The translations under genes were made by a program, and so were the position numbers. A model generated the notes under the pieces. It did no database searches. It was not told the origin of the DNA and saw only the letters and a list, made by a program, of their open reading frames with translations. From contig CAIZLD010000076.1 of assembly GCA_903933715.1 (NCBI GenBank), forward strand, positions 1 to 41,945: a DNA stretch of 41,945 bases. Reading direction: 5' to 3'. Below, piece by piece: positions 1-41,945 of the stretch (position 1 is its first letter; each line of letters starts with the position of its first letter). This DNA is from an uncultured Spartobacteria bacterium (lineage in GTDB: Bacteria > Verrucomicrobiota > Verrucomicrobiia > Chthoniobacterales > Chthoniobacteraceae).

Positions 1-8
1 CAGCCCAC

Positions 9-274
9 TAGGCTGAATCGACATTCAAAACCCGCCGCAACCCGGAGGGTTGCCAGCGAATAGCCGGTTGTTGAGCGTTAGCGACACCACCGGAAGAGGG
101 GTTTGAAAGAATTCACCCCAAAGGGGTGGCAGAAAACGAGGCGATGCTTTCTGCCACCCCTTTGGGGTGAGGCGCGGTTTTGCATTGAACCGGTGGTGTC
201 GCTAACGCTCAACCACCGGCTATGGGCTTCAAACCCTTTAGGTTTGGCTCCGATCTGAATGTCGATTCAGCCTA
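9..274. repeat. MITE-like palindromic repeat, copy 1
   Basis: The element is about 266 bp and non-coding. It is bounded by a perfect 19-base terminal inverted repeat: taggctgaatcgacattca at 9-27 and its reverse complement at 256-274. Inside are nested palindromes: a ccggtggt...accaccgg hairpin near 192-223, and a long stem made by caccccaaaggggtgg at about 115-130 with its inverse near 155-170. A second, inverted copy lies at 2943-3209. TA dinucleotides sit at both outer edges, which could be a target-site duplication, but they also fall within the inverted repeat, so this is unproven. No transposase is encoded nearby. Either a non-autonomous transposon (MITE) or a large REP-like element would fit. 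Confidence 0.85.
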
Positions 275-295
275 ATCCTGTTGTCTTTTAGACTA

Positions 296-370
296 AATTT
301 CTCGCAAAGACTCCAAGAAGAGGAGGCCTGTCTTTCCTTTGCGCCTTTGCGTCTTTGCGAGAGACAAATT
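296..370. repeat. short inverted repeat downstream of leuD
   Basis: Arms tctcgcaaagac (300-311) and gtctttgcgaga (351-362) are perfect 12-base inverted repeats. The core between them also contains tttgcgcctttgcgtctttgcg-like tandem heptamers. It lies between the MITE-like repeat and the leuD stop codon. There is no T-run after the stem, so it does not read as a classic terminator. It resembles short dispersed intergenic repeats that I recall from many bacterial genomes. Confidence 0.6.
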
Positions 371-412
371 CCTATTCTTGCGGCCTTGGCGTGAACCAGA
401 CCGCAGGGAGGA

Positions 413-961
413 TTATTCCGCCGAGGCGATCATCCCGCTTTTGCGGGCGTAGTTGAAGAGCCCGCCCGCGTCGATCACGGGCCGCACGTCTCCGAGCGGC
501 TTGAGCTGGTAGGTCGTCCCGTTAACGGTGAGCCGGTCGTTGTCGAGGTCGAGCGTCGCTTCGTCGCCGGTTTTGACGATGTCGCACAGGCGCTGGGGCG
601 AGTCGAACGGATACAATTCCCCGGTCGCCACGCTGTTGCGGAAGAAGATGCGGGCAAACGATTCGGCCACGATCGCTTCCACGCCCGCCGCGCCCAAGGC
701 GATGGGGGCGTGTTCGCGCGAGGAACCGCACCCGAAGTTGCGCCCGGCGATGATGATCTGGTAAGGGGTTTTGGTGGTCCCTTCCGGCACGAATTTCTCC
801 GGATACTGATCGTCCGGCAGCCCGATCAAGGCGTAGCTGCCAAGCTTCTCGTATTCCTCGGCAATGGTGGGCACGAGGGCGAGATACTGCGCCGGGATGA
901 TTTGATCGGTGTCGATGTTGTCGCGAACGACGAAAACTTTGCTGGTGATGGTCTTGGCCAT
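413..961 (-). CDS. leuD: 3-isopropylmalate dehydratase small subunit
   Basis: Small (swivel-domain) subunit of isopropylmalate isomerase, which interconverts 2- and 3-isopropylmalate in leucine biosynthesis in the cytoplasm with LeuC. The 182-residue protein opens with MAKTITSKVFVVRDNIDTDQ, and the DNIDTDQIIPA stretch is the family signature. GRNFGCGSSREHAP follows at about residues 61-74. Its length fits the short archaeal/homoaconitase-like LeuD rather than the ~200-residue enterobacterial form. An open frame continues upstream but runs antisense-like through leuC, so the start at 961 is preferred. It begins 14 bases after the leuC stop on the same strand, so the two are almost certainly co-transcribed with leuC first. 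Confidence 0.95.
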   Translation of the reverse strand: MAKTITSKVFVVRDNIDTDQIIPAQYLALVPTIAEEYEKLGSYALIGLPDDQYPEKFVPEGTTKTPYQIIIAGRNFGCGSSREHAPIALGAAGVEAIVAESFARIFFRNSVATGELYPFDSPQRLCDIVKTGDEATLDLDNDRLTVNGTTYQLKPLGDVRPVIDAGGLFNYARKSGMIASAE

Positions 962-975
962 AGGAAATGTCTCGG

Positions 976-2346
976 TTAGCAGAGGAATTCGCGCGGATCG
1001 GTGATTTTGCCGGTGAGCGCGGAGGCGGCGACGGTGTACGGGCTCGCCAGGAAAACCTGTGATTCTTTGTGTCCCATCCGGCCGGGGAAGTTGCGGTTGG
1101 TGGCGCTGATGCACTTGAGCGGGGTGTTCATCCGCCCAAACGTGTCCACCGGACCGCCCAAACAAGCGGCGCAACCGGGGTTTTCCGTCATGCGGACGCC
1201 CGCGCTGGTCAGGATTTCCCAAACCGATTGGCCGTCCCACTTCGTCGCCTTGAGTTCGTCCAAAACAAGTGTGGTGGAAGGCACCCCGAAGGTGTCGATC
1301 TTGACGGTCTTGCCGCGGACAACTTCCGCAAAAGCGAGGAAATCCGACGTTTTGCCGCCGGTGCACGAGCCGATGTAGGCCCGGTCGAGCGCGATGTGGC
1401 CCAGCTCCTTGGCGAGCTTGCGGACACCCGGATCGGGATGGCAGGCGACGGTCGGCTCCAGCGCGCTCAAATCGAACGTCTTGTCGTAGATGAAGCTCTG
1501 GTCGGCATCGATTTCGGCCGGCTCAAACGTGCTCTTGGTCCCGTTTTCGGCGGTGCGGGCGTTCACGTAGTCGAGCGTCTTTTGGTCGCACGGGAAAATG
1601 CCGTTCTTGCCGCCCGCTTCAATGGCCATGTTGGTGATGGTCATCCGGTCGTCCATGGAGAGGGAGCTGACGCCCGGCCCCTCAAATTGCATCGCCCGGT
1701 AGGTGGCGCCGTCGAAGCCGATTTCGCCGATCAAATGCAGGATGATATCCTTGGCCATCACGCCGCGAGGGAGCGCTCCGTCAAAAAGGAAACGCATCGT
1801 CTCGGGGACTTTGATGAGCAGCTTGCCGGTGCCCAGGATAAACCCGGCGTCGGTGTTGCCGATCCCGGTGGCGAACTGGTTAAATGCGCCGGACTGGCAG
1901 GTGTGGGAGTCGGTCCCAAAGAGGATTTCGCCGGGCCGGTTATGGCCTTTCTGGGCGAGGGTGGAGTGGCAGACGCCGCTGAAGTTCCGCCCAAACTGCC
2001 GCTGGCCGTTGCCTTTGGCCGTGTCAAAGCGCCATTGCCCCTTCGGGTCGTCAATGACGTCGTAGAAATATTCGATCCCCTGTTCGTTGGCGAAGTCGCG
2101 CAAAATATCGACGTTGCGATTGGACATCGCGTCGGCGGTGAAAATGTAATGATCGGGGATGATGACCACCTTTTTGCGATCCCAAATCCTGGCGTTTTTG
2201 CCAAATTCGCGCTTGAAAACGCCAATGGTGCCCGGGCCGCAGACGTCGTGAGTCATGAGGACATCGACGTTGACCCAGACGTTGTCTCCGGGGCGCACGT
2301 GCGTCTTTCCGCTGGCGCGGGCAAGGATCTTTTCGGTCAAAGTCAT
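976..2346 (-). CDS. leuC: 3-isopropylmalate dehydratase large subunit
   Basis: Large, [4Fe-4S]-binding subunit of isopropylmalate isomerase (aconitase superfamily), 456 residues. Cluster-ligand cysteines are visible in IGSCTGGKTSDF (about residues 325-336) and NPGCAACLGG (about 388-397). The substrate-side motif DSHTCQSGAFN lies near residue 146. GSCTGGKTSD, rather than the GSCTNGR of classical LeuC, together with the overall length, points to the archaeal-type LeuC/homoaconitase-like clade. An alternative homoaconitase (lysine pathway) role cannot be fully excluded from sequence alone. It is the first gene of a leuC-leuD pair and is transcribed divergently from the HIT gene across a 182-base spacer. 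No convincing Shine-Dalgarno precedes the ATG. Confidence 0.93.
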   Translation of the reverse strand: MTLTEKILARASGKTHVRPGDNVWVNVDVLMTHDVCGPGTIGVFKREFGKNARIWDRKKVVIIPDHYIFTADAMSNRNVDILRDFANEQGIEYFYDVIDDPKGQWRFDTAKGNGQRQFGRNFSGVCHSTLAQKGHNRPGEILFGTDSHTCQSGAFNQFATGIGNTDAGFILGTGKLLIKVPETMRFLFDGALPRGVMAKDIILHLIGEIGFDGATYRAMQFEGPGVSSLSMDDRMTITNMAIEAGGKNGIFPCDQKTLDYVNARTAENGTKSTFEPAEIDADQSFIYDKTFDLSALEPTVACHPDPGVRKLAKELGHIALDRAYIGSCTGGKTSDFLAFAEVVRGKTVKIDTFGVPSTTLVLDELKATKWDGQSVWEILTSAGVRMTENPGCAACLGGPVDTFGRMNTPLKCISATNRNFPGRMGHKESQVFLASPYTVAASALTGKITDPREFLC

Positions 2347-2528
2347 AGTCTGCCTAAAATAGGGCAGCGGTCAGTTTGAGGCAATCGGTTTTTGTGAATC
2401 AGGAAAACGGCGGGAATCCCCGGAACGCTTCTGGACCGGCAACTCCCTTGCCGGGAGCCAGCCGTTCCCGGCATCTCACTTTCGCTGGCAATCCGCCCCG
2501 GCCAATGCTCTAATCAGGACTCTGGCTT

Positions 2529-2867
2529 ATGACTATTTTTCAAAAGATCGCCCGCAGGGAGATCCCCGCCGATATCATTTACGAAGAAGAAGATTTCTTT
2601 GCCTTCCGCGACATTCACCCGCAAGCGCCGGTCCACGTCCTCATCGTCCCCAAGCGGGTCATCCCCCGCATCGGCGACGCCCAACCGGGTGATGCCGAGT
2701 TGCTGGGCCGAATGATCGTAGCCTCCAAGGAAATCGCCGCAAAGCTCGGGGTGATCGAGAGCGGCTACCGGCTCGTCATTAATCACGGTCCCGATGCCGG
2801 GGAGAGCGTGCCGCACCTGCACCTGCACTTGCTTGGCGGACGCGCGATGGCCTGGCCTCCGGGTTAG
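2529..2867 (+). CDS. HIT family nucleotide-binding protein
   Basis: Histidine-triad protein of 112 residues, the normal length for the HINT branch. HIT proteins hydrolyse nucleoside phosphoramidates and related nucleotide adducts in the cytoplasm through a nucleophilic histidine. The catalytic triad HLHLHLL lies near residues 97-103 (the codons run through 2814-2835). The N-terminal TIFQKIARREIPADIIYEE and the central HVLIVPKRVIPRI are typical of the family. It is divergent from leuC. The downstream flank holds only repeats, so it is probably monocistronic. The cellular substrate is unknown. Confidence 0.93.
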   Translation: MTIFQKIARREIPADIIYEEEDFFAFRDIHPQAPVHVLIVPKRVIPRIGDAQPGDAELLGRMIVASKEIAAKLGVIESGYRLVINHGPDAGESVPHLHLHLLGGRAMAWPPG

Positions 2868-2940
2868 TTTTGGAACGCTCAACGCCGATCCATCCCTCTC
2901 CTTTCTTTTCCTGGATTCCTGGCTTCTTAATAAACACGTC
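2868..2940. repeat. dispersed 'gaagccaggaa' repeat, half copy
   Basis: The reverse complement of this stretch reads ttaagaagccaggaatccag, then a purine-rich run, then ggatcggcgttgagcg and ttccaaaac. The same order of blocks occurs at 27185-27270 (ggatcgccgttgtgagcg, gtccaaaa). The two are homologous over about 70 bases. This copy lacks the second inverted arm present at 27291-27322 and abuts the MITE-like copy 2. No coding potential is seen. Confidence 0.65.
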
Positions 2941-2942
2941 CC

Positions 2943-3209
2943 ATGCTGAATCGACATTCAGATCGAGCCAAACCCAAAGGGTTTGAAGCCCATAGCCGGT
3001 GGTTGAGCGGAGCGACACCACCGGTTTCAATGCAAAAACACGTCTCACCCCAAAAGGGGTGGCAGAGAGCGTTGCCTCGTTTTCTGCCACCCCTTTGGGG
3101 TGAATTCTTTCCAACACCTCATCCGGTGGTGTCGCTAACGCTCAACCACCGGCTATTCGCTGGCAACCCTCCGGGTTGCGGCGGCTTTTGAATTTCGATT
3201 CAGCCTAGC
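2943..3209. repeat. MITE-like palindromic repeat, copy 2 (inverted)
   Basis: This is nearly the full reverse complement of the 9-274 element, with only scattered substitutions by eye. It runs from gctgaatcgacattca at 2945-2960 to tgaatttcgattcagc at 3189-3204, so the terminal repeats match at 15 of 16 positions. The same internal hairpins recur (ccggtggttgagcg...caccacc and caccccaaaaggggtggcag). Its orientation is opposite to copy 1, so the two copies bracket leuD, leuC and the HIT gene. The 2868-3238 gap holds only this element and the half repeat beside it. Confidence 0.85.
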
Positions 3210-3238
3210 GTGTTTTGCGAGAAACTCTCTCCCCTTCC

Positions 3239-4522
3239 ATGCTTCCCGAACTCCACACCTCCATTCCCGGTCCCCGCTCGCTTGAGGCGGCGGCCCGGCT
3301 GCGCCGTTACGAGTCGCGCAATGTGACTTACATGGACCCCGAGTTCCCGATTTTTTGGGATCGGGCCGAGGGAACCAATGTTTGGGACGTGGACGGCAAC
3401 CGTTTTCTCGATTGGACAAGCGCGTTTGGCGTCGCCGGATTGGGCCACACAAACCCGGCGGTGCGGGAGGCGCTCCTCACTCAAGCGGGCAAGCTTTTTC
3501 ACGGAATGGGGGATGTCCACCCGACGCCGCTCAAGGCCGAGCTTTGCGCCCGCCTGAGCGGGCTCACTTTTGAACGCTGGGGGGCGGGCGTCGGCAAAAC
3601 GCTTTTGGGCAACTCCGGGTTTGAAGCGGTGGAGGCGGCGCTCAAGACCGCGCTCCTTTTTAGCGGCAAACCGGGCGTGATCGCGTTTCACGGCGCTTAC
3701 CACGGCCTCGGCTACGGGGCGCTGGAAGTGGCGGGCACTCCGTATTTCCGCGAGCCGTTCCGCTCGCAGCTCAAAGAGTTCGCCACGCTGCTGCCGTTCC
3801 CCCGCAATGCCAGCCAACTCGAATCGCTCCAAGCCGAATTGGAGGAAGCCATCGCCGCCGGGCAGATTGGCGCGATTCTCGCGGAACCGGTGCAGGGCCG
3901 GGGAGGCGAGATCGTCCCGCCAGACGGGTTCCTCCAACTCCTGCGCCAGTTCGCCGATCGCCATGGAATTTTGCTGGTGCTGGATGAAATTTACACCGGG
4001 CTCAACCGCACCGGGGCGCTCTTTGCCTGCGAACATTCGGGGGTGATCCCGGACGTGATCTGCCTGGGCAAGGGGCTCACCAGCGGGTTCCCGCTTTCGG
4101 CCTGCGTCGGCCGCGCGGAGGTGATGGATGCCTGGCCGCAATCCAATGGGGAGGCGCTTCACACCAGTACTTTCCTGGGTAATCCGCTCGGGTGCGCGAT
4201 GGCGCTCGCGTCGCTGGAACAACACGCCCGGCCCGAAATGGCGGCGCACGTTAAGGCACGCGGCGAGCAGTTGCTGGAGGCTTTGGGAGGGCTCCACTCG
4301 CCTCACATCGTGGAGCTTCGCGGGCTGGGGCTGCTGGTCGGCTTGGAACTCGATCTCGACGGGGCCGATGCCAACCAACTCGTCAAACGGGCGCTGCGGG
4401 ACGGGTTGATTTTTCTGCAAAGCGGCCCGGCCGGAAACATCCTGGCGTTCACGCCGCCGTTTGCGATCAGCGACGAGGAAATCGCGTTCACCGTGGGCAA
4501 ATTGCGCGAATACCTTTCCTAA
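3239..4522 (+). CDS. class III (PLP-dependent) aminotransferase
   Basis: Fold-type I pyridoxal-phosphate aminotransferase of 427 residues, related to 4-aminobutyrate, acetylornithine and diamine transaminases. The visible signature is LVLDEIYTGLNRTG (the Asp that contacts the PLP ring nitrogen, about residue 245), followed by ICLGKGLTSGFPLSA, whose lysine (about residue 277) should form the Schiff base. GNSGFEAVEAALK and AFHGAYHGLGYGAL are the usual phosphate-cup and loop motifs. ATG at 3239 is chosen; a TTG eight codons upstream (3215) is possible but adds no conserved sequence. It ends one base before the convergent AlgJ-like gene stops. The substrate cannot be assigned from neighbours. Confidence 0.88.
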   Translation: MLPELHTSIPGPRSLEAAARLRRYESRNVTYMDPEFPIFWDRAEGTNVWDVDGNRFLDWTSAFGVAGLGHTNPAVREALLTQAGKLFHGMGDVHPTPLKAELCARLSGLTFERWGAGVGKTLLGNSGFEAVEAALKTALLFSGKPGVIAFHGAYHGLGYGALEVAGTPYFREPFRSQLKEFATLLPFPRNASQLESLQAELEEAIAAGQIGAILAEPVQGRGGEIVPPDGFLQLLRQFADRHGILLVLDEIYTGLNRTGALFACEHSGVIPDVICLGKGLTSGFPLSACVGRAEVMDAWPQSNGEALHTSTFLGNPLGCAMALASLEQHARPEMAAHVKARGEQLLEALGGLHSPHIVELRGLGLLVGLELDLDGADANQLVKRALRDGLIFLQSGPAGNILAFTPPFAISDEEIAFTVGKLREYLS

Positions 4523-4523
4523 A

Positions 4524-5681
4524 TCACCGTCCGGGGAAGAGCATCTTGGGCGGATTGCGCAGCCCTCGGGAGCAAAACACATCCAGATAGATGTCCGGCT
4601 TTTCGGCTTCCACCAAACCCGGCAGCAACCCCTGAAACCATTGATTGTAAGGGACATCGGGCCGCAACCGCACCACCCGGCGGCAATGCGCCGGGAGAAA
4701 CTCCATGAGCCCTCTGCCAAACGAGTCGCCCGTGATCAAGACGGTCGATCTTCCGGTTCCTTCAAAAACCATGGGCGGGTCTTGAAGCGAATCTTCGGGC
4801 CAGTCCTGCTTGAAGCGCATGACACCGTTCGAATAAGGAGCCGGTTCCGGCGAAACGGTCAGCCGTTCTTCTAACATCTGGTTTTGGAGCCCGACCATCC
4901 GGGCGAGATCGCCGCCGCCACCCAATACCGGGAATTGCGGCCGCTGATCCAAAGGAGCCGGTTTCAGCTCCGGGTTCCATTTTTGCAGGCGCAGCACGAT
5001 TTCGTTGGTGGCCAAAAAAACTCCCAGGTGGCTCCAATGCGTGTCGGTGCGATCATAGACAAGCCCCAGCTTTTTGCCCTGACGCAGCGGCTCGCGCAGA
5101 TCGACAATGTTTTCCCGGAAATCGGGACTCAATTTTTTGACGATTTCGTCCAGATACCGGCGCTCCCGCAGGCGGCAGATGTTGTCGGGGAGGTATTCCG
5201 GATAAACCTCCTCTTTATTGGGCGCGACCACCAGCAGGTAGCGAATGCCGCGCGCCGCCAACCAGGCCCGCTTGACTTGCAACTCCCTGGCCCAACCCTC
5301 GGCGCTGCTACTTTTGATCTGCTTGACCCCCCGGTATTCCTTGAGCGATTCGCTCAAAAAGAGCCACCCCTCTTTGCCAAGGGTCACTTTTTCAACTGGC
5401 GAAACGTTGAGCCCATACACCTTGGCAAGACTATGCCAACGGGTGAACAGGGCGCGGAAGCCAAAATGATCGTTGAAGGCGGCCTCGAATTTCGACGGAA
5501 AGGCGTCCATTGCCGCCGGGGTCCATTCCCATTTGGGGAAGTCGTTGAGGTCTCGGTTTTCGGAATCGCTGCGTTGATGACCGGCTTGGAAATTGGTGGC
5601 CGCCAGCGGCAAGACCAGCACCGCCAGGAACCCGAGAGCCTGGAAAAATGCGACGAATCGAAGCGGCTTGGAGTGGCTCAT
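4524..5681 (-). CDS. AlgJ/AlgX-like SGNH acetyltransferase-type protein
   Basis: Predicted exported, membrane-anchored protein of 385 residues with an N-terminal hydrophobic segment at about residues 9-29. It carries both halves of the AlgX/AlgJ/AlgV SGNH-like catalytic site: YDRTDTHWSHLG (DxHW, near residue 212) and LITGDSFGRGL (GDSF, near residue 314). In alginate and related pathways such proteins act in the periplasm, transferring acetyl groups delivered by an AlgI-type MBOAT onto polysaccharide. The start codon follows the MBOAT stop directly (TAA then ATG), so the pair is translationally linked. The glycan acceptor is unknown. The acetyltransferase role rests on the motifs and the pairing. 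Confidence 0.86.
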   Translation of the reverse strand: MSHSKPLRFVAFFQALGFLAVLVLPLAATNFQAGHQRSDSENRDLNDFPKWEWTPAAMDAFPSKFEAAFNDHFGFRALFTRWHSLAKVYGLNVSPVEKVTLGKEGWLFLSESLKEYRGVKQIKSSSAEGWARELQVKRAWLAARGIRYLLVVAPNKEEVYPEYLPDNICRLRERRYLDEIVKKLSPDFRENIVDLREPLRQGKKLGLVYDRTDTHWSHLGVFLATNEIVLRLQKWNPELKPAPLDQRPQFPVLGGGGDLARMVGLQNQMLEERLTVSPEPAPYSNGVMRFKQDWPEDSLQDPPMVFEGTGRSTVLITGDSFGRGLMEFLPAHCRRVVRLRPDVPYNQWFQGLLPGLVEAEKPDIYLDVFCSRGLRNPPKMLFPGR

Positions 5682-7112
5682 TTAAAAGCGGAAGTAAATG
5701 AACGGGTTATAGGTGCCGGCCGAAAGACAGGCCAACGCCAGAATGAAAGCCGCCATCAGCCCGGTGTTGACGGCGCTTTCCACGGCCAGCCGTCCCGCCG
5801 CGTTTTGAGGGATTTCGCAAAAGCGCCGGGCAAACCGGGTCACCCACGGGGTGGAGCCGATCACTCCGGCAACGAGCGCAAGCTGGACATCCCGCGTCAG
5901 GAACATGGCGGCGAAATTCTCGGTCGCCCCGTCGGTGATGCCGATCATCGCCCGCAGAAAACGGCTGGCGTGAACCGGCGAATCGGCCCGGAAGAAGACC
6001 CAGCCCACCATCACAACCAATACGGCATAAAGATGACCCACCCAGGGAGGCAAAGTCTCGATCCGGCGCAGAAACCCTTTGCCTTCCAACACCAGAAACA
6101 GCCCGTGGTAGAGCCCCCAGATGATGAAGGTCCAACTGGCCCCATGCCAAAGACCGCAGAGGAAGAACACCGTCACCAAATTGAAATATTGGCGACGCGG
6201 CGTGACCCGGTTGCCGCCCATCGGGATGTACAGGTAATCGCGGAACCAGGTGGAAAGGGAGATGTGCCACCGCCGCCAAAACTCTTTGATGGAGCGGGAT
6301 ATATACGGGTAGTTGAAATTCTCCGGGAATTGAAAGCCGAACATCCGCCCCAGCCCGATCGCCATGTCGGAGTAGCCGGAAAAATCAAAGTAAAGTTGCA
6401 GGGTGTAAGCGGTGATCCCAAGCCAGGCCGCCCCCGGCGAAAGCGAGGTGGGCGTGGCGTTGAAGATCCGATCCGCCGGACCGGCGAGGGTGTTCGCAAT
6501 GAGCACTTTTTTTCCAAAGCCAACGAGGAACCGGCGCATACCGGAGTGAAATAACAGCAGGTTGACGCTGCGGATTCCAAACTGGTGCGCCACATGATGA
6601 AAACGCAGAATCGGCCCGGCGATCAACTGCGGGAAAAGCGTGACGTAGAGGGCCACTTTGACGAAGTTTTTTTGCCCCCGGACATCCTCCCGGTAGACGT
6701 CGATAACGTAGGAAAGGGCGTGAAAGGTGAAAAACGAGACGCCGATCGGGAGATGCACCGGGTCCAAATGGACCGGCGTGAGCTTCAGGGGAACCAGAAC
6801 GGCGTTGAGAATAACGACAAAGAAATTGGCGTATTTGCACGCCCCCAGCAGCCCCAGGTTGGTCACGACCGCCAGAACCATGGTCGCTTTCATTCCCGGC
6901 CGCCCCCGGAACCGCTCGATCAGAAGCCCGTAGACGTAGTTCATCGTGATCGAAGCGATCATGACGACGGTAAAGATCCGCTCGCCCCAGGCGTAAAAAA
7001 GCAGACTCGCCACCAACAGCCACAAGTTCCAGAGCGCCTTGGGCAGGAGAAAATAAATCCCCAGCACAATCGGTAAAAACAGGAATAAAAAAACCGGTGA
7101 ACTGAAAACCAT
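5682..7112 (-). CDS. MBOAT family O-acyltransferase (AlgI-like)
   Basis: Polytopic membrane O-acyltransferase of 476 residues. It opens with a hydrophobic segment (VFLFLFLPIVLGIYFLLP) and has many further membrane spans. The family core LPIGVSFFTFHALSYVIDVY lies near residues 111-130. The catalytic-histidine region FFLCGLWHGASWTFIIWG, followed by LYHG, lies near residues 316-337 and matches the AlgI arrangement. It is expected to move acyl (probably acetyl) groups across the inner membrane to its SGNH partner encoded immediately downstream. It starts 44 bases after the MnmC-like gene, so it may sit at the end of the purH-to-algJ-like run. The window holds a second, non-identical MBOAT at 12148. 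Confidence 0.93.
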   Translation of the reverse strand: MVFSSPVFLFLFLPIVLGIYFLLPKALWNLWLLVASLLFYAWGERIFTVVMIASITMNYVYGLLIERFRGRPGMKATMVLAVVTNLGLLGACKYANFFVVILNAVLVPLKLTPVHLDPVHLPIGVSFFTFHALSYVIDVYREDVRGQKNFVKVALYVTLFPQLIAGPILRFHHVAHQFGIRSVNLLLFHSGMRRFLVGFGKKVLIANTLAGPADRIFNATPTSLSPGAAWLGITAYTLQLYFDFSGYSDMAIGLGRMFGFQFPENFNYPYISRSIKEFWRRWHISLSTWFRDYLYIPMGGNRVTPRRQYFNLVTVFFLCGLWHGASWTFIIWGLYHGLFLVLEGKGFLRRIETLPPWVGHLYAVLVVMVGWVFFRADSPVHASRFLRAMIGITDGATENFAAMFLTRDVQLALVAGVIGSTPWVTRFARRFCEIPQNAAGRLAVESAVNTGLMAAFILALACLSAGTYNPFIYFRF

Positions 7113-7156
7113 TGGCGGGCGTTTATCCTTGGAATCGTGCCCCTTGACAAGTGTTT

Positions 7157-8005
7157 TTACCGCCCGGCAAACTGCGGCAGTGCTTCGAGGGTTCTCAAAT
7201 CGGCTTCACGAATCGGTCCCGGCGCATATCGGCCGCCGCGGAATGCCGCTGCGTTGGTGGAAGCCCGGACCCGCCGCAGCCATATAGCATCGAGCGGACG
7301 CTCCAGCATCTGCGCCCTTGCGGCGGCAATCGTCGTCTGGTCTTTATCACCGGTCGCCACGCCCAACCCGACCGCCCAGCCCGCCAGTGCAAGGGTGACG
7401 CGCACCGCTGTGGAGCGGGTGTAGTTGGTCAGCAAAGCATCGGGGGCGCACCGCTCCCGTGCGGCCCGGAAAACTTCAAGGCTCCACATTTGCGGGTTGC
7501 GGGCGGGGGAATACGGATCGTGATAAATGGCGGAGGGGGGCGGCGCGTGGCACATTTGATCCAGATAATCGCCCCGGTGCAGCCGCCATCGGACGTGCGG
7601 TAATGCCTGGACCTCGCCGCGTTCCAGCAATTCTCCCAGCACCGGCTCCCAACCTGCCATGTAACCGAGCGCGCCGGAATGCTTCAACGCGAATTCCAGC
7701 ACGGCGGTGTCGATTTCAAAGCTATGGATTTCCACGGGAGCGTCGATGGCGCGCAACGCTTCCAAGGTCGTCAGCGCGTTCCCGGCAGGCCCGAGCCCGA
7801 CGTCCCAGATCACAAACGGCGAGTTTCCTTCCACTTGGCACGCCACTGCCCGCTCGACGATCCGCTGTTGGTTGACGTGCAACTCCGCCGCCTCGGTGCT
7901 GGGGCCGGAGCCGACGTGCATCGTTTCCCCGTGCTTGCGGCAGCGGATGCTTTCCGCGCCGCTCTTGAGTTGGACGAGTTCAAAGCCGGGCATGCTCAAA
8001 TCCAT
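7157..8005 (-). CDS. MnmC/MnmD-like SAM-dependent methyltransferase domain protein
   Basis: Stand-alone protein of about 282 residues resembling the methyltransferase half (DUF752) of tRNA-modifying MnmC. A Rossmann SAM motif VIWDVGLGPAGNALTTLEAL is followed by the acidic strand HSFEID, then YHDPYSPARNPQMWSLEVF, which parallels the DGFAPAKNPDMW segment of MnmC. A late AGWAVGLGVATGDKDQT segment parallels the MnmC glycine/lysine loop. No FAD oxidase half is present. ATG at 8005 overlaps the corA stop by 10 bases; a second ATG at 7993 lies just after it. If active on tRNA it would complete mnm5(s2)U34, but the divergent first motif leaves another substrate possible. Confidence 0.72.
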   Translation of the reverse strand: MDLSMPGFELVQLKSGAESIRCRKHGETMHVGSGPSTEAAELHVNQQRIVERAVACQVEGNSPFVIWDVGLGPAGNALTTLEALRAIDAPVEIHSFEIDTAVLEFALKHSGALGYMAGWEPVLGELLERGEVQALPHVRWRLHRGDYLDQMCHAPPPSAIYHDPYSPARNPQMWSLEVFRAARERCAPDALLTNYTRSTAVRVTLALAGWAVGLGVATGDKDQTTIAAARAQMLERPLDAIWLRRVRASTNAAAFRGGRYAPGPIREADLRTLEALPQFAGR

Positions 8006-9045
8006 TTGTTGCGACGGAACAAGGCGAGCATTCCCAAAGCGAGCACCAACATCCCGCCCATGCAAATCCAGAACCCTTCGGGCGATTTGGTCCCCGGCAT
8101 CGTCTCGAAGTTCATCCCGTAAACGCCGACGATAAAAGTGAGCGGAATAAAGATCGTGCTCACGACGGTCAATACCCGCATGACCTCGTTGGTTCGCATC
8201 CCAACACTGGAAAGGTAAATATCCATCATGCTGGCGGTCAGATCGCGATAGTTTTCGATCACGTCCATGAGACGGATGGCGTGGTCGTAGCAATCGCGCA
8301 GGAAAAGGGTGGTTTCGTGTGTGATCAGCCCGGTTTCGTCCCGGATCAGCGACGTGAACAGCTCGCGCACCGGCCAGATATTTCGCCGGACCATCATCAG
8401 GGTGCGTTTGAGCGCATGGAGGCGGACAAGGCTCTCGCGCGTGGGGCGGTCGAGGAGTTCGTCTTCGAGAGATTCGATATCTTCGCCCAGCGACTCCAGG
8501 ACGGGAAAAAAATGGTCCACCATCGAGTCGAGCAACGCGTAGGCGAGGTAGTCGTGACCGCGCGTGCGCCCATACCCGCGACCGCTGCGCAACCGGGCCC
8601 GGACCGGCTCAAACACATCGGTCAGCGGATTTTCCTGGAGGGTGATGAGGAAGTCGGTTCCCAAAAAAAGGCTCGCCTGTTCAAAGCTGACGCTGCCGGC
8701 TTTTTCGTCCCAGGAAGGGATCTGGACGACGATGAAAAAGTATCCTTCGAACTCCTCCACCTTGGGCCGCTGCGGGACGTGGATGACGTCCTCCATGGCC
8801 AACGGATGCAGGCCGAAATGCTCACCCAGCTTGCGCAGAAGCTCCACATCGGCAAGGCCGTCGATGTCGATCCAGTGGACCTTGCCGTTGCCCCGCCCCT
8901 CGAAAACATCGGCGATGTCGCTCACTTCCCGCTCGTCCAGCGTCGTGCCGTCGTATTGGAGCCACCGAATCGTCGGCTGCCGGTCGCCGCGCGGCGTCAA
9001 GGTCGCGGGAGGCGTTCCGGGAGGCGGGTAGTTGTTGGCGAACAT
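7996..9045 (-). CDS. corA: CorA family magnesium/divalent cation transporter
   Basis: Inner-membrane divalent-cation channel of 349 residues. The large N-terminal cytoplasmic domain includes VHWIDIDGLADVELLRKLGE and HPLAMEDVIHVPQRPKVEEF, the standard CorA start. Two C-terminal helices bracket the diagnostic VYGMNFETMPG loop (GMN selectivity motif, near residues 312-322), and the protein ends in the basic tail FRRNKWI. It forms pentamers in characterised relatives. The start lies 8 bases after the acpS stop and the stop overlaps the MnmC-like start, so it is probably co-transcribed with both. Cobalt or nickel transport cannot be distinguished from magnesium here. Confidence 0.94.
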   Translation of the reverse strand: MFANNYPPPGTPPATLTPRGDRQPTIRWLQYDGTTLDEREVSDIADVFEGRGNGKVHWIDIDGLADVELLRKLGEHFGLHPLAMEDVIHVPQRPKVEEFEGYFFIVVQIPSWDEKAGSVSFEQASLFLGTDFLITLQENPLTDVFEPVRARLRSGRGYGRTRGHDYLAYALLDSMVDHFFPVLESLGEDIESLEDELLDRPTRESLVRLHALKRTLMMVRRNIWPVRELFTSLIRDETGLITHETTLFLRDCYDHAIRLMDVIENYRDLTASMMDIYLSSVGMRTNEVMRVLTVVSTIFIPLTFIVGVYGMNFETMPGTKSPEGFWICMGGMLVLALGMLALFRRNKWI

Positions 9046-9053
9046 GGGACAGA

Positions 9054-9446
9054 TTAGCCGACCAGCAGGGCGTTGGCGGCGGCGTAGGTGTCGGTATGGG
9101 TGAGGCTGACGTGAACCCCGGTGACCCCGCGTTGCGCGGCCAGTTCGAGCGCGCCGCCGTGGAGTTCGATGGATGGGGCTCCCGCTTCGTCGCGCAACAC
9201 TTCGATCTCCCGCCAGCCGAGCGCCTTGCCAATCCCGGTCCCGAACGTCTTGGAAACGGCTTCCTTGGCGGCAAACCGGGCGGCGTAATGGGGGATCGGG
9301 TTGGCTGTCGAGGCACAGTAAGCGATTTCCCGTTCGGTAAAGACCCGGTGCAGAAAGCGGTCGCCAAATTTCTCAATGGAAGAGGCAATCCGCGCGTTTT
9401 CCACGAGATCGATGCCGGTGCCTAGGATTTGGACGAGGGGTGCCAT
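9054..9446 (-). CDS. acpS: holo-[acyl-carrier-protein] synthase
   Basis: AcpS transfers 4'-phosphopantetheine from CoA to apo-ACP, activating fatty-acid synthesis. At 130 residues it is the usual length for the trimeric bacterial enzyme. The Mg-binding motifs are intact: GTGIDLVENARI (Asp near residue 13) and ARFAAKEAVSKTFGTG (Glu near residue 63). The HRVFTEREIAYC segment between them is also characteristic. It follows pdxJ on the same strand, a neighbourhood common in many bacteria, but here 146 bases of repeats separate them. It lies 8 bases before corA. Confidence 0.95.
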   Translation of the reverse strand: MAPLVQILGTGIDLVENARIASSIEKFGDRFLHRVFTEREIAYCASTANPIPHYAARFAAKEAVSKTFGTGIGKALGWREIEVLRDEAGAPSIELHGGALELAAQRGVTGVHVSLTHTDTYAAANALLVG

Positions 9447-9592
9447 GGAGATTGGATGAAAAGAGGGCTGATCCGCAGATTACGCAGATTTTCGCCGATT
9501 TAAAAGCCGCTTCTCAGGTGGATCGCGTAGGTGGATCGCGATCCACCAGCGCCGTTTTTATCGAAGTCAGTTGGCGACTCCGAGTCGCAGGA
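9447..9592. repeat. cluster of short palindromic repeats between pdxJ and acpS
   Basis: This spacer combines three short repeat types: gatccgcagattacgcagat (about 9470-9489), the palindrome ggtggatcgcgatccacc (about 9530-9547) with an extra partial copy gtggatcgcgt before it, and the palindrome ggcgactccgagtcgc (about 9572-9587). Such strings look like degraded intergenic repeat units rather than regulatory sites. No open frame or T-tailed terminator was seen. Confidence 0.55.
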
Positions 9593-10336
9593 CTACCCCC
9601 GCATCGCGGCGATCAGTTCCTTCACCGCGGCTTCGAGCCCCACAAAAATCGCCCGGCTGACGATGGTGTGGCCGATGTTCAGTTCGGCCAGATACGGCAC
9701 TTCGCGGATTTCGGCGATGTTGACATAGTTAATCCCGTGCCCGGCGTTGACTCGCAGCCCAAGCCCGTGGGCATAGGCCGCCGCTTCGCGAATGCGCGCC
9801 AACTCCCGCTGATGTGGCTCGCCCTGGCTGTTGGCAAACGCGCCGGTGTGGAGTTCGATGCAAGGAACTCCGAGCGCAACGGCGGCGTCGATCTGCCGCG
9901 CATCCGGCTCAATAAAAAGGCTGACGCGGATGCCGGCCATTTTCAACCGGCGAACGGTCGGGACGAGGGCGTCGAACTGCCCGGCGGCGTCGAGCCCCCC
10001 CTCGGTGGTGACTTCGCGGCGGTTTTCAGGGACCAGGCAGACGTCCTCGGGCTTCACGCGCAGCGCGATTTCGAGGATCTCGGGCGTGTTGCCCATTTCC
10101 AGGTTGAGCTTGGTTTTGATCCGCTCCCGCAGGCGGAAAACATCCCCATCCTGAATGTGGCGGCGGTCGGCGCGCAAATGGGTGGTGATCCCGGCAGCTC
10201 CGGCCCGTTCACAAATCTCGGCGGCATCGAGGAGGCTGGGCTCGCAGTTGTGCGATTCGAGCATCCCGGTGTACCGCGCCTGCCGCAGCGTGGCTACATG
10301 GTCGATATTCACCCCCAGTTGCAGCGCGTTGCTCAT
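9593..10336 (-). CDS. pdxJ: pyridoxine 5'-phosphate synthase
   Basis: PdxJ condenses 1-deoxyxylulose 5-phosphate with 3-amino-1-hydroxyacetone 1-phosphate to make pyridoxine 5'-phosphate, the last ring-forming step of DXP-dependent vitamin B6 synthesis. At 247 residues it is full length. The family motifs are in place: LGVNIDHVATLRQARY at residues 7-22, GITTHLRADRRHI near 50-62, the glutamate in LNLEMG near 77, and CIELHTGAFAN. An open frame and ATG at 10336 match the normal N-terminus. It sits between purH and acpS on the same strand with repeat-filled gaps on both sides. Confidence 0.96.
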   Translation of the reverse strand: MSNALQLGVNIDHVATLRQARYTGMLESHNCEPSLLDAAEICERAGAAGITTHLRADRRHIQDGDVFRLRERIKTKLNLEMGNTPEILEIALRVKPEDVCLVPENRREVTTEGGLDAAGQFDALVPTVRRLKMAGIRVSLFIEPDARQIDAAVALGVPCIELHTGAFANSQGEPHQRELARIREAAAYAHGLGLRVNAGHGINYVNIAEIREVPYLAELNIGHTIVSRAIFVGLEAAVKELIAAMRG

Positions 10337-10368
10337 AATAGCCGTGTTATTTAAGGAGTCTTAGAATC

Positions 10369-10494
10369 TTCAACAGGATTCACAGAATTTTACAAGATTA
10401 CTAGGATTTAGGGAAATGGACGGAGACATCAAAAGCCTTCCAGACTTGATGCGTAATCCTGTGAATCCTCATAAATCGTGTGAATCCTGTTGAA
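10369..10494. repeat. inverted repeat between purH and pdxJ
   Basis: Left arm ttcaacaggattcacag (10369-10385) pairs with gtgtgaatcctgttgaa (10478-10494) at 16 of 17 positions. Further degenerate units (tacaagattactaggattta, taatcctgtgaatcct) lie inside, giving a nested structure of about 126 bases. Repeats built on the cagga-tt-cac unit recur in intergenic DNA of many bacteria, from memory. It lies in the 171-base purH-pdxJ gap and could separate their transcripts, but there is no T-run. Confidence 0.7.
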
Positions 10495-10507
10495 ATTACT
10501 GCGCTTG

Positions 10508-12034
10508 TTAGTGCCGGAAGTGGCGGACCCCGGTGAAGACCATCGCCAGTTTGCGCTCGTCAGCGGCGGCGAGCACATCCCCGTCGCGCACGGACCCGCC
10601 GGGCTGGATGGCCGCGGTGGCCCCGGCTTCGGCGGCGGCGATCAGGCCATCGGCAAACGGGAAAAAGGCATCGCTGGCGACGACACTCCCCGCGAGCGAA
10701 AGCCCGGCGTCTTTGGCCTTCCAGATGGCAATGCGAGAAGCATCCACCCGGCTCATCTGGCCCGCGCCGATGCCCAGGGTGCGATCCTTTGCCACGTAGA
10801 CAATGGCGTTGGATTTGACATGCTTGACGATCTTCCAGCCAAACATCATCGCCTTCATTTCGTCGGCGGTGGGCGGCCGTTTGCTGACGACCTTGCTCTC
10901 GATTTCCGTCAATTCCTCCCGGTCTTTTTCCTGCACGAGCAGTCCGCCGACCACGGAACGAATATCCATATCGTTCCCTTCGGAAACATTGGCGATCTTG
11001 CGCATGAGGCGCAGGTTCTTTTTCTTTTGTAGGAGCGCGCGGGCATCCGGCTCAAAGTCGGGCGCGATGATGACTTCGGAGAAGATTTCGCTGATCGCCC
11101 GGGCAAGCGGCTCGCTGAGGGGGCGGTTGCAAATGATGATCCCGCCAAATGGGGCTTGCTTGTCGGTGGCGAACGCCTTGTCCCAGGCGGCGCGAAGATC
11201 GGGATCGCTGCCGACGCCGCACGGATTGGTGTGCTTCAAAATGGCGACGGTCGGCTCCGAAAACTCCTCGATCAACTGCGATGCCGCCGTGATGTCGAGG
11301 ATGTTGTTATAGGAAAGCTCCTTGCCATGGAGTTTTTGGAAATAGTCATCGAAGTTGCCGTAAAGGGCGGCCTGCTGGTGCGGGTTCTCGCCATAACGGA
11401 GCCGTGCGGCACACGGGAGCGAAACGGAAAACGAGCAGGTAGTCTCCTGCTCTTTATTGAGATAATTGGCGATCGCTCCATCGTATTTGGAAGTGGTCAC
11501 AAAGACCTTGATGGCGAGCCGTTCGCGCAACTTGAGAGTCGTCTCCCCTTCGTTATCGCGCATGGTGGAAAGCACGTCTTCGTAATCGGCCGGATCGACC
11601 ACGACCGTCACCGAGCGGTAATTCTTGGAAGCGCTGCGCAGCATTGAAGGGCCGCCGATATCGATCTGCTCGATCGCTTCATCGAGAGTCACCCCCTCCT
11701 TGGCCACCGTCGCCTCAAACGGGTAGAGATTGACCACCACCATATCGATCGGCTCGATTCCGTGAGTCTTGACCTGGGCGGCGTGCGATGGGTTATCGCG
11801 CAGGAAGAGCAAGCCGCCGTGGACCTTCGGGTGGAGAGTCTTGACCCGGCCGTCGAGCATTTCGGGGAACCCGGTGTAATCGGAAATTTCGACACAGGCG
11901 ATCCCCTCGCGCTGGAGGAGCTTGGCGGTGCCGCCGGTGGAAACGATTTCGACCCCGAAGGAAGTCAGTTCGCGGGCAAAATCGACCAGCCCGGTTTTAT
12001 CGGAAACGGAAATAAGAGCGCGCTTAATCTTCAT
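10508..12034 (-). CDS. purH: bifunctional AICAR transformylase / IMP cyclohydrolase
   Basis: PurH carries out the last two steps of de novo IMP synthesis: formyl transfer from 10-formyl-THF to AICAR, then ring closure. The 508-residue protein has the N-terminal IMP cyclohydrolase (MGS-like) domain with [18 protein letters not shown] and [16 protein letters not shown], and the C-terminal transformylase domain with [25 protein letters not shown] and [12 protein letters not shown]. The start at 12034 matches the family N-terminus ([15 protein letters not shown]); a longer open frame to 12103 is not needed. It uses 10-formyl-THF that FolD (32392, same window) can supply. It is divergent from the polysaccharide locus across 113 bases. 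Confidence 0.97.
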
Positions 12035-12147
12035 GGAAGGGTTAAAACCGTAAAGGAGCAGCCGGGCGCGGTCAATTCGGAACCATCGACGCGGAAAAGC
12101 CATTGCGCAGGAAGAAGCCTTATGCCACCCTGCATCTTTACCCTAAC

Positions 12148-13584
12148 ATGAATTTCGCCGAAATCCGATTCTGGCAACTGCTCTGCGGGGGACTCGCGGT
12201 TATCTTTTTTTTGCGGTTCTGGGTTAAAAACCCCACGGAACGCTTTGATAAACTGGCGCTCCTTTCTCTGGGACTATTTTTGCTGATGTGCGTCAGCGGG
12301 ATCACATTCCTCATTTTCAGCGTCGTCGCGGTGGGGAGCTATTTTGGGCTAAAGTGGATTCTGGAAATTCACGGACGCGCCCCCCTGCGCTATCTTTTTG
12401 TCCTGATCCCGCTCCAACTCCTGCCGCTGCTTTTTTACAAATACGGCGACTTCTTTCTGCACACGGTACTCCGCTGGAACCTGACCTCCGCACATCTTTG
12501 GCTTAACGGTGTTACGGGGCGCGATATTCCGGCTTTGCACGATCTGATTATCCCCGTCGGCATTTCGTTTTACACTTTCCAGAAGGTGGCCTTTGTGGTT
12601 GATACGCTGGTTTTCAAGGAACCGCTACCCCGTTTTCTCGATTACATGAACTTTGCCGGGTTTTTCCCGCAAATCGTGGCGGGGCCCATTGAGCGCCGCA
12701 GTAACCTGCTGCCCCAGATGGAGTGTTTCCGATTTCAGTGGAACCGGGAGAATATTGACGAGGGGGCGAGCTGGATCGCCGTGGGGCTGTTTTTTAAGTG
12801 CTGCCTGGCCGATAATCTGGCAATTTTTTTTAATCCCGCCTCGGCGAGCAACCCCTACCTGATCTGGGCGGCTAATCTGCTCTTCGGGCTGCGGATCTAT
12901 TACGATTTCGCCGGATACAGCATGGTGGCGCTGGGAATTGCGCGCTGCCTTGGGGTCCGGCTCATGCTGAATTTTGCCAGCCCATATTGCTCCCTGAGCG
13001 CGACGGAGTTTTGGCGGCGATGGCACATTTCGTTGAGCCAATGGTTCCGGGATTACCTCTACATCCCCCTTGGGGGAGGACGCGTGACCTACTGGGCCTT
13101 TAACATCGCGCTGGTCTTCATTGTTTCGGGGCTATGGCACGGAGCCGGGTGGGGTTTTGTCCTTTGGGGAGCGATGCATGGGTTATTTTTGATCCTCAAT
13201 CGACTGGCGCACCCCGTCATCAAAACGCCACCTTTGGTCGGGTGGATGTTGACGACACTAGCCGCATTTTGCGCGTGGCTCTGCTTTTATGAGACGCGCA
13301 CCGGGGTGCTGTTTCTCAAATTAAAGACCCTTTTTACGCCGGGCGCCTACAATTTTGCGGCGCTTCGCGCCGTGCCCGCACAATGGACTGGGCCGGATTC
13401 ATTCGCGTTGTGCTGCTTTCTTCTCATGGCAACGATTGTTTTTGTCATGGAATGGCTTTCATTGGCCAAAAAGGACGAGCCTTATTACTTTTTGCGACGG
13501 CCCGTCGTCGTGCCGATTCTTGTTTTCCTGACCGTTTTGCTGGCTCCTCAAACCAACAATGGATTCATCTATTTTGCCTTCTAA
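12148..13584 (+). CDS. MBOAT family O-acyltransferase, second copy
   Basis: Polytopic membrane acyltransferase of 478 residues and the first gene of the plus-strand polysaccharide locus. The family core LIIPVGISFYTFQKVAFVVD lies near residues 133-152. FWRRWHISLSQWFRDYLYIP and the catalytic histidine stretch FIVSGLWHGAGWGFVLWG, followed by AMHG, lie near residues 288-345. It is clearly diverged from the MBOAT at 5682 outside these motifs. The ATG at 12148 (MNFAEIRF) is preferred over a frame start at 12103 because the extra residues are polar and non-conserved. It overlaps the next gene by 26 bases, implying co-translation with the SGNH-like partner. Confidence 0.92.
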   Translation: MNFAEIRFWQLLCGGLAVIFFLRFWVKNPTERFDKLALLSLGLFLLMCVSGITFLIFSVVAVGSYFGLKWILEIHGRAPLRYLFVLIPLQLLPLLFYKYGDFFLHTVLRWNLTSAHLWLNGVTGRDIPALHDLIIPVGISFYTFQKVAFVVDTLVFKEPLPRFLDYMNFAGFFPQIVAGPIERRSNLLPQMECFRFQWNRENIDEGASWIAVGLFFKCCLADNLAIFFNPASASNPYLIWAANLLFGLRIYYDFAGYSMVALGIARCLGVRLMLNFASPYCSLSATEFWRRWHISLSQWFRDYLYIPLGGGRVTYWAFNIALVFIVSGLWHGAGWGFVLWGAMHGLFLILNRLAHPVIKTPPLVGWMLTTLAAFCAWLCFYETRTGVLFLKLKTLFTPGAYNFAALRAVPAQWTGPDSFALCCFLLMATIVFVMEWLSLAKKDEPYYFLRRPVVVPILVFLTVLLAPQTNNGFIYFAF

Positions 13585-14644
13585 GACCCGTATTCCATGG
13601 GGTGCCGTGCGATTGCTCGCCTCCGCTGCAATCGCGTTCCTAGTTTCTTTAGCTTATCTGTACTATGGAAACCCGGAAATCCGTTTTTATAAAAAAGCAA
13701 TCCAGGTTAAGCAAGATTGGGCGCATAAGCTCACACGGGAATATGGCAACAAGACGGTAATCTTTGGGGGGTCAAGTTGCGCCTTTTCCATTGATGGAGA
13801 GCGTTTGCTTGAAAAGCACCAAATTCCGGCAGTCAACATGGGGCTTCATGCCGGGATGAGACCCACGATGCTCACCAATTTCGCCCTCTCTGAAACCCGG
13901 CCAGGCGACACTTTGATCGTTGCGATAGAACCTGATTTGCTAACCAAACCGCTGGCTCCCCCTCCGTTGGCGGTTCAACTTAGCTATGCCGTGCACTCCC
14001 CTACCTGGCTTGAGGCTCCCTGGCTGGATCAACCAGTTTCCAAAGTATCCTCAATATTCGCCCTGCGCCCCAGCGGTTATCTTCTTTTTGTCATGTTGGG
14101 CAAAGCCATGAAGGGGCTTCCTCCCTACCGCTACAATCCCGATTATATTCATCCCAGTGGGTGGATGACCACTCCCGACCGGCGACTCATCGGGTTTGGC
14201 AGACAAGAAAATTTCCGACCCGTGGCGCTCTCGCACGAAGCAGAAAATCTTCTTGGATGGCTGAGAGACTGGTCCACTGCCCATCGTGTGCGCGTCGCTT
14301 ATTCCATGCCGTGGATGTGCGTTGACCCCCGGGATGTCACCGTTATCCAGAGAAGCAATGCAGCCTTCCTCCAGCAGGTTGCCCAATACCTGCCGGTGTT
14401 GAAAGACCCCCATCTGGGAGCCAGCACAACTCGCGAATATTTTGCAGACACCATCAATCATCTCACCCCAGAAGGGTCAGCCTTGCGCACCGACAGCCTT
14501 GCTCAACAGTTGCAAGCATGGGATGTGTGGAAAAATCAGGAATTGGAAATTCTCTCCACAAAGCTCGCTGGGGAGAATCAAACGGCGCAAACAAACCAGC
14601 CAGCGCAATCCGGCCTTTCCGAAAAATTGATACAATCCAAGTGA
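13559..14644 (+). CDS. SGNH/GDSL-like membrane-anchored partner of MBOAT
   Basis: Protein of 361 residues with an N-terminal membrane anchor (about residues 16-36, VRLLASAAIAFLVSLAYLYY) and a periplasm-facing domain. A degenerate GDSL-type block VIFGGSSCAFSIDGERL near residues 68-84 supplies a candidate nucleophilic serine. YFADTINHLTPEGS near residue 301 supplies candidate Asp and His. It therefore resembles SGNH-fold acyltransferases/esterases that work with MBOAT proteins. Similarity to the AlgJ-like protein at 4524 is only in architecture. It overlaps the MBOAT gene upstream and ends inside the flippase start codon (GTGA), so all three are coupled. A direct role in O-acetylation is inferred from context. 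Confidence 0.7.
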   Translation: MDSSILPSKTRIPWGAVRLLASAAIAFLVSLAYLYYGNPEIRFYKKAIQVKQDWAHKLTREYGNKTVIFGGSSCAFSIDGERLLEKHQIPAVNMGLHAGMRPTMLTNFALSETRPGDTLIVAIEPDLLTKPLAPPPLAVQLSYAVHSPTWLEAPWLDQPVSKVSSIFALRPSGYLLFVMLGKAMKGLPPYRYNPDYIHPSGWMTTPDRRLIGFGRQENFRPVALSHEAENLLGWLRDWSTAHRVRVAYSMPWMCVDPRDVTVIQRSNAAFLQQVAQYLPVLKDPHLGASTTREYFADTINHLTPEGSALRTDSLAQQLQAWDVWKNQELEILSTKLAGENQTAQTNQPAQSGLSEKLIQSK

Positions 14645-16002
14645 TCTCTAGAACAATAGGGTGGTTAAACCGGAGCCCCGGAAAGGCAGGAGCTATCGCC
14701 GGGTGGTATCAACAGTTCGCCAGCGGCATAATCACTCTGGCGCTCATCCCACTGATCGTTCGAAAACTCAGCCCTGAAAATTCCGGCCTCTGGTTTTCCT
14801 TTCAGAGTCTCGCAAATATCGTCGGGCTTACGGATTTCGGCGTCGGTTTTGTGCTGGCACGACAAGTGGCCTTTTCCATCGCCGCAACGGGAGACAAGCC
14901 CCCCGGAGATTTCCTCGATATTCCCCGGGGGTGGGAAGGAATCAACCGTTTATATGCTGCTTGCCGTGGCATTTTTAGCCGGATTATATTCATCGCCATC
15001 GGGATCCTCATTTTCCTGCACGAGATGGTTTTGCCTCACACCAAGCTGAGTGGCCAAAATACCCTGGCGACAACCGTTGCCTTCTATCTCTTGGGAGCCT
15101 CGACCATCATTTTTATCAAAACTCGCCAATACCAAGCCCTTCTCGACGGACTGGGGCGGATGTATATGGGACGGTTTCTGGCAGGTTGCTATCAATTTCT
15201 CTCAGGAATAATGGTAATGATAGCGCTGCTCGCCGGGGGAGGCCTGCTCTCGATGGCTTTCAGCCTTTTTGCGCTCTCTGCCGTGTTCCTCATCGTGCTT
15301 CGCCGAATCTGCTATCGAGTTTCGGAAGCGCGGCTCGACTGGGGGGTGAAGCCGGACCCCGCACTCATCAAGAGCATGTTAAAAGTCTCGGCTCCTATGG
15401 GGATCGTCAGCATCAGCGGTTATTGCGTCTCCGCGATTCAGTCCCCGCTAATCGGCTCGATTCTCGGGCCCGCCTTTGTGGCCCCCTACTACGCCGCGCA
15501 AAAAATCGGGGACATGCTGTGTTCCGCAGTTTCCCAACTCATTAGTCCACAGCTCCCCCTATTTACCGCCTCCCTCGCTGCCGGAAATATAACGGCGGCA
15601 TTGATCAGGCTCAAACGGACGATTGCGGTAGTGTCTACCGTGGCTTTTTTGACGAGCACCAGTTTTTTCCTGTTCTCGCCAGTATTTGCTAATTTTTGGC
15701 TAGGAAAAGGACATTACATCAACAGCGTTACCTTGGGATGGCTTGCCCTTAACTACTTCCTGGGCATTGCCTCCGTTGCATGGGGACAATTTGTGTTTGC
15801 TTCAGGTATCAATCCATTTATGTGGACAACCATATTGATGGGAGCCCTAAACCTTCTTGGATGTTTTGTATTAGGAACTAAATTCGGGACAGCAGGTATA
15901 GCAGCCAGCTTGGTTCTTGCGGGACTAATGTCGAACACGATCTACGCACCCTACCGCGGTATATTGCTTTTAAAGCAGTTAACCCGCAAAATAACCCAGT
16001 GA
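14641..16002 (+). CDS. Wzx-like polysaccharide flippase (MOP superfamily)
   Basis: Multi-span inner-membrane protein of about 453 residues, similar in layout to oligosaccharide flippases (Wzx/RfbX type) that move lipid-linked repeat units to the periplasm. The N-terminal segment WYQQFASGIITLALIPLIVRK, followed by SPENSGLWFSFQSLANIVGL and a LTDFGVGFVLARQ motif, is typical. About a dozen hydrophobic segments follow. The GTG start at 14641 overlaps the previous stop (GTGA). A longer frame to 14518 would overlap the SGNH gene by 127 bases and lacks hydrophobic sequence. It forms a set with the Wzy/ligase-like gene at 18805 and the glycosyltransferases. Confidence 0.85.
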   Translation: MISRTIGWLNRSPGKAGAIAGWYQQFASGIITLALIPLIVRKLSPENSGLWFSFQSLANIVGLTDFGVGFVLARQVAFSIAATGDKPPGDFLDIPRGWEGINRLYAACRGIFSRIIFIAIGILIFLHEMVLPHTKLSGQNTLATTVAFYLLGASTIIFIKTRQYQALLDGLGRMYMGRFLAGCYQFLSGIMVMIALLAGGGLLSMAFSLFALSAVFLIVLRRICYRVSEARLDWGVKPDPALIKSMLKVSAPMGIVSISGYCVSAIQSPLIGSILGPAFVAPYYAAQKIGDMLCSAVSQLISPQLPLFTASLAAGNITAALIRLKRTIAVVSTVAFLTSTSFFLFSPVFANFWLGKGHYINSVTLGWLALNYFLGIASVAWGQFVFASGINPFMWTTILMGALNLLGCFVLGTKFGTAGIAASLVLAGLMSNTIYAPYRGILLLKQLTRKITQ

Positions 16003-16009
16003 TTATTTT

Positions 16010-16558
16010 ATGATTTCAGCCCTCCGTTTTTGGATGAAGCGGATCATCCTTTTTATTGTGAATTTGATTGCCTGTCGGCACAATCAAGAGGAAGTACAAT
16101 GCATTCGGCGTTTTTTTCTGAGGCTCATGGGGGTTCAAGTAGGACCACGAACTGGTTTTTCAGAGTCACTTTACATTCTTAACGGACGGAATCTCGAAAT
16201 AGGCGCCGATTGCCATATCGGAGATTTCTTTCGAGTTTGGGATTGGGCGAAGATCCGAATTGGAAATAACCTGCTTGCGTCAAATAATTTAACACTGGTT
16301 AGCGCATCTCACCGAACTTCCGACTTCGGCAGTATATTCGGGCCCATTACGATTGGAGATGACATATGGATCGGCATCAATGTGACGGTCATCGGCCCGG
16401 TAACGATCGGCTCGGGGGCAGTCATAGGTGCCAATTCACTGGTTACCAAGGATGTTCCGGCTGGGGCGATCTACGCAGGAACACCTGCGAAATTCATTCG
16501 CTTCCGCGAGGGATACGCAAACCGTTCCATTCCATTGCCCTCAAAGGAAATAGTATAA
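16010..16558 (+). CDS. hexapeptide-repeat acyltransferase (WcaF/LbH type)
   Basis: O-acyltransferase of 182 residues with a left-handed beta-helix. Isoleucine-rich hexapeptides run from ILNGRNLEIGADCHIGDFF (about residue 57) through IGDDIWIGINVTVIGPVTIG and end with the family-typical VPAGAIYAGTPAKFIR. The likely catalytic histidine is in SASHRTSD. Such enzymes acetylate sugars using acetyl-CoA on the cytoplasmic side. A short hydrophobic N-terminus (FWMKRIILFIVNLIAC) could associate it with the membrane. Its stop overlaps the next start (TAATG). It differs from the MBOAT/SGNH route in cofactor and cell side, so the glycan may be acylated at two stages. Confidence 0.9.
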   Translation: MISALRFWMKRIILFIVNLIACRHNQEEVQCIRRFFLRLMGVQVGPRTGFSESLYILNGRNLEIGADCHIGDFFRVWDWAKIRIGNNLLASNNLTLVSASHRTSDFGSIFGPITIGDDIWIGINVTVIGPVTIGSGAVIGANSLVTKDVPAGAIYAGTPAKFIRFREGYANRSIPLPSKEIV

Positions 16559-17610
16559 TGAATTTTTTTTTAAAGTTATATAACAAAGCTCAGGGGCTTT
16601 TGCCGCGAATACTGAACCGTTTCAATATTTTCCTTTATTTTCGCACGAGCCGTATCCGCCGACGCGCGGCACAGTGCCTCCGGGCGCATCCCCGGCAAAT
16701 GCGCGTAGTCCGGTTGCTGGGGAATTTCCCGGGGTTATGGCAACGATCCATTGAACAGACACCTGGAGGATCATGTCAGTGGGGCAACACTCTATTTGTG
16801 GCAGATGGTCCGGCTGACATTTATGTAATTTTAAATTCAATCATCCGCCCGGTTGGCAACCGTTATATTAAGCCCGCCTTTGCGTGGCCGGAGCGTGAGC
16901 GTGTTTGGGGACTTCACATGGAGCCCGCGGAATATGTTCAATACCTCGGCTATGATCTGGCCGAAGAGCACGATCATATCTCCCGGTTTTACACCAACTG
17001 CGATTATTTGATCGAACGGGGCGGCATTTATAAGGCTAGCCCCCCTTACGTGCATTCCCATGTTGGCAAGAGCTGGGACTTTCTAAACAAGGTAGAATAT
17101 CGACCGGAACGCCAGCAATTTGAGCTGGGTTTAATTTGCTCCCACCTGAAGGACATTGAGGGGCACAAAATCCGTCTTGAATTTCTGGAACGCCTGGATC
17201 AAAGCGGCCTTCCCTACGCTTTGTGGGGAAGAGGCGAAGCATTAAAACGCTTCCGCGGCTATCAAGGTTTCGCCGTTTCCAAATGGGCTGCGCACTCGCA
17301 ATGTCGATACACGATTGTGATGGAAAACACCGTATCGCGTTGGTACTGGACGGAGAAGCCGGCGGACTGCCTCATGTCGTTTTCGATGCCGCTTTACCAC
17401 GGCTGCCCGGATCTTGGAAACTATTTACCGAAGGATAGCTTTATCCCGATCGATATCCGGCGGCCGGATTGCATTGAGACGATCCGGGAGGTGTTGCATC
17501 GCGACACGTATTCACATCGGCTAAATGCCATCCATGAGGCGCGCCAGATTTTGCTTAAAAAACAGAATCTGTTTGCGTTCCTGGACCGCGAAGTTTCGAA
17601 TCATTACTAG
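16558..17610 (+). CDS. GT10-like (fucosyltransferase C-terminal fold) glycosyltransferase
   Basis: Protein of 350 residues whose C-terminal half resembles glycosyltransferase family 10. CRYTIVMENTVSRWYWTEKP (about residues 257-276) followed by MPLYHGCPDLGNYLPKDSFI parallels the fucosyltransferase pattern FENS...YVTEK...P..G.....PP.SFI. The preceding QFELGLICSHLKDIEGHKIR and GLPYALWGRG fit the donor-binding domain. The N-terminal third (LPRILNRFNIFLYF) is basic with no clear signal. GT10 enzymes usually use GDP-fucose; no GDP-fucose synthesis genes occur in this window, so the donor is uncertain. The start is fixed by TAATG coupling to the acyltransferase gene. Confidence 0.75.
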   Translation: MNFFLKLYNKAQGLLPRILNRFNIFLYFRTSRIRRRAAQCLRAHPRQMRVVRLLGNFPGLWQRSIEQTPGGSCQWGNTLFVADGPADIYVILNSIIRPVGNRYIKPAFAWPERERVWGLHMEPAEYVQYLGYDLAEEHDHISRFYTNCDYLIERGGIYKASPPYVHSHVGKSWDFLNKVEYRPERQQFELGLICSHLKDIEGHKIRLEFLERLDQSGLPYALWGRGEALKRFRGYQGFAVSKWAAHSQCRYTIVMENTVSRWYWTEKPADCLMSFSMPLYHGCPDLGNYLPKDSFIPIDIRRPDCIETIREVLHRDTYSHRLNAIHEARQILLKKQNLFAFLDREVSNHY

Positions 17611-17655
17611 TTCCTTGCCAGCAGCGGGACCAATGTCTTTCCGACTGCGCAGGGA

Positions 17656-18405
17656 TTATTTTGGAAACCAAAGATAACGCTGATCGATTAAGCGATTCAG
17701 GGATCGAAGGGTTTGTTTGACGAGCCATTGACCTCGGCTTGACGGGAATGCATCCCCTGTTGAACCGGAAATCGCCAAAAGCCTTGCCTGATGAGCAAAA
17801 GCCTTTACCTCATTGCGGGGGACATTGCAAAGAGTCCGAAACATCATGCGTTCGACCCAATCCCCATTGCGATCATCACATTTTTTATAAAGCCCGATGA
17901 GCCATTGTTTATAAAATGCCGTAGTTGGTGAAAATATATGCGTGCGCGCTAATTTTGAGCGTGGAATTTGATCGATCAAAAGGCTGGTCTCCCGCCTGCT
18001 GTGGCATTCTGATAAAAAGTCGGCCATGTTAAGGAACTGGTAACGCCCCGTCGATTTCAGCCACCGATCAGGAAGACTCGCCTCTGATTCTATCCAGGTG
18101 TCGAGCATTTCAAATTCCTGATACCCTTTACCGCGTTCCGGTGTTTTGGACGGTTCAAATTGCCGAACATGAAAGCGCTCCGTTTCGCGAAAATCAGGAT
18201 CCTCCTGCAACGGATAGCAAGAGTTCTCCAAAAAATAGACTGGGGCAAACTTTAGGTAAAAGCGAATGGATCGAAGATACTCTGCCCGCCGAGCCTCCGC
18301 ATTGGAAATGGGGGTTACCACTCCATTGGGAATAATGGTCCCCGTAAGAACAATGGGTATTGTCTCTGCGCGGTAGCTGCTGGCCGATTGGTTTGAGTGA
18401 TGCAT
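17656..18405 (-). CDS. uncharacterised capsule-cluster family protein
   Basis: Soluble 249-residue protein on the opposite strand to its neighbours. The pattern IPIVLTGTIIPNG, then RAEYLRSIRFYLKFAPVYFLE with NS next, then GKGYQEFEMLD and LKSTGRYQFLN, matches, from memory, an uncharacterised protein group found in capsule and O-antigen clusters of Bacteroidetes and others. That group is sometimes suspected to be glycosyltransferases. There is no signal peptide, membrane span or recognisable catalytic motif beyond these blocks. It is convergent with the GT10-like gene (45 bases apart) and divergent from the Wzy-like gene across 399 bases. Function is unassigned. Confidence 0.72.
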   Translation of the reverse strand: MHHSNQSASSYRAETIPIVLTGTIIPNGVVTPISNAEARRAEYLRSIRFYLKFAPVYFLENSCYPLQEDPDFRETERFHVRQFEPSKTPERGKGYQEFEMLDTWIESEASLPDRWLKSTGRYQFLNMADFLSECHSRRETSLLIDQIPRSKLARTHIFSPTTAFYKQWLIGLYKKCDDRNGDWVERMMFRTLCNVPRNEVKAFAHQARLLAISGSTGDAFPSSRGQWLVKQTLRSLNRLIDQRYLWFPK

Positions 18406-18804
18406 ACTTTAAAATGAAAAGGACCGCTCTCAGCAGATTAAAATCGGCTCCGTAAAAAACAACTTATAAAAACAACCCGTTTGAATGACAATTACCTGAA
18501 GCCAAGGGCACACGCCTGCCAACCAACGCCGAAAACGATGGATCGCGGCAGGGCGCCAAAGAAAGTTTTTGAAGGGCTAAAAATTGAACTGGGAAGTCGC
18601 GCGAGGCTTGCTTAGATTGTGAGCCAAATTGCATGAAAAAGTTTTTCATCTCCACGCCGAATTTTTACCAGATCTGTTGCATCGCTAATGACAACCGAGG
18701 CTCGAAACTGCAATCCGGTAAAAACTAGAGCAGGAGCTTCCGGGATGAGCAACGAGAGATTTCTGGGCCATGCTTGAGTATTCCGAACCACCCCTCCATT
18801 TCAT
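18406..18804. other. intergenic gap with no recognised feature
   Basis: This 399-base spacer lies between the inverted uncharacterised gene and the Wzy-like gene, which are divergent, so promoters for both should lie here. I see no convincing open frame (a 63-codon minus frame at 18464-18655 has no family features), no hairpin terminator and no copy of the repeats found elsewhere in the window. The DNA is less GC-rich than the flanking housekeeping regions. Confidence 0.5.
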
Positions 18805-20430
18805 ATGAATCGATCTTTTGAGCAACTGCCTGAAAATCTAACGAAAGCCATCGTCCATCTCACCGGGATCGGTTTGGCCATTTTCCTCGGTTTATCGGCG
18901 GGGAGCGGCAACTTCATGCAAGTCGGGAAGTTTGTCTTTCTTGTTTTGGCTTTGTTATATGTGCTATTCTTGCAGAATTTGACTTGGAAGATTATTTATT
19001 TTATTTGCACCCTTGGGTTGAATTTTATACCGGGAGGCATTTTCTTTGGGGCGTCAGAGATAACCTGCGCTATTCTCTTTTGCCTTTTTGCAGCGACATG
19101 GTGGCGCAAAGAAAAGCCGATAACTCCTTTTGAAACAGAAAAACTCCCTTTCAGGATTTTTAATGTGTGTCTCATTGCATGGATAACTTACAATATTATC
19201 CACATGCTGTACACTATTTGGGATCCCTATTGGGCGGGAGATGTTGCCATTAAAAACCTGCTCAAAACCTATATCCAATGGGCTGGATTGCCAATCGCAG
19301 TTTTCTATTTCATGCATTTCCCCCAATCTCTTAAGATAAAAGAAGATTTCCCTAAAACGATGGGGAAGATTCTCTTGTTCTGTTTGTTGGCAAATCTCGC
19401 GATTCGAACTTATGCTCTGCTCTCGGGCCGTTTTGGAGGCGATCCAACCCTTACCAAAGTTGAATTTGCTCAAGGCATGTTTTATATTCCGGGAATCGGC
19501 GCAACCGAAAACCCTTATGTCTTTCGTATCCTTGGGCCGATGTCGATCCTCTTCTGCATGACTTTTCTCCACTCGGAATGGATCAAGAGCCAAGGGCCGG
19601 GTCAAAGGTGGATTCTTCTCTTATGTTTGGGCATGAGCTGGATCGGCACCATTCTCGGAGGAGGACGCGCCTCAATCCCTCTTGCTGTTTTTTTTATATT
19701 ATCAGTTTATATTTTTCGAAAGAAATATGGGCGATTGATCTTAATGGGCATTACGGCGATCTTTATGATCGGACTGGCCAATGGATTATATCATATCGGG
19801 CTCATGCAGCACCTGCCCCCAATGGTTCTAAGATCGTGCGCAGTAATTATTATCAACAAAGGCGAGGACGCAAAGGTGCTTTTGCGCGGCTCGAATGAGA
19901 TGCGGGAGGATATTTTCAAAATGGCCATTGCCGAGTGGAAATCAGACTCTCGCATTTTTTGGTTCGGCCGATCCACTTATTCCTACGGATATGATGATAT
20001 ATTGGATGCTCAACTGAGAGCGGATGGGCTGTTGATTTCCGGGCTTCGCCGGGGCGCTTCTCACAATCTCATTTCGGATCTCTTGATCATCTTTGGACTG
20101 GTGGGCTTCTGCCTCTTCATGGCGATGATTTTCAGTTACCTATGGTTGATGTGGGGAATCTATCGTTATAAATTCTACCAAAATGTGGAGCCAGGTGTTC
20201 GAAGCTTGGCCTTGGTTGCTTTTTTGGGCACGGCGGGGTTCGTGAGCTATGGCCTGATAGCGGGAGGGGGGATGATCGATGGATTCTCCCTTCTCATTAT
20301 TCTTTCGCGGATTTATGCGGTGAACATCTCGCAGATTCAATCTGCCAAATCTGCAGAATCGAAAACTCTGCCTCATATCGGCCGCTATTGGGACGCTCCT
20401 AATTTTCACGCCAAGCGAGCTATTTCCTGA
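18805..20430 (+). CDS. O-antigen polymerase/ligase-like membrane protein (Wzy/WaaL type)
   Basis: Polytopic membrane protein of 541 residues. About ten hydrophobic segments are evident (for example IVHLTGIGLAIFLGLSAGSG, FVFLVLALLYVLFLQNLTW, RLILMGITAIFMIGLANGLY), with a large extracytoplasmic loop at about residues 330-430. A FWFGRSTYSYGYDD segment and the RRGASHNLISDLLIIFGLVG block (SHN followed by a hydrophobic run) are the pattern typical of Wzy polymerases and O-antigen ligases. It should act at the periplasmic face on lipid-linked repeat units exported by the flippase. Base composition is notably AT-rich. Polymerase and ligase roles cannot be separated from sequence. Confidence 0.82.
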   Translation: MNRSFEQLPENLTKAIVHLTGIGLAIFLGLSAGSGNFMQVGKFVFLVLALLYVLFLQNLTWKIIYFICTLGLNFIPGGIFFGASEITCAILFCLFAATWWRKEKPITPFETEKLPFRIFNVCLIAWITYNIIHMLYTIWDPYWAGDVAIKNLLKTYIQWAGLPIAVFYFMHFPQSLKIKEDFPKTMGKILLFCLLANLAIRTYALLSGRFGGDPTLTKVEFAQGMFYIPGIGATENPYVFRILGPMSILFCMTFLHSEWIKSQGPGQRWILLLCLGMSWIGTILGGGRASIPLAVFFILSVYIFRKKYGRLILMGITAIFMIGLANGLYHIGLMQHLPPMVLRSCAVIIINKGEDAKVLLRGSNEMREDIFKMAIAEWKSDSRIFWFGRSTYSYGYDDILDAQLRADGLLISGLRRGASHNLISDLLIIFGLVGFCLFMAMIFSYLWLMWGIYRYKFYQNVEPGVRSLALVAFLGTAGFVSYGLIAGGGMIDGFSLLIILSRIYAVNISQIQSAKSAESKTLPHIGRYWDAPNFHAKRAIS

Positions 20431-20444
20431 TCCACAGTGAAATT

Positions 20445-21329
20445 ATGAGATTCACAGTCGTCACCGCAAGTTACAACCAGGGGCCATTCATCAGGAACTG
20501 CATCCAAAGCGTGCAGGCGCAATCCGCCGAGAATCCGTCGATCGAGCTGGAGCATATCATTGTGGATGCCTGCTCAACCGATGAAACGCTTTCAATCCTG
20601 AAGCAGTATCCCCATTTAAAATGGATCTCCGAGCCCGACAAGGGCCAATCCGATGCCATTAATAAAGGGGTGGGGATGGCGGCGGGCGATTGGGTGATTT
20701 GGCTCAATGCGGACGATTTTCTTTTGCCGGGAGGCCTCCGGGCCATCCTCGAACGGATGCACGCGAAGCCATCCCGGAACGTGTTCTATGGCCACATGAT
20801 GCTCGTCGGTGGCGATGGCCTCCCCGTGCGCCCTTTGTTTTGCGTGCGCTACCGGCCCGCAATGACCCAGTATGGCCTCTGTCTTGCACCAACATCTGGA
20901 ACCGTTTTCAAAACCTCGTTGCTCCGCGAAAACCCGTTGGACGAAAGCTACCATTACGTCATGGACACCGAGTGGTTCCTGCGCACCGGAGCGCAAGTTA
21001 GAGCCTGTGCGGTCCAGGCATTCACTGTTGCGTTCAGGGTTTGGGCTCAAAGCAAGACCGGCCCCTTGACAATGGGAGGAGGTATTCCTCAAAAACATCT
21101 CCAAGAGCGAATCCGTTACACCGAACGCCACATCCTGCAACGGTGGCCATCATGGCTGCGCCCCTGGCAAGCGCCCCTTTCGAAGCTGGTTCGGTTGAGC
21201 CTTCTTCCGGAATATTATTTCCAAAAAATCTATGCATTGATAAGCCAATCGCTGTCCAATGGCATTTCCGCGGCAACTGCCGATTGCGCGCGCATCGCGC
21301 GCATCTCAGTCGATCCATCTGAACCTTAA
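20445..21329 (+). CDS. family 2 glycosyltransferase
   Basis: Cytoplasmic GT-A fold enzyme of 294 residues. The nucleotide-binding start FTVVTASYNQGPFIRNCIQS is followed by HIIVDACSTDETLSIL, the conserved SEPDKGQSDAINKGV block and the DxD-equivalent WLNADD near residue 88. FLRTGAQVRACAV forms the late acceptor region, and there is no membrane span. It shares the PDKGQSDAI and WLN-DD blocks with the next gene (21347), suggesting related donor or acceptor chemistry. It begins 14 bases after the Wzy-like stop. Donor sugar unknown. Confidence 0.93.
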   Translation: MRFTVVTASYNQGPFIRNCIQSVQAQSAENPSIELEHIIVDACSTDETLSILKQYPHLKWISEPDKGQSDAINKGVGMAAGDWVIWLNADDFLLPGGLRAILERMHAKPSRNVFYGHMMLVGGDGLPVRPLFCVRYRPAMTQYGLCLAPTSGTVFKTSLLRENPLDESYHYVMDTEWFLRTGAQVRACAVQAFTVAFRVWAQSKTGPLTMGGGIPQKHLQERIRYTERHILQRWPSWLRPWQAPLSKLVRLSLLPEYYFQKIYALISQSLSNGISAATADCARIARISVDPSEP

Positions 21330-21346
21330 ACAAGCACCGCCAAACC

Positions 21347-22165
21347 ATGAGCACCATTTCCAACCCGGGTAAACTGCCCGTCATTAGCATTATTACGCCG
21401 AGCTACAATCAGGCGGATTACCTGGAGCAGACGATCTTGAGCGTTTTGAATCAGGATTATCCCGCGATCGAGTACATCATCATTGATGGCGGTTCCACGG
21501 ATGGTTCGGTGGAAATCATTAAAAAATATGAGAGTCGGCTGGCCTACTGGCAAAGCAAGCCCGACAAAGGGCAATCCGACGCGATTGCCACCGGCTTTGC
21601 AAAAGCCACTGGAGATGTAATCGCCTGGCTTAACTCGGACGACTATTACGAAGAAGGCGCATTGAAACGCGCGGGGGAATTCTACGCTCAACATCCGGAT
21701 ACCGTAATGGTGTATGGCGATTATTATAACCTCTATCCCGATGGCTCCAAAACCTTGAAGCCCAAGATATCCTTCGACTTCAAAGCGTGTCTTTACGCTT
21801 ACATGATGGTCGCCCAGCAATCGTCCTTCTTCAGCCGGGATGCCTACTTAAAGATCGGAGGGCTAAACCGGGAACTCCATTACGCGATGGACTTCGACCT
21901 GTTTCTGCGGTTGGGCCACGCTTTTCCGGGGCGCATTTATCATATTAAAGAGGCGCTCTCCACGTTCCGGCTGCACGAGGAATGCAAATCGTGGTCTCAG
22001 AAAGAAAAGTTCAGCCCTGAAATCAAAGCCGTTCGGAGGCAATTCACCCAAGAACCCCGTGCGTTGCTCAAGCTCAAAAACAAATTCTATCTCGCAAAGG
22101 TTATCCTGATGTTTCTTTTGCAACGGGGGGTAATTCCCAAACCCAAAGATAAAAAACGCTTTTGA
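21347..22165 (+). CDS. family 2 glycosyltransferase
   Basis: Second GT2 enzyme of 272 residues. VISIITPSYNQADYLEQTIL, YIIIDGGSTDGSVEIIKKYE, SKPDKGQSDAIATGFAKATG and the metal-binding WLNSDD (near residue 93) are canonical. MDFDLFLRLGHAFPG is the usual ED-like catalytic region of this subfamily. It ends in a basic tail (RGVIPKPKDKKRF). The stop overlaps the next ATG (TGATG). It is a paralogue of the preceding gene by motif but clearly diverged. It probably adds a neighbouring sugar in the same repeat unit. Confidence 0.93.
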   Translation: MSTISNPGKLPVISIITPSYNQADYLEQTILSVLNQDYPAIEYIIIDGGSTDGSVEIIKKYESRLAYWQSKPDKGQSDAIATGFAKATGDVIAWLNSDDYYEEGALKRAGEFYAQHPDTVMVYGDYYNLYPDGSKTLKPKISFDFKACLYAYMMVAQQSSFFSRDAYLKIGGLNRELHYAMDFDLFLRLGHAFPGRIYHIKEALSTFRLHEECKSWSQKEKFSPEIKAVRRQFTQEPRALLKLKNKFYLAKVILMFLLQRGVIPKPKDKKRF

Positions 22166-23334
22166 TGAGCGAAACACCCTCTTCCACTCCCGCGAAACCT
22201 CTCATCCGCCTCACCGCCGAGCAGCGGAGTACGCTTGAGAGCTTGCTTGCGGGCCGAACCGACCGGTTGATCTTGAGGAAAGAAGACCCATTTCTGTCGG
22301 TAGAACAAGGCAGCGATGTCGACATCCTCTGTCGTTTTCCCAACAAAGCCAAACAGGAGATCCTTAATCGCCTGGGCGCGCCGGTTTGGATAGCGCGCCG
22401 ATCCTATGTCACCAGTTTCTTTTACGATTGGTGTCACCTGGACATCATGCCTTCGGTCGAATGGTGGGGAGCCTCGTTTCTATCCAATGAACGCCTGTTC
22501 GGCGCATCCCGAGCGGGGCAATTTGTAATCCGGCGGCCCTCGCTGGCTGACGATGCCCTCATCGTCTGGTTTTCCAGCATCCTTTGGGGAGGTTTTTTTA
22601 AAGAAACCTACCGTCCGGCGATTCTGGAAGCCGTTGCGCAAGATCCCATAGGAATCGAGTCAGGGTTAACCGAGGCATTCGGTCCGGCACTCGGCAATGA
22701 ATTGTGGTGCATGGCTCAATCGGAACGATTCCAGGATGCGGTGCTGTTAAAATCTCGACTGCGCAAAACGCTATGGCTCCGGCAATTCACAAGACAACCG
22801 GCGAGAACACTTTGGAGCCTCGCCCGATTCTTCTGGGCGGAACTTTGCCTGACCCTGCGGCCTCCGATGCCGATGATCGCCTTTTTCATGACGGAGGGAT
22901 ACGATGTACAAAGTTTGCTCAGAGAACTCACGGCGCGCCCCTCACGAACCTTGCTGGGATTCAGTTCGATTCCATATAACCAACAAACACTCAAGCCCTG
23001 GGTATATTGGAGACGCATTGCAAGAACCCGCGCCAAAAACAAGATCGTGGTGATCACTCAAACCTCCGCTGCCTTTCTTCAGAATGCTTTAAATCAACGT
23101 CAAAGGCCGTTGAACTTCCTAAACAAAATTTTCTCTGGGGGAACCCCCCGGCCGGACTTGTTTTTTGTGATCATGAAAAACGCTCAGGATCACGAAGGCT
23201 TGGCTGTGATAGAGCGACTTTCCGGTGCTTGCATTCTGGATGGGAGCAAATCTCCGCAGGAACTTGCAGACATCGTCCTTTTAGAAATCCATAAGCTCTT
23301 GAAAGCGCGCACCTCGGAAAGTTATGTTCTCTAA
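22165..23334 (+). CDS. nucleotidyltransferase-like protein with a degenerate thymidylate-kinase-like domain
   Basis: Unusual 389-residue protein. The N-terminal part has a polymerase-beta-like nucleotidyltransferase signature, EQGSDVDILCR near residues 46-56, with a later carboxylate in WCHLDIMP near 88-95. The C-terminal part, from about residue 234, starts MIAFFMTEGYDVQSLLREL, which aligns in position with the P-loop strand of thymidylate kinases but lacks GxxGxGK. It continues with TPRPDLFFVIMKN and ends in a helix-rich ILDGSKSPQELADIVLLEI, as those kinases do. The kinase half is thus predicted to be inactive in ATP binding. ATG at 22165 overlaps the previous stop. A gene with an intact P-loop of similar type lies at 24608. 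Function unknown. Confidence 0.6.
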   Translation: MSETPSSTPAKPLIRLTAEQRSTLESLLAGRTDRLILRKEDPFLSVEQGSDVDILCRFPNKAKQEILNRLGAPVWIARRSYVTSFFYDWCHLDIMPSVEWWGASFLSNERLFGASRAGQFVIRRPSLADDALIVWFSSILWGGFFKETYRPAILEAVAQDPIGIESGLTEAFGPALGNELWCMAQSERFQDAVLLKSRLRKTLWLRQFTRQPARTLWSLARFFWAELCLTLRPPMPMIAFFMTEGYDVQSLLRELTARPSRTLLGFSSIPYNQQTLKPWVYWRRIARTRAKNKIVVITQTSAAFLQNALNQRQRPLNFLNKIFSGGTPRPDLFFVIMKNAQDHEGLAVIERLSGACILDGSKSPQELADIVLLEIHKLLKARTSESYVL

Positions 23335-23347
23335 CCCACTTCCCTGC

Positions 23348-24604
23348 ATGCCATCCCGGTTGAAAATCCTCCTCTCCGCCTATGCCTGCGAACCGGGCAA
23401 GGGTTCGGAACCCGGCGTGGGCTGGAGTTGGGCGGAACAGATGAGCCGCCTTCATGAGGTTTGGGTCATCACGCGTTCCAACAACCAAGCGGCTATCGAG
23501 GGATCGGGACTGGAGTGGGTCCAAAACGTCCATTGGGTCTATTACGACCCGCCCGCCTGGCTCACTTTTTGGAAAAAGGGGAACCGAGGCGTGCAAGTTT
23601 TTTATTATTTGTGGCAAATCGGTGCGTGGCTCAAAGCCCGAAAACTGTTGCGCCAAACCGCTTTTGATCTCGCCCATCATGTTACATTCGGTAATTACTG
23701 GCTGCCCTCCTGGATCGGGCTGCTGCCCATTCCGTTTGTCTTCGGCCCGGTCGGTGGCGGCGAAGTAACCCCGGAACCACTCTTGTCGAGCCTCACCCCC
23801 AAGCAACAACGCTACGAACGGCTCCGACGCTTTCTCCAAAAAATTTTCCGCTTTGATCCGGTGCAGCATTGTGTGATGCGGCGGGCGGCCGTGATCTCGG
23901 CCACAGACGAAACGGGCGAAAGAGTCCAAGCCTGGTTTCGACCCACGTTTCATTCGGTCCAAGCGCAATGCGGGCTCTCGGCACCAGAACTGGCCATGTT
24001 CGGCGCATTGAAACCAAAGTCAGACGGCCCTTTCCGCCTCATCAGCATGGGGCGCCTGGTGCATTGGAAAGGCTACCACCTGAGCCTCATGGCATTTGCG
24101 AGGCTGCTTGAAACATTCCCAGAAGCCGAGTATTGGCTGGCCAGCGACGGCCCGGAGCGGCCGACTTTGGAAGCGTTGGCGGCACAACTAGGCTGCGGCG
24201 ACCAAGTCAAATTCTGGGGAAGGCTGCCTAAATTGGATGAGTTATATGCCAAGCTGGAACAATCCGATGTCTTGGTGCATCCCGCCATGCACGAGGCTTT
24301 CGGCGTGGCGTGCATGGAGTCGATGGCATCGGGGCGGCCTGTCATTTGCTTGAACCGTGGCGGCCCCGCATTGCTCGTGACTCCCGAAACCGGCATTGCG
24401 GTCGAACCGGGCACGGTCGAAGAAACCGTTGCACGACTGGCCGGTGCCATGTTGTGCCTGGCTCAAGATTCACCTTTACGGCAACAAATGGGGCAGAACG
24501 CCCGTATCCGAATCGCACACTGTTTTTCTTGGGAAAAAATGGCGGAAAAGATGAATGAAGTGTACCAGCAAATGGTGCGTTCCGGTCTTTCCGAGAATCA
24601 TTGA
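23348..24604 (+). CDS. family 4-type glycosyltransferase
   Basis: GT-B fold retaining glycosyltransferase of about 418 residues. The N-terminal ILLSAYACEPGKGSEPGVGW is characteristic of a GT4 subgroup in exopolysaccharide clusters. The C-terminal donor domain has RLISMGRLVHWKGYHLSLMA and the E-x7-E block HEAFGVACMESMASGRPVIC near residues 312-331. ATG at 23348 places the start next to the conserved first strand; an in-frame ATG at 23324 would overlap the previous gene by 11 bases and is also possible. It belongs to the tightly packed series running to 27179. Donor unknown. Confidence 0.92.
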   Translation: MPSRLKILLSAYACEPGKGSEPGVGWSWAEQMSRLHEVWVITRSNNQAAIEGSGLEWVQNVHWVYYDPPAWLTFWKKGNRGVQVFYYLWQIGAWLKARKLLRQTAFDLAHHVTFGNYWLPSWIGLLPIPFVFGPVGGGEVTPEPLLSSLTPKQQRYERLRRFLQKIFRFDPVQHCVMRRAAVISATDETGERVQAWFRPTFHSVQAQCGLSAPELAMFGALKPKSDGPFRLISMGRLVHWKGYHLSLMAFARLLETFPEAEYWLASDGPERPTLEALAAQLGCGDQVKFWGRLPKLDELYAKLEQSDVLVHPAMHEAFGVACMESMASGRPVICLNRGGPALLVTPETGIAVEPGTVEETVARLAGAMLCLAQDSPLRQQMGQNARIRIAHCFSWEKMAEKMNEVYQQMVRSGLSENH

Positions 24605-24607
24605 GCC

Positions 24608-25237
24608 ATGACTAAAACTAACAATCGCGGTTGTTGGACGGTCCTTATCGGCCCTGACGGGGTTGGCAAAACGAGTGTTGCCCAAGGGATCTTCCCCAAA
24701 GTGGCCGATCGATTCGACTCCTTGCGCTACCACCATTGGATCGCTCCGTGGACGCAGCCGCTCCGCTCCGATGTCCCGCCCGGGGGCGGCCGTTTTGAAC
24801 CCGGCCCGTGCCGATGCGGATTTTTTGGAAATCTCATCTCGCTGGCGCGCCTCGCCCGCAACATCGTGCGAGCCTGGCTTGGCTACGTGCTGCGCATCCG
24901 GCCTCACTTGCGCCGGAGCCGCCTGGTTCTGGGCGACCGGTATCTCTTCAACTACCTCCTTGATCCGCAAAGCGTCCGCTACGGAGCCGCGCCTTTTTGG
25001 GTCCGGCTGGCGCTGCGGCTGGTTCCAAAACCGGATGTCGTCATCAGCCTCGTCGCCGATCCGGAGGTGATCCACGCCCGCAAAGACGAGCTAAGCGTAA
25101 CAGAAATCGCCGATCGCCTCGCTCGCGCCCGCGAACTGAGAAGCCTCGGCTTCAACCTGGTTGAGGTTTCCGCCGACGCCCCGCTCTCCGCCGTCATTGA
25201 AAACGCCGCGGCCGTCATCTTAAATTCCCGTGCATGA
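24608..25237 (+). CDS. thymidylate kinase-like P-loop protein
   Basis: Small 209-residue nucleotide/sugar-kinase-like P-loop protein. The Walker A motif LIGPDGVGKTSVAQGIFP lies at residues 13-30, a DRY segment (LVLGDRYLFNYLLDP) near residue 108, and PKPDVVISLVADPEVIHARK near 140-159 fits the LID-proximal region of thymidylate kinases. It is not expected to be the housekeeping Tmk: the motif spacing differs and it sits within a polysaccharide locus, three bases after a GT4 and overlapping an APH-like kinase by ATGA. Such kinase-like proteins in exopolysaccharide clusters are, to my knowledge, uncharacterised. Substrate unknown. Confidence 0.75.
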   Translation: MTKTNNRGCWTVLIGPDGVGKTSVAQGIFPKVADRFDSLRYHHWIAPWTQPLRSDVPPGGGRFEPGPCRCGFFGNLISLARLARNIVRAWLGYVLRIRPHLRRSRLVLGDRYLFNYLLDPQSVRYGAAPFWVRLALRLVPKPDVVISLVADPEVIHARKDELSVTEIADRLARARELRSLGFNLVEVSADAPLSAVIENAAAVILNSRA

Positions 25238-26328
25238 CCGCGTTCAATCCCCTCCCCAAATCCGACGCGTGGCGTTCGCTGTTTCAAAATGGCGAGACGT
25301 GTTGCGAGGTGGTCGTGATCAGGAAATTTGGTCACCCGCTATTGGTGTTGGCGGGGAAAGCCCGTTTTTCCGCTCAATCTCTGGCACTCTACCCGGCCCA
25401 AACTTTCAAAGCGCGACGATTGCGGGATTTGCTCTGCCTCGCGTTGCGGCTCCGGTTGCTCCCGCTGTTTTTTTCCGAAGAACTGCGCTTTGACCCGGCT
25501 GAATCGTTCACGCAAAAAATCCTCGCCAAAAACGACGGGGCTGCCGATTTCGCCATCCTCTGCGGCAATCCCCTTACCGAGTGGCAGCGGTTTATGATTC
25601 TGACCGGCGGGAGCGGGAACCGCGTGGTGATTAAAGCGGGGGTTTCGAAAGCCGCCCAAGAGGTGATTGCGCGGGAAGTCCGTATTTTGGATGAAAACCA
25701 AAATGCGCCGTATCTTCAAAACATCTCCGAGCGGTTCCAAACCGGGAATGTTGCGGCATTTAGCACCGCGTTTGTGGCGGGAGATTCCCCGGGGCTGGAG
25801 TCGGCAAACGAAATCGCTTCGATATTGGGAGCCTGGATTCTGGACGGAGAGGTGGCTTTGGGAGACCTTCCTGCCTGGCAGCGTTTGCAAGCCGCCGCCC
25901 CCGATTTGGCTCCAAGCCTCAAAGAGATGGGAACGACCCGGGTTGCCGTGACGCTGGCTCATGGTGATTTCGCGCCGTGGAATATCAAAGTGACACCCCG
26001 AGGCTGGGTGGTTTTGGATTGGGAACAGGGAGAAAATCCGGGCGTCCCCGGCTGGGATTGGTTTCATTTTCTCATCCAATCTCAACGGCTGGTTTTACAT
26101 CTTTCCCCGGAGCAACTGCTCTCCCGGCTCCAAGAGTTGATCGCTTCGCCGCTCTTTCAAGACTACGCCAAAAGGGCAAGGATCGACGGAATGGAATGGA
26201 AACTTCTGGCCGCGTATTTGGAATATATGGTTTTGGTGACCCCGCCCAAGGAAGAACTCGAGCCGTTGAAGGCATTGGGCCGGCTTGTTGCGAATCACCT
26301 GTCCCGGCTCTCTTTCTGCCCCCCATGA
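25234..26328 (+). CDS. aminoglycoside phosphotransferase (APH)-like kinase
   Basis: Protein-kinase-fold phosphotransferase of 364 residues. The C-lobe has the Brenner-type catalytic block LAHGDFAPWNIKV near residues 241-253 (Asp and Asn present), followed by WVVLDWEQGENPGVPGWDW (metal-binding Asp near residue 261). An upstream GSGNRVVIKAG near residue 130 could supply the ATP-binding lysine. The first ~120 residues are specific to this protein. The APH superfamily includes choline, homoserine, sugar and aminoglycoside kinases; antibiotic resistance is unlikely here given the glycan cluster. ATGA overlaps at both ends couple it to the P-loop kinase and to the following GT2. Confidence 0.78.
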   Translation: MTAFNPLPKSDAWRSLFQNGETCCEVVVIRKFGHPLLVLAGKARFSAQSLALYPAQTFKARRLRDLLCLALRLRLLPLFFSEELRFDPAESFTQKILAKNDGAADFAILCGNPLTEWQRFMILTGGSGNRVVIKAGVSKAAQEVIAREVRILDENQNAPYLQNISERFQTGNVAAFSTAFVAGDSPGLESANEIASILGAWILDGEVALGDLPAWQRLQAAAPDLAPSLKEMGTTRVAVTLAHGDFAPWNIKVTPRGWVVLDWEQGENPGVPGWDWFHFLIQSQRLVLHLSPEQLLSRLQELIASPLFQDYAKRARIDGMEWKLLAAYLEYMVLVTPPKEELEPLKALGRLVANHLSRLSFCPP

Positions 26329-27179
26329 CCTCCCCCCTGAAGTTCACGATTGTGACGCCCAGTTACCGGCAGTTGCGCTGGCTCAAGCTGTGCGCCGCTT
26401 CCGTGGAGGATCAGCGGGACGAAGTGGAAGTCGAGCACCTCATCCAGGATGCCCGGAGCGGCCCGGAACTGGCCGACTGGGTCCGATCCAACACCCACGC
26501 CCGGCTCTTTGTTGAAAGCGATTCGGGAATGTACGACGCCATCAATCGTGGGTTCCAAAAAGCAACCGGCGACATCGTGGCATGGCTCAATTGTGATGAA
26601 CAATATTTTCCGGGCGCCCTGGCGCAAGTGGCGGCGTTTTTTGAAGCACACCCCGCAATTGATGTTTTGTTTGGGGACACAGTCTTGATCGACGAAGCGG
26701 GCTCGCTGCTCTCCTATCGCCGGGCAATCCTCCCCACCCCGCTCCACCTCAGGCTCTCGCACCGGGATGCCCTCTCCTGTGCTACGTTTGTCCGGCGTTC
26801 GGTGATTGAGAGGGGCTTTTGGTTGAACCCCGAATGGAAAGTGGTTGCCGACGCGATTTGGATCGCCGACCTGCTCCGGGCCAAAGTGCGAATGGCGGTG
26901 CTGCCCAAACCGCTGGCCGCTTTCACGCTGACCCGGGAGAACTTGAGCCAGACAAACCTGGCCCGTGAAGAAAGCCTGCGGTGGCGCGAGCAATCCACCT
27001 CTCCCTGGATGCGGAGCTTACGGCTCCCGATGATCGTGTGGCACCGTCTGCGCAAGCTGTTCCATGGCGCTTACGCGAGCCGGGATTTCGACACCCGGCT
27101 TTATACTCAATCCTCGAATCTTGCCCGCGTCTCCGTCAGCGCCCGGAATATCCCGTTTAGCTGGCCGCGTCTGCCGTAA
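26325..27179 (+). CDS. family 2 glycosyltransferase
   Basis: GT-A enzyme of 284 residues and last gene of the plus-strand locus. FTIVTPSYRQLRWLKLCAAS, VESDSGMYDAINRGFQKATG and the metal-site variant WLNCDE (near residue 87) are clear, with WKVVADAIWIADLLRAKV in the catalytic region. The DSGMYDAINRG form is that of the WcaA/WbbD-like GT2 subgroup seen in many O-antigen clusters. ATG at 26325 overlaps the APH-like stop (ATGA). A repeat-filled 161-base gap separates it from the convergent three-domain glycosyltransferase. Confidence 0.92.
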   Translation: MTSPLKFTIVTPSYRQLRWLKLCAASVEDQRDEVEVEHLIQDARSGPELADWVRSNTHARLFVESDSGMYDAINRGFQKATGDIVAWLNCDEQYFPGALAQVAAFFEAHPAIDVLFGDTVLIDEAGSLLSYRRAILPTPLHLRLSHRDALSCATFVRRSVIERGFWLNPEWKVVADAIWIADLLRAKVRMAVLPKPLAAFTLTRENLSQTNLAREESLRWREQSTSPWMRSLRLPMIVWHRLRKLFHGAYASRDFDTRLYTQSSNLARVSVSARNIPFSWPRLP

Positions 27180-27184
27180 GAGGT

Positions 27185-27325
27185 GTTTTGGAATTTAAGA
27201 AGCCAGGAATCCAGGAAAGGCAGAAAAGGGGGTGAGAGGGACGGATCGCCGTTGTGAGCGCGTCCAAAAAATAATCTCCAATTCCACCCCTCTTTTTCCT
27301 GGCTTTCTGGCTTCCTGATTATTCT
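27185..27325. repeat. dispersed 'gaagccaggaa' inverted repeat, full copy
   Basis: Left arm gaagccaggaatccaggaaa (about 27199-27218) pairs imperfectly with right arm tttttcctggctttctggct and following cttcctga (27292-27319). The centre includes ggacggatcgccgttgtgag. The left half is homologous to 2868-2940. It lies between two convergent genes and could fold into a long hairpin in either transcript, but no clear T-run marks it as a terminator. Confidence 0.7.
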
Positions 27326-27340
27326 TTCACGCGATCCCGT

Positions 27341-30300
27341 CTACGTTGAAATGTTTTGAATCGCAGCATGGAGCTTTGCGACATAGCGAGATTCCGAGAA
27401 ATTGTCTTCAAAATGGCTTCGCAAGTTTTCGAATAAATCGGAGCAAAGCAAAGCGTGGATCGCCGTCGCAATCTCGCACGGAGAATGCAGCGACACCATT
27501 GCCGGATAATTCACCGGCATCACTTCGGTAATCGCGGCGCATCTCGTCGTTACAATCGGCAGGCCGTAAGCCATCGCCTCCAGTAAAACCAGGCCAAAAC
27601 TTTCCCAATGGCTTGGAAACACGAAGCAATCGCCCTGACGCAAAAACGCCTCCTTCTCTCCGGCAGACAAAAACCCGTGATAGCCCACGATGGAAGCACC
27701 CTGATTGAGCAGATCGGGCTGCAAACAACGCTGCTCAAAACGGGCCTGCTCCTGTCCATTGACAAATTCTCCGGCGACCTCCATGCGGAGGCAGATCGCC
27801 GAACCTTGCAATTGCTGATTTAAAAGGGCGACGCCATCCAAGGCATCGAAAACACCCTTCGGTTCGGTGCAGCGAGCCATGTAAACAACCCTGAAGCATT
27901 CCGGGTCCCCACCCGCCTGTGCTTTCTCTTCAATGGAAAGTTCACTCCCGTTCAACAACTTTCTCCGGGCGGCAAGCCGCGCCATCAATCTGGGAAGAAC
28001 CGATTCACGGAAGCGTGGGCATGGATCGGGAATGGCGTTGGCAACAATTTCCACATGGCGACTATGGAACTGCAGGGCATCACAGATCGTGGAGTTCGTC
28101 ACGGCGATCGAGAGCGTCGGTTTGGAAAGCAAAAGCCGGGTGATCCACCGTTCCAACCGGTTGCCTTCGCGGTCCAGCCATTCCCCAAGACCGACCGCAT
28201 GCCAATGCAGCACAAGCTGCTTAAAAAACGGGCGGCATAGCGCCATCACAATCCAGTCGCGGTACAGGGCGTTTCGCTTCCCGGGAGCCGGGACATAATA
28301 AAACGTGCGCACGCCATAACGGAACCGGCACGCGATTGCTTCCATGCAATAGCGCAACAACTGGAACACTTTGCCCAGGCGGATCGAACCGATGTCTTCC
28401 ATGTCGTCGGAGACGCGGCAGTTGACGTGGTAGCAGGCGATTTTGCGCTCCGCGTTTCTCGGCCCGGTCCGGGCATCGCCCCCCAAACCGTCCAGCATCA
28501 GTTTCACCATGAAGCTCTGGCCGTGATGCGGTGGGGGGGTGTGCGCAAAAACCAGCAGTTTCGCCGGTTCCGTGGCGTCCTTCCCGGCCGGGTGCCCGAG
28601 CACCGCCCCTTTCCAATAGGCCAGCAACCCTTCGGGCAATCCGCTCAAACCCCAGTTTTTGAGGTGCCGCCAGAGATTGCCCGGCAGGCACCGGAAGATG
28701 CGCCGTCCATGGGGCAACCGGCACCCGATGTAGGCGACGTTGTGCAGCATGGCGATCTGCTTCCGGCGTTCCGCCGCAATCGCCTCGGGCGTGAACGGCC
28801 CGGAAAAACAGAAATGCGTGAGTTGTGCGTCCGGCACAAAGATCGCCTTCCGATCGGCGCTGACGCGGAGGCTGAACTCGAAATCCTCCCCCCGAATCTG
28901 GAAATCGGTGCGGTGCAATCCGACCTCTTCGAACGCTTCCCGCGTGATTAGCAACGAAACGCCGGTCGCCCAGGAGAACCGGACTGGCTTCGGGCCGAAT
29001 TTCTCCAAATAGGCTTCCGGAGTGCGGATTTTCCCTTTCCTCAAACCATCAAACGGACCCGCTTCCAAAAGGCCGGGGAACCAGCCGATTTCTCCCGTGG
29101 ACCAGGTAATCATGGGGCAGGCGAGGTCTGCCCCCTCCTCGCGCATGGCGGCGAGCAGCCGCTCCAAAGCGCCCGGCGCGAGGCAAATGTCGTCATCCAT
29201 CATCCAAAGATGGCTGATGCGGTTGCCGTACTGTTCCAAGGCATATTTTTCCCCTAAGGCGAGCCCGCCCCCGCAGCTCAGGTTTTTGCCCGGAACCAGC
29301 CGCGTGATCTCCAGGCGGGCGCGGGCTTGCTCGACGACGGCGGCCGTCGCCGGATCGTCGGCGTTGTCCACCACCAGTACGGCCAGCGGGGTCGCTTCCG
29401 GCTCCAGCGAAGCGAGCATCCGCTCCAAATGTTCGGCCCGGCGGTAAGTGGCCGTGATGAGCACGACGAGCGGTTTTGGAACGGCTGCGGGCGCTGAGGA
29501 GCCGCCCAGCAGCTTGGAAGGCAGCACTCCCTTGGTAACCAGATTGCGAATCTGGTCCCGAATTTCCGGCCAGACGGCCGATGGCCGCAAACGGGTCAGG
29601 CAATAAGGCTCGGCGAAGCGGCAATAATCAAAGCAGGGACGGTAACGGCAGAGGTCCCGCATCACGACCTGGTGGATTGCTCCCGATGGCCGGAACCAAT
29701 CGGCATTCGTTGGCCCGAACAGGACTATCGTGGGTCGGCCACAAGCGGCGGCCAGGTGGGCGGGCCCGGAATCGTTGCCCAGGAGCAAATCGGCGCGGCC
29801 CAGAACATCAACCAGCTCGGTGAGCGTCAAATCGTGAAGCACGGTGTCGGCTGCGGAAGCGAGTGGCGAGCCGTAGCCGTCCGGGTCCGGGATCAAAATC
29901 AAATGGAAAGTAAACTCCTGGCGCAGCCGCTGGATTAACTCTTCAAAATAAGCGACGGGCCAGCGCCGGACGGGGATTCGCGCCCCGGCGTGCAGCACCA
30001 AAACCGGCACGCTCAATTCCGCAAAAAGGGTGTCGATCCGGATGGAGCGGTAAGCCTCATGGCGCAGCCTCGGCTGGACCTCCTTCATACCCGAGAGACC
30101 CATGGCAACGGCGAGATCACGCCAGTCCTCCACTTTGTGCTGGTTAGAGCCGCCGGTACGCTGGACCGCGTCGGTGAGAAGCAGCCCGCTGCCGCGATGG
30201 GAAAATCCAATGCGCCTGCGGGCGCCAATCAAAGCCATGAGCAGATGATCCCGCGGATCGTCGCGCGTGCTCACCGCCACATCGTATTGTTCCTTGCGGA

Positions 30301-30553
30301 GGTGCCAAAGGAGGCGCAAAAAGGCGCGCCAGTTCCAATTCCAGATGTGATATTTGTGATGAAACTTCGTCCAACCGGCCTCGAAGAAAAAGAAGCGGAT
30401 CGAAGGGAAGGTCGGTTCCAGCAGCGGCTTGGCATGGCTTTTTCCGACGAGATGCACCTCGTCCCCTTCCTGGAGCGCCCGTTGGAGCAGGGCGGTTGAA
30501 AAAGTAAGGTCTCCGAGTCCCCAGAGCTCGAGGACGAGGATTTTTCGTTTCAT
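27341..30553 (-). CDS. three-domain glycosyltransferase fusion (GT9-GT2-GT4)
   Basis: A single open frame of about 1070 residues with three glycosyltransferase modules. Residues 1-345 are heptosyltransferase/GT9-like: MKRKILVLELWGLGDLTFST at the start and LLGNDSGPAHLAAACGRPTI near 256. Residues 360-650 are GT2-like: LVVLITATYRRAEHLERMLA, VVDNADD and the metal site WMMDDDI near 455. Residues 664-1070 are GT4-like: LVFAHTPPPHHGQ, RVVYMARCTEPKGVF and the E-x7-E stretch WESFGLVLLEAMAYGLPIVT near 995. Each module keeps its main catalytic blocks, so the protein could make three successive linkages. It is convergent with the main locus. ATG at 30553 is preferred to a frame start at 30622. No stop or frameshift is evident at the junctions. 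Confidence 0.9.
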   Translation of the reverse strand: MKRKILVLELWGLGDLTFSTALLQRALQEGDEVHLVGKSHAKPLLEPTFPSIRFFFFEAGWTKFHHKYHIWNWNWRAFLRLLWHLRKEQYDVAVSTRDDPRDHLLMALIGARRRIGFSHRGSGLLLTDAVQRTGGSNQHKVEDWRDLAVAMGLSGMKEVQPRLRHEAYRSIRIDTLFAELSVPVLVLHAGARIPVRRWPVAYFEELIQRLRQEFTFHLILIPDPDGYGSPLASAADTVLHDLTLTELVDVLGRADLLLGNDSGPAHLAAACGRPTIVLFGPTNADWFRPSGAIHQVVMRDLCRYRPCFDYCRFAEPYCLTRLRPSAVWPEIRDQIRNLVTKGVLPSKLLGGSSAPAAVPKPLVVLITATYRRAEHLERMLASLEPEATPLAVLVVDNADDPATAAVVEQARARLEITRLVPGKNLSCGGGLALGEKYALEQYGNRISHLWMMDDDICLAPGALERLLAAMREEGADLACPMITWSTGEIGWFPGLLEAGPFDGLRKGKIRTPEAYLEKFGPKPVRFSWATGVSLLITREAFEEVGLHRTDFQIRGEDFEFSLRVSADRKAIFVPDAQLTHFCFSGPFTPEAIAAERRKQIAMLHNVAYIGCRLPHGRRIFRCLPGNLWRHLKNWGLSGLPEGLLAYWKGAVLGHPAGKDATEPAKLLVFAHTPPPHHGQSFMVKLMLDGLGGDARTGPRNAERKIACYHVNCRVSDDMEDIGSIRLGKVFQLLRYCMEAIACRFRYGVRTFYYVPAPGKRNALYRDWIVMALCRPFFKQLVLHWHAVGLGEWLDREGNRLERWITRLLLSKPTLSIAVTNSTICDALQFHSRHVEIVANAIPDPCPRFRESVLPRLMARLAARRKLLNGSELSIEEKAQAGGDPECFRVVYMARCTEPKGVFDALDGVALLNQQLQGSAICLRMEVAGEFVNGQEQARFEQRCLQPDLLNQGASIVGYHGFLSAGEKEAFLRQGDCFVFPSHWESFGLVLLEAMAYGLPIVTTRCAAITEVMPVNYPAMVSLHSPCEIATAIHALLCSDLFENLRSHFEDNFSESRYVAKLHAAIQNIST

Positions 30554-30723
30554 TCGGAAGCATGCTACCGCAACCGGGCAAAAAAATCGAGCGGCATTTG
30601 CGACCGGGCTGATCCCGGGCACGACCGGGAAAGAATTGCCCAGATCCCGGCGGCTTACCGGTAAACCAATCTATTAAACGAATCGTAAGGCCAAAGCGGT
30701 CCGGTGGTCCGAAACTTGAATTA

Positions 30724-30730
30724 AAGGAGG
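30724..30730 (+). promoter_or_regulatory. strong Shine-Dalgarno
   Basis: AAGGAGG lies 5 bases before the ATG at 30736. It is close to a perfect anti-SD match, whereas almost every other start in this window lacks one. It suggests high translation of the secreted protein that follows and fixes its start. Confidence 0.8.
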
Positions 30731-30735
30731 ATAGT

Positions 30736-31344
30736 ATGAAACAAAAAATCCAATGGCTTGCAGCCATTTTAATGGCCGCCTCAAGCAGTTTGGCTATGGC
30801 TAACCTGGGTTGCGGCAGTTGTTCCGATATGACGACGCGGATTGCGCCGGTCAGGGAACGGGTGATCCAACGCACCGTGTGTACGGTTCAACGTCCCGTG
30901 GTCATCAGAGAATCGAGGTGTCTGATGGAGAGCCCCTCGCGGCTGACCTGGAGTCAACCGGTTGAGCCGTTCCATACCTTGGGCAATGTGGTTGCCCTGC
31001 CGTTCAGGGCCGTGGGCAGCACGATGGCATGGACGGGCCGCCAATTCAGCGGTGCCGGCGAGTACATCAGCCCGGGGCCGTCCTATGTCGGCGAACGGTT
31101 CACAACCACCAGGGTCGTCACCAAAAAGACGATTCATCACAAGAAACATATGTACCGGACGGTGAGCTATCGGAGCGGATCGCTCATGCCAGTCGGTGAG
31201 CGCTTCACCACGGTCAAAGTCATCCGCACCCGGCCCGTTCTGGAGCCGGTGGGCGAGCGCACGATTGTGCGCACCCATCGCGGGATTCTAAAACCGTGGG
31301 CCAGCGCTTGCGGCTGCCCCGGCGCTTACTCGTATATCCGGTAA
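30736..31344 (+). CDS. secreted basic protein with VGER repeats
   Basis: Exported protein of 202 residues, not matched to a named family. A classical signal peptide (MKQKIQWLAAILMAASSSLA, cleavage likely after AMA near residue 22) precedes a mature chain with four early cysteines (GCGSCSD, VCTVQR, SRCLME) and two late ones (CGC). Three VGER units occur: YVGERFTTTRVV near 116, PVGERFTTVKVI near 153 and PVGERTIVRTH near 172. The mature part is Arg/Thr/Val-rich with predicted net positive charge. It is monogenic, with a strong Shine-Dalgarno before it and a terminator after it. It may be an abundant envelope or matrix protein; this is inference. Confidence 0.82.
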   Translation: MKQKIQWLAAILMAASSSLAMANLGCGSCSDMTTRIAPVRERVIQRTVCTVQRPVVIRESRCLMESPSRLTWSQPVEPFHTLGNVVALPFRAVGSTMAWTGRQFSGAGEYISPGPSYVGERFTTTRVVTKKTIHHKKHMYRTVSYRSGSLMPVGERFTTVKVIRTRPVLEPVGERTIVRTHRGILKPWASACGCPGAYSYIR

Positions 31345-31368
31345 CCGGAAAAAAACCGCACGGATAGT

Positions 31369-31406
31369 GACCGGAGAAGGACAGGTGCCTTCTCCGGTCT
31401 TTTTTT
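31369..31406 (+). terminator. rho-independent terminator
   Basis: gaccggagaagg (31369-31380), a 7-base loop acaggtg, and ccttctccggtc (31388-31399) form a perfect 12-bp stem followed by seven T (31400-31406). It ends the secreted-protein transcript, 25 bases after its stop codon. Confidence 0.93.
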
Positions 31407-31540
31407 GCTTGGTTTTGGGGAACTTGGCAGATAACAGTCGCGCCAGCAAAACGCTAGGGCGCCTTCTTTGGTCGCCATCTTCATTACGGCCAAAGGAACG
31501 ATGTCCCCCGTTTGTTCTCAAACACCCACCCAAAATACTT

Positions 31541-32263
31541 ATGAAAATCGCACTCACCGCCGGTCTGGCATTGGCGCTTGCAGGCTCTATCTTTGCCCAG
31601 AGCGCACCGACCGCCCCGAAAGAAACCAAGGACAAGGTCAGCTACTCGATTGGTGTCGACATCGGCAACAATCTCAAGCGTGCCGATCTCGACATCAACC
31701 CCAGCTTCCTCGCCCAAGGGATTCAGGACGCCTTTGCCGGTAAACCGGTGATGACCGAAGAGGAGATGAAGACCACTCTTCAGACCTTCCAGGAAGAGAT
31801 GAAGACCAAGATGCAGGCCAAGCAAAAAGCGGCGGCTGAGAAGAACAAAGCCGAAGCCGATAAATTCCTGGAGCAGAACAAGAGCGCGGAAGGGGTCAAA
31901 ACGACCGCCAGCGGCCTCCAGTATAAAGTCATCACCGAAGGCAAGGGACCCAAACCGAAGGCCAGCGATACTGTCAGCGTGAACTATCGCGGCACCCTCC
32001 TTAACGGCACCGAGTTCGACAAAAGCAAAGCTCCCGTCACGTTCCCGCTCGAAGGGGTGATCCCCGGCTGGACCGAAGCGCTCCAACTGATGCCCGTCGG
32101 CTCCAAATGGCAGCTCTTCATCCCGCCCGCCCTGGCTTATGGCGAGAACGCTCCTCCCATGATCGGACCCAACCAGCTCCTCATTTTCGAAGTCGAACTG
32201 CTCGAAATCAAGGCACCGGAGAAAGCCGAAGCCTCCGCGACGCCCGCTCCCGAGAAAAAATAA
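31541..32263 (+). CDS. FKBP-type peptidyl-prolyl cis-trans isomerase (Mip/FkpA-like)
   Basis: Exported proline isomerase/chaperone of 240 residues. Signal peptide MKIALTAGLALALAGSIFAQ is followed by an FKBP_N dimerisation domain (KVSYSIGVDIGNNLKRADLD and the long Lys/Glu-rich helix EEMKTKMQAKQKAAAEKNKA). The C-terminal FKBP domain has ASGLQYKVITEGKG, VSVNYRGTLLNGTEFDKS, the binding-site residues in VIPGWTEALQLMPVGSKWQL and PALAYGE. Active-site aromatic/Asp positions appear intact. ATG at 31541 gives a proper signal peptide. It stands alone between two terminators. Confidence 0.94.
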   Translation: MKIALTAGLALALAGSIFAQSAPTAPKETKDKVSYSIGVDIGNNLKRADLDINPSFLAQGIQDAFAGKPVMTEEEMKTTLQTFQEEMKTKMQAKQKAAAEKNKAEADKFLEQNKSAEGVKTTASGLQYKVITEGKGPKPKASDTVSVNYRGTLLNGTEFDKSKAPVTFPLEGVIPGWTEALQLMPVGSKWQLFIPPALAYGENAPPMIGPNQLLIFEVELLEIKAPEKAEASATPAPEKK

Positions 32264-32287
32264 GTTTCTCCCAAGCGCGATTCTTTC

Positions 32288-32333
32288 AAACATCCGGGCC
32301 GGGGTTCACCCTTGGTCCGGATGTTTGCTTTTT
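32288..32333 (+). terminator. rho-independent terminator
   Basis: aaacatccgggcc (32288-32300) pairs with ggtccggatgttt (32314-32326) with one wobble, loop of 13 bases, then gcttttt. It lies 25 bases after the FKBP stop codon. Confidence 0.88.
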
Positions 32334-32391
32334 AGACGTAGAGGAAAATTCGCATTTGGCTTCCCACGGCTTTTCCGGCTAAAACCGCCCC

Positions 32392-33273
32392 ATGCAACTC
32401 ATCGATGGCAAACAGATCGCCCTGCAAGTTCACGCCGAGACCCGGAGCGCGGTGCAAGCGCTCAAGGCCCGGGGGATCGTTCCCGGCCTGGCGGTGGTGC
32501 TCGTGGGAGACGATCCGGCCTCCCGCTCCTACGTCCGGTCCAAGGATAAAATGTCCCATGAGCTCGGCATTCACTCGGCTAAACACGAACTGCCCGCCAC
32601 CACCACGCAGGAGGAACTCATCGCGCTGGTCGAAAAACTCAATGCCGACCCGGCCATTCACGGCATCCTCGTCCAATCGCCTCCCCCCCCGCATATTGAC
32701 GAAGCCGCGGTGATACGGGCCATCGACCCGCGCAAGGATGTCGATGGTTTCCACCCGGTCAACGTCGCCAAACTTGCGCTCGACGACCCGTCCGGCTTTG
32801 TCCCGTGCACCCCGCTCGGTTGCCAGCGGCTTTTGCTCGCCAGCGGCATTGACCCGGCCGGGAAACACGCCGTGGTCATTGGCCGCTCCATGATTGTCGG
32901 CAAACCGATGGCGCTGCTGCTCATGGCCAAAGGCAAAGGAGGCGACGCCACCGTGACGGTCGTTCATTCCCGTTCCCGCAACCTCGCGGAATTGACCCGG
33001 CAAGCCGATATTCTCGTCGCCGCCATTGGCCGGCCCGGTTTCGTCAAGGCCGGGCATGTCCGCGAGGGAGCCGTTGTCATCGATGTCGGGATCAACCGGG
33101 TGGAAGACCCAACCGCCGCCAAGGGCTACCGGATCGTGGGCGACGTGGCGTTTGAGGAAGTCGCGCCGAAATGCTCGGCGATTACTCCCGTGCCCGGTGG
33201 GGTCGGCCCGATGACGATCGCCATGCTGATGGCCAACACCGTCAAAGCGTGCCGCCAGATCAGCGGGGTGTGA
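32392..33273 (+). CDS. folD: methylene-THF dehydrogenase / methenyl-THF cyclohydrolase
   Basis: FolD interconverts 5,10-methylene-THF and 10-formyl-THF in one-carbon metabolism. At 293 residues it is full length. It has the active-site segment [17 protein letters not shown] with conserved Tyr/Lys near residues 46-52, [12 protein letters not shown], the DVDGFHPVN block near 121-129, the Rossmann loop [20 protein letters not shown] and [18 protein letters not shown] near the end. The product supports the formyl-transfer steps of PurH (10508) and complements FolP (36849). It starts 58 bases after the FKBP terminator T-run. Confidence 0.97.
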
Positions 33274-33281
33274 GGGCGCTG

Positions 33282-33785
33282 TTATTGCAGGATCATCCGC
33301 TCGGGCGAGCGGGTGAGCCCGTGTTTTAATTTCAGAGCCTGGTAACGCTCCGCAGAAACCGCTTCGGTAGTGAACCGCTTCTGCTGGGCGTCGTAGGTCG
33401 CAACCAGGTGTTCTGCGGGAAGAGACCGGCTCGCCTGCGCCGTGTTGATGAGCGGCGTCCCTTCTACAACAAACGCGCTTTGGCCATAGATGTAGGGAAT
33501 CCAAAAGAATCTTTGATAAAGCACTCCATCGACCAGGGCGACGGCTCCCGGCACGCTTTCAATCGCCCGGTCAATCGCCTCTTTCATGTTGGGAACGCCC
33601 GTCGGGATAAAGATGATGATGTGCGCGACATCCTTGCCTTCAACACGAGCCGCACCACGCCTTGCCCGCCCGATGACGCTAAGATCGACGTTTTTGGTGG
33701 AGATGATCGTAAAGTCGGTTAACCGGGTGGTGCAGCCGGTCAACAATGCGAGAAAAATGAATGCGAACAGGCGAGGGGTTTTCAT
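33282..33785 (-). CDS. uncharacterised lipoprotein
   Basis: Predicted lipoprotein of 167 residues. The signal MKTPRLFAFIFLALLTGCTT has a lipobox (LLTGC) with Cys at residue 18. The mature region has TDFTIISTKNVDLS and HIIIFIPTGVPNMKEAIDRA, then VPGAVALVDGVLYQRFFWIP, all suggesting a compact alpha/beta domain; I do not recognise the family with confidence. An Arg-rich RARRGAARVEG follows the first strand. It converges on folD with 8 bases between stops. Envelope localisation is clear; function unknown. Confidence 0.8.
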   Translation of the reverse strand: MKTPRLFAFIFLALLTGCTTRLTDFTIISTKNVDLSVIGRARRGAARVEGKDVAHIIIFIPTGVPNMKEAIDRAIESVPGAVALVDGVLYQRFFWIPYIYGQSAFVVEGTPLINTAQASRSLPAEHLVATYDAQQKRFTTEAVSAERYQALKLKHGLTRSPERMILQ

Positions 33786-34016
33786 ACCGAGTCATATGAA
33801 GGAAAACCCCATTCTCTGCAACCAAAATTACGGCTCTCCTATTCTTGATCCGTACAAAAAAATCGGAAGGCGTCGTTGTTTTTTCCCTTCGTTTTTGTCT
33901 CCGGGAACCAGTTCTATCGTAGTTTTTTAGACTCTCGGTAAGAACCAGCGGCGTCTTCCTGTTTTTAATCTAACTCATATTTTCCCCCGCGCAAGTGGGG
34001 GCTCTCGTTTTCCCTG

Positions 34017-34901
34017 CTACTGCACGATGGGCAACCCGGCTTGCAAGCGGCGTTGCGTGGCCTTCTCTTTGCGGGTGATCTGCTCCGCGTTGGACGGGTC
34101 GATCTGGCGCATTTTTGAGAAAAGCGCTTCGCTATACTCAATGGCGGCGGCTTTGTAAGCTTCACCGCCTTCGGGATGCGCCGACAGGATGGAACCCATT
34201 TTCTCGTGCAATTCCGCCACGCGGGCGTCTTTCAACGCCTGCTGCTTGGTTTTAGCATACTGGGCCTCTTCCGCGTCGGTTGGACTGGAATGGATGACCG
34301 GGATCGGAATTTCAGCAACCGCCTCGCTCATCACCGGGGTCGGCTTGGGGGTCGCAGTCGGTTTTGGCGTGGCAACCGGAGTTGGCTTCGGCGTAACAGT
34401 CGGTTTTGGCGTGGCAACCGGAGTTGGTTTCGGAGTGGCAACCGGTTTTGGAGTCGGAGTGGCAACCGGAGTGGCTTCCGGGGTCGGTTTTGGGGTGGCC
34501 TTGGGAGCAGGCGTAGCCTCGGGCCGGGGCGTGCTTTTTGGAGTGGCGCTTGGTTTCGGAGTGGCTTCCGCCGGGGCCGGTTTGGATTTGCGAACCGCCG
34601 GGGTCGGTTTTGGAGTCGGCGTGGGGGTGGCCGTGGCCGGGACCGCCTTCCCGCTCTCCCCGCTGCCAAAAAACAGCCGCCGAAAAAAGCCGAAAAATCC
34701 CCCTTTTCTTTTTGGAGCCGGGGTGGCGCTTGGGGCTGGAGCGACCGACTTGACCGGTTCCGCACGGCGAACGACGACCTGTTTTTGAGGCTTCGGCCGG
34801 GCGGGTTGTGTCGCGGAGGCCGGGGTCTCGCCGGGGCTGACGGAAATCTGGGCCAATGCGGGGGTGGCGCAAAACGCCAAAACGAAAAAGATCTTTTTCA
34901 T
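34017..34901 (-). CDS. exported Pro/Thr-repeat protein
   Basis: Protein of 294 residues with signal peptide [18 protein letters not shown]. After a short basic hydrophobic patch ([18 protein letters not shown], near residues 68-85) comes a low-complexity linker of about 100 residues built from TPKPTPVA-type units, then a helical C-terminal domain of about 90 residues ([40 protein letters not shown]). The linker resembles cell-wall-spanning or periplasm-spanning stalks such as TonB, but no TonB C-terminal domain is seen. An open frame continues far upstream antisense to alr and is not coding. It is divergent from alr. Function unknown. Confidence 0.78.
34330..34640. repeat. degenerate tandem repeat encoding the Pro/Thr linker
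   Basis: Units such as ggcgtggcaaccggagttgg and ttcggagtggcaaccggttt recur with 18- and 30-base spacing on the plus strand. They are the antisense of TPKPTPVA-type codons in the exported protein at 34017-34901. Recombination between units could change linker length. Confidence 0.75.
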
Positions 34902-34994
34902 GGGAAGGAGTAGGAATCCATAGCAGGGGATTCCCTGCTGAGCAAGTTGACGGTTGTGATTTGGCCCAAATTGTGCGGTCATAGAGACATACCG

Positions 34995-36146
34995 ATGTCT
35001 GCCATTCTTTCTGAACCGTTTCGTCGTTGCTGGGCGGAAGTTGATTTGAATGCCCTGCGCCATAATGTCGCCGTGATCCGCGAACACGCCGGGGCACAGG
35101 CCGGGATCATGGCGGTGGTGAAGGCGAACGCTTACGGACACGGGGTGGTGGAACTGGCGCGGGAATTGCGCTACCTGGTGGAAATGTTTGGCGTGGCGAG
35201 CGTGGCCGAGGCGCTGCAACTGCGCCGCGTCACCCCGGACACCCCGATTGTCATTCTCGGCCCGGCATTGCCGGAAGAACGGGAAGCGCTCGTGCGCAAT
35301 CACCTCATCCCGGTGGTCTCCTCGCTCGCGGAAGCCCGGGCTTATGGCTCGCTTTTTCAACGGCTCAACCCGAAAAGCAAGCACGGGTTCGATCTCCATC
35401 TGAAAGTCGATACCGGCATGGGGCGGATCGGCGTCTGGCATGAGGAAGCAATCGGTGTGGCCCGGGCGATTGCGGCGTTGCCCGGCATTCGGCTCGCCGG
35501 GGTTGCGACCCATCTGCCGGTTGCCGACGAAGACGCCTCGTGGACGGTTCAGGAACTCGATCACTGGAAAAAAGTGGTCACGGGACTGCGCGAGGCCGGT
35601 CTGGATGCGATGGCGGTCCATTCGCTCAACAGCGCCGGGACGGTTCTTTTTCGCGACGAAGCGATGGCGGCGGGCGGCAACGCGATCATCCGGCCGGGCC
35701 TGCTGCTTTATGGAAGCTCGCCAATCCCGGAATTCCAGGAGCGGCTGCGGCCGGTTCTGGCCTGGAAATCGAGAATCACGCTCGTGCGCGAGGTTCCCGC
35801 GGGCCGGAGCGTAAGCTACGGGCGCACCTTTGTTACTCCGACCCCAATGCGGATCGCGACGGTCTGCACCGGCTACGCGGACGGTTATTCGCGGCACCTC
35901 TCCAACCACGGCGCGGAAGTGCTGATCGGGGGGCGGCGCTGTCCATTGCTTGGGCGCGTGACGATGGATCAAATCCTCGTAGACGTGAGCGCCGTCCCGA
36001 AAGCGGCGGAGGGAGACGAGGTCGTGCTGATCGGCCGGCAGGGAGCCGAGGAAATCCTGGCCGGCGAGTTGGCCGAGCGGGCGGACACGATCCCGTGGGA
36101 CATTTTCACCTCCATCAGCAGCCGGGTCGTCCGGTATTACAATTAG
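34995..36146 (+). CDS. alr: alanine racemase
   Basis: PLP enzyme converting L- to D-alanine for peptidoglycan. The 383-residue protein has [20 protein letters not shown], the cofactor lysine in [17 protein letters not shown] near residue 42, substrate and PLP contacts in [12 protein letters not shown] and VHSLNSAGT, the catalytic tyrosine region [17 protein letters not shown] near 290-306 and [16 protein letters not shown] at 34995 (MSAILSEPF) is preferred over 34947, whose extra 16 residues are not family-like. It is divergent from the Pro/Thr protein and 52 bases before the RelE-like gene. Confidence 0.96.
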
Positions 36147-36198
36147 CCCGCAATCCCGCTGGAAAGGGGCGCGGTTTCCCGCTATAAAGAGAAAAGTC

Positions 36199-36564
36199 AT
36201 GTTTCAAATCGTCTTTAACGAAATCAGCGCCGCCGAGATGTCCGCTCTCCCCAAAGAGCTTCAACTGGAATTGCTCATGGAATTCCAATTGCTTCCCGAA
36301 GACCTCGACACCCTCGACAAGGAGCGGTTTGGAAAAATGGAGCGGGAGGGCCGGGCGCTCTACCGCTGCCGCGCCAAGGATCACCGCATTTATTTCGAAA
36401 AAGCCGCCGAAGGGATCACCATCCAGCGCGTCCTGCACAAGAACACGATTCGCGATTTTCTCTTCCGGGCCAAGCTGCCAATGGGAGAGGAAGACCAGAC
36501 GTTGAGCAAAAAACCGGGGTTCTGGCAACTCATCGAGGAGGGGGAACGCAGCCGCAAAAAATGA
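36199..36564 (+). CDS. RelE/ParE-like toxin-fold protein, no antitoxin seen
   Basis: Small 121-residue protein whose pattern resembles the RelE fold: a helical start ([20 protein letters not shown]), then a basic strand pair [17 protein letters not shown] and [15 protein letters not shown], which parallels the R.R.GdYRi.y...........v.HR...Y of RelE proteins. A C-terminal extension of about 25 residues ([20 protein letters not shown]) is unusual. No antitoxin gene lies beside it: alr is upstream and a tiny membrane protein overlaps its stop (ATGA). It may be a domesticated or housekeeping relative rather than a toxin. Confidence 0.55.
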
Positions 36565-36800
36565 CACCAGGCTGGATCAAATGGATGATTGCCGGGGTGG
36601 TCCTGGCGCATCTGGGCGCTTTCTACCTGGTCTCCGGCTGGAACGCGCTCCCAAAGGCAGCCTACGTCCCGCCGCCCACGTTCGTTGCCAAAGAGACAAG
36701 CTGGACCGACCAGGCCACCGGCGAAACGCTGACCTACCGGGAGTTCCAGGTGAGCACCAAACTGGCCAAGCTCCAACAAGACGCTCCCAAGGAAAAATAA
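36561..36800 (+). CDS. small single-span membrane protein
   Basis: Protein of 79 residues, with one N-terminal hydrophobic helix (WIKWMIAGVVLAHLGAFYLV, residues 5-24) and a hydrophilic tail rich in Lys and Thr (FVAKETSWTDQATGETLTYR). Its ATG overlaps the RelE-like stop by four bases, which argues it is really translated and co-expressed. The family is not recognised. N-in/C-out topology is not obvious from charges. Followed by a palindromic repeat and then folP. Confidence 0.72.
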   Translation: MTPGWIKWMIAGVVLAHLGAFYLVSGWNALPKAAYVPPPTFVAKETSWTDQATGETLTYREFQVSTKLAKLQQDAPKEK

Positions 36801-36839
36801 GTCCCATAACTCCCATAGGTCCCATGGGAGTTATAGGAC
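36801..36839. repeat. short palindromic intergenic repeat
   Basis: gtcccataactccca (36801-36815) pairs with tgggagttataggac (36825-36839) with one mismatch around a 9-base loop. It lies between the small membrane protein stop and the folP start. There is no T-run. It resembles cccata-type repeats that I recall as dispersed in intergenic DNA. Confidence 0.7.
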
Positions 36840-36848
36840 AAATAACCC

Positions 36849-37694
36849 ATGCTCTGGCAAACCAAGCACCGCACTTTTGATTTCAGCTTGGGCGGGGTCA
36901 TTATGGGGATCTTGAACCTGACGCTCGATTCGTTCTCTGATGGCGGCCGGTTTTTCAACCCCGACGCGGCCATCGCCCACGCCCTCCAGATGGATGCCGA
37001 CGGAGCCGGGATCATCGACATCGGCGGCGAATCAACCCGCCCCGGGGCGGTCCCGGTTTCACAAGCCGAAGAGCTGGCCCGCGTGATCCCGATCATCGAA
37101 GCCCTCTCGGGGCGCGTAAAGGCGGTGATTTCCGTCGATACCTCCAAAGCCGCCGTGGCTCGCGCGGCGGTCGAGGCCGGGGCCGGGATCATCAACGACG
37201 TGACGGCGTTGCAGGGAGACCCTGCCATGATGCAAGTGGCCGCCGAAAGCGGGGCGGGGGTGATCCTGATGCACATGCAGGGGACACCCCGGACGATGCA
37301 AGCCGCCCCCCATTACGGCGATGTCGTCGCCGAGGTTCGGGATTTTTTTAGACAAAGCGCCGCGCTCGCCCTACGCTCCGGGATTGACCCGCTGCGAATC
37401 GCCTTTGATCCCGGTCCCGGTTTTGGCAAAACGATGGAACACAATTTGAAGCTCCTGCGCCATTTGAGCGAATTGTGCCCTTCGGAACTGCCGGATCGCC
37501 CGATGGTGTGGGCGGTTTCGCGTAAGAATTTTTTGGGAAAACTGATCGACGACATGACGCTCATTCAACGTTTCTGGCCCACCGTAGCCCTCACGAGCCT
37601 TGGCCGTGAGCTGGGGGCCGCCGTGTTCCGGGTCCATGACGTCAAAGCCAACCGGGAGGCGCTCACGATGACCGAGGCGATCTTGAACGCATGA
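36849..37694 (+). CDS. folP: dihydropteroate synthase
   Basis: DHPS joins 4-aminobenzoate to dihydropterin pyrophosphate in folate synthesis. The 281-residue protein has the pterin/loop-1 signature as VIMGILNLTLDSFSDGGRFF (usually NVTPDSFSDGG, so Leu replaces Pro here), then IIDIGGESTRPGAVPVS, SVDTSK, GIINDVTAL, VILMHMQGTPRTM, AFDPGPGFGKTMEHN and the C-terminal VSRKNFLG. All other catalytic blocks look intact. The stop overlaps the cdaA start (ATGA), so folP and cdaA are co-translated. The Pro-to-Leu change lies in the loop that meets the pABA/sulfonamide site. Confidence 0.95.
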   Translation: MLWQTKHRTFDFSLGGVIMGILNLTLDSFSDGGRFFNPDAAIAHALQMDADGAGIIDIGGESTRPGAVPVSQAEELARVIPIIEALSGRVKAVISVDTSKAAVARAAVEAGAGIINDVTALQGDPAMMQVAAESGAGVILMHMQGTPRTMQAAPHYGDVVAEVRDFFRQSAALALRSGIDPLRIAFDPGPGFGKTMEHNLKLLRHLSELCPSELPDRPMVWAVSRKNFLGKLIDDMTLIQRFWPTVALTSLGRELGAAVFRVHDVKANREALTMTEAILNA

Positions 37695-38578
37695 CCGCGC
37701 TCCTCGCTTTTTCCCTGCTCGATTTGATCGGGGCGACGTGGCGCTCCGGGGTGGAGATCGCGATCCTCTGGGTCGTTATTTACTACAGCTATCTTTACTT
37801 CCGCGGAACGCGCGGAGCCAAGGTGCTCACCGGGTTGCTCGTGATCCTGCTGACCCTCACGCTCGTCTCGCAACTGCTCAAATTGCAGGTCATTTACTGG
37901 TTGATCCGCTCGTTCACCGCCTTTTTGGTGGTGGCGCTGGTGGTGATTTTTCAACCCGAGCTGCGCCGCGCCCTGGCCGCCTTGGGGAGCCAGCATATTT
38001 TCTCCACCGCGACGCAAAAAAAGGAAACGATCGAGGAACTTGCCGAAGCCACTTTTGAGCTTTCCAACCGGCAACTCGGCGCGTTGATCGCCCTGGAACG
38101 GGACACGAACGTCCACGCTTTCGCCGAAAGCGGCGTCCTGATCGACAGCGAGGTTTCCCCCGAACTGATCGTCACCATTTTCCACCCGCGAACGCCGTTG
38201 CACGACGGCGGGCTTATTCTGCGCAGCGACCGGATTCTCGCGGCGGCCTGCATTTTCCCCGTCAGCCAACGGCACGACCTCGACCGCAACCTGGGATTGC
38301 GACACCGGGCGGGCCTCGGGATCACCGAGGAAAGCGACGCCATTGCCATTGTGGTAAGCGAGGAAACCGGGAATGTTTCGATTTGTCATCGGGGCCGGAT
38401 CGAACGCGATTTCGACCCCGATACGTTCAAGAAACGCCTGGGCCAACTCCTGTTACTCGAAAAATATGAAGAACCTGATTCTACAGAACTGGGAGGCGAA
38501 GCTCATGGCGCTCTTGGCCGCGAGCATCCTGTGGTTTCTCATAAAAAAGACGATCGATACGACCTCGATGAACCCTAG
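37691..38578 (+). CDS. cdaA: diadenylate cyclase CdaA
   Basis: Membrane-bound diadenylate cyclase that makes c-di-AMP from two ATP. The 295-residue protein has about three N-terminal membrane helices (VEIAILWVVIYYSYLYF, VLTGLLVILLTLTLVSQLLK, WLIRSFTAFLVVALVVIF) and a DAC domain with LHDGGLILR (DGG, near residue 172) and LGLRHRAGLG (RHR, near residue 204), both needed for catalysis. The last ~35 residues, beyond the DAC domain, overlap a separate 46-codon frame for a CdaR-like microprotein. glmM begins 14 bases after its stop, preserving the cdaA-(cdaR)-glmM order known from Firmicutes. Confidence 0.95.
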   Translation: MTALLAFSLLDLIGATWRSGVEIAILWVVIYYSYLYFRGTRGAKVLTGLLVILLTLTLVSQLLKLQVIYWLIRSFTAFLVVALVVIFQPELRRALAALGSQHIFSTATQKKETIEELAEATFELSNRQLGALIALERDTNVHAFAESGVLIDSEVSPELIVTIFHPRTPLHDGGLILRSDRILAAACIFPVSQRHDLDRNLGLRHRAGLGITEESDAIAIVVSEETGNVSICHRGRIERDFDPDTFKKRLGQLLLLEKYEEPDSTELGGEAHGALGREHPVVSHKKDDRYDLDEP

Positions 38579-38606
38579 CAACCCACCTTCTCATGTCCTG
38601 CGATAA
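38466..38606 (+). CDS. CdaR/YbbR-like single-span microprotein
   Basis: A 46-codon frame overlapping the 3' end of cdaA by 113 bases and the start of glmM by 14 bases. It encodes MKNLILQNWEAKLMALLAAS, then a hydrophobic ILWFLIKK, then a short polar tail. The pattern N-W-x-x-K-L-x-A-L-L-x-A-x-x-L-W-x-x-I is that of the N-terminal membrane anchor of CdaR (YbbR-domain proteins), which in Firmicutes lies exactly between cdaA and glmM and modulates CdaA. No YbbR repeat domain follows. The position, frame and motif argue that it is real, but there is no Shine-Dalgarno and expression is unproven. Confidence 0.7.
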   Translation: MKNLILQNWEAKLMALLAASILWFLIKKTIDTTSMNPSNPPSHVLR

Positions 38607-39984
38607 CCATATCCGTAAACTTTTTGGAACCGACGGCGTCCGCGGCATTGCCAATGTGGAACCGGTCACCGCCGAAACCGCACTGAAGCTGGGCCGGGCC
38701 GCCGCCCATATTTTTGCCCGCGTGAACCGGCGCCCCCACGCGCCCGGCACCCGTCCCAAAATCGTTATCGGCAAGGACACCCGCATTTCCGGCTACATGC
38801 TCGAAAACGCGCTGGTCGCCGGGATTACCTCGCTTGGGGTGGACGTGTTGCTCATCGGGCCGCTGCCCACCCCCGGCGTCGCCTACATCACCCGTTCGTT
38901 GCGGGCCGACGCCGGGATCGTCCTGAGCGCCTCGCACAACCCGTACGAAGACAATGGGATCAAATTTTTCCGGCACGACGGCTACAAACTCGACGACGAA
39001 ATCGAGGCCCGCATCGAGAACCTCGTATTTAGCGGGGAGATCGAGTCGATCCGGCCCACCGCCGATAATATCGGCCGCGCCACCCGCATCGACGACGCCC
39101 TGGGTCGCTACATCGAGTTTGCCAAGGCGAGCTTCCCGCGCGGACTGACGCTCGAAGGGGTTTCGATCGCGCTCGATTGCGCCAACGGGGCCGCCTACAA
39201 ATCCTCGCCATGCATTTTGCGGGAACTCGGCGCGGAACTCCACATCGCCCACAACTCCCCCAACGGCCGCAACATCAACGCAAATTGCGGCAGCACGCAC
39301 CCGGAGGAGATCTCCGCTTTTGTCAAAAAAACCGGCGCGCAAATCGGCATCAGCCATGACGGGGATGCGGACCGCCTCGTGCTTTGCGACGAGAACGGCG
39401 AGGTTGTGGACGGCGACGAGATTATGGCGATTGCCGCCATCGACCTTCTCCAATCCGGCAGCCTCGCCCAGAACACCCTGGTCTCAACGGTGATGAGCAA
39501 TTTCGGGCTCGATGAAGCGCTGGAGCCTTTCGGCGGCAAAGTGATTCGCACCCAAGTGGGCGACCGCTATGTCCTCGAAGAGATGATGCGCGGCGGCTAC
39601 AACGTCGGCGGCGAACAAAGCGGGCATATGATTTTCGGCGACTTTGCCACGACCGGCGATGGCATTGTGAGCGCCCTTCAAATCCTGCGTATCATGGTGC
39701 AAACCGGCAAACCGCTCAGCGAATTGAAGCGCTGCCTGGTCAAATATCCGCAAGCCCAACGCAATTTGAAGGTGTGCGAAAAAAGGCCCATCGAGGCGAT
39801 TCCGCAGGTTGCCGAACTCGTGGCGGCGGCGGAAGCCTCGCTCAACGGGGCGGGCCGCGTGCTGCTGCGCTATTCCGGCACCGAACCGAAAATCCGGCTC
39901 TTGATCGAAGGCCGGGACGGCGAGGAAATCAACCGTCACGCCGACTGCATCATCCGCAGGATTGCCGAGGAAATCGGCGCCTGA
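38593..39984 (+). CDS. glmM: phosphoglucosamine mutase
   Basis: GlmM converts glucosamine 6-phosphate to glucosamine 1-phosphate for UDP-GlcNAc and peptidoglycan. The 463-residue protein starts with KLFGTDGVRGIANVEPVTAE. It has the phosphoserine loop IVLSASHNPYEDNGIKFF (active Ser near residue 114), the metal-binding ISHDGDADRLVL near residue 255, the sugar-specificity loop GGEQSGHMIF near 338 and the phosphate-binding RYSGTEPKIRLLIEG near 429. It is co-oriented with cdaA. In Firmicutes CdaA, CdaR and GlmM interact physically, and the same gene order is kept here. Confidence 0.97.
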   Translation: MSCDNHIRKLFGTDGVRGIANVEPVTAETALKLGRAAAHIFARVNRRPHAPGTRPKIVIGKDTRISGYMLENALVAGITSLGVDVLLIGPLPTPGVAYITRSLRADAGIVLSASHNPYEDNGIKFFRHDGYKLDDEIEARIENLVFSGEIESIRPTADNIGRATRIDDALGRYIEFAKASFPRGLTLEGVSIALDCANGAAYKSSPCILRELGAELHIAHNSPNGRNINANCGSTHPEEISAFVKKTGAQIGISHDGDADRLVLCDENGEVVDGDEIMAIAAIDLLQSGSLAQNTLVSTVMSNFGLDEALEPFGGKVIRTQVGDRYVLEEMMRGGYNVGGEQSGHMIFGDFATTGDGIVSALQILRIMVQTGKPLSELKRCLVKYPQAQRNLKVCEKRPIEAIPQVAELVAAAEASLNGAGRVLLRYSGTEPKIRLLIEGRDGEEINRHADCIIRRIAEEIGA

Positions 39985-39988
39985 TCGC

Positions 39989-40606
39989 ATGAACCTCTTT
40001 ATCACCGGCACGGACACCAACGTGGGCAAAACTTACGTTTGCGCCCTTCTGGTGAAAGCGTTGCGAAATGCGGGGCACAACACCGCGCCGATGAAGCCTT
40101 TCTGCTGCGGCAGCCGCGACGACGCCCGGACGCTTTATGACGCCTGCGGCGGATGCGAGCCGCTCGACGTGATCAACCCGGTCTGGTATCGGACCCCGGC
40201 GGCTCCTTATACCGCCGCCAAAATGGAAAACCTGCCCGCCGATCTCCCGCTCATTCACGAGACGTTCCGGGGAATTCGCGAGCGGCATGAGTCCCTTATC
40301 GTCGAAGGGGTGGGCGGCTGGATGGTTCCCCTTTCGCGCGATTATTTTGTGGCCGATCTCGCCGCCGACTTCGGCCTGCCGGTGGCGGTGGTTGTTCGCA
40401 ACCGGCTCGGCGCGCTCAACCACGCGCTGCTCACCGTGCGCGACATCCGGGCACGCGGATTACCGTTCGCGGGAATCATTTTCAACCGGGCCGAGGCACA
40501 ACACGACATCGCCGCCGCAACCAACCGCGCGCTGCTCGAAGAGCTCCTCAACGCCCCGGTGCTTTACGACATCGCCCCGGGGCAAACGGAACTGGACCTT
40601 TTTTAG
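39989..40606 (+). CDS. bioD: dethiobiotin synthetase
   Basis: BioD closes the ureido ring of dethiobiotin using ATP and CO2 in biotin synthesis. The 205-residue protein begins MNLFITGTDTNVGKTYVCAL (P-loop GTDTNVGKT at residues 7-15), has the substrate lysine in APMKPFCCGSRDD near residue 35, and LIVEGVGGWMVPLSRDY near 100-116 as the conserved Glu/Gly loop. ATG at 39989 places the P-loop at the normal distance. It starts 4 bases after the glmM stop; no other biotin genes lie in the window. The first substrate-binding segment (PFCCGS) differs from the common PVxxG, so substrate identity is likely but not certain. Confidence 0.88.
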   Translation: MNLFITGTDTNVGKTYVCALLVKALRNAGHNTAPMKPFCCGSRDDARTLYDACGGCEPLDVINPVWYRTPAAPYTAAKMENLPADLPLIHETFRGIRERHESLIVEGVGGWMVPLSRDYFVADLAADFGLPVAVVVRNRLGALNHALLTVRDIRARGLPFAGIIFNRAEAQHDIAAATNRALLEELLNAPVLYDIAPGQTELDLF

Positions 40607-40669
40607 GTAACCGTTTCTTGCCATAAAATAACCATTGCTTGTTGGATTTTTTCGGCGCATATTAAATTT

Positions 40670-41797
40670 ATGCCAGTAACAGCGAAAGGACTTGAAGGGA
40701 TCGTTGCTAACAGCACCCGCCTGAGCGACGTTCGGGGACTTGAAGGGAAACTCATTTACGCCGGCTACGATATTGGCGAGCTGGCTGGCAAAGCCAGTTA
40801 TGAGGAGGTCATTCACCTCCTTTGGCACGGGCATCTCCCCAATAAAAAAGAACTCGCCGATCTCTGCAACAACCTGCGCTCCCGCCGCGATTTGCCCCAG
40901 GGGGTGGTCCGCTTCCTGACCCGCGCTCCCAAAACCGCCGACCCGATGGATGTCATCCGCACGGCGATCTCGATGCTGGGACTCTACGATTCCGACCTTG
41001 AGGAAGATATCAACGTGGACCGCAACCGGATCCGGGCGTTCCACATCACGGCCAAGATCGGCGTGATCGCGGCCTACTATCACCGCGCCCGGCAAGGCAA
41101 ACCGCTGCCGCCGGTGCGGACGGATCTGGGCGAAGCAGCCCATTTCCTGTACCTCATGAATGGCGAAGAGGCTTCTCCGGAAACGGTTCGGACGCTTGAT
41201 GTCGCGTTTGTCCTCCACGCTGATCACGGGATGAACGCCTCCACCTTTAGCGCGCGCGTCACGATCGCCACGTTGAGCGACATGTACTCGGCGATCACCT
41301 CCGCGATTGGAACCTTGAAGGGACCGCTCCACGGCGGGGCCAACGAAGGAGTCATTCACATGCTCGAAGAGATCGGCGACGAGGCCAACGTGGACGCCTG
41401 GGTCGAAGAACAGCTCGCCGAAAAACGCAAAATCCTCGGCATCGGACACCGGGTGTACAAAGTGCTCGACCCGCGTGCGCCGTTCCTGCGGGATATGGCG
41501 GTCAAGCTCACGGCGGAACTCGGGGAACCGAAATGGATTCGCATGAGCGAACGAATCGCCCAGCTTATGCGGGAGAAAAAAGGGCTGGAAGCCAACGTCG
41601 ATTTCTATTCGGCCACGGTCTATCACTCGCTGGGGATTCCAACCGATCTTTTCACCCCGATCTTCGCCATTGCGCGGTGCTCCGGGTGGACCGGCCACGT
41701 ACTCGAACAGCTCGCGGACAACCGCCTCTACCGGCCTCTGACCGAATACGTCGGACCGGCCGCTGGATTGAAGTTTATCCCGATCGAGGAACGCTGA
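40670..41797 (+). CDS. gltA: citrate synthase
   Basis: Citrate synthase condenses oxaloacetate and acetyl-CoA to open the TCA cycle. The 375-residue length fits the short, dimeric type shared with 2-methylcitrate synthases. Catalytic residues are visible: His in LKGPLHGGANEGVIHML (near residue 222), His in ILGIGHRVYKVLDPRAP (near 261) and Asp in NVDFYSATVYHSLGIP (near 312). FVLHADHGMNASTFSAR is the standard substrate-side block. A 2-methylcitrate role cannot be excluded, but no prp genes are nearby. It lies 63 bases after bioD with no clear terminator between them. Confidence 0.93.
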   Translation: MPVTAKGLEGIVANSTRLSDVRGLEGKLIYAGYDIGELAGKASYEEVIHLLWHGHLPNKKELADLCNNLRSRRDLPQGVVRFLTRAPKTADPMDVIRTAISMLGLYDSDLEEDINVDRNRIRAFHITAKIGVIAAYYHRARQGKPLPPVRTDLGEAAHFLYLMNGEEASPETVRTLDVAFVLHADHGMNASTFSARVTIATLSDMYSAITSAIGTLKGPLHGGANEGVIHMLEEIGDEANVDAWVEEQLAEKRKILGIGHRVYKVLDPRAPFLRDMAVKLTAELGEPKWIRMSERIAQLMREKKGLEANVDFYSATVYHSLGIPTDLFTPIFAIARCSGWTGHVLEQLADNRLYRPLTEYVGPAAGLKFIPIEER

Positions 41798-41861
41798 AAC
41801 TTACCTAGTGGGCTGTCATGCGGGAAATAGATGGCAGAGCGAAGATTTGCTCTCTTGCTCT

Positions 41862-41887
41862 CGTTCCCAATCTCCTGATTGGGAACG
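41862..41887. repeat. short perfect hairpin repeat
   Basis: cgttcccaatc (41862-41872) and gattgggaacg (41877-41887) form a perfect 11-bp stem with loop tcct, 65 bases after gltA. It has no T-run after the stem. The unit resembles cgttcccaa-type palindromes that I recall as dispersed in bacterial intergenic DNA. The final 148 bases of the window hold no other recognisable feature. Confidence 0.65.
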
Positions 41888-41945
41888 CCCCTGTCTGTGA
41901 ATCTCCGATTCAAAAACCGCGAGTTTACAGATCAAGCCTTCTGGA

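Follow-up and report, generated by a model that had tools for sequence, protein, structure and literature searches.

A nucleotidyltransferase and two-kinase module of bacterial polysaccharide loci, with a predicted thymidylate-kinase-fold pseudokinase beside a live relative

Results

Gene organisation of the locus

The window comprises 41,945 nucleotides of contig CAIZLD010000076.1 from an uncultured Spartobacteria bacterium. Within it lie the genes for a nucleotidyltransferase (NTase)-pseudokinase protein (P0001), a GT4 glycosyltransferase (P0004), a stand-alone thymidylate kinase (TMK)-like kinase (P0002) and an APH-fold kinase (P0003; Table 1). The ATG of the P0001 gene is overlapped by the stop codon of an upstream GT2 gene, and the GT4 start falls inside the P0001 gene. 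The GT4 stop and the P0002 start are separated by 3 bp, and the starts at 25234 and 26325 are both formed by ATGA overlaps. The sequence-only reading had described an NTase/pseudokinase, a P-loop kinase and an APH-like kinase in four tightly coupled genes with a GT4, and both coordinates and overlaps agree with it.

Table 1. Genes and features of the kinase-NTase locus
Feature	Position in window	Strand	Remarks
NTase-pseudokinase protein P0001 (389 aa)	22165..23334	+	NTase half, residues 1-233
Predicted pseudokinase domain of P0001, thymidylate-kinase fold	22864..23331	+	residues 234-389
Degenerate Walker A MTEGYDVQS	22888..22914	+	P0001 residues 242-250; GPDGSGKSS in relatives
GT4 glycosyltransferase P0004	23324..24604	+	homologs adjoin the module in many phyla
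Stand-alone TMK-like P-loop kinase P0002	24608..25237	+	catalytic motifs kept
APH-fold kinase P0003	25234..26328	+	catalytic residues intact
GT2 overlapping the APH gene	26325..27179	+	similar GT2, as read from sequence, fused to an APH kinase in L055

P0001 combines an NTase with a kinase-dead domain

P0001 itself matches no Pfam or NCBIfam model. Its homologs from 28 other loci are fusions of an NTase with a TMK-like kinase. PF02223 (Thymidylate_kin) is matched by 27 of the 29 members of the family alignment, and PF14907 (NTP_transf_5, pol-beta-type) by seven (best 1.2e-5), P0001 not being among the latter. Two aspartates of a DxD motif (D51 and D53) are invariant in alignment A4 and D93 is nearly so; P0001 has all three. 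As a single-sequence query against the contigs of this genome, P0001 gave nothing confirmed, and the phage sequences searched contained no match that would speak for a phage origin.

The closest relatives of P0001 (L066, L070, L078 and L075; BLASTP E down to 2e-27) keep the Walker A, DR and LID RKxE motifs, all of which P0001 has lost. MTEGYDVQS aligns gap-free with their GPDGSGKSS, ITQT stands where they have SDRY, and the xRKxE stretch of the LID is deleted. The missing P-loop, already recognised in the sequence-only reading, is thus accompanied by loss of the DR motif and the LID.

An AlphaFold model of P0001 (pLDDT 85.4, pTM 0.83) shows residues 234-379 in a TMK fold (best Foldseek match 6.4e-4); the alignment behind this model consists of live kinases and may favour that fold. 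Comparison of the domain with TMK structures gave a VIA Z of 11.3 and an rmsd of 3.5 over 141 aligned residues, and TMKs account for 49 of the best 50 structure-match rows. The P-loop kinase fold expected for residues 234-389 is therefore the one predicted, and P0001 almost certainly carries a TMK-fold pseudokinase. About 60 residues are missing between strands 2 and 3 of the kinase domain, a region that in TMKs bears helices of the dimer interface. In the kinase tree, the pseudokinase sits on a branch of length 4.69 (median 0.59). No ortholog of it was found in 40 genomes of the family and 384 of the class.

P0002 and P0003 retain their catalytic motifs

In P0002, Walker A (GPDGVGKTS), the DR motif (GDRY) and the LID (ARKDEL) are all kept. 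The protein shares 53% identity with the kinase portion of an NTase-kinase fusion in Chthoniobacter flavus, and it is this identity that suggests a TMK fold for P0002. Against the dTMP kinase model TIGR00041 it scores 23.1 bits, below the curated cut-off of 83.25 bits, as does the trimodular fusion L062 (36.2 bits). The acceptor-binding SSxAYQ that follows the DR motif in dTMP kinases is replaced; when profiles are used to align the family with solved TMKs, DRyyyDllvDprRyR is paired with DRFVLSTIAYQGYG. A separate, ordinary tmk that scores above the curated cut-off is encoded on contig C17 of the same genome, in keeping with the earlier claim that the kinases of the locus are not housekeeping enzymes.

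The APH hallmarks of P0003 (HGDFAPWN, DWE and VVIKAG) vary little or not at all among nine homologs. Invariant positions in alignment A2 are H243, G244, D245 and N250 of HGDxxxxN, the Mg-binding aspartate D262 of DWE and the ATP-site lysine K134. P0003 scores 22.2 bits against PF01636 (APH), just under the gathering cut-off of 23.2, and its relatives in L089 (34.1 bits) and L107 (28.7 bits) lie above it.

The three families form a module in about ten phyla

Co-occurrence was examined in 80 loci fetched by the APH kinase alone. The kinase family lies within ~8 kb of the APH gene in 52 of them, spread over about ten phyla, and is fused to it or within 1 kb in 40 of the 80. A GT4 is also present in 35 of the 52. 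The remaining 28 APH relatives lack the kinase in the flanks that were retrieved, several of these being truncated by contig ends.

Several loci encode the components as single chains, in the order NTase-kinase-APH (L062, L107, L110), APH-NTase-kinase (L094, L102) or NTase-kinase-GT4 (L066, L070). Kinase-APH (L104) and APH-GT2 (L055) fusions also occur. The AlphaFold model of the trimodular fusion has a pLDDT of 92.3, and the kinase part of L062 matches TMK with a Z of 19.2. The three families are therefore found together widely in other polysaccharide loci, as the sequence-only reading had proposed to check, and even as single polypeptides. Because of this conserved adjacency and these fusions, the DxD-type NTase, TMK-like kinase, APH-fold kinase and GT4 constitute one conserved module of polysaccharide loci.

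Neighbours of the module include GT4s, Wzy_C proteins and sugar transferases, and in two alphaproteobacterial loci dTDP-rhamnose genes adjoin it. Its hosts include the cultured C. flavus, whose strain Ellin428 has the NTase-kinase, GT4 and APH genes one after another, as well as members of Bacteroidota and Rhodobacterales. The components go under the labels 'hypothetical protein' and 'phosphotransferase' even where plasmid records are well annotated.

Further pseudokinase candidates were not supported, with profile-comparison probabilities below 3%: the insert of 110-215 aa that separates NTase and kinase in L035, L036, L046, L050 and L079, and the C-terminal regions of L070_3624 and L075_4654. 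For L083 we considered whether its N-terminal half might be a Wzx flippase joined to the APH kinase. This half has hydrophobic segments but matched nothing in Pfam or NCBIfam and nothing significantly in pairwise comparison, and we term it only a membrane-like domain.

The dead and live kinases have separate origins

The P0001 NTase clusters with fusions of the Verrucomicrobiales type (support 99/95), and P0002 with the C. flavus kinase (95/77). Since the two group with different relatives, simple fission of one NTase-kinase gene into P0001 and P0002 is not supported. Here, the live stand-alone kinase seems to have taken over from the dead fused domain. An NTase-pseudokinase with a separate live kinase is also present in two Acidobacteriaceae genomes, G603 (L089) and G604 (L121/L109), on a tree branch other than that of P0001.

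Discussion

The module most likely assembles or attaches a unit containing phosphate or a nucleotide, destined for an exported polysaccharide. In the explanation we favour, the fused kinase domain of P0001 has lost its three catalytic motifs, and P0002, which belongs to a different branch of the kinase family, would supply the kinase activity. TMKs are homodimers, which is why the dead domain may survive: as a docking site or heterodimer partner, it would hold the live kinase on the NTase. The APH kinase would phosphorylate a sugar or a lipid-linked glycan on a hydroxyl group, and the TMK-like kinase would act on that phosphate or on another one. The NTase would then add a nucleotidyl group onto the phosphate (or a glycosyl group, as proposed for PsmN), and the resulting phosphate- or nucleotide-containing unit would be used by the GT4 and GT2 before export. 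This chemistry is put forward tentatively. For the explanation as a whole, comprising module, partner role and glycan chemistry, we estimate a probability of roughly 45%.

Serial action of a kinase and an NTase-like enzyme on one acceptor has a precedent in PsmK/PsmN of the lasso peptide pseudomycoidin, where phosphorylation is followed by addition of a hexose on the phosphate (PMC9266682). There too the two enzymes are encoded together. In pseudomycoidin, however, the acceptor is a peptide and PsmK is HPr-kinase-like, whereas the module has a TMK-like kinase, a polysaccharide context, and in addition a second (APH) kinase and a GT4. WbdD and the WaaP/KdkA-type kinases of O-antigen and LPS resemble the module by description, as protein-kinase/APH-like kinases that phosphorylate glycans; we know of no NTase or TMK-like partner for them.

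The suggestion that the pseudokinase is a partner subunit of the live kinase is plausible, and is indirectly supported by the same arrangement on another branch in the Acidobacteriaceae. We give a heteromeric partnership with P0002 an even chance. Its main rival is that the domain is a functionless relic: on that view the fused kinase decayed once a stand-alone one had been acquired, and it has yet to be deleted. The very long branch fits such decay as well, as do the ~60 lost residues, the lack of close orthologs in the genomes searched and the separate origins of the two kinases. Against this, the domain is complete in frame with a predicted fold of high confidence in most parts, and similar full-length dead domains lie beside a separate live kinase in Acidobacteriaceae. 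Decay is a serious possibility, though short of an even one.

Alternatively, the kinases and the NTase may start from a free sugar or alcohol and produce a nucleotide-activated donor for the GT4, leaving the polymer phosphate-free. LicA/LicC and HldE are salvage or dedicated donor routes of this kind, in which a glycan building block is phosphorylated and then nucleotidylated, much as we propose for the module. Among the companion genes the GT4 is the most constant, and it can occur fused to the NTase-kinase. Some APH-fold kinases are known to phosphorylate sugars or choline, LicA itself being APH-like. LicC and HldE, however, have other NTase folds and lack a TMK-like part. The NTase of the module appears to be of the PF14907 kind, presumably a fold other than that of sugar-1-phosphate nucleotidyltransferases, and two kinases are one more than the route needs. 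We consider donor synthesis less likely than not.

A locus-borne dTMP/NMP kinase feeding nucleotide-sugar synthesis, such as that of dTDP-rhamnose, is very improbable. The adjoining dTDP-rhamnose genes would suit this role, and module kinases share with dTMP kinases (TIGR00041/PF02223) the fold (Z 11.3 in the pseudokinase and 19.2 in the live kinase of L062), the P-loop GxDGxGK(S/T) and the DR motif. Yet they score under the curated cut-off (well below it for P0002, 23 vs 83 bits), carry DxxVDPxRYR in place of the acceptor motif SSxAYQ, occur fused to NTase, APH or GT4, and are present on top of an ordinary tmk in the cell. Nor would this role account for the constant presence of the NTase and APH. 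A published P. putida TMK is a phage-like dNMP kinase (PMC10653934). Finally, all these families occur in polysaccharide loci, but a merely chance association without a joint task can practically be dismissed: across phyla the genes lie side by side or are fused, in several orders, and one member per ~4-Mb genome would fall into a 16-kb stretch by chance in well under 1% of cases, compared with the 52 of 80 seen.

Neither a paper nor a curated model describing the kinase-NTase-APH-GT4 set turned up in our searches. It may, tentatively, represent an undescribed system of several phyla whose two kinases and NTase share one substrate and convert it into a phosphate- or nucleotide-linked glycan unit of a new kind, and in which a dead TMK domain has repeatedly evolved as the dedicated partner of a live one. 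That the same genes recur in polysaccharide loci across about ten phyla suggests that the surface polysaccharides of bacteria involve one chemical step that has gone unrecognised. Should this step prove to be a phosphodiester or nucleotidyl decoration, a class of phosphorylated exopolysaccharides could be predicted from sequence by means of the gene set. Kinase-dead copies beside live ones, seen more than once, also offer a compact natural experiment on the origin of pseudo-enzymes.

An exopolysaccharide cluster with a live and a degenerate kinase

Exopolysaccharide genes are clustered at this locus, among them those for a flippase-like protein, many glycosyltransferases and O-acyltransferases (see table). 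The four genes named in the sequence-only reading were all found as it gave them and are translationally coupled: P0001 (a nucleotidyltransferase (NTase)-pseudokinase), P0004 (a GT4), P0002 (a stand-alone thymidylate kinase (TMK)-like P-loop kinase) and P0003 (an APH-fold kinase). On one flank lie two MBOAT O-acyltransferases, one adjoining an AlgX-like SGNH protein and the other a protein without a Pfam match, maybe its SGNH partner; both are AlgI/AlgJ-type acylation pairs. A 1093-residue ORF joins three glycosyltransferases; similar parts seem to be encoded separately in Chthoniobacter flavus (L024). C. flavus Ellin428 (NZ_ABVL01000001.1) is a member of the family to which the window's genome belongs. 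A 249-residue orphan ORF, on the opposite strand within the cluster, had no significant Pfam or NCBIfam match.

Feature	Location	Coordinates (strand)
Table. Features of the window and of loci from other genomes.
MBOAT and neighbour	window	4524-7112 (-)
MBOAT and neighbour	window	12103-14644 (+)
Flippase-like protein	window	14518-16002
Orphan ORF	window	17656-18405 (-)
P0001	window	22165-23334 (+)
P0004	window	23324-24604 (+)
P0002	window	24608-25237 (+)
P0003	window	25234-26328 (+)
GT9, GT2, GT4 in one chain	window	27341-30622 (-)
NTase-kinase fusion, NTase degenerate	L034	8400-9998 (-)
Flippase-looking half and APH, one chain	L083	5847-8435
NTase-kinase-APH, one chain	L062 (Chthoniobacteraceae), L107 (Tepidisphaeraceae), L110 (Binataceae)	
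APH-NTase-kinase, one chain	L094, L102 (Bacteroidota and Balneolota)	
Kinase and APH, one chain	L086, L087, L101, L106, L108, L111	
NTase-kinase-GT4 fusion	L066, L070	
APH-GT2 fusion	L055	
Kinase-APH fusion	L104	

Alone, P0001 matched no Pfam or NCBIfam model. The relatives found by searching are fusions that join an NTase-like half to a kinase half with an intact P-loop, and P0001 aligns almost end to end with the closest (L066, L070, L078, L075; E down to 2e-27). This alignment bears out the proposed loss of the P-loop: Walker A reads MTEGYDVQS where the homologs have GPDGSGKSS, the DR motif is absent and a deletion has removed the RKxE stretch of the LID. The kinase-like fold proposed for this half is likewise supported. 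Residues 226-389 matched 64 kinase-family rows over the full domain in a profile comparison (E 3e-7; four control stretches, probability <1%). In an AlphaFold model (29 sequences, pLDDT 85.4, pTM 0.83), residues 234-379 matched thymidylate kinases (best Foldseek value 6.4e-4; VIA Z 11.3, rmsd 3.5, 141 residues), which filled 49 of the first 50 rows. With the NTase acids D51, D53 and D93 retained and the kinase motifs lost, the NTase half is probably active, the kinase half probably not.

P0002 keeps Walker A, DR motif and LID; it shares 53% identity with the kinase half of an NTase-kinase fusion in C. flavus. A role as the cell's dTMP kinase is ruled out by its score against that model (23 bits; cut-off 83), by the genome's real tmk on another contig, C17 (144.6 bits), and by replacement of the acceptor-side SSxAYQ of TMKs with DxxVDPxRYR in its family; the suggestion that it does not fit housekeeping nucleotide metabolism is thus supported.

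A comparable pairing was found in two Acidobacteriaceae genomes. In L089, an APH-NTase chain adjoining a separate live kinase carries a C-terminal kinase-like domain that has lost every motif (profile E 7e-7). In G604, an NTase-pseudokinase gene (L121; profile E 3e-10) adjoins a GT4, and the live kinase (L109) lies on a different contig. P0001 and the two acidobacterial proteins occupy different, well-supported branches of the NTase tree, each nested among live-kinase proteins, and the starred branches force three changes. Kinase death beside a separate live copy has therefore occurred on more than one occasion. P0002 groups with C. flavus in the kinase tree, away from the relatives of P0001, so the pair in the window brings together two branches of this family.

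Recurrence and fusions of the module

P0003 has every APH catalytic residue. Scanning its alignment against the genome_contigs collection, ranked by APH similarity only, we kept 80 loci. As anticipated from the sequence, the families co-occur elsewhere: the TMK-like kinase family is present in 52 of these loci, in 40 of the 80 it lies no more than 1 kb from the APH or is fused to it, and in 35 of the 52 a P0004-like GT4 is found as well. By submitters' labels, which may be wrong as most are metagenome bins, the phyla with module loci include Verrucomicrobiota, Planctomycetota, Acidobacteriota, Bacteroidota, Rhodothermota/Balneolota, Pseudomonadota, Thermodesulfobacteriota, Nitrospirota, Binatota and Actinomycetota. 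Of two metagenome bins, L039 is labelled Prosthecobacter debontii and L041 Akkermansia muciniphila; the label of L039 is probably wrong, because this bin matches G031, a genome of Chthoniobacter's family. The set also lies in exopolysaccharide loci of two alphaproteobacterial plasmids, with parts annotated 'hypothetical protein' or 'phosphotransferase'. Within an even sample of the window's phylum the APH is patchy (6/289 genomes at E <1e-10).

The same parts are fused differently and in varying orders (see table), which is strong evidence that they share one pathway. The 765-residue L062 protein is predicted with pLDDT 92, its kinase part matching TMK with Z 19. In the six chains tabulated as kinase and APH, the region between the two had no match to the NTase profile used.

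Several variants were also seen. L034 mirrors P0001, with an intact kinase and an NTase that has lost catalytic Asp residues (SAVDC, LAV); no P0003-like APH was found in that stretch. L035, L036, L046, L050 and L079 carry an extra 110-215-residue domain with an (L/Y)(F/Y)KGG motif between NTase and kinase, not kinase-like by profile comparison. In L057, L060, L061, L063, L065, L067 and L069, the APH kinase ends in a hydrophobic domain that probably spans the membrane several times, and the fetched flanks hold neither NTase nor kinase. The flippase-looking half preceding the APH in L083 is hydrophobic and without a Pfam or NCBIfam match.

Discussion

The folds of all parts are already known, and their combination appears undescribed: no curated model names the set, and a full-text search of open papers returned no description. 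An earlier description may exist in subscription papers.

The module's neighbours point to Wzx/Wzy-type polysaccharide assembly. In pseudomycoidin, PsmK and PsmN, a kinase and an NTase-like enzyme, modify one acceptor serially (PMC9266682). Given these neighbours and this precedent, we favour, by analogy, a serial chemistry in which a glycan building block or a lipid-linked unit would be phosphorylated and would receive a nucleotidyl (or glycosyl) group. Synthesis of a donor for the GT4 is a close rival.

TMKs are homodimers. The dead domain of P0001, predicted to retain the fold, could hold the live partner kinase on the NTase. It may alternatively be a functionless relic, in line with its very long branch in the kinase tree; an ortholog for a selection test was looked for among the relatives' genomes and none was found.

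Follow-up and report, generated by a model that had tools for sequence, protein, structure and literature searches.

An anchor-only, CdaR-like small protein encoded between cdaA and glmM in Verrucomicrobiota

The cdaA-glmM junction and selection on the small frame

The window, that is, the whole 41,945-nt stretch of DNA analysed here, from an uncultured Spartobacteria bacterium (order Chthoniobacterales, family Chthoniobacteraceae), carries a cdaA gene and a glmM gene separated by a short open reading frame (ORF) that overlaps both. The following features were assigned at this junction.

37691..38578, + strand: cdaA, membrane-bound diadenylate cyclase, 295 aa (TIGR00159, 231.9 bits against a cut-off of 188.8; PF02457; PF19293)
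38466..38606, + strand: putative 46-aa anchor-only CdaR-like protein (ORF, conservation, pN/pS, profile homology)
38466..38578, + strand: double-coding overlap, 113 nt, with the small-ORF frame constrained and the cdaA frame a passenger (pN/pS, codon-position diversity)
38484..38546, + strand: conserved anchor segment QNWEAKLMALLAASILWFLIK, residues 7-27 of the small protein (alignment of 26 members)
38593..39984, + strand: glmM, phosphoglucosamine mutase (TIGR01455, 593.9 bits)

The frame at 38466-38606 translates into 46 amino acids followed by a stop (MKNLILQNWEAKLMALLAASILWFLIKKTIDTTSMNPSNPPSHVLR). The ORF begins inside cdaA, 113 nt upstream of the end of that gene and out of frame with it, and overprints approximately the last 37 cdaA codons; its own end overlaps the start of glmM (38593) over 14 nt. 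The neighbouring CdaA contains both the DAC domain and the CdaA N-terminal transmembrane domain (TIGR00159, PF02457, PF19293). Like CdaR/YbbR, the small ORF lies beside cdaA, in the order cdaA-small ORF-glmM. Pfam and NCBIfam models yielded no matches to it at E<=1, and no clear ribosome-binding site was seen by eye upstream of its ATG. A search of the source genome (97% complete) for YbbR domains (PF07949) returned no match, and the same search detected YbbR in 4 of 14 control genomes. Because the test for a YbbR domain was negative, the small protein is not classed as a YbbR-domain protein. The first-pass annotation of this DNA had placed the frame at the cdaR position, overlapping both neighbors and lacking the YbbR repeats. 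The TIGR00159 and TIGR01455 neighbors, the overlaps of 113 and 14 nt, and the lack of PF07949 in the ORF and elsewhere in the genome all agree with that description. Upstream in the window, a 121-aa ORF (36199-36564) has a sub-threshold match to ParE toxin (21.3 bits, cut-off 23), and its end is overlapped by a 79-aa ORF (36561-36800) that encodes an initial hydrophobic helix and matches no Pfam model.

CdaA is present in 37 of 38 genomes, including the source genome, and a homologous small ORF was identified at the 3' end of cdaA in all 30 of the best loci (the window and 29 relatives; 29 detected by script and L010 by reading). The overlap with cdaA is minimal in L009, L014 and L015 (-4, 1 and 4 nt) and only 17-41 nt in L023, L025 and L030, so that the conservation of the small ORF is not derived from that of cdaA. 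In alignment A1, which comprises 26 of the 30 loci (L007, L010, L021 and L028 were left out), residues K12, A19 and W23 are invariant, and the relatives retain both the start and the motif, which was the check proposed at the outset. The long overlap emphasized in the first-pass annotation is real in the window; it characterizes the window's order and certain relatives rather than the protein itself.

The two frames evolve very differently within the overlap. Among five congeneric genomes, including that of the window, pN/pS is 0.08 in the cdaA-only stretch, 3.87 in the cdaA frame of the overlap and 0.14 in the small frame; the corresponding values for family f8 (Candidatus Udaeobacter and its relatives; 16 rows) are 0.06, 1.36 and 0.13, and the addition of two f8 rows with longer starts gives 0.34, 1.31 and 0.15 (20 f8 loci were fetched, with L226 and L240 not located). 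Given that the pN/pS values of overlapping frames are mutually dependent, it is the asymmetry between the frames that counts as evidence. The mean pairwise difference at cdaA third positions among the five congeneric genomes is 0.012 in the overlap and 0.453 just upstream, and, of 283 segments of 30 codons each (four genomes), those at the extreme 3' end of cdaA have the lowest third-position diversity. When the cdaA tail was subjected to 20,000 synonymous-codon shuffles, the small frame stayed open in 14,823 of them, and none was both open and as hydrophobic as the real ORF, the value of which (1.81) served as the threshold. Thus, of the two overlapping frames, purifying selection acts on the small one and not on that of cdaA. 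The pN/pS asymmetry, together with the nearly frozen third positions of cdaA, implies that the polar tail of CdaA is a passenger. The first-pass annotation had suspected both that the small frame is overprinted on the cdaA tail and that this overprinting accounts for the odd polar tail; the low pN/pS of the small frame (0.13-0.14) and the high pN/pS of the cdaA frame (1.4-3.9) bear out the two suggestions. Judged by its conservation and the selection acting on it, 38466-38606 is a real conserved gene.

Similarity to the CdaR membrane anchor

Profile-profile comparison with hhalign links the small ORF to the N-terminal regions of CdaR. The match to the N-termini of CdaR homologs from the same class that retain a YbbR-sized part reached 97.1% (E 5.2e-11), and the match to CdaR N-termini from other classes reached 97.2% (E 3.3e-11), where the latter set consisted of 17 of 30 loci selected partly by means of the A1 profile. 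With a second CdaR set, selected without the small-ORF profile (28 of 30 loci, L038 and L041 not being caught), the match was 95.65% (E 1e-8). Controls for the small ORF gave 6.4% for the first transmembrane helix (TM1) of CdaA, 1.2% for CdaA TM2-3, and 1.5% and 6.4% for reversed profiles; the maximum over 20 comparisons with shuffled columns was 1.3%, and the highest control of all was CdaR against CdaA TM1, at 11.2%. A profile hidden Markov model (HMM) built from 26 CdaR N-termini of other classes, after removal of the misframed L034 and L040, was compared with 1,037 segments from a six-frame translation of the window; only the small ORF matched significantly (E 3.8e-6), the next best segment having an E-value of 1.3, and with this CdaR-only HMM, the small frame ranked first in all 30 loci, including the window. 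Furthermore, in some class members, the anchor is joined to a Pfam YbbR domain in a single ORF, as in G453, where the longer ORF (L062) matches YbbR with 43.9 bits. Taken together, these comparisons support homology of the small ORF to the N-terminal anchor of CdaR, in agreement with the CdaR/YbbR-type anchor that the first-pass annotation had recognized in the 46-residue frame.

The anchor and CdaA TM1 share the pattern W-x9-A-x3-[WY], and MAFFT aligned the two (columns 20-40 of alignment A3). A common origin of the anchor helix and CdaA TM1 is conceivable but weak as a proposition, with 6.4% in hhalign. Alignment A3, in which small proteins and CdaA were mixed, placed the anchors onto CdaA TM1 and was not used for prediction.

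Stepwise reduction of CdaR across the phylum

YbbR domains were detected in 133 of the 240 genomes of the phylum sample, every one of them listed as lying outside the window's class, and CdaR of these other classes is 310-356 aa long (26 correctly framed loci). Within the class sample, YbbR is encoded in 27 of 236 genomes, in open frames of 91-255 aa and one of 510 aa, and not in any of the 40 genomes that represent the window's order in that sample. We examined 59 cdaA 3' flanks of the class, 57 from outside and two from inside the window's order, hand-picked among the CdaA matches listed so as to cover families (CdaA-containing families absent from this set include f69, f76, f82, f84, f92, f94 and f95). 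An anchor ORF is present in 55 flanks: 26 encode the anchor only, in ORFs of 44-111 aa, including an in-frame fusion (L134) and an anchor located 744 nt away (L121), and 29 encode the anchor within a longer ORF of 127-229 aa (127-164 aa in all but one). Some of these 29 anchors score as low as 3.5 bits and were accepted on place and pattern, and their YbbR-sized part was scored against YbbR singly for L062, not for every ORF. The remaining four flanks, each read twice, have no recognized anchor. Of the 80 loci drawn from named records, 76 encode the anchor in an ORF of its own (43-104 aa), L241 has it fused in frame to CdaA, L304 lacks it, and two are truncated by the contig end; the script calls of a fusion in L304 (5.1 bits) and of a separate anchor in L265 (1.6 bits) were false.

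The anchor-only form (43-111 aa) is found in Chthoniobacterales, in Verrucomicrobiaceae, and in the putative Akkermansia muciniphila (G306, 50 aa) and Methylacidiphilum infernorum (G470, 44 aa). The lengths suggest a size series of CdaR: 310-356 aa in other classes, then an anchor followed by a single YbbR-sized part, mostly 127-164 aa in total, and finally the anchor by itself, 43-111 aa. A quick CdaA tree (a gene tree of 124 rows with SH-aLRT support only, and the best 30 YbbR loci as the outgroup, on a branch with a support of 72) requires at least six changes among four architecture states. In this tree, anchor-only rows form one large clade (support 98, including four rows without a recognized anchor) and the groups f67+f72 (95) and f98+f77 (93); if one YbbR domain was ancestral in the class, at least three reductions to the anchor alone would follow. 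A fourth reduction, in G549, was not counted because its cdaA looks chimeric: by eye, cdaA of this genome (L143/L203) is mostly L213-like, with an L202-like C-terminal part and an L202-type anchor gene. The domain-stripped regulator that the first-pass annotation had put forward as a new variant holds up as a reduction, and it is not peculiar to this genome but widespread in the class.

Association with CdaA and the proposed role

The anchor tracks CdaA closely. Among 197 genomes of the order, 176 encode both CdaA and the anchor, none the anchor alone, six CdaA alone and 15 neither, with anchor profile matches taken at E<=1e-3 and seven matches at E 0.08-1.7 counted as absent. Three of the six CdaA-only genomes have low-score CdaA matches (E 1e-30 to 2e-41), and the other three represent genus g27 of family f13. 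In the class, the respective counts are 129 with both, none with the anchor alone, 48 with CdaA alone and 59 with neither; a substantial share of the 48 encodes a diverged anchor that escapes the profile. In L158 and L159 of genus g27, which were read individually, CdaA is kept, the anchor is absent and glmM directly follows cdaA; hence, CdaA can be maintained without the anchor. In families f14, f17 and f68, several of the near-complete genomes listed have no TIGR00159 match at E<=1e-20.

In-frame fusions to CdaA were encountered, without a systematic search, in four lineages. Two contain only the anchor, namely, L241 (Verrucomicrobium sp. BvORR106), with the same arrangement in L134, and L338; L160 combines the anchor with a C-terminal part that has no Pfam YbbR match at E<=0.1, and L333 contains a full CdaR. 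Streptococcal CdaA-CdaR fusions, mentioned in a passage of PMC10243994, resemble L241, L338, L160 and L333 in that CdaA and the CdaR anchor are covalently joined, but differ from the set described here, where the anchor stands alone in two of the four. CdaA of family f90 (L145, L146), with a C-terminal hydrophobic helix (RVAVCLVTALVLWG...) at the place of the anchor, was not accepted as a fusion given that the similarity of the helix to the anchor falls short of significance; this helix is possibly a diverged anchor fusion.

The known counterpart is CdaR/YbbR, the regulator of CdaA (DacA), with which the small protein shares the place after cdaA and before glmM and the homologous N-terminal single-helix anchor. 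Unlike CdaR, the small protein has no YbbR domain and is 46 aa long, versus 310-356 aa in other classes of the phylum, and its gene in the window overlaps cdaA by 113 nt. According to passages in PMC10243994, the transmembrane domain of CdaR in Firmicutes binds CdaA, the binding involves transmembrane domains, and the YbbR domains lie outside the membrane; co-purification of CdaR with DacA in Streptococcus mutans is noted in PMC13289029. The effect of full CdaR is disputed: an excerpt of a Staphylococcus aureus paper mentions conflicting reports of stimulation and inhibition (PMC5207132), the sign of the effect on c-di-AMP differs between passages of PMC5207132, PMC12422730 and PMC11520302, and CdaR function is called unknown in part of PMC10243994. 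The top-ranked papers of the literature searches contained no description of an anchor-only CdaR or of CdaR in Verrucomicrobiota; papers on Listeria CdaR were outside this scope, and a prior mention is possible. Single-pass proteins of about 30-50 aa, such as AcrZ and KdpF of Escherichia coli, are accessory subunits of membrane enzymes. Unlike these, the small protein appears to be descended from a larger regulator with additional domains, and it follows the distribution of a second-messenger synthase.

We consider it very probable that the small ORF is a genuine gene and that its product is a CdaR derivative with a single N-terminal membrane helix, most likely an accessory subunit of CdaA that stabilizes the cyclase or sets its activity. 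The sequence data show that the frame is conserved and under selection as a coding frame, that it is homologous to the CdaR anchor and occurs together with CdaA, that domains were lost step by step, and that natural fusions to CdaA exist; translation in the cell, membrane insertion, binding to CdaA and an effect on c-di-AMP are parts of the proposal that we infer. The small protein would be made together with CdaA, would insert N-in/C-out, by analogy with CdaR, and most likely would pack against the transmembrane helices of CdaA, stabilizing the cyclase or setting its activity. The YbbR domains, located outside the membrane in CdaR, would be gone and the CdaA-binding part kept, so that any input through the YbbR domains would be absent. 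The simplest reading appears to be repeated loss of the outside domain in Verrucomicrobiota, with the helix that binds CdaA being retained as a subunit, and the small protein probably acts like the membrane part of CdaR. The first-pass annotation had envisaged a new variant of c-di-AMP control, a role that the small protein may have.

Alternatively, the small protein could bind CdaA and mainly serve as a scaffold that brings, for example, GlmM or envelope machinery to the cyclase, without setting its activity. The anchor gene frequently adjoins glmM, and complexes of CdaA with CdaR and with GlmM are described in a passage of PMC6171935, but the anchor is kept without an adjacent glmM in L010, L241 and L338, where the gene behind the anchor is a different one, and we regard a mainly scaffolding role as unlikely. 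In L010, the small ORF (1410-1571, minus strand) encodes 53 aa, and the gene in the place of glmM is presumably metF.

Convergence, whereby a microprotein was independently recruited as a CdaA subunit and came to look like the CdaR anchor through interface W/K residues and an LxLA helix, appears quite improbable. The match is short (38-56 columns), a lone hydrophobic helix is of low complexity, and the anchor is weakly similar to CdaA TM1 as well (6.4%); nevertheless, reversed and column-shuffled profiles and the CdaA helices did not exceed 11.2%, compared to 95-97% for CdaR, and in class members, this very anchor is joined to YbbR in a gene at the equivalent position. Even less can be said for an inert peptide whose ORF links cdaA to glmM by translational coupling through overlapping starts and stops, as the overlap with both neighbors in the window might suggest: this explanation is largely refuted by constraint at the amino-acid level and by retention of the ORF without adjacent glmM (L010), 744 nt from cdaA (L121) and fused to CdaA. 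A functionless frame, either a decaying cdaR remnant or a chance frame in the cdaA tail, is refuted despite being short, overprinted and without Pfam or NCBIfam matches, considering pN/pS of 0.13-0.14, matches at E<=1e-3 in 176 of 197 genomes of the order, none of 20,000 shuffles equaling it, and copies in L009, L014 and L015 that hardly overlap cdaA.

Here, every YbbR domain has been removed, apparently more than once, with the helix remaining under strong selection beside or fused to CdaA. Loss of YbbR with retention of the helix predicts that the helix alone acts on CdaA, a claim that can be tested with a peptide of 46-50 aa and that would show which part of the regulator matters. The anchor is likely a missing component of the c-di-AMP systems of Akkermansia, Methylacidiphilum, Chthoniobacteraceae and Udaeobacter. 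With only slightly better than even confidence, we further propose that a previously overlooked protein of some 50 residues with a single helix governs the synthesis of c-di-AMP across a large part of the class, the gut commensal Akkermansia muciniphila included; the membrane helix rather than YbbR would then be the part of CdaR essential to its action, and the YbbR domains a dispensable sensor that has disappeared on at least three occasions.

A salt bridge between the anchor lysine and a glutamate in CdaA TM1 was considered and rejected: the glutamate is nearly invariant whatever the architecture (118 of 124 rows; the rest are three Q, two D and one gap), and covariation of the two residues is unsupported, the glutamate being kept in all four CdaA rows without a recognized anchor. 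The AlphaFold2 model of the L241 fusion has a mean pLDDT of 69.6, with values of 35-46 in the anchor block, and given these low values, it supports no contact between the anchor and CdaA. In family f16 (putative Methylacidiphilum; L121, L327, L328 and L330), the anchor is kept even though it lies 136-744 nt from cdaA.
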